A stretch of DNA of 64,000 nucleotides. Origin: Hydractinia symbiolongicarpus (lineage: Eukaryota > Cnidaria > Hydrozoa > Anthoathecata > Hydractiniidae). Both the position numbers and the translations under genes were made by a program. The notes under the pieces were generated by a model, which was given only the letters and a program-made list of their open reading frames with translations, had not been told where the DNA came from and searched no databases. Each line of letters begins with the position of its first letter. Position 1 is the first letter of the stretch. The stretch covers positions 27,102,001-27,166,000 of the forward strand of contig NC_079875.1 of assembly GCF_029227915.1 (NCBI RefSeq). The letters are read 5' to 3'. Of the stretch, positions 1 to 64,000 are shown one piece after another.

Positions 1-3000
1 ATATATAACACTCGTCTCTTTTAAATGCCTCGTTTGTCAATTTTACAACTAAAGTATATAGAACCTGAGACGAGGTTGTCGACCCTAAATGACAATTATC
101 ATGCATCAATACGAAAAACTGCAAATATATAACACTCGTCTCTTTTAAATGCCTCGTTTATCAATTTTACGGCTATAATATATGGAAACTGACACGAGGT
201 AGTTGTCCCTAAAGTGGAATTATCCTGTATCTACACGAAAAATCGCAAATACATGGCACACTTTCAAATGTCTCCTTTATCAATATTACGGCTAAAATAT
301 ATAGAAACTGAGACGAGGTTGTCGACACTAAATGACAATTATCCTGTATCAATACGAAACACTGCAAATATATAACACTCGTCACTTTGAAATGCCTCGT
401 TTATCAATTTTACGGCTAAAATATATAGAACCTGAGACGAGGTTGTCGACCCTAAATGACAATTATCATGCATCAATGCGAAAAACTGCAAATATATAAC
501 ACTCGTCTCTTTTAAATGCCTCGTTTGTCAATTTTACGACTAAAATATATAGAACCTGAGACAAGGTTCTCGACCGTAAATGACAATTATCTTGTATCAA
601 TACAAAAAATCGCAAATACATGATACTTGTTACTTTGAAATGCCTTATTTATCAATTTTATGACTAAAATATACAGAACCTGAGACAACGTTGTTGACCC
701 GAAATGACAGTTATCCTGTATCAATACGAAAAATCGCAAATATATGACACTCGTCACTTTGAAATGCCTCTTTTATCAATTTTACGGCTAAAATATATAG
801 AACCTGAGACGACGTTGTCGTCCCTAAATGACAATTATCTTGCATAAATACAAAAAGTCGCATATATATGAGACACTTGTTTCTTTTAAATGCCCGTTTA
901 TCAATGTTACGGCTAAAATATGAAAACTTCAAACGAGGTTGTTGACGCTAAAGTACAATTATCCTGTAACAATACAAAAAAATGCAAATATATGAGAAAC
1001 TCGTCACTTTGAAATGCCTTATTTATCAATTTTACGCGGAAAATATATAGAATCTGAGACGTTGTTAACCCTAAAGCACAATTATCTTGTATTAATACGA
1101 AAAATCGCAAGTATATGACACTCGTCACTTTGAAATGCCTCGTTTATCAATTTTACGGCTAAAATGTATAGAACCTGAGACGAGGTTGTCGATCGTAAAT
1201 GACAATTATCTTGTATCAATACAAAAAATCGCAAATACATGGCACACTTTCAAATGTCTTCTTTATCAATTTTACGGCTAAAATATATAGAACCTGAGAC
1301 GACGTTGTCGACCCTAAAGCACAATTATCTTGTATCAATACAAAAAATCGCAAATATATGATACTCGTTACTTTGAAATGCCTCGTTTATCAATTTTACG
1401 GTTAAAATATATAGAACTTTAGACGAGGTTGTTGACGCTAAATGACAATTGTCTTGTATCAATACAAAATATCGCAAATATATGATACTCGTTACTTTGA
1501 AATGCCTTATTTATCAATTTTACGCGGAAAATATATAGAATCTGAGACGTTGTTAACCCTAAAGCACAATTATCTTGTATTAATACGAAAATTCGCAAGT
1601 ATATGACACTCGTCACTGTGAAATGCCTCGTTAATCAATCTTACGGTTAAAATATATAGAACTTGAGTCGATGTTGCAGACCCTAAAGGACAATTATCTT
1701 GTATCAATTCGAAAAATCGCAAATGTATAAACACTCGTCACTTTAAAATGCCTCGTTTATCAATTTTACGGTTAAAATATATAGAACTTTAGACGAGGTT
1801 GTTGACGCTAAATGACAATTATCTTGTATCAATACGAAAAATCGCAAATATATGAGACATTTCTCTCCTTTAAATGCCTCGTTTATCAATTTTACGGTAA
1901 TAATATATCGAACCTGAGAGGAGGTTGTTGACCCTAAATGACAATTATCCCGCATCAATACGAAAAATCGCAAATTCAAGCCACATTTTGAACTGCCTCG
2001 TTTATCAATTTTACGGCTAAAATATATACAACCTAAGACGAGGTTGTCGACCGTAAATGACAATTATCTTGTATCAATAAAAAAAATCGAAAATACATGA
2101 TACTTGTCACTTTGAAATGCCTCGTTTATCAATTTTACGGCTATAATATATGGAAACTGACACGAGGTTGTTGTCCCTAAAGTGGAATTATCCTGTATCT
2201 ACACGAAAAATCGCAAATACATGGCACACTTTCAAATGTCTCCTTTATCAATATTACGGCTAAAATATATAGAAACTGAGACGAGGTTGTCGACACTAAA
2301 TGACAATTATCCTGTATCAATACGAAACACTGCAAATATATAACACTCGTCACTTTGAAATGCCTCGTTTATCAATTTTACGGCTAAAATATATAGAACC
2401 TGAAACGACGTTGTCGTCCCTAAATGACAATTATCTTGCATAAATACAAAAAGTCGCATATATATGAGACACTTGTTTCTTTTAAATGCCCTATTATCAA
2501 TGTTACGGCTAAATTATGAAAACTTCAAACGAGGTTGTTGACGCTAAAGTACAATTATCCTGTAACAATACAAAAAAATGCAAATATATGAGAAACTCGT
2601 CACTTTGAAATGCCTTATTTATCAATTTTACGCGGAAAATATATAGAATCTGAGACGTTGTTAACCCTAAAGCACAATTATCTTGTATTAATACGAAAAA
2701 TCGCAAGTATATGACACTCGTCACTTTGAAATGCCTCGTTTATCAATTTTACGGCTAAAATGTATAGAACCTGAGACGAGGTTGTCGATCGTAAATGACA
2801 ATTATCTTGTATCAATACAAAAAATCGCAAATATATGATACTCGTTACTTTGAAATGCTTCGTTTATCAATTTTGCGGTTAAAATATATAGAACTTTAGA
2901 CGAGGTTGTTGACGCTAAATGACAATTGTCTTGTATCAATACAAAAAATCGCAAATATATGATACTCGTTACTTTGAAATGCCTTATTTATCAATTTTAC

Positions 3001-6000
3001 GCGGAAAATATATAGAATCTGAGACGTTGTTAACCCTAAAGCACAATTATCTTGTATTAATACGAAAATTCGCAAGTATATGACACTCGTCACTGTGAAA
3101 TGCCTCGTTAATCAATCTTACGGTTAAAATATATAGAACTTGAGTCGATGTTGCAGACCCTAAGGGACAATTACCTTGTATCAATTCGAAAAATCGCAAA
3201 TATATGAGACATTTCTCTCCTTTAAATGCCTCGTTTATCAATTTTACGGTAATAATATATCGAACCTGAGAGGAGGTTGTTGACTCTAAATGACAAATAT
3301 CCTGCATCAATACGAAAAATCGCAAATTCAAGCCACACTTTGAAATGCCTCGTTTATCAATTTTACGGCTAAAATATATACAACCTAAGACGAGGTTGTC
3401 GACCGTAAATGACAATTATCTTGTATCAATACAAAAAATCGAAAATACATGATACTTGTCACTTTGAAATGCCTCGTTTATCAATTTTACGGCTATAATA
3501 TATGGAAACTGAGACGAGGTTGTCGACACTAAATGACAATTATCCTGTATCAATACGAAACACTGCAAATATATAACACTCGTCACTTTGAAATGCCTCG
3601 TTTGTCAATTTTACGACTAAAATATATAGAACCTGAGACGAGGTTGTCGACCGTAAATGACAATTATCATGTATCAATACAAAAAATCGCAAATATATGA
3701 GACATTTCTTTCCTTTAAATGCCTCGTTTATCAATTTTACGGTAATAATATATCGAACCTGAGAGGAGGTTGTTGACCCTAAATGACAAATATCCTGCAT
3801 CAATACGAAAAATCGCAAATTCAAGCCACACTTTGAAATGCCTCGTTTATCAATTTTACGGCTAAAATATATACAACCTAAGACGAGGTTGTCGACCGTT
3901 AATGACAATTATCTTGTATCAATACAAAAAATCGAAAATACATGATACTTGTCACTTTGAAATGCCTCGTTTATCAATTTTACGGCTATAATATATGGAA
4001 ACTGACACGAGGTTGTTGTCCCTAAAGTAGAATTTTCCTGTATCAACACGAAAAATCGCAAATACATGGCACACTTTTAAATGTCTTCTTTATCAATTTT
4101 ACGGCTAAAATATATAGAAACTGAGACGAGGTTGTCGACACTAAATGACAATTATCCTGTATCAATACGAAACACTGCAAATATATAACACTCGTCACTT
4201 TGAAATGCCTCGTTTATCAATTTTACGGCTAAAATATATAGAACCTAAAGACGAGGTTGTCGACCCTAAATGACAATTATCATGCATCAATACGAAAAGT
4301 CGCATATATATGAGACACTTGTTACTTTTAAATGCCCCGTTTATCAATGTTACGGCTGAAATATGAAAACTTCAAACGAGGCTGTTGACGCTAAAGTACA
4401 ATTACCTGTAACAATACAAAAAAAAATGCAAATATATGAGAAACTCGTCACATAGAAATGTCTTCTTTATCAATTTTACGGCTAAAATATATAGAAACTG
4501 AGACGAGGTTGTCGTCCCTAAATGACAATTGTCTTGTATCAATACAAAAAATCGCAAATATATGATACTCGTTACTTTAAAATGCCTTATTTATCAATTT
4601 TACGCGGAAAATATATAGAATCTGAGACGTTGTTAACCCTAAAGCACAATTATCTTGTATTAATACGAAAATTCGCAAGTATATGACACTCGTCACTGTG
4701 AAATGCCTCGTTAATCAATCTTACGGTTAAAATATAGAGAACTTGAGTCGATGTTGAAGACCCTAAAGGACAATTATCTTGTATCAATTCGAAAAATCGC
4801 AAATGTATAAACACTCGTCACTTTAAAATGCCTCGTTTATCAATTTTACGGTTAAAATATATAGAACTTAAGACGAGGTTGTTGACGCTAAATGACAATT
4901 ATCTTGTATCAATACGACAAATCGCAAATATATGAGACATTTCTCTCCTCTAAATGCCTCGTTTATCAATTTTACGGTAATAATATATCGAACCTGAGAG
5001 GAGGTTTTTGACCCTAAATGACAATTATCCTGCATCAATACGAAAAATCGCAAATTCAAGCCACACTTTGAAATGCCTCGTTTATCAATTTTACGGCTAA
5101 AATATATACAACCTAAGACGAGGTTGTCGACCGTAAATGACAATTATCTTGTATCAATACAAAAAATCGAAAATACATGATACTTGTCACTTTGAAATGC
5201 CTCGTTTATCAATTTTACGGCTATAATATATGGAAACTGACACGAGGTTGTTGTCCCTAAAGTAGAATTTTCCTGTATCAACACGAAAAATCGCAAATAC
5301 ATGGCACACTTTTAAATGTCTTCTTTATCAATTTTACGGCTAAAATATATAGAACCTGAGACGAGGTTGTCGACCCTAAATGACAATTATCTTGTATCAA
5401 TTCGAAAAATCGCAAATATATGAGACATTTCTCTCCTTTAAATGCCTCGTTTATCAATTTTACGGTAATAATATATCGAACCTGAGAGAAGGTTGTTGAC
5501 CCTAAATGACAAATATCCTGCATCAATACGAAAAATCGCAAATTCAAGCCACACTTTGAAATGCCTCGTTTATCAATTTTACGGCTAAAATATATACAAC
5601 CTAAGACGAGGTTGTCGACCGTAAATGACAATTATCTTGTATCAATACAAAAAATCGAAAATACATGATACTTGTCACTTTGAAATGCCTCGTTTATCAA
5701 TTTTACGGCTATAATATATGGAAACTGAGACGAGGTTGTCGACACTAAATGACAATTATCCTGTATCAATACGAAACACTGCAAATATATAACACTCGTC
5801 ACTTTGAAATGCCTCGTTTGTCAATTTTACGACTAAAATATACAGAACCTGAGACGAGGTTGTCGACCGTAAATGACAATTATCATGTATCAATACAAAA
5901 AATCGCAAATATATGAGACATTTCTCTCCTTTAAATGCCTCGTTTATCAATTTTACGGTAATAATATATCGAACCTGAGAGGAGGTTGTTGACCCTAAAT

Positions 6001-9000
6001 GACAATTATCATGCATCAATACGAAAAGTCGCATATATATGAGACACTTGTTACTTTTAAATGCCCCGTTTATCAATGTTACGGCTGAAATATGAAAACT
6101 TCAAACGAGGCTGTTGACGCTAAAGTACAATTACCTGTAACAATACAAAAAAAAATGCAAATATATGAGAAACTCGTCACTTTGAAATGCCTTATTTATC
6201 AATTTTACGCGGAAAATATATAGAATCTGAGACGTTGTTAACCCTAAAGCACAATTATCTTGTATTAATACGAAAAATCGCAAGTATATGACACTCGTCA
6301 CTTTGAAATGCCTCGTTTATCAATTTTACGGCTATAATATATGGAAACTGACACGAGGTTGTTGTCCCTAAAGTAGAATTTTCCTGTATCAACACGAAAA
6401 ATCGCAAATACATGGCACACTTTTAAATGTCTTCTTTATCAATTTTACGGCTAAAATATATAGAAACTGAGACGAGGTTGTCGACACTAAATGACAATTA
6501 TCCTGTATCAATACGAAACACTGCAAATATATAACACTCGTCACTTTGAAATGCCTCGTTTATCAATTTTACGGCTAAAATATATAGAACCTAAAGACGA
6601 GGTTGTCGACCCTAAATGACAATTATCATGCATCAATACGAAAAGTCGCATATATATGAGACACTTGTTACTTTTAAATGCCCCGTTTATCAATGTTACG
6701 GCTGAAATATGAAAACTTCAAACGAGGCTGTTGACGCTAAAGTACAATTACCTGTAACAATACAAAAAAAAATGCAAATATATGAGAAACTCGTCACATA
6801 GAAATGTCTTCTTTATCAATTTTACGGCTAAAATATATAGAAACTGAGACGAGGTTGTCGTCCCTAAATGACAATTGTCTTGTATCAATACAAAAAATCG
6901 CAAATATATGATACTCGTTACTTTAAAATGCCTTATTTATCAATTTTACGCGGAAAATATATAGAATCTGAGACGTTGTTAACCCTAAAGCACAATTATC
7001 TTGTATTAATACGAAAATTCGCAAGTATATGACACTCGTCACTGTGAAATGCCTCGTTAATCAATCTTACGGTTAAAATATAGAGAACTTGAGTCGATGT
7101 TGAAGACCCTAAAGGACAATTATCTTGTATCAATTCGAAAAATCGCAAATGTATAAACACTCGTCACTTTAAAATGCCTCGTTTATCAATTTTACGGTTA
7201 AAATATATAGAACTTAAGACGAGGTTGTTGACGCTAAATGACAATTATCTTGTATCAATACGACAAATCGCAAATATATGAGACATTTCTCTCCTCTAAA
7301 TGCCTCGTTTATCAATTTTACGGTAATAATATATCGAACCTGAGAGGAGGTTGTTGACCCTAAATGACAATTATCCTGCATCAATACGAAAAATCGCAAA
7401 TTCAAGCCACACTTTGAAATGCCTCGTTTATCAATTTTACGGCTAAAATATATACAACCTAAGACGAGGTTGTCGACCGTAAATGACAATTATCTTGTAT
7501 CAATACAAAAAATCGAAAATACATGATACTTGTCACTTTGAAATGCCTCGTTTATCAATTTTACGGCTATAATATATGGAAACTGACACGAGGTTGTTGT
7601 CCCTAAAGTAGAATTTTCCTGTATCAACACGAAAAATCGCAAATACATGGCACACTTTTAAATGTCTTCTTTATCAATTTTACGGCTAAAATATATAGAA
7701 CCTGAGACGAGGTTCTCGACCGTAAATGACAATTATCTTGTATCAATACAAAAAATCGCAAATACATGATACTTGTTACTTTGAAATGCCTTATTTATCA
7801 ATTTTATGACTAAAATATACAGAACCTGAGACAAGTTGTTGACCCGAAATGACAATTATCTTGTATCAATACAAAAAATCGCAAATATATGAGACATTTC
7901 TCTCCTTTAAATGCCTCGTTTATCAATTTTACGGCTAAAATATATGGAAACTGAGACGAGGTTGTCGACACTAAATGACAATTATCCTGTATCAATACGA
8001 AACACTGCAAATATATAACACTCGTCACTTTGAAATGCCTCGTTTGTCAATTTTACGACTAAAATATACAGAACCTGAGACGAGGTTGTCGACCGTAAAT
8101 GACAATTATCATGTATCAATACAAAAAATCGCAAATATATGAGACATTTCTCTCCTTTAAATGCCTCGTTTATCAATTTTACGGTAATAATATATCGAAC
8201 CTGAGAGGAGGTTGTTGACCCTAAATGACAAATATCCTGCATCAATACGAAAAATCGCAAATTCAAGCCACACTTTGAAATGCCTCGTTTATCAATTTTA
8301 CGGCTAAAATATATACAACCTAAGACGAGGTTGTCGACCGTAAATGACAATTATCTTGTATCAATACAAAAAATCGAAAATACATGATACTTGTCACTTT
8401 AAAATGCCTCGTTTATCAATTTTACGGCTAAAATATATGGAAACTGACACGAGGTTGTTGTCCCTAAAGTAGAATTTTCCTGTATCAACACGAAAAATCG
8501 CAAATACATGGCACACTTTTAAATGTCTTCTTTATCAATTTTACGGCTAAAATATATAGAAACTGAGACGAGGTTGTCGACACTAAATGACAATTATCCT
8601 GTATCAATACGAAACACTGCAAATATATAACACTTGTCACTTTGAAATGTCTTCTTTATCAATTTTACGGCTAAAATATATAGAACCTAAAGACGAGGTT
8701 GTCGACCCTAAATGACAATTATCATGCATCAATACGAAAAGTCGCATATATATGAGACACTTGTTACTTTTAAATGCCCCGTTTATCAATGTTACGGCTG
8801 AAATATGAAAACTTCAAACGAGGCTGTTGACGCTAAAGTACAATTACCTGTAACAATACAAAAAAAAATGCAAATATATGAGAAACTCGTCACATAGAAA
8901 TGTCTTCTTTATCAATTTTACGGCTAAAATATATAGAAACTGAGACGAGGTTGTCGTCCCTAAATGACAATTGTCTTGTATCAATACAAAAAATCGCAAA

Positions 9001-12000
9001 TATATGATACTCGTTACTTTAAAATGCCTTATTTATCAATTTTACGCGGAAAATATATAGAATCTGAGACGTTGTTAACCCTAAAGCACAATTATCTTGT
9101 ATTAATACGAAAATTCGCAAGTATATGACACTCGTCACTGTGAAATGCCTCGTTAATCAATCTTACGGTTAAAATATAGAGAACTTGAGTCGATGTTGAA
9201 GACCCTAAAGGACAATTATCTTGTATCAATTCGAAAAATCGCAAATGTATAAACACTCGTCACTTTAAAATGCCTCGTTTATCAATTTTACGGTTAAAAT
9301 ATATAGAACTTAAGACGAGGTTGTTGACGCTAAATGACAATTATCTTGTATCAATACGACAAATCGCAAATATATGAGACATTTCTCTCCTCTAAATGCC
9401 TCGTTTATCAATTTTACGGTAATAATATATCGAACCTGAGAGGAGGTTGTTGACCCTAAATGACAATTATCCTGCATCAATACGAAAAATCGCAAATTCA
9501 AGCCACACTTTGAAATGCCTCGTTTATCAATTTTACGGCTAAAATATATACAACCTAAGACGAGGTTGTCGACCGTAAATGACAATTATCTTGTATCAAT
9601 ACAAAAAATCGAAAATACATGATACTTGTCACTTTGAAATGCCTCGTTTATCAATTTTACGGCTATAATATATGGAAACTGACCCGAGGTTGTTGTCCCT
9701 AAAGTAGAATTTTCCTGTATCAACACGAAAAATCGCAAATACATGGCACACTTTTAAATGTCTTCTTTATCAATTTTACGGCTAAAATATATAGAACCTG
9801 AGACGAGGTTCTCGACACTAAATGACAATTATCCTGTATCAATACGAAACACTGCAAATATATAACACTCGTCACTTTGAAATGCCTCGTTTATCAATTT
9901 TACGGCTAAAATATATAGAACCTGAGACGACGTTGTCGACCCTAAATGACAATTATCTTGTATCAATACAAAAAATCGCAAATACATGATACTTGTCACT
10001 TTGAAATGCCTCGTTTATCAATTTTACGGCTATAATATATGGAACCTGAAACGAGGTTGTTGTCCCTAAAGTAGAATTATGCTGTATCAATACGAAAAAT
10101 CGCAAATTCAAGCCACACTTTGAAATGCCTCGTTCATCAATTTTACGGCTAAAATATATAGAACCTGAGACGAGGTTGTCGACCGTAAATGACAATTATT
10201 TTGTATCAATACAAAAAATCGCAAATATATGATACTCGTTATTTTGAAATGCCTAATTTATCAATTTTACGCGGAAAATATATAGAATCTGAGACGTTGT
10301 TAACCTTAAAGCACAATTATCTTGTATTAATACAAAAATTCGCAAGTATATGACACTCGTCACTGTGAAATGCCTCGTTTATCAATTATACGGCTAAAAT
10401 ATACGGAACCTGAGACAACGTTGTTGACCCTAAATGACAGTTATCCTGTATCAATACGAAAAATCGCAAATATATGACACCCGTCACTTTGAAGTGCTTT
10501 GTTTATCAACTTTACAGCTAAAATATATAGAACCTGAGACGACGTTTTCGTCCCTAAATGACAATTATCTAGCATAAATACGAAAAGTCGCATATATATG
10601 AGACACTTGTTTCTTTTAAATGCCCCGGTTATCAATGTTACGGCTGAAATATGAAAACTTCAAACGAGGCTGTTGACGCTAAAGTACAATTACCTGTAAC
10701 AATACAAAAAAAAATGCAAATATATGAGTAACTCGTCACATAGAAATGTCTTCTTTATCAATTTTACGGCTAAAATATATAGAAACTGAGACGAGGTTGT
10801 CGACCGTAAATGACAATTATCTTGTATCAATGCAAAAAATCGCAAATATATGAGACATTTCTCTCCTTTAAATGCCTCGTTTATCAATTTTACGGCTAAA
10901 ATATATAGAAACTGAGACGAGGTTGTCGTCCCTAAATGACAATTGTCTTGTATCAATACAATAAATCGCAAATATATGATACTCGTTGCTTTGAAATGCC
11001 TCGTTTATCAATTTTACGGTTAAAATATATAGAACTTTAGACGAGGTTGTTGACGCTAAATGACAATTATCCTGCATCAATACGAAAAATCGCAAATGTA
11101 TGAGACACTCGTCACTTTTAAATACCTCGTTTATCAATTATACGGCTAAAATGTAAGTAACTGAGACGTTGTCGACCCTAAATTACAGTTATCCTGTATC
11201 AATACGAAAAATCGTAAATATATAACACTCGTCACTTCTAAATGCCTCGTTTAATAATTCCACGGCTAAAATATAAGAACCTGAAACGAGGTTGTTGACC
11301 CTAAAGTACAATTATCTTGTATCACTACGACAAATCGCAAATACAGGACACTCGTCACTTTAAAATGCCTCGTCTATCAATTTTCCGGCTACAATACATA
11401 GAACCTGAGACGAGGTTGTCGTCCCTTAATGAAAATTATCTTGTATCAATACGAAAAATCGCAAATATATAACACTCGTCTTTTTTAAATGCCTCGTTTA
11501 TTAATTCCACGGCTAAAATATAAGAACCTAGACGTTGCTGACCCTAATGTGCAATTATCTTGTATCAATACGAATAATCGCAAATACATGACAGTCGTCA
11601 CTTTGAAATGCCTCGTTTATCAATTTTACTACTAAAATATATAGAACCTAAGACGACATTGTTGCCCCTAAATGACAATTATCCTGTATCATTACGAAAA
11701 ATCGCAAATATATAATACTCGTCACTTCAAAATCCCTCGTTTATCAATTCCACGGCTAAAATGTGAAAATCTAGACGTTGTTGACCCTAAAGTACCATTA
11801 TCTTGGATCACTACGAAAAATTCCAAACACATGACACTCGTCACTTGGAAATGCCTAGTTTATCAATTTTCTGGCTATAATAGATAGAACCTGAGACGGT
11901 CGTCCCTATATGACAAGTATCTTGTATCAATACGAAAAATCTCAAATATATGACACTGTTCAGATTGAAATGCCTCGTTTACCAATTCCACGGCTAAAAT

Positions 12001-12396
12001 TTAAAAGCCTGAGGCGAGGTTGTTGACCGTCAAGCACAATTATTCTGTATCAATACGAAAAATCGCAAATACATGGCACTCGTCGCTCCTAAATGCCTCG
12101 TTTTTCAATTTTACGACTAATATATAATGCACCTGAGACGAGGTTTTCGACCCTAAATGACAATTATCTTGTATCAATACGCAAAATCTCAAGTACATGA
12201 CACTCGTCTCTTTTAAATGCCTCGTTTATCAATTTTACGGCTAAAATATATAGAACCTGAGACGTTGTTAACCCTAAAGTACAATTATCTTGTATCAATT
12301 CGAAAAATCCGAAATACATAACACTCGTCACGTTGAAATACCTCGTATGCCAATTATACGGCTATAATATATAGAGCCTGAGACGAGGTTGCCGAC
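1..12396 (-). repeat. Satellite array, about 124-bp monomers
   Basis: Roughly 100 head-to-tail copies of a monomer near 123-125 bp fill this stretch. Landmarks that recur in every unit are TTTATCAATTTTACGG, GAGACGAGGTTGTCGAC and GACAATTATC followed by TATCAATAC. Monomers differ by substitutions and small indels (some lose about 5 bp at GAGACGTTG), so individual monomer types can be followed. Because the unit is close to 41 codons, minus-strand frames often stay open for 60-122 residues and repeat the same peptide; these are by-products, not genes. Strand is given as minus only because those open frames lie there. The array begins before the window. Function unknown; a pericentromeric or heterochromatic satellite is the default reading. 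Confidence 0.95.
4381..10668. repeat. Higher-order repeat blocks inside the satellite
   Basis: A distinctive monomer containing GCTGTTGACGCTAAAG starts at 4381, 6727, 8823 and 10669, giving successive blocks of 2346, 2096 and 1846 bp. These fit about 19, 17 and 15 monomers, each block about 250 bp (two monomers) shorter than the last. The flanking monomers repeat in the same order from block to block. An older, different periodicity is seen further left: matching segments start at 913 and 2509 (1596 bp apart) and at 1419 and 2896 (1477 bp apart). The pattern is what unequal crossing-over with loss or gain of monomer pairs would leave. Confidence 0.8.
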
Positions 12397-12399
12397 GAT

Positions 12400-12505
12400 A
12401 TAATATACAAGATAATTATCGTTTAGAGCCGACAACCTCGTCCTAGATTCTATATATTTTCTGCGTGGAATTGATAAACGAGGTGATGAGTGTCATATAT
12501 ATTAA
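12400..12505 (+). repeat. Inverted satellite monomer at the array edge
   Basis: Directly after the last regular monomer the sequence turns into the reverse complement of the same unit: it reads TACAAGATAATTATC, then GACAACCTCGTC, then TTGATAAACGAGG and GAGTGTCATATAT, the monomer landmarks in reverse order and strand. Only about one monomer is inverted, with a short deletion between the last two landmarks, and then unique AT-rich sequence begins. This marks the right-hand boundary of the array. Confidence 0.85.
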
Positions 12506-13105
12506 TTCGGGCATATGACTTCACAATAAAAATAAATACGAGAAGTTTGATTGATGATGACATCTTTTTTTATTTTAACGGATATTTCGTCTTGTTACTA
12601 CAAGACATTATCAACGTAAATTGATACAATTATTTCAAAAGTTTTTTTAAATATAATTTTCAAAACTATATAATACACCGAGGATGTATAAAACAATACT
12701 TAACAAAACATATAACACATAACGGCAAACCCTAGGGTGTTTAAATTAAATTTTTGGCGATAAGTCCAGAAAAAGCCAGTGGTGTTTCTTAAAACAAATT
12801 CTGTTTAAAATGTTTTTTCTAAGGGTTATTTCTGATACAAATCGCAAACCGTCCTGTTTGTCATATTAGTGAGGTGTTTTACTCACTGTTAGTAAAGATG
12901 ACACATCCCAGCTAAATTTTTTGTATTTGATAAATTATACCTTCTTCTGCTTAATAAATCACATTTTGAAATTTGTGAACGTATATTTATGAAATAAATA
13001 AGAAATCTATTCTACAATAACCTATAGTTCTAATAAAAAAGACGATATATGCTTTTCATAATTTGCTTAGGTAAATTAAAAAAGTATAATTGTTTGAAAA
13101 TGTTC
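12506..13105. other. AT-rich spacer, no feature seen
   Basis: Unique-looking AT-rich sequence between the satellite edge and the ankyrin exon. I see no coding-like frame, repeat or RNA gene in it. Confidence 0.5.
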
Positions 13106-13556
13106 TTAATTTCTGTAATGTTCTTGCAATAAACGTTTGATAGTGTTATTACGAGTACCATCATAAGCAGTTTTGTTCCATGTGTTACGTATATTGACAT
13201 CGATGTGTGGTATAGACAACAACAACTTCACACAATCAGTGTGACCATTACGAGATGCAAGATGTAATGGTGTGTCATTGTTAATGTTTGTTACGTCATG
13301 ATTAATTACAACTTTCAAAACATCATGATGACCATAACTTGCACTGTAGTGATATGCATTCCATTTATGTATATTCACAGCATACACATCGCTACCAGCA
13401 TCAATCAAACATTTCACTATTGATGGTTTATTGTAACGTGCTGCTTTCATCAAAAGTGTTGTTTCATAAACACCTCTCATTTTAACGATACTTGGATGAT
13501 CCATAAGAATTGATTGAAATGTCTTGACATCGCCATTTATAATGATATTTTCGATT
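13106..13556 (-). CDS. Ankyrin-repeat protein, 3' exon (partial gene)
   Basis: An open minus-strand frame of about 150 residues ends in TAA at the left edge. It contains about four consecutive ankyrin units, the clearest being NNDTPLHLASRNGHTDCVKLL, preceded by units with TTLLMKAARYNKPSIVKCLI and NAYHYSASYGHHDVLKVV. Ankyrin repeats are protein-binding helical hairpins. There is no convincing ATG: the frame opens just after CTTGTGTTTAG, which looks like a splice acceptor, so I take it as the last exon of a longer gene whose upstream exons lie to the right (higher coordinates) and were not found. The last residues run into a short Arg/Lys-rich tail rather than another domain. It could also be a fragment left by duplication. 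Function cannot be narrowed further from repeats alone. Confidence 0.7.
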
Positions 13557-14067
13557 TCTAAACACAAGTTATGTTGTAATAATTAAAAACAAAAATGACA
13601 AGGGTGTCAACTTTAAATAAAATTTATTGCGCAAAATGAAATAGGGCCGAAGTTCGCAGTCGGCGCAAAATATAAATAGGAATCTCTATTTCTAACCTCT
13701 TAAGTTTTAAGAACATTTATATAGTCAATTGTCTAAAAATTAAAACTTTAAGAACATAATTATTAATAAGTTTATTTGGCTTATGTTATTTTTAGTAAAT
13801 AATAAAAATTAATCTCATCATTTTTTAAACCGATATAAACAAGTTGCGAGTGTAAAAATTTAAAGTGTGTATTTGATATTCTGTTTTATTATTGATGTAA
13901 TTTCCCTGGTAACAAAGTTTCCGCGGGGCTTCGCAGTTGACTGGAGTCACGTGACATCTTCGTTCAATGCTTCCATTTTTTGCACGCATTAGTTTTATTT
14001 ACAGTCCTCTGAAAGAAGAAAAACGCTGTTAGTATCCTCGATTTTGATTAGGTGCAACCTAACAGTG
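13557..14067. other. Non-coding spacer upstream of ankyrin exon
   Basis: AT-rich sequence. An upstream exon of the ankyrin gene would be expected here or further right, but none could be recognised. Confidence 0.4.
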
Positions 14068-14195
14068 TGCAAATTTTATACCGCAAGTTTATAATATCTA
14101 GTGCGAGTTACAAATTTTAAACTGCGAGTTTAACGTATCATAGTGCGATTTACAAATTTTAAACTGCGAGTTTATCATATCTCGTGTGAGGTAAA
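14068..14195. repeat. Short tandem repeat, about 47-50 bp unit
   Basis: Two and a half imperfect copies of a unit with the core CAAATTTTAAACTGCGAGTTTA followed by ATC and TAGTGCGA lie in tandem. No coding potential. Confidence 0.7.
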
Positions 14196-14583
14196 ATCTA
14201 CATGCTTTTCCAAGCTAGTCTTTTTTAAAAGCGCCTAGGGGACAATTATTAAAGAAAAACGGTTCCGGGTGAAAGTTATTGAGGGTCAAGAGAAATTACA
14301 TTCTTACTTTACGACAAAAATGAGTTTGTTCTTAGTTTTAGAAACAACGATCGTAATTGCCAGAAAGAAAATGCTCCTGTTCTTATAAAATTATTTATGT
14401 AAGAAAAGCGTGGAAGTCGCTGCTTATAGCATGTATTTAGTCGAAATTAGCAAGGAGTAATTGTACGGGCGCGCAGGGATGGATAGTTCAGTGAGGAATT
14501 ATCATTGGTAGGTGTTATCTAGGGCGGCAGTTTTATTTGGATTCTCAAACAGTTTTTTTTTTAATTTTAAAAGTGGCAAGTGA

Positions 14584-15335
14584 CATTACAGTAACACGGT
14601 GAGTTGTTAAGAATCAAAATGGAAGTAGGCAAACTGGCTTTGATTGGCTCAGCAAGTATAAAAATTTAGGGGGAAGTGTGAGAAGAAGTGGAGAAGAACA
14701 TCTATGGTGCTACGAGTGATGAAAACTGGAGTAATAGTACTACGGTAAACTACAAGTGGTTAAAAATGGGATTGACAGTACTGTTAATCATCAAAAACTA
14801 CATATAGGGACGAATAAATTAAGTCTAATTTCTGCGTACCGCAAGAGAACAAACCCCAGTCCTTCTTGCCTAAAATCTGTCTTGTAATATTGGTTTATCT
14901 TAAAATAATTTGAATTTTGGTGGGAAAATTTTTTCCAAAGCCTAGCGTACAGAAATGAACATTACAGTAACACGGTGAGTTGTTAAGAATCAAAATGGAA
15001 GTAGGCAAACTGGCTTTGATTGGCTCAGCAAGTATAAAAATTTAGGGGGAAGTGTGAGAAGAAGTGGAGAAGAACATCTATGGTGCTACGAGTGATGAAA
15101 ACTGGAGTAATAGTACTACGGTAAACTACAAGTGGTTAAAAATGGGATTGACAGTACTGTTAATCATCAAAAACTACATATAGGGACGAATAAATTAAGT
15201 CTAATTTCTGCGTACCGCAAGAGAACAAACCCCAGTCCTTCTTGCCTAAAATCTGTCTTGTAATATTGGTTTATCTTAAAATAATTTGAATTTTGGTGGG
15301 AAAATTTTTTCCAAAGCCTAGCGTACAGAAATGAA
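14584..15335. repeat. 376-bp perfect tandem duplication
   Basis: The segment beginning CATTACAGTAACACGGTGAG at 14584 is repeated from 14960, and I could find no difference between the two 376-bp copies by eye. A third, clearly diverged partial copy follows from about 15466 (starting GTAAACTACAAGTGG). The identity of the first two implies a very recent event, or an assembly artefact. No coding frame runs through either copy. Confidence 0.9.
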
Positions 15336-15340
15336 CAGTA

Positions 15341-15753
15341 CTATGCACAGTACACAGCAACAAGAAAAACTTTCAAAGTTGATGAGTACTTGGAGTTGAT
15401 AGTATTGGAATAATACTTGTGCTTACGTTATTACAAAGGCAATATTTAAATTGTATGGAACAAATATGTAAACTACAAGTGGTTAAAAATGGGATTGAAA
15501 GAATAAACAAATACGAATAAACAAGTCAAATTTTTGCGTAACGCAAGAGAACAAACCCCAGTCTTTTTCGCCTAAAATCTCTCTTAGCATATTGGTTATC
15601 TTAAAATAATTTAAATTTTTAGGGAGGATTTTTTTTGCAAAGCCGAGTGCTCAAAACAGAACAGTTACAAGAAAAAATTGTCAAACTTGATGAGTGTTTT
15701 GAATTGATAGTATTGGAGTAATACTTTTGCTCACGTTAGTACAAAGGCAATCT
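15341..15753. repeat. Diverged direct repeat next to the duplication
   Basis: About 100 bp at 15341-15448, with CAAGAAAAACTTTCAAAG and TTGATAGTATTGGAATAATAC, returns diverged at 15653-15753. Together with the partial third copy between them, this shows that the 376-bp unit belongs to an older, longer repeat. Confidence 0.65.
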
Positions 15754-16252
15754 GTTTTAGGTAGCAATACCAAAATTACTGGAGATTGAGAAAAATTAAC
15801 CTATCTCCACCACATAAAGAGCTTCATACCTTCAAAAGAGTAACTCTTCTTAGCAAGCTGGAAATATTTTGGCTTTGCATCACTAAATAAAAACACAGTT
15901 CAATTATAGTGCAGCTATTTTTCAATCTTTATAAATCTGTACAAACATTTAATAAACAGGCTGTAGAAACATTTTAATTGTATGTGACAAATATTGAAGC
16001 AGCTGTAATGATATATCAATCATTTAAAACAGTTCAATGACAACAAATTCTGATTCTGATAATTATGGTGATGACTAGTGAAGATGACAAGTAACACATA
16101 GCTCTCCGAGGATTTAAAATATACCTCCTTCTGTTGTTGTTTTCCAGAAGAAGGATTACAATTGGTTTCTCATACTCTATAAAATACAATAACAATTTTT
16201 TAAAATTCGCACAATTTATGTTAAAACTTTAATCAATAAAATGAAAACTTAC
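15754..16252. other. Downstream intron or spacer of the TRIM-like gene
   Basis: The exon to its right ends in a donor in phase 1, so at least one further exon of the TRIM-like gene should lie to the left. A 28-bp stretch near 15821-15848 has an acceptor-like and a donor-like edge on the minus strand but would stop after a few codons. I could not decide on the terminal exon. Confidence 0.35.
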
Positions 16253-17835
16253 TTTTCAGACTTTCAACTAAGTTCATTAGATCAGTTGTTAATTGGGAAT
16301 AGTTGGGTTGGGTTTCAACTTCATCAATCAAGTTTCTATAAACAGAACATTCATTGGGATCTACACCAACAGTGGTGACGTCATCTATTGAAATATTTAT
16401 TTCGCCCAATGGATTTGACAAAATATCTGCTTTGTTCATTTGATAAAGATGTGAATTGAATGTTGGGATAGTTCTTGGAAACGAGGATAGCCATTTTAAA
16501 TTAAAAGCTTGAACGTAATCTGTAAATTCTTGTACTTTCTTATTGTCGACAAAACCATCACAAATCAATTTTGCTTTAAATTCTTCAGATTTCTCATCGA
16601 ATATCCGCAATAGATCTTCTTCTTCTTTATTTAATATTTTGAGAAATTCGTCTAGTCGCTTTAACTTTCTTTCTTTTAATTTTTGAACAAATACTTCCCT
16701 TTCTTTCTCCAAATTTGTTAGAGCGTCACTGTATTTTCTTGTTAACTTTTCCAACACCACTTTTGTTTCATTGAATGATGTAATAAACGACTGAAACCAC
16801 TTTTTGGCTTCCAGGCCAAAATCATCTATCGATTTAATTCTGTGATTCTTATGTTGTCGGTGTTTGCAATAAACACATGTTAACAAATTTTCAAAATCAA
16901 TACAGGCAAATTTTGCAAGCGAGTCATGTTGCTTACAAAATGGTTGGAGTTCTTGCAATTTTTGACTGAAAATGACATTGATATATGATTTTTTGGAACA
17001 AGAATGAAGGTTTTGACATTTCTCACAGATCTTTAAACTGCATGTTGTACAGGAATAGTTGATCATCTGGTTGCAGTCTTTACTTTGCTGACATAAAGAA
17101 TTAACTTTTTCACCAGGGGAGCTATGAACAAAGTAATATCAATTTTTTTACAGAAACATTCTATGTAACTAAATTATATATCCTTATTATCCATTATAGT
17201 GACTTTCTTGACATATGCTATACAATTTTTATGACGACCATGAGCTGCTATTTTTGTTACTTTTTTCTTATTTTTTGAACACTTTGTACTCACGATATGA
17301 ATATTTGGTATAAAATTTCTGCTTTAAAATATAATTTCCCTATGTTTATTATTCTTTTATGAAGAACTTTTAGATTTGTAATTGTATTTTTTTTGTTCAC
17401 ATCCAAGCCACATTTGTGTATAAGTAACTGAAATGTTTGAAAGTAAAAACTTTTTCACAAAATTATGTCTGTGTTATTTCCATGCGCGTTTATCTAAATT
17501 AAACATTCTGACAATTACTGAGAGAAGTACTAAGTAGTATTAAGCGTTTTCAGTATTATGTACATAGGATTAACTTACACTTTTTCCAAAATGCCAGTTA
17601 ATGTGAACACCTTCATTAACGAGGATGTTGTTTGTTCCTGAGTAATTGTCGTCTTTTTAGTACACCTCACTGGACAAGGCAGTTCAGCACTCCCATCTTC
17701 CATAAATACTAAAATACCATCTAGACAACCTTGACAATAAGTGTGCCCGCAGTTCAGTTGTTTAGGCTCATGATAGGTGTCCAAACAAATCTTGCATTCC
17801 AACAACGCAGCAAGCTCAACTTTTGATAAAGCCAT
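16253..17835 (-). CDS. TRIM-like RING / B-box / coiled-coil protein (two exons, 3' end missing)
   Basis: Exon 1 (17835-17579) starts at ATG in MALSKVELAALLECKIC and encodes a C3HC4 RING finger: CKICLD, then CGHTYCQGC, then CPVRC, the fold of E3 ubiquitin ligases. It ends at a GTAAGT donor in phase 2. Exon 2 (17121-16253) follows a TTCATAG acceptor and restores the frame. It carries a first zinc cluster (CTTCSLKICEKCQNLHSC), a B-box 2 (CKQHDSLAKFAC, CVYCKHRQHKNH) and about 110 residues of charged coiled coil, then a region of no recognised fold, and closes at a GTAAGT donor in phase 1. Order and spacing match the tripartite-motif family, where RING and E2 binding direct ubiquitin transfer and the C-terminal domain picks targets; that domain lies in an exon not found. 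The intron is 457 bp. The boundaries agree in phase, so I trust the join. Confidence 0.85.
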
Positions 17836-18991
17836 TTTATTACAGAAACTTGAAAATACTTCTAAAAAACAAAATTCGAGCACCTTTTTAATTCCAGATA
17901 AGTGAGATTGTTTAGTATATTTATGAGTGAACAGCTTTCCACTGAAAAATGCTTACGTGGCATGAAAAAAAACTACTAGTAAAGCGATAAAAAATCCATA
18001 TGAAGCACACAATCTTTCAATATCAGCAAAGGTGATAAAAACATGCCACGCAAAATGTCAATGTGAAGAACTCCAACTCCAACCAAGCAGAAATTATCAT
18101 ATATGTCAGAGAAAAAAGAGTGAGAACTTGCAAAAAGTTGTTACAGTCTTTATTACAGCAAATGCAATATATGGCTTTCTGTAAAGTAATTATCATACAT
18201 GCCAGAGTGAAAAAAGTAAGAAATTGCGTATTCCATAGATTCTGTTTCATATCACTTTAATAAAGTTATTCAAAATATTATTTATGAAAAAAGAAATAAA
18301 AAATCGAGATTATGAATCAAAAAGTATACTCCGCTAAGATTCAGCATAATCAACAAACAGTAAAAACTTAGATATTAAGCTGAAATAATGTTTTACTCAC
18401 AGCACAATCAATCGAGTACTTTTTAGATTGAAATTTTTCGGTGTTATGTTTCCTTTCTGCAATGCTACACTTATCATCAAACAGCCTTTATATGAAGCAA
18501 ATGCAATATATGGCTTTCTGTAAAACAATGAATTTCCAAACCAAGTATATAGTAAACGGTTAAAGTTATTTAATATTTTAGGTCATAAGATATATACAAA
18601 ACTTTTTCTTCTAACTTGTATTTTCAAAAATATCTTTTACAATACTGAAACTACAAATGACACGTCAGTGCTTGCCCAGTAATAAAAATATTTAATTAAA
18701 CAGTGAAATAATAAACCTCTTTTGTTGCCATAGTTCGTATTTGATTTCAGAAGCTCTTCATCGTAGATAAGACACTCCTTTATTTGTTTGTCTTTAAAAA
18801 GCTTAGTAGCTATGACGTCAAACGCTTGTTACTTCTTATCCCTGACGACATGATTGTGGAGTCGCTCCATAAATAAACGGAATCGATATAAAATACTGAC
18901 GAAAGTGTCTTTGTGACCTGATTGATTAATTTCGACAACATTACAGCAGATTGAAGCTAAAACCTGGGGATTGTACATTTCGATATCGTTG
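17836..18991. other. Non-coding stretch with a short direct repeat
   Basis: No gene seen. A motif reading GCAAATGCAATATATGGCTTT occurs near 18160 and again near 18500. The BEL/Pao remnant to the right fades out near 18975. Confidence 0.5.
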
Positions 18992-20741
18992 CTATACGTA
19001 ATTGTGATGTAACCAACGAGACTTGTGCATCAACTTCATAACAAATGAGATATTTAAACCTAACGGGTCATATATCGATGCGATGAAACTGAGCAGCTTT
19101 CTTTCGGTTGGTGTCGGGTTCGTTAAATGCAATAAATATTTAAGGTTAAATACTGTATTGTCCTTCTTTATGTCCCATGCAACACTCAATAATTTGGTAC
19201 GCGATATTGACCTCGTATTTGATGGAAACACGTTCGATACTATATCCTCCAATTCACGGGAATTAGACTGAAACTTTTGTAAATGAAAGGATGCTTCTGA
19301 TAATATTGTTCACCATTTCTTAAAAAATTCAAACGCTTCGGTGACATTATTAGCTTCTGAATCAAGATCGTCGACATGCAAAGAATTTAGGATTTTAGCG
19401 ACAAACTCAGGATCGGTATGGTTGTATGTGTGAATGTGTTTGATTAAGGTAGCTGCCAGGAGGAATGGAGACAAAGTTACTCCAAATAAAACACGACATA
19501 TACGATACGATGCGACGGGTTCATTTGTTAAATTCAACGCATCCAAATTATCAATATTGACATACCATATAAATCGACCGTAATCTTTGTGTTCGGGGAG
19601 TAAGAGATATTTGCAAGAATGCCTTTTCAATATCTGCTATGAATGCTATTTTATGTGAACAATAGCGTAAGAGAACATCTTGTAACGCTTCGGTTAACGA
19701 AGGGCCAGGATGCAAACAATCGTTGAGAGCGGGTCCGTTAGCTCTACTAGTGGCGTCAAAAACCATACATATTTTTGTTGTTGTCACTACTGGTCGATGG
19801 GGAAGATAATGTTTCTCCTTCAACTCATCTTCGCATGGATCAACAACCTTCTCGACAACGCCCTCCTGCAATTGTTCTTTAATAATACTATGGTAACCGT
19901 TTAAAAAAAGCGTCCCATTGTTTTTAAATTTATTTTCCAGTGTTTTAAATCTTTTAAAACAATAGTTAAAATTATCTTGTAACGGATCGTGATTTTCCTT
20001 GAATGGCAACGAAACTTCGTACCAGTGTGAGTTAGCGTTAAAAATAATACACACTTTGAAAACATGTGATAACAAAACGTTTTGACTTTGATTTGCAGCA
20101 TGTCCGATAGGTCCACTTGAAACATATCCTATTTTCGATTTCATTGCGGTGGGACCCCTTGAACCACGGACGACTTCTCCTTCCATAATCGACCAATAAG
20201 AATTTGACACTATTAAGATGTCGATTGTTAACATTGAGTTGTCCCGGGTTAGCGTCTGCAAGTTTTAAATTTTTTAAATGATGGTAGTGTGTTTCGGCAT
20301 AACTTATGTTTTGATGAGCGATGGACGAACATATTTCTTTCACAAACCATGATATTTCAATGTTAACACTTTCTGCATTGATAACAAGGTTTACTATTTC
20401 TAAATTTTCTTGAGAACTATTTTTAACGAATGTGTGTATCGAAATGTTTTTTGATTCGATAAATTTCAAATTTAACTTTTCTTTCATAGAGGGTAAAATG
20501 TAAGATAATTGAGATCCGCTATCAAATAAAATCCTTTGGTTGGTTTCAATGTTTTTTTAACCGAATTACCGACATGAGTGGAAGCGGTTTGTAGCAAAAT
20601 CCCGTTTGTGTTGCTGGCTAAGTTAACATCGGTGTCTTCCAGTGGTGGTACATCCTTCTTTGTTTCTTTTAGCTCACGCCTTGCGGTCACATAAACCACG
20701 ATACGAGAGTTTATCGACTTATGATTTTTATCACAAATCAA
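18992..20741 (-). pseudogene. BEL/Pao LTR-retrotransposon pol remnant
   Basis: Pieces in several frames follow the order of a BEL/Pao polyprotein on the minus strand. First comes an aspartic-protease segment near 20550-20450, with a DSGSQLSYILP-like active-site stretch. Then reverse transcriptase: YLPHRPVVTTTK, VFDATSRANGPALNDC and ADIEKAFLQI near 19850-19650, the VLFGVTLSPFLL and HVDDL motifs near 19500-19350, and SFIASIYDPLGL near 19080. At least three frame changes and stops separate them. The capsid part upstream and the RNase H, integrase and LTRs downstream are not seen. It is a dead fragment, described from what remains. Its right end abuts a SINE-like repeat that reads on the same strand. 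Confidence 0.85.
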
Positions 20742-21602
20742 TATAGAAAGAGTTGCGGAGAGGTTGCCAAGGCAAAGGCATTAAGCACGGCAAGGAAAGG
20801 GCAAAGGCAGGCAAGAAAACAGGAAGAGGAATCAGGAAGGCAGGGGTGGGTAAGGCATGGTAGGCACAGGCATGGGAGGCACAGGCAAGGACATAGTAGG
20901 CAGGCACCAGAAAAGGCATAGGAAGGGTAGGCAAAGAAAGGCACGGTCAGTGCTGGCAAGGAAATGGAACGGCAAGGCAGGGGTGCATGACTTTAATAGA
21001 AAATATCCACCTTACAACTCAAAGATTGTGTATACTCAATATATCTAAGATAAGTATCATATTAGTCCAGGAGTATAGAAAGTATTGAGGTGCAAATATT
21101 TCAAATTCAATATCTCAAAAAAAGTCTCAAATTTATCTCAGGTCAATATACAGTGAGTCATGTTAGCAGAATTATGTGCCATTACAAGTATTTAAACAAT
21201 CGGTCATAACGCCATATGATTTTTTGATAAATCTGAGATTAACTTGATTCCAATGCCAACAACATTAAAAAGTCAAGATATAGAAATAATCAAAGAAGTC
21301 TTCGAGAAATGCAAAAAAATTATTAAAAAACGCCTTTTTTGGTTTCTTGTGCCTACCAGGTGTATCAACAAAAACTTTTTACCATAAAGTAGATCTATTA
21401 CAAAAAGCAAAGCACTTTTGGGCTCTATAAATGAAAGTGATAAATGTATGCAACTCCCCCCCTCTACGACTCAAAGATTACCTATTATATGAAAACCTGG
21501 TTGTTGTAGGTGCAAGATAATTATGTTTTTTCTAGCCCTGTCCAGGATGTTAACCTGGATCTCTTATTTGAAGGAGTGTCATAGCCATTAGACCAACAGG
21601 GC
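20740..21602 (-). repeat. SINE-like repeat, copy A (interrupted)
   Basis: Read on the minus strand it starts with a tRNA-like head (21602-21535), continues through a body containing CTTGCACCTACAACAACC, and ends in a low-complexity tail of GCCTTGCC-type units (20990-20740, seen as GGCAAGG on the plus strand). The junction ATAGAAAGAGTTGCGGAGAGG at its left end is shared with copy B at 28812. About 450 bp of unrelated sequence (21000-21450) separates tail from body, so this copy was split or the match is patchy. No coding function; open frames across the tail are low-complexity artefacts. Confidence 0.65.
21535..21602 (-). tRNA. tRNA-like pseudogene, SINE head (copy A)
   Basis: The minus strand folds like a tRNA at both ends: acceptor strands GCCCTGT and ACAGGGC pair fully, a D-arm-like GTCTAATGGCTATGAC follows, and the T-arm stem CCAGG/CCTGG is intact. 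The T-loop reads TTAACAT instead of TTCGAAT, which damages the B box, and the anticodon arm does not form a regular 5-bp stem with a 7-base loop. I therefore read it as a decayed tRNA-derived head of the repeat. Confidence 0.5.
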
Positions 21603-22059
21603 ATAAACATAAATATATATACAATACTTTACAGGTGAATATTATATACACTTAGGAATTTACAGCACACAGCCTAGATAAATTAAACTTTTGAGAAATG
21701 CTGGTTAAGCCACAAGTAACTGTGTTACCTGGCATAAAACACTTGTTGAAACAATTAATACAAATTGTAAACTGTACCACACATTCAGGTGGAGCGCCTT
21801 AGTACAGGTGTGCACTATATCATAAATCGAGTGAAACACCCAACATTTAAGGTGTGTTGGGTGTATAATTATATTTTTCAGATTCACAAAATATATATTT
21901 CCTTCAACTTTAGCTTGAATAAAAACACAATTTACATATTGTGCCATGTCATAGCGAAAACTGTCAGCAAACCTTTTTTATTTTTCACAAAATGTTCCCG
22001 GTAAAACCTAAAATATATGTACTTTAATCTGTGGTGCGCCATTAGTATAGGTAAAAAAA
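21603..22059. other. Non-coding spacer
   Basis: AT-rich sequence. No gene or clear repeat seen between the SINE copy and the duplicated unit to the right. Confidence 0.4.
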
Positions 22060-23105
22060 CCCTTTCAAAAAAACTTTAGCACAACTTCTGCTAAATAGAA
22101 ACACAGGTAATAGCTTGTCGTTAACACTAGGCTCAGTGATTAGTACAGATATACTGTGGCGCACATATACGTTTCGACATAATATCCCTTTCCGAAAAAT
22201 ATCCTAACTTTGGTTCAAATAAACAGACAGTAAACACCCTGTTGTTAATCACACAGCTAAAACAGTCATTCAGCAATTTTATTTTGCGGAAAAGTTTTTG
22301 TAACATTTAAAAATAAAAACACAGTTTAAAACCTGTTATTGCACTCCTAAAGCAAAAAGAATCCTGCAATAGTTTATGGAAAAAGTTCTTGTGCAAGATC
22401 AAACATTAATCGTGAAATCGGATAGCCGTAATACATTTTTCCAAAAAACTTTACTGCAACTTCGGTTACCCTGCATGACAATAAAAAATTCTTATTTCCA
22501 ACTGAGCAGAAACTTTAAAATAATAGCAATTAATTAGACTATTGAGAAATTAAATAAGAAATACATGTTTCAATACATGTTGATGATTGCACGAGAACAG
22601 CTTGTCAGAATTTAAAAAGCCTCTTAACAGAAAACGTAGACGTTGATGTTAAAGTTAGAATTTAAAACGCCTGGGTAATAACAAATGCAGATGTTGAAAA
22701 ATTAAATAATAAAACAGGTATGTTGCACATCCATATAGGTTTAATACCATTTCAAACCAGACATAATCAACATTCAATGTGGCACAGTTTACAAAACGTA
22801 TAAATCGCGCCAGGTGTTATAGTTACTTGTGACTAAACCAGATTAGCTTAAACTTCTGTTAAATAGAAACACAGGTAACAGCTTGTTGTTAACACAGGGC
22901 TGAGTGATTTGTACAGGTAGCTATACTGTTTCGCACATACGTTTCGGCACAATACCCATTTCTAAAAAACTATCCTAACTTCAGTTCAAACAGACAGTTA
23001 ACAACCTGTTCTTATCCTACGCAGCTAAAACAATTTTATATACTTTGTGGAAAATTTTGTAACATTTAAAAATAAAAATACAGTTTATAACCTGTTTTTA
23101 CCTTC
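22060..23105. repeat. Pair of diverged direct repeats about 780 bp apart
   Basis: A unit of about 260-285 bp at 22060-22345 returns at 22845-23105. Shared landmarks are AATAGAAACACAGGTAA, GTTAACACTAGGCT or the close variant GTTAACACAGGGCT, GCACATATACGTTTCG and TTGTAACATTTAAAAATAAA. Neither copy has an open frame worth calling. They look like members of a non-coding dispersed repeat. Confidence 0.7.
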
Positions 23106-23164
23106 TCTAAGCAAAAAAACCCCGCAATATTTAATGGAAAAAGTTTCTGTTAAAGATTAAAAAT

Positions 23165-23935
23165 TAAACACGGCACTATGATTGAGTGTATTATCTCACT
23201 CACTGTGTATTATATGTAGAGCTATAGCTAGCTATAGCCAGAAAATCTATTTCTTTGTAGCTAGCTAGTTTTATACTAGCCATTATGATATTGCTTCATC
23301 TTTTTTATGCTATTAGCTAGCTAGCTCTTCAATTCAAGTAGCTCTAGCTAGCTATTTAAGTTCTATTATTATTCCAGCTCATTCAGTAGTTTTATGCTAG
23401 CTAGCCTTAGGTGTGAGTAAGAATAAGAAAGGGTTCATTACATACCCTTTCTTTCTTCGCTTTCTTGAACATAACAAGCCCTTCCGTCAGTTGCGATATG
23501 GCTTAGATTGAGTTTGAGGCGCTATGTGTCCGAGAAAATGTCATGTGATGTTAGTAAAAGTGATTTATGTATCACGTGGCTAAAAAGTGTAGGCAGATTT
23601 AACCTAAACTGGAAACGGCACCATTTACGCTTGGTACCATATTTAAAAAACAACAAAAACTCCATCGCCGTGCTAAAAACATGTTGTCTCGCTCACTAGA
23701 AAAATGTACTTAAGAATGACCATATGAAATCGCTGGGAGACTGGGCCCCAAAACGACGGATTTTTGATATTTTTGATGTATAGGGGGACGGGGCACGGAA
23801 ATCGTATAGAAATCTTATATACTCTCCACCGTGCTTACTTTTTCTTTTATATTTGGCTTATTTAATGAGGAAATGGGCTCCGCTACGCTCCGGGCGCTGA
23901 CGCGCCCTCCGCTACTCTCCGCAAAAATCGAAAAT
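23165..23935. repeat. Dispersed composite repeat, copy 1
   Basis: A TAGCTAGC-rich head, then a middle with CTCCATCGCCGTGCTAA, then TATATACTCTCCAC and GCTTATTTAATGAGGAAATG, ending in a GC-rich imperfect palindrome (CTCCGGGCGCTGACGCGCCC) and CTCCGCAAAAATCG. The same order is found at 32175-32770. It has no coding frame and no clear terminal inverted repeats, so class is unknown. Confidence 0.7.
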
Positions 23936-23996
23936 AAAATACTAAATAATGTAAAATGCACACGTGATATTTCACTGAAAAAGAATAATTTAAACA

Positions 23997-26900
23997 TTAA
24001 TTTGATCCACGGTACGATCCACGGTATCCACCTCGATAGCCACCGCCATAACCACGATTTCCTCTTGGTGCTATAACAATGAAAAAGAAAATACTAAGTA
24101 AATACATCCAATAAACACTGGGTAGGGTATGGGCGGGACAGCATTATATCGTACTTCTATTTTATTTATAAAATCCAAATTACATTGCGGCCGCTACGCG
24201 GCCTTACGTAATTTAGTAATTTTATTTCATAAAATTTCCGTCGATATAATGCTGAGTCATCCAACCCTATGGCGCTAGAATAAGCGCGGCCCTGCGGGCC
24301 CCACATATCCTCAGTTCAAAGCGCTACCCAGTCCTATTGTCTCTTGAAATACTTGTGAAACAGGTCTGACAGTCTTATGATAATGTTTCTGCCAAGTTGT
24401 TTTACCAGACCACTTTCCCCGTTTCAAAATATCCGCAGTTGAAAGTCCAATTGCCTTTGCTTTTGAAGTGGAGGCAGATCTTGTAGAATGTGCGAAAAAT
24501 GAATCAGTATCAATTCCCGCTTCCTTCAAGATTGACTTCATCCATCCTGCGACTGTAGATGGTACCACAGCCTGATAGGGATGCAATGTGCTCAAAAGCA
24601 ACTGTGAATGTTCATCATTTTTTCGCCACTTGTGAGTTCTTGTAATATAACACTCAATAGCATTCACAACACACAATTTTGAATTACTCTCAAACTTATT
24701 GAATTCGAAAGATGGAGCGGAAGAGCCTTTCTTCCTGGTTTTGGTTATCTTATCAAATGTAAATACATAACTGTCTTCGGACTTAACCATGTGATTAATA
24801 TTCAAGTAACAAATTTCTGATCCCTTTGAAGCAGAAGTCAGTGCTAACAACATCGCTAATTTGTGAGACAAAACTTTTGTAGATAAGCTGTTATTAATTG
24901 GGAGTGTATTGAAATAATCAATCTCTACTTGCACATCCCAAATAAATGTGAAACGTGGTTTAGTGGGTCTCAAATTGAATACACCTGTCATCGAAGAACA
25001 AATTCTAGGATGTTCCCCCACATTGACAGAATTTATTGGTTCATGGTAAGCGGAAATAGCTGACCTATGACCATTAATTGTGCTATATTCATAACCTTGA
25101 TGAAATAACATAGCTAAATAGTTTGCAATTACATTTACATCACATCGAACAGGATCAGCTTGTTGTTGCATACACCAGCCAGACCACTTACGCCAGGCCG
25201 ATTGGTAATTAGAAATTGACCCTTTGCGTCTGGAATTTGTGATAAGCTCTGTAGCTTTCGACGATAATCCTTCTGAAGCCAAGCATTCCCTGAAGCAGTC
25301 CAGGCCGCTAGTCTTAATTGATTGTGTTTGACTAGAGGGTGTATCTGACCCTGAGAATTCGTCAATAACTGAGGGTGCTTGGGAAGAAGTACTGGATTTT
25401 GAATTGACATTTCCAGTAGTATAGAATACCACGGTTGACTTTGCCAAGCTGGTGCTAATAAAAGAAGGACTGTTCCTTCTTGGGCAACTTTCTTTAGAAT
25501 TTTTGGAATCAAGCAAAATGGAGGGAAGGCATACCCGTACAGTCCCCCCCCACTCCTTTTGCATGGCATCCGTCCCCACACTGTTTGGATCCGGACGCCA
25601 GGACATGTAAGTCTCCAACTGATGATTTAGACGGGACGCAAAAAGATCTATCTCTGGCTTTTGTCTGATTGTTATAAGTCTTGCAAACACTGTTTGATCC
25701 AATTGCCAATCGCTCGGATCCATATTGTTGCGTGACTCCCAGTCCGCTACTACATTCAGACTGCTGGGAAGATATTCCGCAGTAATCATGATCTGCTTGG
25801 ACAAAAGAAAATCCCAAATTTCCTTGGATATTTGCATCAGGTGCATGTTTTTTGTGCCCCCCATTTTTAGGAGATAGCTCAACACAGTCATGTTGTCTAT
25901 CTGCAAGTGGATTGTTTTTCTCCATTGATTTTTCAGAAAAGTTTTCAGGGCTAATTTTACCGCCAAAAGTTCTAGCACATTGATATGGTATTCCCTTTCT
26001 TGTACTGACCATTTCCCCCCTGTGGAAATTCCTTGACAAGCTGCTCCCCAGCCTTTCATGGAAGCGTCTGTTTGGATTGTGTAATCCGCTTGAATTATTT
26101 TTAGAGGCCTGCCATTTTGGAGGTATAGGTTTTCCTTCCACCACTTCAGTTCTTCCAGAGACTGTGAATTTAGAACAATCTGAGACTGATATGACTGAGT
26201 CTTTTGAAGAGCCTCTATTTGCTGAAACTGCAGATACCGATGCTGCAGCTTTCCTGGAAGAACTGCTTGAGTGATGAAAGTTAGTTTCCCTATCAGTTTT
26301 GTCAATTCCAAGATATTTGTTACCGGATTTGCAATCAAATGAGTACACTTTTTTACAATTTGTATCATTTTGTCCTGTGGCAAAGACAAGGTCATCTTTT
26401 GCGAATCTATGACAAGTCCCAGAAATTCTATTTTCTGCACTGGTGTCAACTGAGATTTTTTCTGATTTATTATGTAACCTAAATTTTGTAACAGAAAAAT
26501 CAATGTTTCCTTTGCTACCCGCATGAACTCCAAAGTTTTTGCCATCAGTAACATGTCGTCCAAAAACACTACCATCCGCACCATTATTCTTCGAAGAAGA
26601 GATATTGGAATCTTCATTAGTTTTGTGAAGATCAAAGGTGCTGGGCCCAGACCAAAACACAGGCAGAGGAACTCGTAAAGGCTTCCCTCCCAAAGAAACC
26701 GGAGAAACCTTCTCGATTGACTGCTTATTGGTATGCAGAAGTATGCGTCCTTCAGGTCTATTTTGCACATAAAGTCGTTTTGTTGTAGCAGATCCCTGAG
26801 AAGCCCTAAACTTTCCATCTTGAAATGGGAATATGGTATGAAGCTGTTCAAATGTTTCAGGTTTATTATCGGACGATTTCCACCGTCCTTTTTTGGTATC

Positions 26901-29900
26901 ACAAACATGTTGCTCAGAAATTGGTTTGGTACATGACTCACTTTGTGAATAGCTCCTTTTTGTACCATTCTTAATACTTCGTTGTTCAGCAGTAACATTG
27001 CCTCTTGACTTATATGAGGAGTCAGAGGTTTTTGATTTTGCTGAGGTACAGAAATGAATGGGATCACATACCCTTTTACTACAGACAGAATATTTTGATC
27101 TTGTGTCAATTTCTCCCAATTCTTTGCAAAATGTTGTAACCTTCCTGCTAATGGTACCCTTGGAATTATGTTTGAAAACATGGACCTTATTAGAGGATGT
27201 ACATGGTTTATACTCACTTGCATTATTTCTAGCAGGTGTGAATTGTAAAGTGAAAGTATTCTTACCTCCTGAGTTGGAACTGGTTGTTGTACTGGAAGAA
27301 CCATAGTCTTTTCTGACAAAATATCCACGCCCTCTCGAACCTCTTCCACGGTTGAGAGAGCCTCCACGAAAGGGAGTATAACTTCCTTTAAATTCCTTTT
27401 TCAAAAGCTCCTGGCACTTCTGCTTAGTTTTCATGCTTGAGCACCAGTCATCCCGAAATTTTTCCCCAAATAGATCCTCTTCCATGTTGGAAAGCAATGA
27501 AGATTTTTCTTTTAGCAATTGTTTACTTTTCGTATCTTTCATGAGAGCAGATAAAACACGAACACGACGCAAATATGTCACCGCATTGTTCGCTTGTCCC
27601 AACAGCAAAATCGACTGTTCTACCAGTTCATTCACTTCCTCCAGAGCTACTTCTATTTCACCTGGTTGAGCTGATAATGCCCTTTGCATTAATGACCATA
27701 TTTTAGACAAGGGCCCTAAAACATCGGTTATTTTTTGTTGGACTTTTTGACTCGACTTGTCCTCTGCAACAACTGGGGACTTGGTCTTTTCCTCCAGCAA
27801 TGCTGTCAGATAGCTGTCCAAGTTTGATGGGCCAGGTACATTCTCTGGGACAGGACTTTTATTTAAAATACAAGATTTTAAATTATGATCACTAATATAC
27901 GTTGCAAAATGTTTAACAACATAGTCTCTTTGATCTTCTGTAAAATTATAACTATACTCTCTTTCTGAGGGAACCACCTTAAATTTCTTTAAAGGTGGGC
28001 AATAATCCCCTTCTGATTGATCACTGACGGTGCTGTCAGTCCCAGGAAGGGAGTTTTTCCTCTTCCTGGATACTTTCTCTGATTGACTGGCGTTAATTTC
28101 TGTCCCAGTACAAACAGGTTTGTTCTCAGTAACATTGGTAGGTTCATTCTCGGTAACATTGGTAGCCATTTTTGAAAATCTGAAGATAAGAGAAAACTTT
28201 GTTTTCACATCCCGAGAAATGTTTTAACCACAAAATGACTCATCACATATGTCAATGAGTATTAGGAGAGTTGCTTTTATAAGCTAACTCTATCAAGAAT
28301 TCTAGTTTAGCTAGGATAATAAAAGATAAAATACCTTTTCCTTTAGTAAACAAAACAAGATACGTCTTTCTTCGCTAGCGAAGGTTGGAAAAAGAGGATA
28401 TGTGGGGCCCGCAGGGCCGCGCTTATTCTAGCGCTATAGGATTGGATGACTCAGCATTATATCGACGGAAATTTTATGAAATAAAATTCGCCTGTATTAT
28501 ATATTTTCATTTTTGTCTTGCTGAAAGAGTTTCCCACATGGTCAAATTTTACTTTAGGATGATAGGGATGTCTAGTTTCTACTGATGACCGCAACATCTA
28601 ATGCCTCTTTGTACCATGAGTTGTGAAAAAATCTACATTGTTCCTGCAACCCATAGTTGTATTTTTTAAATTAGTAATGTATCGAACATTATCTGTAATA
28701 TCAATACTTCTATCTTGAAGCAAAGTTGTAACACCATGTGTTAGTGCCAAAACATTTCTGGTCACAACAACAGATACAATGAAATCAAAGGTAGAAATTT
28801 CATTAAAACCAGTATAGAAAGTGTTGCGGAGAGGTTGCCAAGGCAAATGCATTAAGGAAAGGGCACGGCAATATATTTAGCGTTGCACGGCAAAGGCAGG
28901 CAAGGAAACAGGAAGAGGAATCAGCAAGGCAGGGGTAGGCAAGACAGGGGTAGGCAAGACAGGGGTAGGCAAGGCATGGGAGGCACACGCAAGGGCATAG
29001 CAGGCAGGCACCAGAAAAGGCATAGGAAAGGAAGGGATTTATTAAGAACGGCAAGGAATGGGAGCGACAAAGGCAGGCAAGAAAACAGGAAGAGGAATCA
29101 GCAAGGCAGGTTTAGGCAAGGCATGGGAGGCACAGACAAGGGCATAGTAAGCAGGCAACAGAAAAGACATAGAAAGGGTAGGCAATGGCAAAGGAACGGC
29201 AAGGCAGGGCCAGGCATTTAAATATACACTCCTTCCCCTTCTACAACTCGAAGATTACGTATATTTAATTAAGGTATTATAAGGTCAATATACAGAATTT
29301 TATCAATATAATACAACGGGGTTGTTGTAGGTGCAAGATAATGTTTTTCATGCCCTGTCCAGGATTCGAACCTGGATCTCTCGTTTACGAGTGTCATAGC
29401 CATTAGACAAACAAGGCGTAATAATTATGTAATTTTGTTAATTAAATATACTTAAATATTTACACTTGTGTCTAATAAAGTAAGTAATATTGATCATTAT
29501 CCATCAGTTTTTGACCTTTCGTATTAAAGGATCGTGTGTTTCAGGCTTAATCCCGAAGTTTGAGGTGAAACTAAGTAAGTTTATTGAAAAAATTTTCCAG
29601 CATGCAAAGGAACGAATATTATCAGAAGAAACTACCACTTTATTCTTTATTATTCCATGAAATTAACGAGTTAAGAAATTAACGCAAATTACATTTAATT
29701 AACACGAATTTGAGAATATGCTACATCACACGGAGCGAAAATTACGGTAACAGGCGATTTTATTTATTGTAAAAAAAGTCAGCAATTTACAGTATTTTAA
29801 TCAACGAGTCATGAAATTAAAAGTCTTTAAATTAACACGAATTTTGAAAAACCGGTTTACACGCTTTTTTTATAAGAATATTGTTTTTTCGTTTCAGCCT

Positions 29901-31595
29901 CATTATCCTTAGCTTTTTGACAAATCTCAGCCTCAAATATTCTTAAAAATATTCTTCACCGGAAAGTACATATTACCCTTAATATGCTTAAAGATGGTTA
30001 AAAAATGGTGGAAAGTCATTAAACAAAGTGAAAACGACAGGTGATCCGACAAGAAAATAAACATACAGTATAAGAAATAAACCTCTAATCAAAATCTGCG
30101 CATCACACAAATTTTCATATCTAAAACAAGAAGTTGAGCCTGGGTATATTCTTAGGATATTTCTAATTTTAACCCATTTCTCAGCCTCGATATTCTTATA
30201 ATTATATTCTTATAAAAAAGCGTGTAAAATCATAACTGGGTAATTTCATGGAATAAGGTAATTACGCACATTATATGCAGAATCTTGGAACAAAAACGCA
30301 CGACACAAATAATATGACAAAACGCAAATTGTTTTATAATAGCTTAATAAAGAATTTTATAACCTAAAGTTATGCTTGCAAGACACAAATAATATGACAA
30401 AACGCAAATTGTTTTATAATAGCTTAATAAAGAATTTTATAACCTAAAGTTATGCTTGCAAGGCACAAATAATATGACAAAACGCAAATTGTTTTATAAT
30501 AGCTTAATAAAGAATTTTATAACCTAAAGTTATGCTTGCAAGACACAAATAATATGACAAAACGCAAATTGTTTTATAATAGCTTAATAAAGAATTTTAT
30601 AACCTAAAGTTATGCTTGCTGACTGTCTATATAACTATATATGTCTATATAACTATATACTACGTCAAAATATTAAAAGCGCATACTGTTGTGCAGAAGA
30701 AAATTTTTAAAAGAAGAAAAGTCTGGGGATGGGTTGAGAGGAATGAATTAAGAACAGCAAGTTTTTGCATTTTTTTTTCTACCACCTATATCCTCCTCCT
30801 CTCCCTCTTCCACCGTTCTTCCTCTTCAACTTCGCCTGATCCCGCATATCATCCTCCTGTGTAAAGGTGCGTGAGCCACCAGACGCCTTCCAAGATTTGT
30901 AATTTTGGGAGCTTATAAAAGCTCCCAAAGTCTTATTTTGGGAACAAAAGTCCCGGAAGGCGTCCCACGACAAATCCAATTTCTCTGCTGATAACTCCTA
31001 AAAAATAAGACAATTGTGGAAATGCCACATTCTAAACTTCTAATCGTTCACTAAGTTACTGTTACTGTTTTATCACATTCTACACTTCAAAGCAATTATT
31101 TCTAGTGCATAACTTACTTTAACTTTCTCCTCTAAAGCCTCAATTTTCCCCTCCAGGGTATCAATTCTCTGCTTTAACTCCTACATAAAGATATCTCTCA
31201 AATTAATTGATTACTTTCATATGCTAATTCTTGTATGCTAATCCAACTAAGTATTATATTATCTTATTTGGCTGCTAAAAGTAGTAGAGGTAGCCTTTAT
31301 CTCATTCGTATAATGAGATGACAATGAGTTCATATACATAATACAATCTATGGCAGTCAGAATACCAAGCCAATAACAACAGCTAGTCTATGTAAGACCG
31401 CCTTTATGTGGCAAAACTTTAGCAATTATTTTAAAGATATAATACAGAAACATGAACACCATCCTCAGTATTAAATTTTAATAAAAAAAAGCCTTACATG
31501 AATGCAAAATTTTGCATTAAAGAAATGCAATTTTAGTATTGAAAAGGTAAAAACCGAACTATGAAAATACTTACATTTACCAGCTCACTTTCCAT
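23997..31595 (-). CDS. Small coiled-coil / Arg-Gly-rich protein, four exons, DIRS element in last intron
   Basis: Exon 1 (31595-31575) encodes MESELVN and ends at GTAAGT. Exon 2 (31180-31118) is 21 codons of heptad-like coiled coil (LKQRIDTLEGKIEALEEK). Exon 3 (30997-30786) is 70 codons plus two bases and holds LSWDAFRDFCSQNKTLGAF, then a basic stretch ending GGRGRGGGYR. Exon 4 (24063-23997) reads GNRGYGGGYRGGYRGSYRGS and stops. Phases are 0, 0 and 2 and agree throughout; exon 4 uses the second of two nearby acceptors (CCAAG rather than TATAG), the weakest point. The product would be about 120 residues. RGG tails usually bind RNA, so a nucleic-acid-binding role is a fair inference; the N-terminal part matches no family I know. 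The last intron, about 6.7 kb, carries a DIRS retrotransposon in the same orientation and a SINE copy. An extra exon within it cannot be excluded. Confidence 0.6.
24143..24258. repeat. Imperfect hairpin at the left end of the DIRS element
   Basis: CAGCATTATATCG at 24143 faces its complement CGATATAATGCTG at 24246-24258, and the arms (about 55 bases each, imperfect) close on a GC-rich centre, GCGGCCGCTACGCGGCC. The right arm is the outer part of the element's left terminal repeat, so the left arm is an extra inverted copy of terminal sequence lying outside it. Confidence 0.65.
24213..24313. repeat. DIRS left inverted terminal repeat
   Basis: Reverse complement of 28389-28484 with a handful of mismatches (CCAACCCTATGG here against CCAATCCTATAG there). 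The inner end carries the GC-rich box GCGCGGCCCTGCGGGCCCC, which overlaps the last codons of the recombinase ORF. Confidence 0.9.
24311..25420 (-). CDS. DIRS tyrosine recombinase
   Basis: The frame carries a SAM-like N-terminal part (NSRRKGSISNYQSAWRKWSG, about 25230-25170) and a catalytic half with HSTRSASTSKAKA (the H-x-x-R box, near 24500), GLSTADILKRGKWSG and KHYHK with the nucleophilic tyrosine near 24365. It would cut and rejoin DNA to insert the circular element. The first catalytic arginine is expected in a SRGSE-like motif but reads ASKGSEICYLN here, so lysine replaces arginine, explained by one base change; this copy may be inactive. The ORF ends at TAA inside the left terminal repeat. 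Its start is uncertain: in this copy the frame is continuous with the RT frame only because of an added base in a G run. In DIRS elements the recombinase normally overlaps the end of the RT ORF in another frame, and that is what I infer. Confidence 0.85.
   Translation of the reverse strand, partial: TTGNVNSKSSTSSQAPSVIDEFSGSDTPSSQTQSIKTSGLDCFRECLASEGLSSKATELITNSRRKGSISNYQSAWRKWSGWCMQQQADPVRCDVNVIANYLAMLFHQGYEYSTINGHRSAISAYHEPINSVNVGEHPRICSSMTGVFNLRPTKPRFTFIWDVQVEIDYFNTLPINNSLSTKVLSHKLAMLLALTSASKGSEICYLNINHMVKSEDSYVFTFDKITKTRKKGSSAPSFEFNKFESNSKLCVVNAIECYITRTHKWRKNDEHSQLLLSTLHPYQAVVPSTVAGWMKSILKEAGIDTDSFFAHSTRSASTSKAKAIGLSTADILKRGKWSGKTTWQKHYHKTVRPVSQVFQETIGLGSALN
25135..27367 (-). CDS. DIRS reverse transcriptase and RNase H (one frameshift)
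   Basis: From the right: RT palm and finger motifs (SNMFVIPKKDGGNRPIINLK, KIDLKDAYF, CFGLGPAPLIFTKLM), catalytic box VVFLDDMLL near 26560-26530 (FLDD where YxDD is common), then RNase H starting QTDASMKGWGAAC near 26080 and continuing through HINVLELLAVKLAL, DNMTVLSYL and SLNVVADWESR. After this the expected DIRS tail (LYGYAFPPFCLIP, WQSQPW, NQLRLAAWTASGNAWLQ) is found in the next frame, ending at 25135. The frames part at a run of eight G (plus-strand C at 25544-25551); removing one base rejoins them. So the very long apparent RT-recombinase fusion in this copy is created by a one-base expansion. The protein copies element RNA into DNA. Start is arbitrary; conserved RT sequence begins near 27150. 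Confidence 0.88.
25509..28169 (-). CDS. DIRS gag-like ORF, extended through the RT frame
   Basis: I take the start at the ATG of MATNVTENEPTNVTE (28169). The first 280 or so residues are unique to this frame: acidic and serine-rich, then a helical stretch (LLGQANNAVTYLRRVRVLSAL) and a basic RGRG box (GGSLNRGRGSRGRGYF), typical of a gag-like nucleic-acid-binding protein. From 27367 leftward the frame overlaps RT and RNase H, yet stays open for about 619 further codons to 25509, giving a Ser/Asn/Lys-rich stretch with no recognised domain. The RT frame lies +1 to this one. In AT-rich DNA so long an accidental open frame is very unlikely. Whether the extension is translated is unknown; the safe reading is gag for residues 1-280 and a possible overprinted extension after that. 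Confidence 0.7.
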   Translation of the reverse strand: MATNVTENEPTNVTENKPVCTGTEINASQSEKVSRKRKNSLPGTDSTVSDQSEGDYCPPLKKFKVVPSEREYSYNFTEDQRDYVVKHFATYISDHNLKSCILNKSPVPENVPGPSNLDSYLTALLEEKTKSPVVAEDKSSQKVQQKITDVLGPLSKIWSLMQRALSAQPGEIEVALEEVNELVEQSILLLGQANNAVTYLRRVRVLSALMKDTKSKQLLKEKSSLLSNMEEDLFGEKFRDDWCSSMKTKQKCQELLKKEFKGSYTPFRGGSLNRGRGSRGRGYFVRKDYGSSSTTTSSNSGGKNTFTLQFTPARNNASEYKPCTSSNKVHVFKHNSKGTISRKVTTFCKELGEIDTRSKYSVCSKRVCDPIHFCTSAKSKTSDSSYKSRGNVTAEQRSIKNGTKRSYSQSESCTKPISEQHVCDTKKGRWKSSDNKPETFEQLHTIFPFQDGKFRASQGSATTKRLYVQNRPEGRILLHTNKQSIEKVSPVSLGGKPLRVPLPVFWSGPSTFDLHKTNEDSNISSSKNNGADGSVFGRHVTDGKNFGVHAGSKGNIDFSVTKFRLHNKSEKISVDTSAENRISGTCHRFAKDDLVFATGQNDTNCKKVYSFDCKSGNKYLGIDKTDRETNFHHSSSSSRKAAASVSAVSANRGSSKDSVISVSDCSKFTVSGRTEVVEGKPIPPKWQASKNNSSGLHNPNRRFHERLGSSLSRNFHRGEMVSTRKGIPYQCARTFGGKISPENFSEKSMEKNNPLADRQHDCVELSPKNGGHKKHAPDANIQGNLGFSFVQADHDYCGISSQQSECSSGLGVTQQYGSERLAIGSNSVCKTYNNQTKARDRSFCVPSKSSVGDLHVLASGSKQCGDGCHAKGVGGDCTGMPSLHFA
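28389..28491. repeat. DIRS right inverted terminal repeat
   Basis: Partner of the left repeat, containing GGGGCCCGCAGGGCCGCGC and ATGACTCAGCATTATATCG. Just inside lies a perfect 14-bp palindrome, CTTCGCTAGCGAAG (about 28370-28384). The minus-strand transcript of the element should start near here. Confidence 0.9.
28492..28811. other. Spacer between DIRS element and SINE copy B
   Basis: Part of the last intron of the RGG gene. No feature seen. Confidence 0.5.
28812..29417 (-). repeat. SINE-like repeat, copy B (intact layout)
   Basis: On the minus strand: tRNA-like head (29417-29352), body with CTTGCACCTACAACAACCCC and GTAATCTTCGAGTTGTAG, then a long GC-richer tail built of GCCTTGCC and CCTGCCTA units, ending at the ATAGAAAGTGTTGCGGAGAGG junction shared with copy A. 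About 606 bp. A tRNA promoter head, a body and a simple tail is the SINE plan, though the tail is unusually long. It sits in the last intron of the RGG gene. Confidence 0.7.
29352..29417 (-). tRNA. tRNA-like SINE head (copy B), intact B box
   Basis: Acceptor strands GCCTTGT and ACAGGGC pair over 7 positions (one G-T), the D-arm reads GTCTAATGGCTATGAC, and the T-arm is perfect (CCAGG TTCGAAT CCTGG), giving a consensus polymerase III B box. The middle, CTCGTAAACGAG, is about five bases too short for a normal anticodon arm, so it cannot decode. I call it a promoter-bearing SINE head and not a working tRNA. Confidence 0.55.
29418..29807. other. AT-rich spacer
   Basis: No gene. A TTATTCCATGAAATTAACGAG motif near 29650 matches the outer flank of the MITE-like unit to the right, so this may be part of a nested element. 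Confidence 0.4.
29808..30258. mobile_element. MITE-like inverted-repeat unit
   Basis: The left arm with CATGAAATTA and TTTACACGCTTTTTTTATAAG faces the right arm CTTATAAAAAAGCGTGTAAAA and TAATTTCATG (about 30203-30258). The inside also carries TCTCAGCCTC and ATATTCTTA motifs in both halves. About 450 bp, no coding frame. No target duplication could be fixed because a related motif lies just outside. Confidence 0.6.
30302..30621. repeat. 80-bp tandem repeat, four copies
   Basis: Units start at 30302, 30382, 30462 and 30542, each beginning GACACAAATAATATGAC (GGCACAAAT in the third) and ending AAGTTATGCTTGC. The copies are essentially identical, so the expansion is recent. It lies in the last intron of the RGG gene, just downstream of its exon 3. 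Confidence 0.95.
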
Positions 31596-32174
31596 TTTTA
31601 AATATTTCACTAAATAGAAATTTAGAACTAATATTAGACGATTAGGTAATACAACACCTATTAATGGGAGTTAAAAGCACCGAAATAAACAAGAATGTTT
31701 GCAAACATTTCATGCAAAGAGAGTTTTATTGCCCTGGCTGTTGGTTGAAGAGCGTGTAGACACAGCATGTAGACAAAAACAACACGATCTATTAAATTTT
31801 AAAATCCTAAATTAAAAATTTCATCAGGCCTATCAATTAGAAAATAACACCAGAGCAACAAATCGCTCCCCCAAGGTTACAATAATTTAAACTGGGCAAG
31901 CAATCTAAATAAATAGAATAAGTTTAAAAAAAGTTCTTTTTATCTATTTAATTTCATCTTTCTTTATATATTTTAGTTCTTTTTTACTGTAAACAATAAG
32001 AAAGAGAACATTGATTTCCATGGAAAAATATTATATGTGGAAAAATTAGCGATGTTCTTTTGTTGATTTTGCTAAGTTTTTTTAGTCATTCTTTATATAC
32101 ATTTAAAAAATTTGTCAAGAGCCAACACATTTTGTGGAGCTGGATAAAACTACAAAGTAGTTATGTGATGAACA
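31596..32174. other. Region upstream of the RGG gene
   Basis: 5' flank of the minus-strand RGG gene. AT-rich, no firm TATA box, no other feature seen. Confidence 0.4.
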
Positions 32175-32770
32175 TCACTCACTGTGTGCAGTAGCAGCTA
32201 GCTAGCTCAAAAATCCGTCCTAAAGTCTTAGGACGGATTTTTGAGAATTTTCTTATGATGCTATCTTCTTATCATCTAGCATAAGAGAAAACTTAATAGG
32301 CATTTTTATGCTAGTTAAATTGGTAGTTTTATGCTAGCTTAGCTGCTACTGTTGTGCTAGATAGCTTTAGGTGTATGTAAGGGGTTTTCACAACCTTTAA
32401 AAAACAGTGATCATAACCTCCACTTCTTTCTTGAAAAATCTCATCATTTCGCTTCTAGCTGGCTGACTACGTTCAGCACCATCTTTAAAACACAACAAAA
32501 ACTCCATCGCCGTGCTAATAACACGTTGTCTCGCTCAATCAGATATTTACGAAAATTTACCAACAAATGACCAGATAAAATTACTGGGCAACACTGATAA
32601 AATGGCAGAATTTTTTACAAATTTGATGTATAGGGACGAAATCGTATAGAAATCCTATATACTCTCCACGTGCTTACTTTTCACTTATATTTGGCTTATT
32701 TAATGAGGAAATGGGCTTCGCTACGCTCCGTGCGCTAGTGCGCACTCCGCTACTCTCCGCAAAAATTGCA
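32175..32770. repeat. Dispersed composite repeat, copy 2
   Basis: Same order of motifs as 23165-23935: CACTCACTGTGTGCAG and TAGCTAGC head, TTTTATGCTAG repeats, CTCCATCGCCGTGCTAA, TATATACTCTCCAC, GCTTATTTAATGAGGAAATG and the GC-rich palindrome ending CTCCGCAAAAATTG. It runs directly into satellite monomers. Confidence 0.7.
32206..32245. repeat. Perfect 18-bp hairpin
   Basis: CTCAAAAATCCGTCCTAA, a four-base loop AGTC, then TTAGGACGGATTTTTGAG. The arms match without a mismatch. It is absent from copy 1 of the surrounding repeat, so it is either an insertion or a locally preserved structure. Too short for a normal microRNA precursor. Confidence 0.85.
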
Positions 32771-33515
32771 AATATATGAGACACTTGTCTCTTTTAAATG
32801 CCTCGTTTATCAATTTCACGGCTAAAATACGAAAACTTGAAAAGACGTTGTTCACCCTACAGTACAATTATCCTATATCAATACAAAAAATAGCAATTAT
32901 ATGAGACACTCGTCTCTTTTAAAAGCCTCGTTTATCAATTTTACGGCTAAAATATATCGAAGCTGAGATGAAGTTGTTGACACTAAAGTACAGTTATCCT
33001 GTATCAGCACAAGAAATCGCAAATATATGATACTCGTCTCTTTTAAATACCTCGTTTATCAATTCTACGGCTAAAATATAAAAACTTAAAACGAGGTTGT
33101 TGACCCTAAAGTACAATTATCCTATATCAATACAAAAAATCGCAAATATATGAGACACTGGACTTCTTTAAATGCCTCGTTTATCACTTACACGGCCAAG
33201 ATATATGGAACATGAGACGAAGTTGTTGACCCTAAAGTACAATTATCCTGTATCAGCACAAGAAATCGCAAATATATGATGCTCGTCTCTTTTAAATGCC
33301 TTGTTTATCAATTTTACGGCTCAAATATAAAAACTTGAAGCGACGTCTCTTTTAAATGCTGCGTTTATCAATTTTTCGGCTAAAATATATGGAACTTGAG
33401 ACGAAGTTGTTGACCCTAAATGACAATTATCCTGTTTGAATACGAAAAATCGCAAATATATAGACACTCGTCTTTTTTAAATGCCTCGTTTATCAATTTT
33501 ACGGCTAAAATATAC
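32770..33515. repeat. Satellite outlier, about six monomers
   Basis: The same monomer family as 1-12396 reappears (GCAAATATATGAGACAC, TTTATCAATTTTACGGC, GACGAAGTTGTTGACCC), about 20 kb from the main array, in the same plus-strand orientation. It starts where the GC-rich tail of the composite repeat ends and stops where the AACGTT-rich segment begins. Monomers here differ from one another more than neighbours in the main array do. Confidence 0.92.
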
Positions 33516-33705
33516 TGCAACGTTGCTACAACGTTGTAACAACGTCGCCGTGTGACGTTGCACTGACGTCGCATGAACGTTGCGAATGAAAATCGCGGAG
33601 ACGTTGCACGACAACGTCATAACAACGTTCGTTATGGCGTTCGAACGACGTTAGAATAACTATAAAGTAACGTTGCAGCAACGGTGGAACAACGTCGCTA
33701 TAACG
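33510..33705. repeat. AACGTT-rich degenerate repeat
   Basis: Many overlapping AACGTTG, CAACGTC and ACGTTGCA motifs on both strands in under 200 bp, without a fixed period. The motif returns as an ordered 60-bp minisatellite at 35817. Such palindromic arrays are often internal repeats of DNA transposons; no termini were found. Confidence 0.75.
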
Positions 33706-34283
33706 ATGTTTACCATTACGTAATAACAAGAAGACGAAAGCTTTTAGTAATAAAATATAATTCTTAGTTAAAAAAACACACACATTAATATATTCTTTTA
33801 CATGTTATTATTAAGGTTTTCAGCAATAAATATAAAATATCTGATTTTAAATATTTTTTTACATACAGTTGATTTAAGTAATCTTTAAAACGTCTTGCGT
33901 AAACCCGTAAAGGGTTTGAGTCAAGCGAAACAACAAATGTATATTCAAATATATAATATATACAAATATATATAGCCTCGTTTATTCCAGTTGTTTGTAT
34001 AAGGAATTACAGCGTACATTTGTCATGATTACGATTTGTTAGATGAACATACATGATATCTGCATAAATTAGGTTTTAGTAATAAATGCAAAAATATGGA
34101 CGTGTAGCAACAACAAAAAAGAAGAAAACCAAATCAATATTTTTAGGTGTATGATTTGTTTTGGTGCAAAACTGAAATTTTGCCTGGTTGAATTATTAGG
34201 GTGTAATTAGGTTATATATGTATATATAATAAATTGCTATCTCTATGACAAAAGAAGAATACATATAAATGTAGAAATGGAAG
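33706..34283. other. Spacer downstream of small spliced gene
   Basis: AT-rich. A short imperfect inverted repeat around 33895-33930 (CTTGCGTAAACCC and GGGTTTGAGTCAAG). No gene seen. Confidence 0.4.
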
Positions 34284-35057
34284 TTAAACTTGTTCTGCAC
34301 TTTTCGCATTTCGTCCAATCTCACTATCCTGGTCTGGGGCATACTTCAATACGGATGCCATTTCCTTTTTTTTTCTCGGCTGCATTTGCTGCTGCTAAAA
34401 TGTAATAATGGAAGTCAATTCAAAATATATTCGAGAAAAGTACTTGTAGTTAGAAATAAAAGAATAGACGGAATTGAACAGAATTTCATGTTTCTGAATT
34501 AGGATAAGAAAACCACAAAAGAAAATGGAGACCGACAATGGATACAACTCAAAGTGGGAAAAAAAGAGCACCCACCACTATCAACACTCTAATTCTTTTT
34601 TTAATCAAGCCCTTCTTTGTTCTTTTCCCGTTCATATTGAAAAGTGAAATGATTGAATAACTCATCAACCTGTCATGAAAGAGAAAGTAAACTATATACT
34701 TAACACATTTTTTACATAAGAAACAAGATTTTAAGAAACACGAGGCTGAGAATATAGGTTCTTTTAACAGCTAAACTCGTACAAAAAACATAAAGAGCAT
34801 TCACTGAAAGAAAGGACACACAAATGGGTACTTACTATTTCATTATATTTCTTGTAGCTTCCTTCACATTTTCCCCACCGACTTTTGATAACTGTGACAC
34901 CTAAGTATAGAAAGTTTTTATCAACAAGCTCAATATTATGTATCAGTATTACTCCAAACACTAGGTTTTTAAAAAGCTCACCATTGATTCGAAGTAATCT
35001 TTGTTCGCCAATTATATACTTGTCACATTCTTCTATGCTCTCTGTTTCTTTCAAACT
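34284..35057 (-). CDS. Small spliced gene of unknown function, 3' exons
   Basis: Found by splice sites only. Exon i (35057-34982) has a CTCCAG acceptor, reads SLKETESIEECDKYIIGEQR and ends at GTGAGC in phase 1. Exon ii (34900-34836) follows TATACTTAG, reads VTVIKSRWGKCEGSYKKYNE and ends at GTAAGT in phase 0. Two in-phase terminal exons then compete: 34669-34600 (VDELFNHFTFQYEREKNK, stop TAA) and 34394-34284 (QQQMQPRKKKEMASVLKYA and on to TAA, 36 codons). Both have good acceptors; the first has no donor, so they are probably alternative ends. All phases agree, which random sequence would rarely do. Upstream exons are missing and I recognise no family. Highly charged, likely soluble. Confidence 0.5.
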
Positions 35058-35519
35058 CTGGAGTTGTTGCTACACAATCAGTAGACTGCCTCAACAAGAT
35101 ATTTTTAATTTTAACTAGTGAGTATAAAGCACCTTGAAATTCTTTAATTACTAGGCTAGTGTGCTAGGTTTGTTTTTATTTGCTATCCTTTAGAAGTTTT
35201 AAGACTGCCAGTCAGACGATCTTACATTTTCTTAGCAAAAAAACTCATCCAGTTCATTAAAAAAAAACAAGTTAATATCCTAACAATCATAAAGCTAACT
35301 TTGATACAAAATAAAAACAAATAAACATATCCAGGACACCCATCAAACATATTTCATGTTTCAAATAAAGTTCATAGGGAGCCCTCATTGAAAGAAGCGC
35401 GCCGGAATATATCGTGGTCGCACTTACCATGCAACATTTAGATATACATATTATTAACACTACTCTAAGTCAGACTGACCAAAATAAAAAGACAAACTCG
35501 TTCCCAAGGTCTTATGTTT
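35058..35519. other. Upstream flank, no exon recognised
   Basis: The 5' exon or exons of the gene at 34284-35057 should lie here or beyond. A donor-like GTAAGATCG near 35220 on the minus strand has a frame interrupted by TAA before it, so I did not use it. Confidence 0.35.
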
Positions 35520-35714
35520 CAGGGCCGTAGCAGCGTAGGGGTTAGGGGACACAGCTCCCAAATATTTTTGTCGATAATGGGGACAAAACTTATGCAGAGA
35601 ATGCATTTTTAGGAAATCAAGGAAGTTAAGTCTCAAGATTTTGTCTGGCGTCTAAGCAACACTAACGGGATGCATCATACTGTGCCAAAAAAAGCGTCTC
35701 CTGCTACGGACCTG
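35520..35714. mobile_element. MITE, 195 bp, with 5-bp target duplication
   Basis: Terminal inverted repeats CAGGGCCGTAGCAG (35520-35533) and CTGCTACGGACCTG (35701-35714) match at 13 of 14 positions. TGTTT lies immediately outside both ends (35515-35519 and 35715-35719), a 5-bp target-site duplication. No coding frame: a non-autonomous DNA transposon. Superfamily not settled by the duplication length alone. Confidence 0.85.
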
Positions 35715-35816
35715 TGTTTCTCTCTTTGACTTAAAGTCACGGCGATAAGATATCTGTGTCTTCAAACAAATCTTCATAAATATAATTTTCGTAAGTAATT
35801 TCCACAACCACTATAC

Positions 35817-36015
35817 AACGTTGCAGAAACGTCAGATTTTGGTCGTGGTATTACGTTGCAACCGCTACTAAAAAACAACGTTGCAGCAACGTCAGATTTT
35901 GGTCGTGGTATTACGTTGCAACCGCTACTAAAAAACAACGTTGCAGCAACGTCAGATTTTGGTCGTAATATTACGTTGCAACCGCTACTAAAAAACAACG
36001 TTGCAGCAACGTTAG
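35817..36015. repeat. 60-bp minisatellite, about 3.3 copies
   Basis: AACGTTGCAGCAACGTCAG, then TTTTGGTCGTGGTATTACG, then TTGCAACCGCTACTAAAAA repeats with an exact 60-bp period. As 60 is a multiple of three, frames on both strands stay open; they are by-products. The motif content matches 33510-33705. Confidence 0.93.
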
Positions 36016-36607
36016 GTCGAAGTTGCAACTGCGACGTTACATTTCCGCTGAAAATATCAAGCTTGTAATAAATATAGAAGGAACACCTTTATATAAGTCA
36101 TCAAACACCCCATTTCAACCAATTCTAGGTCAATAACAGAGCAGCTTTTTTATCAATAATATTGATTCTGGCAACTGGGCGATAGATTACGAATCATTTA
36201 ATTACATTCAACACAAGTTTCACATTATAACAATCGATCGTTTCGCCAAAAACATAAATAAGAAACTTGACAACTTTAACTTAAAATATTATTGTCCGAA
36301 TCCGCTTGGTGTTAACGCGTTTACTTACAATTGATTCAGTGTTTTTTTAATTAGTTGTACCCCCTGCCCCCATCTTGGTGGATGATGTTCTGAATCACCT
36401 GAAAATTTGCAACAACTAAGGCATATTATTATACCCTATGTGTCAATCATCATATTTCTGCCCATTTTTGACTCCCAACAAAACCCATATTTACGACTTT
36501 GTAATCTGTTTCAAAGGCCTCGCCAAGTTTAAATCTTTTATTTTGTTTGTAGAATTTAATACACACTAAAAATTAACTGTTATATACTCTGCAAAGAATT
36601 TGACACA
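36016..36607. other. Spacer, no feature seen
   Basis: AT-rich sequence between two minisatellites. No gene or structure stood out. Confidence 0.4.
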
Positions 36608-36776
36608 GGGGCGATTGCTGCACGGGTGTAAAATCGAACGGGCGTATGCATGAAATTGCCGGACGGGCGTATGTGAGAAAATGCCGGATAGGGGGATGTG
36701 AGAAACTGCCGGATGGGCGTGTGTTGTAAAACGCTGGACAGGCGTTTGTGTTAAATTACCAGGTGGGCGTATATAC
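36608..36776. repeat. GC-richer minisatellite, about 28-31 bp unit
   Basis: About five diverged copies of GGACGGGCGTATGTGAGAAA with TGCC spacers. It stands out against the AT-rich surroundings. An open minus-strand frame through it is an artefact of the repeat. Confidence 0.8.
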
Positions 36777-36883
36777 AAGCTACATCAAGAACCTCTAAGG
36801 GTTAATTTTTCTAAAACATTGGTTTGTTTACATTTTTTTATTCTGAATATATCACATCAATGTTGGTATTTCGGAAAACCTAG

Positions 36884-37502
36884 ACGCGATACAAAACACT
36901 GCACTTAAGTTGAAAGCAGCAAATTTACCTCAACTTTTACAGGCGGGTTATGCGAAGGAAACATTTAAATACGAAAAAATATGGCAAAGATGGGTAGATT
37001 GGAGCTGTAAATATACAGAAGTCAACCAACCGTTGTCCTGCCGACATAAATATGGGTATGCATTTATTTTAAGGAAGTTCAAGAAGTACAAAAATTTCAG
37101 CACTTTTGGGGTATTTCGCATGGAATGGAGGTTTTTCGTCGCCAACAGACCGCTCAATTGTTACGTTAGCCTGTGCAAAACGATTAGTCAGTAAAACGTT
37201 CGATAAGAAAGTCGACATAATTAAAGATATAATTGCATATTACGGAGACATTGCAAACTTAATGCGCATGAGATTTATACTGTTATGCGTGTAAGGATTC
37301 GCAGAGTACTTTCGCATCGGCGAATTATTAGCCTTCATGGATCAGCTAAGAGAAGTTTATATTCTGTACATAGCTCACACTGGTTATTCCGCATGTCCGT
37401 TAACTTGGTTGCGAAAATGTTTGTGTACCACTAATTTTAAATTTCAGCCGGATTCTTATTTAATTTGTCGTTCGGCGAAAACAAAGACAGGCCACGATTT
37501 TT
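36884..37502 (+). pseudogene. Tyrosine-recombinase fragment (Crypton/DIRS-like)
   Basis: Frame 1 (36884-37105) resembles the N-terminal DNA-binding part of tyrosine recombinases: KAANLPQLLQAGYAKETFK then YEKIWQRWVDWS. A one-base shift leads to the second frame (from about 37110), with SSPTDRSIVTLACAKRL, then NLMRMRFILLCV, a stop at 37292-37294, and GFAEYFRIGELL holding the expected catalytic arginine, continuing to SAKTKTGHDF where it stops. The H-x-x-R and tyrosine boxes are missing. Frameshift, stop and truncation make it dead. It is not a copy of the recombinase at 24.3-25.4 kb; the motifs differ. Recombinase domains of this type occur in Cryptons and DIRS/Ngaro elements, and I cannot separate them from the remains. 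Confidence 0.7.
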
Positions 37503-37768
37503 AGGGCATCTTTCTATATCCTACCAAACTGCAAGAAAAACAACATTTCTCGAACATTTAAAAATTGTTCAAAAAATAACGGAAAACTTTTGCTACATTC
37601 TTTACTCCAATACTGTTGTTTTTTATGTTTTAATTTATTGTTAGGAAGATGTAAAAAAAAGCGCTGTTTCCGACGTCCTGCGATAAGTCGGGAACGAAGT
37701 TTCTTTTCAGATTCTGCACTGTAATGTAATCCCGACGTTTCGGGTTATGTGCATGCGCATCAGAATAG
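37503..37768. other. Spacer, possible promoter region
   Basis: No coding sense on the plus strand. A minus-strand frame of about 115 codons (37977-37630) overlaps the promoter-like segment and matches nothing I know. Confidence 0.35.
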
Positions 37769-37775
37769 TATAAAT
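37769..37775 (+). promoter_or_regulatory. TATA-like element
   Basis: TATAAAT preceded by GCATGCGCATCAG, about 210 bp upstream of the candidate ATG at 37983. If transcription starts about 30 bp downstream, the 5' leader would be about 180 bases. Positional inference only. Confidence 0.3.
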
Positions 37776-37982
37776 GGACGTGTCGTATACTTCGCAACTC
37801 TCGGTCTTTGGTCGCGTGGAAAGCATCGCAAACTTTAACTGTCAATAATATTAATTGCTTTAATTTTTGGTTTACGGTACAAACAACAAGAAAATGTTGG
37901 CGTGGAGAAGAATAGACGGACATCGACAACTGTAACGTGACCAGCTTCACGGTTTTTTTTTCTTGGAAAACACGCACAAAAG

Positions 37983-38310
37983 ATGGAATCCATATTTGGC
38001 CGTGGATACAGAGTAAGTTTTTAATCCAATTGTTCGGTCGATGTCAACTACAAAGATTTTACTGAATATGAAATATGTTTTATAAAATATGTCATGTGAT
38101 GTACCAGTGAAACTGTAAGGCAGATCTCTTAAGGAAAATATTTCAAATTAAGTTTAGTAAAATTAAGGGTGATTTGTGTCCTGTTAAAGCTTTCTCGCAA
38201 TTCCTTGCGTACCGAGGTACTCATCATGGCCCTTGGTTTGTTCATCTAGACTAATAGCACATGTTTATTGTCTGCAGAAATGCACCGTGGAATTATCTGT
38301 TTATAGGGAA
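37983..38310 (+). CDS. Candidate 5' exons of an unknown gene
   Basis: Exon 1 (37983-38012) starts at ATG and encodes MESIFGRGYR before a GTAAGT donor in phase 0. Exon 2 (38278-38310), after TTGTCTGCAG, adds KCTVELSVYRE and ends at GTAAAA in phase 0. A possible continuation follows an acceptor near 39609 (reading ANKLGKKECYGAAYVKPTGF and stopping soon after). The pieces are short, so chance agreement is possible. No family recognised. Confidence 0.25.
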
Positions 38311-38689
38311 GTAAAAGGAAAGATAGATAAATAATTATTTAAATTAAAAAAATAATTTTAGTACTGTCGAAAAACTTATTCTACAAATAAAAACCAATAC
38401 TAGAGCGCTTCACCTGAATGCATGGCACAGTTTACGGTTCATATTAGTCCCTTCACTGGTAACAAAATTATTTGCGTTTCGCCTTTGGGTCCCCACCCCG
38501 CTAGTTTACACACTAATTATTAGTTATATTATTAAACACAAAGCAACTTTTATACATGTACATGTCAAAATGCAAAACATTTTAATTTTATGTCCAGCAG
38601 TATCGTACAAACCAGATGATATCGACAGATCTTACCGGACAGAACAACAATGTCATTTAATACAAAGCTTCCGTCCGTCTATCTGTGAC
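38311..38689. other. AT-rich spacer or intron
   Basis: Nothing supported. The 148-codon plus-strand frame that begins at 38570 runs into the dispersed repeat and is not called. Confidence 0.4.
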
Positions 38690-38900
38690 TTTTGCAGAGT
38701 GGGTTATATTTTTCACAGTTTTCTTCAACAAGGTTATAAAACATCATCTATAGAGTTGTTCTGTAATTTACCAAACTTTGACGTTAAAACAAAGTTGACG
38801 TCAAAGGAAAGTACACAAAGATTAGTGAAGCCATTGCACTGCACTTTTAAATTTAAGGCTGCAAAATTGGAAACGAGTGGAAATAACTCACGTAATCTCT
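38690..38900 (-). repeat. Dispersed repeat family, copy Z
   Basis: Reverse complement of 45900-46115. Shared landmarks, in this orientation, include CTGTGACTTTTGCAGAGTGG, TTTGACGTTAAAACAAAG and CCATTGCACTGCACTTTTAA. No coding function. Confidence 0.75.
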
Positions 38901-41109
38901 GTTGTTTTTGTTGGTTAGAACACACACCATTCTCACTTGATCATTCTCAGCTTAAAGCAATATATATTTGTTTTACTACTGTTAGCGTTAAACTGATTTT
39001 TTGTCTTTGGATTTGATTAAAGTGCTACTTCATTTTCTTGTTGTCGAAGTTGTTATAGTGGAAGAAGTGTTTATTTTCTTTCTTATTATAGTTTTTATTA
39101 TAGTAAAATAAATGTACCTACGTGCGCTTCTTCTACCTTGCGTTTAAAAGATCCCTAAATGTGGTGGCGGACCCTCTATGTGCAATGTTTGTTAATTGTG
39201 TGATTTCCACAACAACTTTTTGTGTTAAAATGTGCCATGCGACTTAATAGGGAAATTATGTGGATTTCTAAAAACAATGACAGTGACACTGGGGGAGTTT
39301 TGTTTGCTGTACTATGCTCAGTTTTTGAACTGAAGAACACAAGAAAGAATACAAAAAAGACAGTTTATTATTGAAAGTCTTCTAAAATTCAAAATTAAAA
39401 GATAAAATCTAAAATTGAAAATCAACATACAAATTAAAAAAACCGTACGTATGAATTCCAAATTTTATTTTTTAAGGACTGAATATTTAAAATTCAAGAA
39501 TCTAAGGTGAGTCAATTGTTGAATAGGTGTAGTTTTTTTTAATTTTTTCTTCAATCAGAGTATGAATTTTCTGTTACTTCTTTCTTTATCAACCACGTTT
39601 ACATATAGGCGAACAAGCTCGGAAAAAAAGAGTGTTACGGTGCTGCATACGTTAAACCCACTGGCTTTATAACAGTGTTGACTTTTCCTGCATGCTTTGG
39701 CTACCATTACTAATGTTACGTAAAAAAACTATATTTTCGGTCTCAACAAAGAGTTACCATCTCAATGTGTTCTTGCGAGAAAAAAAATTGACATTGAAAC
39801 TAAGACGTACAACAAGTTTTTGTCGCATTATTTTGTTAAACATCATACGCATAGAAAGACAAGAATAATTCTCTGCACTGTAAGTAGAATTTTCACATTA
39901 TTTTCTTGACAAAGTGCTATGATAGTAAAAAGATTATTCTCAAGCGTGCTTTTCAAACATTATATTAACCTCACATGCTTTCATCCCAAGCGTATGACTT
40001 TTCGCTTCTGTTATAACCCGGTAATGACTTGATAATTCCATAGTATCCTTTTATGTATAGAATTCAGTTATACGGTTACTCGGATGTCCCATGGTATTTC
40101 AAGAAAATAAAATAAAATCTCGTGACTATCGGCCACTATAGATCGGTTTCTCTGAAAAAAACTCGATTTTCTACAAAATCAAACTGTTTTGGGGCGGGCA
40201 TGTTCAAAAATTACGTGCTTCCCGCCACGAAAGTGAAAATAATCATGAATTTTTTTATCGATTCTGCTTCTTCTGCCGTAAGTTTGATAGTATAATTCAC
40301 TTTTTCGGAGGAACACAAATGAGAATATATATAAAGCTGAAAATGTATTAAAACAATGAACACATCCGGCCTTTATCCTACCGTTGGAACATTATAGCTA
40401 TGTATAGGAGATGCACATAGACAAGATTTAGCGATAATTAATATTTAACACGATTGGCATGTTCGTAGAATTTTTCGTTACTTTTTAACAAGTCTCATGA
40501 CGGCTTTTTACATTTAAATATTTTAGGATTGTCCTCAACCGTCTTTTTCGGACAGTATTAACGCCGCATGCTTAATATTAACGCAGCATGCCTTCCTTAA
40601 TTATAAAATTCATGTTTCTATATCTTATAAAAACATATTTCCCAAGCGTAAGTTTAATGATTTTTCGCTCAATTATAACTACCCATTAAGGAATTAATAA
40701 TGACATTGTATCTTGCTCATGTAGGGAATTCATACCACAGTTACTGATGTCCCATGACATTTTAAGAAAAGAAATTAATTAACCAGAACGATTTTATTCC
40801 ACGCCTAGTCGAGATAAGCCATGTTGAGCGAGAGGAAAAAGTTTCTGACGATGAGAAAAAGTAACATGACTGGGTAAAAGCTTCTAGTAGCGGACGGTAA
40901 GTTGCGTTTTTACTGATTTACTATATATCTTTTCATTTACCTAATTCAAAGAACGGTGCATCGGTTTTTAATTTATTTATAGAATGACAAATAAAACTTC
41001 AGAAGCAAGAAAAAAATTATGTCACACTGAAGGATGGTAAGTCGAATTTTTACAATTCGAACAATCTTACAATCTATGTAAGTTATAACTTGCTATATCA
41101 CTTTTTTAG
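38901..41109. other. Gene-poor AT-rich stretch
   Basis: No repeat or gene is clear. Exon-like pieces with GT-AG edges occur at 39610-39700 (see 37983) and at 40984-41037 (a GATG|GTAAGT donor), but frames do not join cleanly. Confidence 0.35.
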
Positions 41110-41192
41110 TATGGTTTACCAGCATTTTATGTAAAGGTGGAAAAAGCAATTGTGGGAGCCCAGAAGTGGTTCGAATCACGACCTGGTTTGCT
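41110..41192 (+). CDS. Isolated exon-like segment
   Basis: Between a CTTTTTTAG acceptor and a GCT|GTATGT donor lies one fully open phase-0 frame, YGLPAFYVKVEKAIVGAQKW followed by FESRPGLL, amphipathic and protein-like. The preceding exon-like segment (40984-41037) does not join it in phase without a stop. Unknown gene; may be a remnant. Confidence 0.25.
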
Positions 41193-42489
41193 GTATGTTT
41201 TTTTTTTATTTTTTAATATATTATGTATCGTGTGCTATAAAGCCGTGCACGCCCGCTACCCGCTAAACAGCAAACTGCGATGCGCGCTCCTTGCAGGCTG
41301 TGTAGAATAGAATCATTATGTACCGTTTTTATGGCTGTCAAATACTTAACCCCCTTTATTAAATGCCAACCTGCATTACAACTCCAGAACAATTGTGCAT
41401 ATAGCTGGTCCTACAAAAATGAAAAATCACTTTGTATATTCGCTTATTTATATTTTCACACGTCTCCTGAAAATTAATATTCCGCGCACCAAAATTATAA
41501 TTAACGAAAGTATCCCGCTTTCCTTAACAATATCGACACACTGGTAGAACTCCTCTAATATTTTATTTACTATTTTCAACCTTTCGGGGGCTTAAATGTG
41601 TCTTAAAAGTTTCCACTATGATAGATCTTGTTACGACAAACAATGTTTGATAAACTGTTTTTATCAAAGGAAGCTTAAACAACTTTTTGTGTTTGTGTAC
41701 AGTGCTTCTTTGTCAAACCTTTTTCACTTAAGTGCAATAGGAATTGTTGCAGCTAGTCACAAACGAAGCAAAAATTATTTTAAGGAGAAAACATGCTCTT
41801 TCGTTTTTGTAACGTAACTGGTGAGATTGGCAACAACATATTTCCGTCATTGCATAATTGCACATCCGTTTTGAAGCGAAATTAATCTGACGTGAAAACG
41901 ATTGATGTTAACATTTTTAAAATCTTTTACCTAAATCAACATGTGAATGTGTGAAGTCGCCTATTTCTGGAGCTCGAATCAGTAAAATATCAAACTCACA
42001 TTTGTTTGGCCTGCATGAAAAAGACCACGAACCTTCTTTCGTCATTTAATCATTGATCCCTGACAATATTCCTCTAGCGACTTGCGAGAGGACATGGACA
42101 ATGTTTTCTTACAACGTGACTTGACTTTATACACACTGACGTACTGGGCAATTCTATAAAAAGCATTTCTACTGCTATAACATGATATCAAACGTTACAT
42201 AAGAACATAATCACTTACACTTGTTTTTTTGTCACTCCGTTAAAGAAATATTAGATAGCGTCAGGTCTTTCAGATCCTATGGCACCCAATTGTTCAAAAC
42301 GATTTATTTAAAAAATATTTATACAGATAAAATCTTAGCTACGTATAATATCATGTACTCATCTTATGGTTGAGTTCTTCTCGCATTTCGATTGATTAAT
42401 CTACGCGAAAGAAATGATAATTTTATGTTCTACTAAGAGACGGGTGCAATTTGTTGTTGGTTTGTAATTCTAAAAGTAATTTTCCCGTT
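41193..42489. other. Gene-poor AT-rich stretch
   Basis: Short open frames only. Nothing supported. Confidence 0.4.
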
Positions 42490-42810
42490 GAAAAGAATTT
42501 TCCAGCTTGGTTTGACCCCAATCTAGTAGGGTCTAAAAATTTAGGCAAGCACATAATTGTTGACGCCTATTGCTAAAAATAAAATCATTGCATTGCACAT
42601 TTACATTTCACACTAAATATCATGGAACGAATGAAAATAACAACGACTTAAATTAATATTTTAAAACTGGGTTAACCGGGTTAATACATCCGTTTTAAAA
42701 AGACATGTGTTCCGTTATCAAAGATACTATTGAACTTTCTCTGCAACCGCTCGTTTAAAACGTGTGATCCTATACATTTTTTGATCAGCGTTTCAACAAT
42801 GGAATCGGGT
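42490..42810 (-). repeat. Dispersed repeat family, copy Y
   Basis: Its right part (about 42585-42805) is the reverse complement of about 45714-45970: GATCCTATACATTTTTTGATC and GCGTTTCAACAATGG here face TTGAAACGCTGATCAAGAAA there. It covers the half of copy X that copy Z lacks. Confidence 0.65.
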
Positions 42811-44507
42811 AATTTTTGAAAAATATTAGGCACAGATATTTGTGTAACCGAGTTGTAGTTTTACAAAAAAAAAACTTGTATACAACATATACGAACAAAG
42901 TTTTTTAAATGCAGTCTGCGCGTCTTGTGTTTGTTTTAAACACCAAATTTTCTCCATATTAAACAGATTGGTTTTCCGTTCATGGATGCTTCACTTTTTT
43001 AAAGCATTTTAAGGTGAGAAGAAATTACTGCTTGTTTTTAAAATGTGAAAATGTGTTGTTTTTTATGGTGATTGTCGAAAAAAATATTTTTTTCTGTATA
43101 GCATTTGTGGAATTCTTAATCTGTAAACTTTATTTATCTTGTATTTATTTAGATAAAAATATGAAACAAATGGAATATCCCGATCATATGGTCAATACGT
43201 GTATCTGCAAGTATAATATGTTACGATTAAAATTTTATATCAAGAATTGTGGGTACAAGAAACTAGATGTCAACCAGTGAGGAAATTTTTGCAAGCGTTA
43301 CATTACCACGGAATTTTTGAATTCAAGATCAATTATTGGCGTATTAGACGGCGACCAATTTGTTAAGCAGTTTCATAGTCTTTACGTTACTATTATAACC
43401 TGGTTTGATAGAAGTGCTCTGTGTTGTTTGATGCGCACAAGTTTATCAAAACCAAAGCGATTTCAAGTCCTGCTTGCCGAATGATAATTGTGCCAAATAA
43501 TTCAGATTCCAGTCATTATTGCTTCGCTTGCACCATATCTTTCATGACGATATTTAAATAGTGTTTTGGTGTTAAATAAACAGTTCTCGGTTATTCTGAT
43601 GACACTGAAACATTTTACCATGACAAATGGTTTGGTCACGCTTTGTAATAAACATCAGCAAGTAACGCAGCAGAATTTTTGCAACGCAGCAAAACTTTTG
43701 CAAAAAGATTTTTAAAAGACTTCTTTGTTTACAAAATTGGTAAATCTTGTTTGAGCATTAACTACCTCATTATTATACATTATAAGTCATAGGCAAATTT
43801 GTCCACGTGACATACAACTAGTAATTTATTACATATTAGGAAATGTATTTCATAGATATGCTTAATTTTCGAGAACAGCATCCGTGAACTGGAACAATTG
43901 ACAATCTGGTAAGAGCGTCTTTTTGCACTAGAAATTGCAGCGAACATAAAATAAACAACGCTTGACGCGCACACTGCAATTCACAAACATGTAATGTAGT
44001 AAGCAAGTAAAAATAAGCAAAAAAAAAAAGCTCTGGTTGCTCACAATCTGCATTATTCTATGTTTATGAACGCTCAACCAAAAAATCTAAAAATATAAAT
44101 ATGTGCAACAAAAAAAGTAATAAAAAAACTATGAAATATAAATGGAAAATGTCCAAAAAAATCAAAGGCGTATAACAACCGTTACGTAAAAAGCGGAACA
44201 CGCTAAAACTATATAATATAACAAATTATAATTAGTAGCTGAAACACATAAAAGAGAAATTTAAACATTTGAATCATTTGGTATATTGTATATCTACCGA
44301 AATATTTCAATCCAAAATATTAAAAGAACAGACCCAAACTTATAATCAAGGTTTGTTAATGGCAACATGTAACTGCCCATTGTTTGGACAAAAAAAGTTC
44401 AGTTCGCTTGATATACAATAAAAAAAGTAAACTTCTAATCAATTTTGTGCGTCATACAAATTTTCATATTTAAAGACAATTAATTCTGATATATATCACA
44501 ACCAATT
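42811..44507. other. Gene-poor stretch
   Basis: An 88-codon plus-strand frame at 43014-43280 is hydrophobic and Lys/Asn-rich, like random AT-rich translation. Near 44400-44500 the sequence resembles about 30060-30140 (ACAAATTTTCATATTTAAA against ACAAATTTTCATATCTAAA), another dispersed repeat. Confidence 0.4.
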
Positions 44508-45180
44508 CTCGGTATAGGTTACGGGAAATAGCAAAGCATGGTTTTCCTTTGTTACGTGGTGTCATTCGTAAAGAGTGAGCCGATGACATAAATTTTTAGG
44601 ACTTACGTACAGGGCACTTTGGTTACACTCATTAGCGCAAGAAATGAACACATAAAACTTGGTACTTATTACAAAAATACCAATGGGTTTGTTTACAAAC
44701 GAGAACAGGCTCGATGTTGTTTTTACAGGTAGCTTAGCTACTATAAATACATTTAGGATTAAACTAGCATTTATTACTTATAACTCAGTAAAATAGGTCA
44801 AGTTTGAATATTAAACTTTTTCGCTATAGCTAGCTAGACTAAGCATGAAAGGTCTCGGTATAGGTTACGGGAAATATCAAAGCATGGTTTTCCTTTGTTA
44901 CGTGGTGTCATTCATAAAGAGTGAGCCAATGACATAAATTTTTAGGACTTACGTGCAGGGCACTTTGGTTACACTCATAAGCGCAAGAAATGAACACATA
45001 AAATTTGGTTCTTATTACAAAAATACCAATAGGTTTGTTTACAAAATAGAACAGCCTCGATGTTGTTTAATGTTGTTTTTACAGGTAGCTTAGCTACTAT
45101 AGTTACATTTAGGATTAAACTAGCATTTATTACTTAATACTCAGTACAATAGGTCAAGTTTGAATATTTTTAGCTGGGTT
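44508..45180. repeat. 345-bp tandem duplication
   Basis: CTCGGTATAGGTTACGGGAAAT starts at 44508 and again at 44853. The copies differ by scattered substitutions and one short insertion (TGTTTAATGTTG in the second). TAGCTAGC lies at the junction. No coding frame. Confidence 0.9.
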
Positions 45181-45699
45181 AAAAGTCCAAACTTAAAGAG
45201 GAAAATTACATCACATTTTTTAAGATTATACTACCCATATTGAGAACGCCTGCAGGAAAATGCATTGTTCGTCAAGTTACCCCATGTGGCTAATATGGAA
45301 GATTTCTTCCTAAAAAGCATCACAAACTTTTTTCATCTGGATTACCTTTACATTAACAAAAATTAAAAATTTAAAGATAAACTTTTGCTTGCGATTTTGT
45401 CATTCATTAGTTTTCAAATTTCTCGCTAGAAATTTTAAGGTTTAAAACCCATGTCTCACAGTAACTTTTTCGTTCTTATCCTAATGTTAATACATAAGCT
45501 ATGCAACAACTTTTGCAGGAAAATAAAAACACATCAAGAGAAAAAGTTTGTTATTAAAATATTATAAACTAGTCGATAAGACCCGTGGAAAAATTTCACT
45601 TAGGCAGGATAACAGAGAAAAACAACCGTCATTTAAATTTTGCTGACATCTGCAGAGACCTGTGAAAACACATAAAAATTTTTCAGAAATATGTATAAC
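45181..45699. other. Spacer, no feature seen
   Basis: AT-rich, no gene or repeat noted. Confidence 0.4.
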
Positions 45700-46150
45700 A
45701 TATCGTATAGATCTTGAAACGCTGATCAAGAAAATGTATAGGATCGTGTACTTCTGACAAATGGATGCAGAGATATTAGGGTTTGAAGGTTTTTTGGTGA
45801 CGTCATCAACCCATCTATTCTGAAACGGATCGGTGAGCCAGGTTTGGGAAACTTACCCAAATTGGTCCCAGGTGGTCCCTAGGTACCTACGTAGGAGATG
45901 ACGTCAGTTATTTCCACCCGTTTCCAAGTTATTTAGCCTTAAATTTAAAAGTGCAATGCAATGGCTTCACTAATGTTAATATACTATCTTTTGACGTCAA
46001 TATTGCTTTAACGTCAAAGTTTGCTAATTTACAGAACAAATTTATAGACGAAGTTTTGTAGACTTTATCAAAGAAATTTTATCCACTTTGCAAAAGTCAC
46101 AGACAAACAAAACTGGTGTATATTTATAGAGATTAGTTTCAAACCGATTA
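45700..46150 (+). repeat. Dispersed repeat family, copy X (longest)
   Basis: Its left half pairs with copy Y and its right half with copy Z, both inverted, with an overlap around TTTAAAAGTGCAATGCAATGG. It is thus the fullest member of a family of at least 450 bp. A GC-rich imperfect repeat (GGTCCCAGGTGGTCCCTAGG) lies inside. No coding frame. Confidence 0.7.
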
Positions 46151-47204
46151 GTCCCTGCAGTCATTTTGGTGTCAGTGGTATGAAAAACTATGCTAAAACT
46201 ATATTAAGTAAAATTCCTATTACTTCAGTAAAAATTGAAATAATGACTTGAAACTTAGTATTACATGTTTATAGACCAGCATATCAATTTAGACAAGCAT
46301 GTGTACAGAAAACATTCTAAGTGATTCTCAGGATTAAAAATAATTCAAACAGATATGTGTCCCAGGTTTAGGAACAAATACCTTTTCCAGCTCAGAGAAA
46401 GCTGGAATGTGCTTCTAAAGCACAGTGCTAAATACATAATCTAAATTTCATGCCGTATAAATACAAATACCTGGATCTGCAACACGTTTACTTTGCACTA
46501 ATCGCCCAGTGTGGTGCCACTCACAATTAATTTTTGAATATCCACAGAAACTTTTTATGCAAAATAAAAAACGCTAAACAACTGTATTTGCTTTGCAGAA
46601 GTAGCAACAGGCTTTATCTTTATCATAAGTCCTGTGAATGTTGGTTTATGAAAAAGATATTATACTCTATAAGCGCTCCACTGGATTTGTAACACATGAC
46701 ACTAAGTGTCCTCCATGTGAAACAGTTAACGCTTTATTAAGTTTTAACCTGAAGACTTTAGGTCTTCCCACTTCATGCGAATATTACTTCTGGCTATACT
46801 TTCCCAAATTTTGTTATTTCATAAAAGAGAACTGAAAATCTACAAAATTATTTATATATGCAGAAACTTATTTATAAAACATAGGTTTCAGCTTGTCGTG
46901 GAAACATGTTTACCAACATGCAATGTCTTGCATACCTCTTAAATGTTCAGAATGCCTTGAAAAATCTTTTGTGCAGCTAGCTACATTAAAGTAATATATT
47001 TAGCTCATGTACTTTATCACTTAATTATTTAATAACAAATGTGCCCTGGAGTACTGGCATGGTACTGGCTAGGTAGCTTAAAATCACAAAATAAATATTA
47101 TCCAGATGTGACCACTCCTCATCATCAGACATCGGAAAGGCGTTTCTGTTCTTCTTATTGTGGGGTACCTCAAATTCTTGTAAATCCAATGAAAAAAAAT
47201 TACT
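46151..47204. other. Spacer, no supported gene
   Basis: Short frames such as 46638-46835 are not convincing. A minus-strand frame at 47231-47025 has an acidic, protein-like part (SDDEEWSHLDN) but lacks splice or start support. Confidence 0.35.
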
Positions 47205-47309
47205 TAAGAATTCCTCTTCTTTCCCTTGCACTACTCATGGCATTTCTTTGCACGTCTTTAGTTTCAAGCCACGATCTCTCAGCCGCGTGTCGGTCATAAG
47301 TTTCAGCGC
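47205..47309 (-). CDS. Isolated terminal-exon-like segment
   Basis: After a TTTTGGCTAG acceptor the minus strand reads AETYDRHAAERSWLETKDVQ and RNAMSSARERRGILK, then TAA: about 35 residues, charged, helical, no stops. A TATA-like TATATATACG lies about 140 bp upstream (near 47440). The plus strand also has a plausible ATG in good context at 47318 (MTDNVEEFW, then a GTAATT). I cannot tell which strand is real. Higher GC than surroundings supports function of some kind. Confidence 0.25.
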
Positions 47310-48079
47310 TAGCCAAAATGACGGACAACGTCGAGGAATTCTGGGTAATTTTGAAAAAAATGTGGTTCTGCCTTATGATGTTGAGATATTTTCTGCTGAT
47401 AACAGCATATTTTGGCCCTCGGGTGCCACACCTTCGTATATATAGGAGTTAATTATCTTTAAAACAAACTATTAAGCTTAGACATGTTTTTAGGATATCC
47501 CAAACTTCTGACCCATTTTTCAGAGTATGTACTTGAAAAATGAGTGCTTAAAGAAAATATTTTCCGACTCAAGACACAACAACAAACTTATTTAAGGAAG
47601 ATTTAGCTCTGAAAGAAACGGCTAGAAACTCGTTATACACCCAAGTTCATTTATCTACTAAATAATCTAAACAACGCGCCTGTTTTCTTTTACTTCTCAG
47701 TAGATAGCTTTCTAGCGTTCTCCTAATAAAACTCCAATCAGTTTTTTACTTCGAATACTAAACTTTGTTTCATCCCAAAGAGAACGAATTGAAGATGTAT
47801 ACAATTGCCTGAAACATTTCCAAACCGTTCTCTTTGTGATGTTAAATCATCGCACGTTAGAAATATTTACCTCGTCCCAGAACACAAAAATGGAAATATA
47901 GAAAAACAAATATAAGCTTTAATCCAACCTCATGATGAGTGAACATTGTTTGAAATAACTTTTTCCAGGATTACTTCTTCGCTGCGCATTTCTTTTTTCA
48001 GTTGATAAACAACTTGTTTCCGTTAGATGCAGCGTGCACGTTAATCTGGGGGTAAAATTAAATTATTCTATCTGTAACG
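47310..48079. other. Left flank of the R2 element
   Basis: If R2 had inserted into a complete 28S gene, the sequence ending CTCTTAAGG should lie here. It does not: no 28S match is seen to the left of the element, so either R2 is 5' truncated or the upstream rDNA was lost. Confidence 0.5.
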
Positions 48080-51000
48080 TCCAGCGGGGCTTTTAAAACA
48101 ACAAACCAGATTGTACTTTTATGCGAAACCGTCACTCGACAACACCTGCTGTGGCACTTCGTACAATAACCACTCCCAGTGGCTCCGACATGTGTCCTCG
48201 AGACACAAGAACCAGGTGATTCGCTACAACTGCTCCAAATGTAATCGAGAAGACTTCATCTCCATCAGAAGCGTCAGCACTCATGCCAGTCGTTGCAAAC
48301 CCGCTGTTCCCGTTGAAGCACCTGCTTTAACGAATGACTGTTCTTGTCCGTGGTGCGACTTCCGTTGCCAGACCAAATCCGGTCTGGGTGTTCATCAGCG
48401 GAGGAAGCACCCGAAGGAATTCGAATCCGATAAGATAATAGCGAGGAGCAAACAACGCTGGTCCACCGAGGAGCTTAAAATCCTGGCACGAGCCGAACTG
48501 CTGATACTCGCTTCGTGAATCAAGCGTTAATGGCGAAATTTCCAGAACGATCTTTGGAAAGTATTAAAGGAGCACGAAACAAAAGCGCTGCATATCGAGC
48601 TTGTCTGGAGGAACTCAGACAAGAACTACATCTGATTGTCGAGGAACCAGCTATAAACAACGAGCCTCAACCTAACGTGGGTACCACTGAAGTAACACCT
48701 ACTGTGAACCCTCCGGGAACACACGCTGACTTCGTTAATGCGATTATGGAATCATCTGAACATGATCCTGAACTCCACCAACTTGTCTGCAATTTGATTG
48801 CTGGCTCTAACGATGTCACCGACCTCGATGATTATTTGGTGTCCCACTATACGTACAACAAAAGGTCAAATAAGCCGTTAAATCGATCCAACACCACTCG
48901 ATACAGACGCCGCATCAAACTTCGACGCTTTGCACGATACCAGCAAATGTACCGACGAAATAAAAAGCACATGGCAGACATGATATTCTACAACACCGAA
49001 GAGGCATCTGTCTTTCCATCCAAGGACGCCATCAACGACACGTATGGTCGCTTGTACTCTTCAACCAGTCCTCGTGACGATGCCGAGATAACAACACCCA
49101 AACGCTCAGGTAGCACTTACTACCCGGTTTCTGCCAATGAGTTATTAGGGTGTTTGAAATCGATGAAGCACAAGTCACCTGGCGTGGATAACATGACCTT
49201 ATTCCACCTGAAGAACGTCGACCATAGAAACATCCTCACCATCGTAAACGTCGTGCTGTGGAAACAGTCCCAGCCAGCGTCCTGGAAAAGGAACAAGACT
49301 ATTCTAATCCCGAAGAAACAGGATGACCTCCAAAATGCGAGCAACTGGAGACCGATTACGCTTTCCGTCATGTTCGTACGTCTTTTACACAAAATCTTAG
49401 CTTCCCGCATCAGTACCTCCATCAATTTGAATCAAAGACAAAAGGCCTTCATCCCTGTCGATGGATGCGCCGCAAACGTCCTCCTTCTCGACGCCATCAT
49501 TCAGAACGCTAGGAAACGTCATCTAAATCTGTCTTTGGTCGGTATCGATTTATCTAAAGCTTTCGACACCGTGTCCATTAATTCCATCAATAGAGCCCTG
49601 CTCCGACATGGTGTCAAGCAGCAGACGATCTGCTATGTGCTCGACTCATACACAGGTGCTACAACCGACATCTCATGCGGCCCTAGTACAGTCGAGAATG
49701 TCATCATCTCCAGAGGGGTTAAGCAAGGCGATCCATTGTCACCTATTATCTTCAACATGGTCTTGGACGAGTTATTAGATTCCTTGCCGTCCTACATTGG
49801 CGCACTACTATCTCCAGATAGAAGACTCAACAACCTGGCTTTCGCTGATGATCTTATTCTATTGTCCGAGACGAAGACTGGTATGGATGTACTCCTCAGT
49901 AAAACATCTCGCTTTTTCGATGATCGAGGCATGACGATCAACACCAAGAAATGCTTCTCCATGCGAATGACCACCGCGAAGAAGGATCGCAATACAGTCG
50001 TCATTAGAGAGCCTTCTTTTTCCATCAATGGCGTCGCACTTTCAACATCTGATTATGACATGTCATTTAAATACCTGGGGATACACTTCAACCCGAATGG
50101 CAAGATGAGACCGAATCTAAACCACCTGTCAACCCTACTGTATCGACTGAAGTCTGCGCCTCTCAAGCCCTACTAGAAGCTCGAGCTTCTGAGAAACAAC
50201 CTCCTGCCACGATTTCAGCATCAAACGGTACTCGGCCGTGTCACTAAAGGTCTTTTAACATCATTCGACCTTAACGTACGTATGTGGGTCAAGGATCTCC
50301 TTGGCCTTCCCATGGACACACCAACGTCCTTTTTCTATACGAAACCTAAAGACGGTGGCCTAGGCCTACCATCCTGCGCCTTAACAATACCAATGATGCT
50401 TCTGAGACGCATAGCGAACATGGCTGATTCCTCAGATGCAGCGATCCAGGCTCTACTGGCGCTCGAATCCACCAACACCCTAAAACTTAGGTGCGTGAGA
50501 ATTTTTGAAGAGGCTACACCCGAAGACGCGATGAGGAAGAACCCCCGCTTCAGCGACCAGCTGTATGCTACAATTGACGGCAAGCCGCTAAGTGAGTTGA
50601 AGAACAATCCCAACGGCTAATTATGGCAAAAAGGCACCACATCGATTATCTCAGGTCGTTCATACATCGAATTTGTCAAGCTACGTATTGGACGACTCCC
50701 TACACTTGAGAACTGTAATCGTGGGCATGACGTGGACAAAAAGTGCAGGCACTGTCAAAGGGTGGGGGAAACCCTTTCCCACGTAGTGCAACATTGCAGC
50801 TTTACGCACTTTCCACGAATAAAAAGACATGACTCCATTGTGGACTACGTAAAGGACATTGCGATCAAGAATAAACACCAAGTATTGGTAGAACCAGTTT
50901 TTACCATTGCTGGAATAAGATTAAAACCTGACCTCGTGGTTGTGCGTCCGGATAGCGTCATCGTTATAGACGTATCCATCGTCACCGAGCTAATGCGCTT

Positions 51001-51463
51001 TCAGCACGCTGAGGGAAGCACGCTCCGAGATGCCTATAATCAAAAAGTCGCGTATTACGATTGACCTGGCTTACGAACTGCCTTGAGGGAGAGATACGGA
51101 GCTCGAACCGTTACGTTTGTGTCGCTGAGAGGCATCTGGTGCTCTAAAAATAATGATATTCTGTTCTCCATTGGCGGGAAACATCGCGATATTGACACGA
51201 TTGTGGCAAGAAGCATGGAGAAGACCGTCAAGATCTGGAAGTTCTTCATGCAGGCAACGCAATGAAGGGGTATAATTTATGGTAGACCCCTAGTGGGTCA
51301 CCAATGGCTTGAAATGGCCATTTGCCCTGCTATCAAAGATACCATCAAAACTTGGAGAAGGTTTGCAATTATAACATCATTTTGTACGTAAATATGGTTA
51401 CATAAATGTTACATATCTGTATACGGGGCACCGCCCCCATTAAAAACGGAAATACACAAGTAA
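48080..51463 (+). mobile_element. R2 non-LTR retrotransposon in 28S rDNA
   Basis: A single-ORF element with N-terminal zinc fingers, Myb-like motif, reverse transcriptase and a restriction-like endonuclease, followed by an untranslated tail of about 200 bp ending AATACACAAGTAA. The next base starts TAGCCAAATG, exactly the 3' side of the known R2 cleavage site in 28S rRNA genes, so the 3' junction is a canonical target-primed insertion. Three N-terminal zinc-finger-like clusters would place it in the R2-A clade as I recall it. The 5' edge is uncertain: GTCCAGCGGGGC near 48078 may belong to the element. The protein frame is broken (see CDS entry), so the copy is inactive. Confidence 0.92.
48111..51265 (+). 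pseudogene. R2 protein: zinc fingers, Myb, RT, endonuclease (one frameshift, three stops)
   Basis: Frame 1 (48111-48518) carries CCGTSYNNHSQWLRHVSSRH, a CCHC cluster (YNCSKCNREDF to THASRC) and a C2H2 finger (CPWCDFRCQTKSGLGVHQRR, KH), then the start of a Myb helix (RWSTEELKIL). A -1 shift at about 48515 continues in frame 2 through NQALMAKFPERSLESIKGAR, RT (KSPGVDN, NWRPITL, GIDLSKAFDTV, GVKQGDPLSPIIFN, and LAFADDLILL at 49830-49860), zinc knuckle CRHCQRVGETLSHVVQHC (C-x2-C-x8-H-x4-C, 50741-50800) and endonuclease KPDLVVVRPDSVIVID (PD-x12-D, about 50923). Stops are TAG 50174-50176, TAA 50618-50620 and TGA 51062-51064; the frame ends at 51265. The protein would nick 28S DNA and prime cDNA synthesis from it. 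Each stop could arise from a single C-to-T change (CAG, CAA, CGA). Confidence 0.92.
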
Positions 51464-51474
51464 TAGCCAAATGT

Positions 51475-51521
<47 letters not shown>

Positions 51522-51522
51522 A

Positions 51523-51572
<50 letters not shown>

Positions 51573-51579
51573 CAAAATC

Positions 51580-51617
<38 letters not shown>

Positions 51618-52008
51618 TGACACTGTGAAAAGACATAGGAGGTGTAGTTATAGGTGGGAGCGCAAGCGACAGTGAAATACCACTACTCTTATAGTTTTTT
51701 TTACTTATTCGATTAAGCGGAAGCGAGCTTTACGGCTCATTTTCTAGAATTAAGGCCCCATCGGCGGGTCGATCCGTGTCGAAGACACTGTCAGGTTGGG
51801 AGTTTGGCTGGGGCGGCACATCTGTCAAATGATAACGCAGGTGTCCTAAGGTGAGCTCAATGAGAACGGAAATCTCATGTAGAACAAAAGGGTAAAAGCT
51901 CACTTGATTTTGATTTTCAGTATGAATACAAACTGTGAAAGCATGGCCTTTCGATCCTTTAGTCTTTAGGAGTTTTAAGCTAGAGGTGTCAGAAAAGTTA
52001 CCACAGGG
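51464..52008 (+). rRNA. 28S rRNA gene fragment, 3' of the R2 site
   Basis: Recognisable large-subunit rRNA from the R2 site onward: TAGCCAAATG, then CGTCATCTAATTAGTGACG, CGGGGAAAGAAGACCCTG, TTGAGCTTGACTCTAGTCTG, GGTCGATCCGTGTCGAAG, GGCGGCACATCTGTCAAATG, GATAACGCAGGTGTCC and ending GTTACCACAGGGAT. It breaks off there; the expected AACTGGCTTGTGG does not follow. A few differences from the usual sequence (ATGTCTCG for ATGCCTCG, GGCAAAATC for GGCAGAATC) suggest slow decay. A fragment without the upstream 28S or the 3' end is an orphan piece and not a working rRNA gene. Confidence 0.93.
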
Positions 52009-52332
52009 ATGAAACTGAAACCCAGGGCGACGTGTGACCTAGTGGTACCCCTGTCACAGAACCCCGCCAGTCCCGCCCCTCCCTTGACAGGGACACCACT
52101 GGTGTCGACGCAGTGACTGTGCGCGAAGCGCTACCTTTATGAAAAATGTCACTTATGGTGACCACTGATGTTGACGCAGTCACCTGAAACAAGCCACCCT
52201 GTAATTGCTACCTACACGACAGAGATCTCAATAAACAGTAGCGATTTCTCACTACTGTTTATTAAGAAAAGTGTAAAGCAAAACGCGAATTTTAATGACG
52301 TTGATATATATATATAAAAACCATGTCCTTTT
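52009..52332. other. GC-richer spacer with a 12-bp hairpin
   Basis: Immediately after the 28S break the sequence is GC-richer and holds partial repeats (GTCGACGCAGTGACTG and GTTGACGCAGTCACC; TAGTGGTACCCCTGTCA against TGACAGGGACACCACTG). At 52230-52263 AATAAACAGTAG and CTACTGTTTATT form a perfect 12-bp stem with a 10-base loop. It may be a separate small insert that truncated the rRNA fragment. Confidence 0.55.
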
Positions 52333-53659
52333 TTATACCTTCTTCTTCTTCTTCGACTTTTTGGGTTTTTCGTCATCCTCATGCTTACGTTTAGGAGTTT
52401 GTGCTAAACGAAAAACCTCATCATCCTTATCATTGTAAAATGATTGCTGAAATAACTCTTCCAGGTCCGGGTCATTCTCTCGCGCCTTTGCTGGCTCTAC
52501 CAGCTTACAATTTGCGAATTGTAAGCATAAGGCATCCATATAAGATGCCTGCGTTGGCTTGGCGTAGAACTCAGCGTACTCCGGAAGGCATTGCAACATG
52601 TTCTTTTTTACCCACTCTGGCTCGGTAAATATGAAATGTGCCACACTGAAATGTGTGGCAAAGCTATACAGTGAAGCACCAAGCTTACCCAATATGTTGA
52701 TGTAAACCTTAACAAAAGCGTCATCAGTGGTGAGTAATGTTGACACTTCTTTAAGGGCATCAACAATTGGCATTTTATGCCCTTTGAAAGAGGCATCAAC
52801 ACTTTTTAGAGCCTCTGTATGAGGCGTCGAGTGCTTTGAAGTACTTGGACTTGATGTTTTTCCGAAGTTCTTGAATGGACAGGAAGTTCTCGACTGCGCG
52901 CATTCTGACAAACCAACATTTGGCCTGCACAGAAACTCGCAGGAATATTGCTTCAGTCGATTCTGCAATTGGTCATTGGAAAGAAACTCATGGCCGTCCG
53001 CTTTCCCGTACGGATTGAGGAAATCCTTGAGATATTGTTTGTGATAGCTACAAAAAAGGAAGAATAAAATAGTTACGATTGAAATAAAGTTACATGCATG
53101 TAGGATATAATAAATAAATGGAACTTACTTTACTGATGTAGTACCGCTCTCACTTTTTTCACGGAAACTTGCTGAGAAGGATAGGCTAAAGGATAACATA
53201 TATGACATTTTGAAATGCAACACAATATAAAGAATAAAAGAAGAAATAATGATTTGCCAGAATTGAAAGTAATAAACGTACGTGAGACACACAAGTCGAA
53301 ATGTAATAAACGTAAGTGAGATACACAAGTCGAAAAGAACAAAACTGACTTGTTCGGTTCAGACCTAAGAATTTGATAGGATGATTTACTACACGAGAGT
53401 CTCTATTTTCAAAAAAAAGAAGAACGTAAATGGTGTGTTGCAACTAAATTTCTGAACTGTTTTTAAAAGCATCTTTTAGCTTAGGCCCTTTATCTTAGAC
53501 CTTAATATATATAACATCATTTACTAAATATTGTAACACGGTACTTGCTGCTCATTCTTAAATGATACAGAAGCCATACTCACCTTTAATTTATGTTGTG
53601 TAAGAAGGAAATATTCGTATGTGAGCGATAAATGTTTTGGTGAAGTTTTTAAAAATTCG
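52333..53659 (-). CDS. Spliced gene of unknown function with lysine-rich C-terminus
   Basis: Exon a (53659-53584, acceptor TTCCTATAG, donor GTGAGT) reads EFLKTSPKHLSLTYEYFLL. Exon b (53171-53134) is only 38 bp: QVSVKKVRAVLH, between a CTTCTCAG acceptor and a GTAAAG donor. Exon c (53047-52333) begins YHKQYLKDFLNPYGKADGHE after TTTTTTGTAG and runs about 235 codons to TAA. Phases 0 and 2 agree. The long exon has a Cys-containing basic part (EFLCRPNVGLSECAQSRT), a Ser/Thr linker, a helical middle (VDALKEVSTLLTTDDAFVK, then THFSVAHFIFTEPEWVKK) and a C-terminal KRKHEDDEKPKKSKKKKK tail, a likely nuclear signal. No known family recognised. An alternative donor in exon b (GTAAGT five bases on) would give a stop or a different frame. 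At least one 5' exon is missing; a plus-strand gene starts about 200 bp away, so they may share a promoter region. Confidence 0.6.
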
Positions 53660-53864
53660 CTATAGGAATAATTTTTAAACATTGCATTTCATTGGTTAAT
53701 TATTGGTTATTAGATTGTTATATATGAGTGTTATATTAATTATTTATTGTTTGTTTCCGGAGAAATTGTTGGCATAAATGACCTGATATGGTTTACGTGT
53801 TATCGACGAGGTTACTAATATTGTGTTATTTTAGTAGTATCCAAATATATAGTTAGTACGTGAA

Positions 53865-55250
53865 ATGGCTGTCGCAAATTACAAGGCAGTCTCAATATTT
53901 GTTGATGAGGAATATTCCGAAGTAAATCTAAAGGCATTGAATAAAAGAAGGGAGGATGAAGAAGAGAAGAAGAGGCTATATAACGAAGCTATGCAATGCG
54001 AGGAAACATACGGTATGTTCATGATATTTCTTTATTCTTTATTGCGCCAGTTAAAAAGTAACGGAAAACTATTTGTACTAAATTTAGATTCGAAGAAGGC
54101 AAAGAATATCTCGGAAAATTTGACCAACTGGATAAAGTATAAAAGTTGGAATATATGTGAACAGTATGTTTTCATTTTAATACGTTCTTTTGAGTTGTTA
54201 AATATTTTTCATTGAAGTATTGAGTTAGCCTTTGTATTTTAAAAAGAATAGCTATAGCAGAATAAGAAGGTCATTCTTGTTTTTTAAAAAACCTTCTATA
54301 TAACATTTAATCGCAAGCACTGACGTTTAGATGTCACTCACTCTGCAGAGAAAAGCTGTTACCGAATTACGCTAAAAGTAAACTGAAATCAATCAAAAAA
54401 TGTACATCCTGCAATGGAAGATACGTTGTCCCAAATTTAGCTGACTTCCCGGAATGTATCTTAAAATGTACACACAATGATATGTTGCTATTGCGTGTCT
54501 TTCATATTGACGCTGGCGTTTATAAAAGACACCAGTACGGATATCGTCAGCGCATGGGACCATTAAGTCTTAAAAATTGAAATTGGGTGTTGAAGTCGGA
54601 TATTGCGTTAGATGGATTGATATAGTAAATACATATTTTCTGATGTATTAGAATCGTCCTGAAAGTGTATTACAACGCATCAATAGTATTGAAGACCAGG
54701 CGCGTAGGAAGAGATTGCTGTTGGTCTATACCTATTTGATCGAAAATGAAGATTCCAGTTACCGGTACGTTAAATAATTTTGTTGTTGTCTGTTTTCTAT
54801 TGTATATGCAAACAAAAATTCTTCATTGAGTGTTAAGCGAAGTATCTTGAAATTGGCACTGACATTACGGGTGTTCATGCTTTTTGAATTCTGTGCATTA
54901 TTGTTAGGTACTTCGTTGAGGAGTCTAGAGATAAGGAAAAACGGAGACAGCTTGCGTATGTGTACCAAGAGAAATACTTGGAATGTGCTCTTTGGCCGCT
55001 GCTATATTTGAAAAGAGATTGGTGCGAAAGTGGCCTTGAAGGTATAGTTCTTTTTGAGAAAGGGATATAAAAACACAGGTGGAAAAGATTTCATGCAGCA
55101 TATTTCTTTTATATTTTGGCAGGTGGTTCTACAAGGAAATCTGCAAAGATTAGTTTTCGACATAAAGTGCTTTGTCCCATTGTGAATTACGGGAATGACT
55201 TTTTGCTTTTCCAGTACCAATTCTTTATTTTTAAAAAAAGGATTGTCTAA
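53865..55250 (+). CDS. Helitron-like Rep-helicase family protein, N-terminal portion (truncated)
   Basis: Six exons assembled by eye: 53865-54012 (MAVANYKAVSIFVDEEYSEV, basic coiled coil), 54088-54163 (DSKKAKNISENLTNW), 54331 to about 54570 (CHSLCREKLLPNYAKSKLK, CTSCNGRYVVPNLADFPEC, GVYKRHQYGYRQRMG), 54652-54764 (RPESVLQRINSIEDQARRKR), 54908-55041 (YFVEESRDKEKRRQLAY, KYLECALWPLLYLKRDWCES) and 55123-55250 (KISFRHKVLCPIVNYGNDFL, FQYQFF, then TAA). Phases match at exons 1-2-3 and 4-5-6; exon 3 lacks a good donor and soon meets TGA, so that join is broken or unresolved. The ECALWP-LY and LLQFQY-like motifs recall large proteins with a C-terminal PIF1 helicase, common in cnidarian genomes and akin to Helitron Rep-helicases; this is from memory. 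The Rep and helicase parts are absent, and a tandem repeat starts at the stop. Confidence 0.5.
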
Positions 55251-56575
55251 CGCACCCAAAAAAAATTTTCAGTGTGGACCAAATGGCGTGTTCTATGAAG
55301 GTTTGACCGTGAGAGAAAATTTTAAAGTGAAATATCATGAGAACGAGGCCGACTCAATACCAACATTTTTATTTGCAAATGATCCGTATGCGACCATAAA
55401 GGTATCCCTATATGAGGTTTAAAGCAACGCGTCAAAAAAAAAATTTCGGTGTGGCCAAAATTTGGTACTCTATGAAGGTTTAACTGTGATCTAATACTTC
55501 AAAGTCAAATATCATGGGAACGAGGCCGACTCAATACCAACATTTTTATTAGCAAATGATCCGTATGCGACCATGAAGGTTTCCTTATATCAGGTTTAAA
55601 GCAACGCGTCAAAAAAAATTTTCGGTGTGGGCTGAATTTTGTACTCTATGAAGGTTTCACTGTGAGCTAAAACTTCAAAGTCAAATATCATGGAAACGAG
55701 GCCGACTCAATACCAACATTTTTATTAGCAAATGATCCGTATGCGACCATAAAGGTTTCCTTATATCAGGTTTAAAGCAACGCGTCAAAAAAAAATTTTC
55801 GGTGTGGCCGAAATTTGGTACTCTATGAAGGTTTCACTGTGAGCTAAAACTTCAAAGTCAAATATCATGGGAACGAGGCCGACTCAATACCAACATTTTT
55901 ATTAGCAAATGATCCGTATGCGACCATAAAGGTATCCCTATATGAGGTTTAAAGCAACGCGTCAAAAAAATAATTTTCGGTGTGGCCGAAATTTGGTACT
56001 CTATGAAGGTTTGACTGTGAGCTAAAACTTTAAAGTGAAATATCATGAGAACGAGGCCGACTCAGTACAAACATTTTTATTAAAAAATCATCCCTATAAA
56101 ATCATAAATGCACCTCAGTAATTATTTGCATGAATAAGAATTTTTTTTTTTTCACACAGTCAGGCGTTTGCAAAATATGAGAGTTTGACTGTAAATTTAA
56201 AAAGTCAATAAAACGGAAACGAGGCTAATCCAATACCAACTTTCGTATTATAAAAGAACGTAATTTATAAGACCAATACAACGCCGTAGTTATTATGCAA
56301 TATAAATTATAACAAAATTTTACACTGTGGGTGCTGTAGAGTACGAAATACAATATTTTCGAATTTCCACGAAAGAGAGGCCAAACGAAGATGTGTTTTT
56401 TATATGAAATAAATCCTTTTTTTAAAAGAAACAACTTGGCACACAAATATTTCAAAATTTCGATAAAAAATATTTTGTCCTGCCAGCATTGGAAATTTTA
56501 TAAGGCTTTGACCGTGAAAGCGATGTCGAATAGCACTAAAACGAGGCCGCCCAGGCACAAACATCTTAGGCCATT
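55251..56575. repeat. 177-bp tandem repeat, five good and about three decayed copies
   Basis: AAAGCAACGCGTC recurs at about 55424, 55601, 55777 and 55954 (period 176-177). Each unit has GGTGTGGCC, CTCTATGAAGGTTTGACTG, CGAGGCCGACTCAATACC and ATGATCCGTATGCGACC. To the right, weaker copies keep only parts (AACGAGGCTAATCCAATACC near 56220, GAGAGGCCAAACGAAG near 56375, AACGAGGCCGCCCAGGCAC near 56540). The first copy has an open frame (GVFYEGLTVRENFKVKYHEN) that later copies lose. Confidence 0.92.
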
Positions 56576-56879
56576 TTCAATCTATCATAAGGGACTATCA
56601 TTTTCATGCAGTCCATATACCTGGTAAAAATGTGTCATAAAAGTAAATATATCTATATAGTAACATAAAGTAACACTGAAACGAAAAAGTTACATTGTAA
56701 CATAAAAGTGGAAACAGAAATGTTACATGTAACTATTAGGTGACACGTAACTAATCGTTACAGGTAACCTCAATGTTACTAAGTAATAATTATATGAAAT
56801 TTGAAGTGAAGTAACACCTCTACAGTGGATGTGGTCCCACCCACCCACCCGGCCGTTTGAGCTTGGCCTCGGCTATGTG
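56576..56879. other. Short spacer with GTAACA-rich sequence
   Basis: Repeated GTAACA and GTTACA motifs between 56660 and 56820 without a fixed period. No gene. Confidence 0.45.
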
Positions 56880-57430
56880 TTGGTTGCTACCTGTGTTTGT
56901 ATTGTCCACATCATTCTTAGATGTCTTTGCGTTTGGATGTCTGCGCGTTTGGTTGCCTTTGCATTTGGATGTCCGAATAACTGGATGTCTCTGCTTCAGG
57001 GTGTCATTGAAACTGGATGTCTTTTCCTCTGGGTGGCTACGATTTGCCGTGCTTACGCTTTACTAAATGTCTGAGTATTTGCTTGTCTCGGCGTTTGGAT
57101 GTCAATGACATTGGATGTCCCTGCGTTTGGGTGTCACTGACGTTGGATGTCTTTGCATATGGATGTCTGTGGTTTGGGATGTCGTTGACATTGGGTGTCT
57201 ATGCATTTGGATGTCTCTGCATTTGGATGTCTCTGCATTTGGATGTCCTTGATAATGGCTATCTGTGCATTTGGGTGTCTTTGCATTTGGATGTCTTTGA
57301 TATTGGGTGTCGGAGCATTTGGATGTCTCTGCATTTGGATGTCTCTGCATTTAGATGTCATTGACTTGGGGTGTCTGTGCATTTGGATGTCTGTGCACTT
57401 GGATGTCATTGGTATGAGGTGTCCATGGTA
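56880..57430. repeat. 16-bp minisatellite (CATTTGGATGTCTCTG)
   Basis: About 30 imperfect units, with variants such as CGTTGGATGTC, CATTGGGTGTC and CTTGGATGTC. Since 16 leaves remainder 1 on division by 3, all three frames of a strand encode the same 16-residue cycle (CLCIWMSLHLDVSAFG), and frames stay open on both strands over 200-350 bp. These are not genes. Confidence 0.93.
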
Positions 57431-57479
57431 CTGGGCAACTTTGTCTTTTTTTTCATTTGCGCATGTAGGCTAGCGTACC

Positions 57480-60400
57480 AAGTAACATGTGTTATGTTTC
57501 TTTGTACGCTACGCAATCTCATGTGATATCGAAATATGATGTTTCCTGGTACGCTACGCACTTTCGTTAGCGTTGGAAAAAGAGAGTTAGGTGCCTTACT
57601 TAATACTATGTTCTCTGGTACGCTGCGCACTTTCGTCAGCGTTGAAAAAAGTGTTTGGTGCAATACTTTACCTTTGAAAGATAACATATTGACGCTAAAC
57701 GAACAGGTCAAAATGAGACGTTGACAGTAGTAAACTTGGTATATTTTAAATTTGCACGGACTCTTTCGCTGTACACCAGCAAGTGTAGCCACAGTGCAGT
57801 CTTTGACATGATAGACATACACATAACGTGCTAGAAACAGTTAAACCACCCTTTAAGACTTACAACAAATAGGTTTTCGATATTGAACAATTGGTAACCA
57901 TCATATGCCCTGGCCGTAGGTGGTGGCTGGTAACCAAACATGGGCTTGGTTCTAGCACCTACTCAGGCAATAGTCTGTTTGCAGCCTTAGAAAAACTTCT
58001 CGATTTAACTCTCACAATATTTTAGCAGGTTTCACATAATCTCAGAAGTTATCCCAGCAAACTTTCAGCAATAACTTCAAACCTGACAAAGAACCAACAC
58101 TCTCTTAATATAAAGCGCATTATTCCAGTTTCTGACACACAAGCGGGGTCGTTACTACTTAGTATGATGTTGTCTGGTACGCTACGCACTTTCCTTACGA
58201 TTAAAAAAGCGGCGTTGATAGTTAACAGTTATTGCATATCGCCGCAGATCATACCGCTGTCAGAAAATTCACCTCTTCAAACAGCCTGAATTCCTGCCCG
58301 AAATCTCACCGTTGACTTTGTCAAGCTGTTGGCTTTATTTAAAACATATGGTACGCTACCTCACTGCATTTCATTAAAAAATATAAAGTAATTGGAAAAT
58401 CGTTGTTAAATATAAAACTAAGAAGTATAAATAATGATTTAAAAATCGTTGCTAAATATTAAATTATTAAGACAATCATAACAACTGCATAGCCTTAAAG
58501 TACACAATGGCAGATATAAAACATAAAATTAAAATAATATATACCATGTAAAAATGCATAAGAACTATGGGTGGGACTGCACCGTAACTGTTTACTAATA
58601 ATGTTAACCGTCTTGCAACAGAAATAAAACCGACAAAAGGCATGAAAGTCAGCTATGTCGGAAGCTGACGTGCACTGCAACAGCAGTGTGCGAACATTTG
58701 TCCTAAGTCACAGTCATATTCCGTCTGTTTCCCACGTGTATACACGACGTCAATGATGTGATCACATTGACTACCGATTCCGCTTGTCTTCATTGTCCCT
58801 TCATTGCATAACAAATAGCTATCAGCGTACGGCGTAAAATTACAACGTTAAATCTTTATTCTCAGCAACTCAGGATCAGTTGAACAGCATCTGCCAACAT
58901 CACAAGAGCCGCTAATGAGAATAATAAGCATAAGGAACGACAAGAAAGTCAATGTGCCCAGCCAGTACGTGATTACATTGACTTTGCCCAGCCAGTACGT
59001 GATTACATTGACTTACCGATCCTGCTGTTCTACATCGATCCTTCAATAAATAGCATAATTTTCCAGCTTTCAACGCCGAAGTGGGGACTTGAACTTTGCA
59101 TGTGCCGTGGAGTAACAATTTAGCTAAAGTCAATTTGTACACTGCGCTACTACGGTAGTTTTTAAAATACGTCCTTAACCGCGTGAACTTCTTAGCCATC
59201 GTACCAAAAGGAGAAGATGATTTTACATGACATACATAGATGGCGCACCCTTACATTACGGCGATACGTTTAAGTCAGTGACTGCAAGTGTGACTAGACC
59301 ACTCATTCAAGAACATCATCATACTGCCAATGTGCAGAATACGATTTAACTCTCCGAACAAGCAAGTTTCGCATAATTTCACAAGTTATCCAAGCAACCT
59401 TCCCGCACTGACTCTAAACCTGACAAAGGACCAACACTCTCTTAATATATAGCGCATTATTCCAGTTTCTCACACACAAGCGGGGTCGATAGTACTTAAT
59501 ATGATGTTGTCTGGTACGCTACGCACTTTCCTTACCATTAAAAAAATAAGGGAGTTCGATGCATTACTTAATACTAACTTTGAATGATGACATACTTGCG
59601 CTAAACAAGCAGGTGAAAATGAGATATTAGTGGTAATAATCTACGAACAATTTTAAATTTGTACGCGGTCTAACCGAACAGGTCAAAATGAAATGTTAAC
59701 ATTAGTAAACTTGGTACATTTCAAATTTGTACACGCTCTTTCGCTGTACACCCACTCCGTCAATAGTTTTTCTGCAACCTTGGAAAACTTTCTCGACTTA
59801 ACTCTCCCGACCTTTAAGCAGGTTTTGCATAGTCTCAAAAGTTTTCCCAGCAACCTTCCCCCACTGACTCTAAAGCTGATAAAGAACCAACACTTTCTTA
59901 TTATATAGCGCATTATTCCACTTTCTGACACGTGAGCGGGGTCGATAGTACTTAGTATGATGTTGTTTGGTACGCTACGCACTTTCTTACTATTAAAAAA
60001 AGAGAATTCGATGCATTATTTAATACTAGCTTTGAATGATGACACATCTACGGTAAACTAGTAGGTCAAAGTTAACAGTAGCAATCATATTTGGCATTTA
60101 CGTATGTTGGCTAGCGTACCAAAGAACATGTTGTTATGTTTCTTTGTATGCTATGCCATCGCAAGTAATATAGAAATGTCATGTTGTGTGGTACGCTGCG
60201 CACTTTTGTTAGCGTTAAAAAAGGAGAATTGGGTGCATTACTTAATACTACTTTTGAAACATAACACATTAACGCTATACGAACAGGTCAAAATGACACG
60301 TTAACAGTAGTAAACTTGGTACTTTTTAAATTTGTACACACTCTCTCCCTGTACACCAGCCTGGCAACCTAACATGGACTTTGGTGTTGCACCTACTCTG

Positions 60401-60760
60401 TTAATAGTCTATCTGCAACGTTGGGAAACTTTCTCGATTTAACTCTTCCAACAAGCAAGTTTCGCAGTCTCACAAGTTAGCCCAGCAACCTTCCTACACT
60501 GACTCTAAACCTGACAAAGATCCAACACTCTTTTAATACATAGCGCATTATTCCAGTTTCTGACACACGAGCGGGGTTGATAGTACTTAGCAATTTTTAC
60601 TACCTTGAAACTGTTAACAGTTATTGCATATCATCGCGAACGTGATTACATTGACTTACCGATCCTGTTGTTCTACATGGTTCCTTCAATAATTAGCATA
60701 ATTTTCCAGTTTTCAACGCCGAAGTGGGGACTTCATGTGCCGTGGCCGTGTTTTGAAAAC
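57480..60760. repeat. Mosaic of dispersed repeat copies
   Basis: The motif GGTACGCTACGCACTTTC recurs near 57545, 58175, 59510 and 59967, and as GGTACGCTGCGCAC near 57617 and 60190. It is followed by TTAGCGTT, a short A-run and GATGCATTACTTAATACTA. A second block (CCAGCAACCTTCC, CCTGACAAAGA, CCAACACTCTCTTAATA, AGCGCATTATTCCAGTTTC) recurs near 58090, 59410, 59870 and 60510 in fixed order before the first. Together they form a unit of roughly 450-650 bp in at least four partial copies. A third block (ATTACATTGACTTACCGATC) is at 58990 and 60645, with a diverged form near 58760. No coding frames. Confidence 0.8.
59078..59155 (-). tRNA. tRNA-like segment, probable SINE head
   Basis: On the minus strand an A-box-like TAGCGCAGTGTACAAATTG is followed 40-50 bases later by a B-box-like AGTTCAAGTCCCC, and the outer strands CCGTAG and CTTCGG pair at five of six positions. 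A truncated relative near 60715-60750 lacks the B box. Likely the promoter head of one of the mosaic's repeats, not a decoding tRNA. Confidence 0.35.
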
Positions 60761-61327
60761 ATGAGCGGGGTAAGTACGAACATGTGTTTTTTTATACCTT
60801 AAGAAAAGAAAAAATGATTGATTTTAATTTAATTTTTAAAATTTAAATTTTCTACATGCTGAATCATTTGCACATTTCTACAATTCGGAAATACATATCT
60901 TTGAACAGCTTTAGGTCGTAAAATCTTTATTTCAGATGGTTTTCTTTTACATTTTGTCGACCACTTAAAATCTTCTTTATCTTTCCCGCCATTTTGGCAC
61001 CAGACACGAAAACTGCGTTTTGATAATGGCCCAGGGTGGTTTTTTCTATATTCTTTATACGCTTTAAATCGATATACGCAATCTAAATTTAAAGTAATAT
61101 AAGTAACATTATTGAATTACTTAAATAACTTACAACAATAATTACCAATTACCATCCTCTTGTAAATTCCCTTTGCTCGTTTCGTTACTTTCGGTAATCC
61201 AATCTCTAGTCTCTTCTTGATCCATAGTTTCTTCAGCATGAATTTCCAGTTGTTGTTGTTCAGACATAATTTTTTTCTAATGTACATTTGTAAGAATTTG
61301 TTACTTTTCGTAATGATACGATTCCTA
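60761..61327. other. Spacer downstream of the helicase gene
   Basis: Minus-strand frames here (for example 61401-61117) are Lys/Ile-rich and not convincing as exons. Nothing else seen. Confidence 0.4.
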
Positions 61328-61650
61328 AAGAATATCGAGTTAACACACATTGCTTTATAGTGAATTGATATTAAATGTAGAAATAACACAACTGTAAACA
61401 TTTTACCCAGTTGTAAATAATTTTATATGATAATAAAACATAACTGTAAAAAGAATATCCAGTTAACACTTTATAGTGAATTGATATTAAATGTGCAAAT
61501 AACACAACTGTAAACATTTTTACCCAGTTGTAAATATTTTTTATAAAATTATAAAACATAACTGTAAAAAGAATATCCAGTTAACACACATTGCTTTATA
61601 GTGAATTGGTTTTAAATGTAAAAATAACACAACTGAACAATAACACAACT
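61328..61650. repeat. About 120-bp tandem repeat, 2.7 copies
   Basis: AAGAATATCCAGTTAACAC starts at 61328 (with CGAG for CCAG), 61451 and 61569. Units also share TTTATAGTGAATTG and AACACAACTGTAAACATTTT. It ends about 50 bp from the helicase stop codon and may form part of its 3' flank. Confidence 0.85.
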
Positions 61651-61698
61651 AATGATATCCAGGTACCAACAATGCTATTTCTATTACTATTTTTGCTT

Positions 61699-63983
61699 TT
61701 ACTTATTGCATGTAACTGGAATAAAATGATCGGGTGTTGGTGCTGTTAGAAATGTAATGTCACAAAATCTTTCGACACGAAATACAGCTACATATCCACA
61801 ACCTGGCGAAAGAGTTTTTCTATCAAAGAATACAGTACAATTACGTAACGTTTTTCCTTGTGCTTTATAAATAGTCATGGCATAGCCAATTCGCAAAGGG
61901 TATCTTACATATTTTTGTTCATCTACTATTGGATAGATACCTACTATTTTACCATTGTTAAACCGCACAAAGACTGTAACATTTTCCGTTCTTACGACAG
62001 TGCATACTTTACCGTTAACTACACCACTTGATTTACAAATATTTCTAGTGATAACAACGCGCATACCTGTAATACAAAAGATTTCATAGTTACTAATATT
62101 ACAATAGTTTTGGTCAAAGGAATTTAAATTTAAAAAATAAAAGCAATGTACCTTTATATAAATTAACTTTTTCATAATTTTCATATAGTAACACGGAAAC
62201 TAATTCCTTTTCCTTTGAGAACAAATGTTCAGTAAAAATTTTATTTATTTGATTGGATGAATAATTTGTTACTGTTAAGAACGTTGTCCTGGGATAACTT
62301 ATAAATACATCAGCAATATTTGTATCGCTGCAGTCAGGATTACTGTAAATAATTTGCGATGAACAGTACCTGGAATGTATAAAAACCATTTTCACAAGTA
62401 GCCTACCAAAATGTTAAATTTTACACTAAATTAAAAGTTCTAACCTGTGTAAATCCGAAAATGTTGGTTTGTTGTATCTAATTAGATTTAGGAATTCTTG
62501 CAATTTTTTGTCTATACATCGAAATTGTTGATGCAAATTGAAAATTGAGCAAAGTTTAAGAAATACTGCATCCGTTAATAAATTGCACTGCTCTTGTCCA
62601 TCCGAAATTGGTTGTTGTTGTTGCTTATCACCACAAAACACAACAACAGGATGCATAGGCAATTGATCAATACTTTGTACGATATGCTGTCCAACTTTTT
62701 GAGATATTTGACTCACCTAAATAAAATCTAAATCATTGAAAATTAATAATCCTAAAACAGATATCAGTTATATACATGGAAAAGAAAATGTGAACCTCGT
62801 CAAATATGATGACGTCGTAATGACATAAGTTCCAGTTCATCTTACAACTTATTCTGTCATCCACAGGTATGAAAAATGCGGAATGAACTGTTTCCGTAGT
62901 AATTTTGTCGCCAAAATTGTCTTTGTAACTAGATGAAAGATATCCTGTGGGACAAACAACGAGGCAATTTTCTTCTTCTTTAAGGCAATGTATAATTACT
63001 TCTTTTAACACCTCACTTTTCCCTAAAATTGATAAATAGCGGTCAATTGTATTGGTAATTTTTGACATATTTTATAAAAATAATGAGATGCCACCTGTTC
63101 CTGGCCCTCCTGTTATTAAAATGTATGGTTGCTTTCGAGGATGCCACGTATAACTACTACTGTCGTTGGTTTCCATATTTTCATCAAAATCTTGAAGAAA
63201 TGACAGTGATTCTGTATCAGAAGCCGAGTGTTTTCCCACTTCTGTAGCACGGTCAATCAAATATTTGCGAAAGCAGTTTAATGAAGCCAATTGCATGCCA
63301 GTAAATTTTACAGTATCCTCTTCTTCGTTTTGAATATCACACAGTTCGTTTGATCTAAGTAAATAAAGATATGTTATGACATTTGCAGAATTGTTAGCAC
63401 ATCTGCAAAAGAAATTACTAACTTTAAATCTTCTATCTGCCATAAACGATACGTATCAAATAAAGAATCAAGATAATACATAAAAGTATCTATATAGTAA
63501 TCACGATGTCCCAATCTTTCCAAGAAGTTTTTCACTTTTCTTTTGTCGTTCCAGAAAGTTGGATTACAAGTTATAGCAGTCACAAAGTTTCTTAAAGTGT
63601 CGGGTTACGTTGAAGGATTTGATGAAGTCAAATTGTCAATTTGGCGAAAAGTTACGTGTAATAACGTGTGCTGCCAGAAATATTATCTGTTCAATAATGA
63701 ATAACACTGAATTCCAACCAATGTATTATTTTCTATAAAATATATATACGCTGCTTATTATTTTTTCAATTACTTAGGCAAAATTAGTATTTTTTATTAT
63801 ATGTACCTTTATATTTTTTCTTTTTATTTAGATCAAATTGTCTCAAGTACTGCAACAATGTAAAATCGTTTTCTGATATTTTTCGTTGCATATATTGTTG
63901 GATGATTTTATTGTTATGCGTATAATCATATCCTGGCACTAAGTACCGTTTTGTTCGAGAACTAGTCCAAGCCATTTTCGTAT
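61699..63983 (-). CDS. PIF1-type DNA helicase, Helitron-like (seven exons; 5' end beyond window)
   Basis: Exons A 63983-63808, B 63732-63423, C 63354-63095, D 63022-62796, E 62716-62445, F 62369-62152, G 62066-61699; every junction agrees in phase and introns are 68-85 bp. Helicase motifs: Walker A GGPGTG-KSEVLKEV, split by the intron between C and D; motif Ia VVCPTGYLSSSY; TVHSAF; Walker B IIFDE-VSQIS, split between D and E; VVFCGDKQQQQPI; NLHQQFRC; KGMRVVITRN split between F and G; and YAMTIYKAQGKTLRNC and GYVAVFRVERF near the end. PIF1-family enzymes unwind DNA 5' to 3'; this form is typical of the C-terminal half of Helitron-like proteins. Exon B has two in-frame TAA (63683-63685, 63605-63607), each one C-to-T change from CAA, so this copy is probably dead or very recently so. 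The last motif reads VFRV where LSRV is usual. Confidence 0.85.
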
Positions 63984-64000
63984 CTGAAAAAACCATCCAC

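Follow-up and report, generated by a model that had tools for sequence, protein, structure and literature searches.

The window, a 64,000-nucleotide stretch of the Hydractinia symbiolongicarpus genome, contains a decayed DIRS1-like retrotransposon of the tyrosine-recombinase type, which the earlier note had correctly recognized as a DIRS element. The following features were annotated in it:

28394..28488, minus strand: left inverted terminal repeat, at the left end of the element; its 95 nt are 98% complementary to 24218-24312
27375..28169, minus strand: Gag-like N-terminal portion of the gag-frame ORF, counted from the first ATG at 28169
27366..27374, minus strand: candidate +1 frameshift site CCC_UUU_CGU, in gag-frame codons
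25512..27374, minus strand: overprinted stretch, with the gag frame open across RT/RNase H (0 stops); linker of Gag-YR in relatives
25552..27400, minus strand: RT and RNase H (Pfam), +1 relative to gag; RT frame open from 27400
25544..25551, minus strand: run of eight G, at which the window copy has both frames shifted by one base compared with relatives
25138..25543, minus strand: C-terminal part of RT/RNase H, in the window copy in the frame of a 148-aa ORF (25581-25135)
24314..25543, minus strand: part bearing the tyrosine recombinase (YR; Phage_integrase), a gag-frame continuation in relatives and in the RT frame in the window copy
24218..24312, minus strand: left internal complementary region, which is complementary to the left end
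24139..24224, minus strand: right internal complementary region, 95% complementary to the right end of copy L006 (3164-3249)
23924..24138, minus strand: 3' portion of the element, with homology to other copies ending at 23924

The left edge of homology among copies falls at 28487-28497. The right terminal repeat of this copy was not found within the window; in L006 it lies at about 3134-3249 and is ~85% similar to the left repeat. Position 24218 was rejected as the right boundary, since the repeat there is the internal complementary region and homology continues to 23924. The right and left internal complementary regions overlap at the presumed circular junction. In the 1018-aa ORF, Pfam detected RVT_1 (E 3.5e-20), RT_RNaseH (E 1.2e-4, just below the curated cut-off) and Phage_integrase (E 1.6e-6, above the cut-off, residues 830-998). 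No integrase core was among the Pfam matches listed, a YR being present instead of a DDE integrase, and the three window ORFs gave no methyltransferase match. The window Gag had no Pfam family above the cut-off and no match in a PDB search. The element thus has the RT with RNase H, the YR and the internal complementary regions of DIRS1-like elements, but not their three separate ORFs (gag, pol and YR), as Gag and YR belong to one ORF. A methyltransferase in pol has been described for DIRS1-like elements (PMC3266345, available sections); in Xenopus, 38 families are reported to carry it (PMC9210276, available sections), so that it is not universal. With this domain treated as optional, the DIRS1-like placement rests on the repeats.

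The gag-frame ORF (28208-25509, minus strand) has 899 codons from a GTG, and shares about 619 codons with the RT-containing ORF (27367-24311), an overlap as unusually long as had been proposed. Across 606 RT codons, no stop interrupts the gag frame, compared with 74 in the third frame. Synonymous-codon permutation predicted 28.4 +/- 3.9 gag-frame stops with a minimum of 14 (5,000 runs), and models with the codon usage of YR, of gag or of both predicted means of 37.0-38.4, the longest chance-open run being 181 codons (9,000 draws). The open frame reported in the earlier note therefore stands, with 0 stops against 28-38 expected, and simulations with the same RT protein never produced one of this length. 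An open frame due to chance or to base composition has a negligible probability: none of the 14,000 runs fell below 14 stops, and L021 and L022, related elements of the same genome without the nested layout, carry 33 and 32 stops in the gag frame. Within the overlap, T ends 0/153 RT codons before AA/AG/GA versus 145/465 before other codons; in the RT ORF outside the overlap the figures are 35/106 and 110/293. T at RT third positions is not generally rare in the overlap (146/619), contrary to the regional deficit suggested earlier, and regional T depletion was rejected as the cause of openness. Because T is absent only where a stop would arise, this is stronger evidence than a regional deficit. 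Avoidance of gag-frame stops is evident from these counts, and the earlier proposal that selection holds the second frame open gains support from both the T counts and the null models.

The window copy is itself broken. At the G run both of its frames are displaced (the RT-to-RNase H gap is 7 nt, not 6), which separates gag from YR and RT from the RNase H end and brings about the early gag-frame stop at 25511-25509; this displacement is absent in 13 of 16 other copies. One might instead take the frame for an extended, 899-residue Gag terminating within RNase H, with selection acting on its own sequence, as the window-copy frame does end at that stop and has no earlier one. However, 3' of the G run stop avoidance shifts to the YR frame, where T precedes AA/AG/GA in 0/25 cases and other codons in 41/109, and the old gag frame has 11 stops. 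Furthermore, the same frame enters YR in 22 database relatives and in copies L012, L015 and L017. The Ser/Asn/Lys-rich protein of 899 residues put forward earlier as the product thus owes its end to the displacement, and a Gag extended in this way is very unlikely.

Among other copies in the same genome, L012, L015 and L017 keep the gag frame open for 1,037-1,055 codons, all the way from Gag to the end of YR, and their RT is open as well; L012 and L015/L017 represent two other families with a Gag-linker-YR frame. RT occupies the frame +1 to gag in 14 of 18 other copies; relative to YR, the end of RNase H is likewise +1 in 15 of 15. Counting against the model, four of the 18 (L009, L013, L019 and L028) have another gag/RT phase, and decayed copies carry gag-frame stops (for example, 7 in L010, 14 in L029, 5 in L027 and 4 in L028), their RT matches being likewise fragmented or stop-bearing.

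We then examined 41 fetched database proteins. The window Gag (residues 1-280 of the ORF) was matched by 23 of them (P0002 only at the end), and 22 matched Gag, overprint and YR in collinear order within a single chain, the overprinted stretch of the window copy being collinear with the middle of these Gag-YR proteins. One of the 22, P0012, is 99% identical to L015/L017. RT was recovered from the +1 frame of the 22 relatives with scores of 578-864 (all controls run, <=71). The RNase H end had its best match in the +1 frame in 22/22, and the YR lead was best in frame 0 in 22/22 (weakest margin in P0013, 54 vs 44). In these 22 proteins, M followed by M/I/T/N/K, which forces an RT-frame stop, occurs in 0/110 cases in the overprint, where 25.1 were expected (counting from residue 31 of every overprint), compared with 39/143 in Gag and 25/91 in YR outside it. 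Judged from these sequences, the layout of the group is one Gag-linker-YR ORF with the whole RT/RH nested in the +1 frame, and this layout is conserved. In a YR tree built without P0035-P0037 (YR cut) and P0002 (no YR match), Gag-YR proteins do not form one clade (10 changes); its label 'noGag' mixes the probably truncated P0005, P0009, P0017, P0020, P0023 and P0031 with proteins that seem to be without a window-type Gag in the same ORF. Searches of viral contigs and of genome contigs gave no relatives.

Could the open frame be a relic of an ancestral gag-YR fusion in which stops have not yet accumulated? Several proteins (e.g., P0028, P0029, P0032, P0034 and P0039) do match the overprint and YR and not the window Gag in the same ORF. 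Against this, zero stops are found across the 22 relatives and persist between families that share only 51-56% of RT residues. Third positions between families are 0.29-0.46 identical, near saturation, and together with the zero stops this leaves no room for a relic, an explanation we regard as extremely improbable.

Selection on the overprinted residues was assessed by two tests, one at the protein level (25/41 proteins) and one at the locus level (9 of 30 loci; 36 pairs, 31 between families). Both found little conservation beyond the null imposed by RT, with most values near that null, which also speaks against an extended Gag selected for its own sequence. A few between-family pairs do show residue conservation above the null, and these count against a view of pure openness. 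Residue-level selection was therefore rejected as the main reason for openness: in these tests, the residues of the stretch that ribosomes would cross show weak selection or none. Openness itself thus seems to be selected, and the crossed stretch behaves as a tolerant linker. This offers a clear natural case of a long frame seemingly selected mainly for the absence of stops, not for its residues, and with the non-overprinted controls of the same genome it can help to calibrate overlapping-gene tests.

Further examination of the RT border revealed CCC TTT CGT in the gag frame at 27374-27366, nine codons past the last RT-frame stop (27403-27401). CCC TTT is found in the gag frame at 19 of 26 loci examined. 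It is absent upstream of RT in the other seven (L005, L010, L018, L019, L021, L027 and L030), of which L005 and L010 start too late, L021 serves as the control and L018 nearly duplicates L012; CCCTTT is also absent upstream in 4 of 14 further loci. For P0037, a script found no P-F at the border, where L-F-R is seen by eye. CCC_UUU is codon-identical in 7/7 subfamily representatives chosen by eye, although in this alignment the upstream gag frame is open for just 40 codons in L009 and 29 in L028. Of 25 conserved degenerate residues in a Gag alignment of four families, with representatives likewise picked by eye, only three use the same codon in every family, and each of these lies at the CCC_UUU site. 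The next codon is CGN in 5/7 representatives (CTT in L012, TCA in L024), and Ser instead of a C-starting codon can come after UUU (L020, L024 and P0022). The window site has the arrangement of the UUU_CGN class, namely UUU then CGN in the zero frame, within the overlap and with the downstream ORF in +1. RT/RH is probably made by +1 frameshifting at this candidate site.

Alternatively, the Gag-YR layout may be kept while RT/RH is made through an internal or non-AUG start or splicing, with CCC_UUU retained as P-F in both frames; such dual coding would force CCC TTT. RT-frame ATGs do lie upstream of the site in L012, L024 and L029, so that an internal start could serve there. On the other hand, L015/L017 have no RT-frame ATG between the point where that frame opens and 20 codons beyond the first aligned RT residue; in L001, L009 and L015 the RT frame opens just 7-23 codons before the site and has no ATG there; and upstream RT-frame residues differ between families (by eye). 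We consider this alternative unlikely.

With frameshifting as the preferred reading, ribosomes would have to cross the RT/RH stretch to reach YR, which would account for a gag frame without stops there. Ribosomes that do not shift would make Gag-linker-YR; others would move into +1 at CCC_UUU, ahead of RT, with tRNA-Phe leaving UUU and re-pairing with UUC or UUU, and would give a Gag-RT-RH product. The best explanation of the locus, and quite a likely one, is a decayed copy of a DIRS1-like element with a Gag-YR ORF, a nested +1 RT/RH, a passage kept open and a +1 slip for RT/RH. We also lean towards the broader view that a widespread DIRS group reverses the usual retroelement order: YR would be the default C-terminus of Gag, reached through 600-700 codons that are kept free of stops chiefly to let ribosomes pass, and the whole RT/RH a PA-X-like +1 frameshift product, giving two Gag-linked enzymes from the same DNA in two frames. 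This would explain the persistence of an open overprinted frame of about 600 codons, and provides a testable answer to how nested-ORF DIRS elements obtain two enzymes from one message.

In Ty1, Ty2 and Ty4, Gag ends soon after the +1 shift, whereas the gag frame here continues to YR. These retrotransposons likewise reach Pol via a +1 shift, at another heptamer, CUU_AGG_C (PMC5052127, sections available). Long pol/YR overlaps are already known in DIRS elements. In the accessible parts of PMC3266345 and PMC6681497, DIRS1-like elements with such overlaps share with the present one RT/RH, YR, inverted terminal repeats (the left one in the window copy, the right one as seen in L006), internal complementary regions and a YR ORF that overlaps pol in another frame, with the catalytic YR in the non-overlapped 3' part. 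They differ in having Gag as a separate first ORF, whereas in the present group Gag shares a frame with YR, in an ORF enclosing the whole of RT/RH, and in the methyltransferase, for which the window element has no match. Dictyostelium DIRS-1 also has three partly overlapping coding regions (GAG, RT/RH/MT and YR), but its GAG is its own ORF1 and the portion of PMC5633606 consulted describes no Gag-YR fusion. Neither Gag in frame with YR nor such a shift site was found in the available portions of PMC3266345, PMC5633606, PMC3783388, PMC9210276, PMC2685390, PMC5941688, PMC6681497, PMC3537659, PMC2996953 and PMC8547959. Titles and abstract openings from literature searches on this layout or DIRS frameshifting, a set that did not extend to one main review, mention no Gag-YR ORF and no DIRS frameshift. 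Influenza A PA-X and plant amalgaviruses share UUU then CGN in the zero frame with the downstream ORF in +1, and their shift involves re-pairing of tRNA-Phe onto UUC (PMC5052127, same sections). If the +1 site works, this motif reported from RNA viruses would extend to a retrotransposon group. Compared with these viruses, the present case is a DNA-borne retrotransposon known from sequence; CCC always precedes UUU in the seven representatives, and CUU or UCA replaces CGN in two of them.

The DIRS retrotransposon copy in the window is arranged in the order of left inverted terminal repeat, gag-frame ORF, reverse transcriptase and RNase H (RT/RH, +1 to gag), tyrosine recombinase (YR) region and two internal complementary regions.

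28488 to 23924, minus strand: DIRS retrotransposon copy
28208-25509, minus strand: gag-frame ORF
25551-25544, minus strand: run of eight G, where the phase switches
24312-24218, minus strand: internal complementary region 1, pairing with the left end of the element
24224-24139, minus strand: internal complementary region 2, pairing with the right end (3164-3249) of a different copy, L006

At the presumed circular junction, a few bases belong to both internal complementary regions, and this plan of repeats is the DIRS1-like one in the available text of PMC3266345. No right terminal repeat was found within the window. A dispersed repeat at 23626-23936, which occurs again 8.8 kb off at 32468-32774, adjoins the 3' break of the element (23924) and may stand in place of the right terminal repeat. 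A satellite of ~124 bp is present at 1-12396 (~100 copies at the window start) and 32761-33346; the flank of the L006 copy matches it, and thus L006 is located in or beside that satellite.

The earlier note had described a gag frame that remains open for about 619 codons across RT and RNase H, and this openness is real. When the RT protein was kept and synonymous codons were permuted or redrawn, a mean of 28 to 38 gag-frame stops was expected across RT, versus none observed; the third frame has 74. RT codons end in T in 0 of 153 cases before AA, AG or GA, versus 145 of 465 before anything else. Since third positions often carry T, apart from those where a stop would result, base composition was ruled out as the cause.

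In the window copy, a phase difference of one base separates RT from the RNase H end, and likewise gag from YR; after the G run, the gag frame stops at 25511-25509. Past the run, 11 stops interrupt the old gag frame, and avoidance continues between the RNase H-end and YR frames (T in 0/25 codons before AA, AG or GA and in 41/109 others). The 899-codon Gag proposed previously is therefore not borne out as a selected unit, because stop avoidance passes to the YR frame after the G run, and selection acts on the Gag-to-YR frame. The displacement at the G run may have arisen by mutation or in the assembly. One frame is kept from RT to the RNase H end in 13 of the 16 other copies having both; in L003/L008, L025 and L029, a stretch close to the G run of the window is shifted one base the other way, a hint of a hotspot or of errors in the assembly.

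The gag-frame ORF (residues 240-899) as query yielded three proteins, two of which (1,291 and 1,431 residues) have an integrase-type (YR) domain, and the YR part of one such protein retrieved 39 proteins. Among the 41 database proteins, 22 match the window Gag, the overprint (the part of the gag frame lying across RT/RNase H) and YR collinearly in a single chain of 989 to 1,448 residues. The window RT could be recovered from the +1 frame of these 22 with scores of 578-864, and controls (other frame, reversed RT and shuffled RT) reached at most 71 over all proteins. In all 22, the +1 frame gave the best fit for the RNase H end, and frame 0 that for the lead into YR (narrowest in P0013, 54 vs 44). 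The overprint contains no dipeptide starting with M that would force an RT-frame stop (0/110 M; expected, 25.1), whereas Gag (39/143) and YR (25/91) have such dipeptides at the expected frequency. Taken together, the chain matches, the hidden RT and the missing dipeptides demonstrate that Gag and YR form one ORF in these 22 relatives, with RT/RH nested inside. One of them, P0012, is 99% identical to L015/L017 along its full length of 1,267 residues and thus belongs to this genome's own kind. In four other proteins (P0011, P0027, P0033 and P0040), a match to the window RT is followed by one to YR within a single chain, as in the window copy's RT-YR ORF; these four may be displaced copies.

A search of the window's own genome (G000, 481 Mb) gave at least 69 matches. 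Neither the RT frame nor the gag frame has a stop across RT in L012 (RT 56% identical to that of the window copy) or in L015/L017, two nearly identical copies (51%), and the gag frame of all three is open for 1,037-1,055 codons from Gag to the YR end. In L002 (RT 97% identical), the gag frame is open for 951 codons from the Gag end, although its Gag shows a displacement further upstream. Of the 18 other copies having both gag and RT, 14 have RT in the +1 frame relative to gag (exceptions: L009, L013, L019 and L028); the RNase H end lies +1 relative to YR in 15 of 15. Two RT-YR elements with 36-37% RT identity, L021 and L022 (the latter itself damaged elsewhere), served as controls; the corresponding frame contains 33 stops in L021 and 32 in L022, and in both elements T before AA, AG or GA (33/154; 32/144) is as common as before other codons (78/376; 74/365). 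The distant L021 (G000:C9:6221321-6227230) has RT, RNase H end and YR in one frame without overlap. Gag-frame stops were found in decayed copies of the overprinted kind (L010, 7; L029, 14; L027, 5; L028, 4; L019, L025 and L030, 3 each; L018, 2), whose RT matches are likewise split or contain stops.

Purifying selection on gag-frame residues, a check suggested by the earlier note, appears to be little or none, as judged from 25 proteins and the DNA of nine copies. Identity of the overprint to the 25 relatives (0.19-0.30) is similar to that of a rough simulation with openness alone at equal RT fit. Against a null keeping RT protein, codon usage and openness, 28 of the 31 between-family pairs of the nine copies have z of -0.2 to 2.4; the window paired with L012 (4.1), L018 (3.6) and L009 (5.4) lies above that range, and these three pairs are also the ones that retain the most synonymous similarity. 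As z is mostly positive, a weak residue-level constraint may be possible. In its behaviour, the crossed stretch resembles a loose linker or a passage. If YR were reached solely by splicing or from a start of its own, this stretch would not be kept open.

Extensive pol/YR overlap is already established: the available text of PMC3266345 reports a long ORF overlap in half of 28 elements, and that of PMC6681497 calls the two 'frequently extensively overlapped'. In those elements, as far as these texts describe them, Gag is a separate ORF, whereas in the window group it is in frame with YR. Neither a Gag joined in frame to YR around a nested RT nor frameshifting in DIRS elements turned up in the openly accessible literature searched. 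In a YR tree, Gag-YR proteins lie on several branches and most proteins without window-type Gag fall in one group, which would be compatible with one origin or several.

As judged from sequence, Gag-RT-RH is probably made through a programmed +1 frameshift. The RT frame opens 7-56 codons ahead of one spot in six of seven subfamily representatives (263 in the seventh, L028), and all seven have CCC TTT in the gag frame there, followed by CGT, CGT, CTT, CGG, TCA, CGA and CGA. Elsewhere in their Gag stretches, CCC accounts for 9/56 Pro codons and TTT for 32/45 Phe codons. The gag frame carries the hexamer at 19 of 26 loci checked; of 14 further loci, 10 have CCCTTT upstream, six of these in the gag frame. 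P-F is found near the border in 21 of the 22 relatives; the next residue, as counted here, is R in 13, Q in 5, P in 2 and S in 1, and in the genomic copy L012 it is L. Codons starting with C exist for R, Q, P and L, and an S codon can start with U, so that tRNA-Phe would be able to re-pair one base on. The site resembles UUU_CGN, the motif at which influenza PA-X and plant amalgaviruses shift +1 (PMC5052127, available text). Unshifted ribosomes would produce Gag-linker-YR, and those slipping +1 at CCC_UUU would produce Gag-RT-RH. The main doubt is that CCC TTT may instead be forced by a P-F required in both frames; moreover, an RT-frame ATG lies ahead of the site in L012, L024 and L029. In L015/L017, no RT-frame ATG was found up to 20 codons beyond the first aligned RT residue. 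Of 25 degenerate residues conserved in a four-family alignment, three use the same codon in all four families, and all three belong to the site (P, F and, three residues on, G); none of the 22 upstream residues does so.

Other features of the window are as follows.

48515-50176, plus strand: reverse-transcriptase ORF (RVT_1, E 1.3e-31)
51583-52051, plus strand: eukaryotic 28S rRNA fragment (Rfam LSU, 461 bits)
29351-29417, minus strand: tRNA-like match (Rfam tRNA, 48.8 bits)
13106-13567, minus strand: ORF with ankyrin repeats (Ank_2, E 1.5e-20)

The tRNA-like match received no ARAGORN call and has repeats at 21486-21606; it is perhaps a tRNA-derived SINE. The reverse-transcriptase ORF lies 1.4 kb upstream of the 28S fragment, and the two may represent an R2-like insertion in rDNA.
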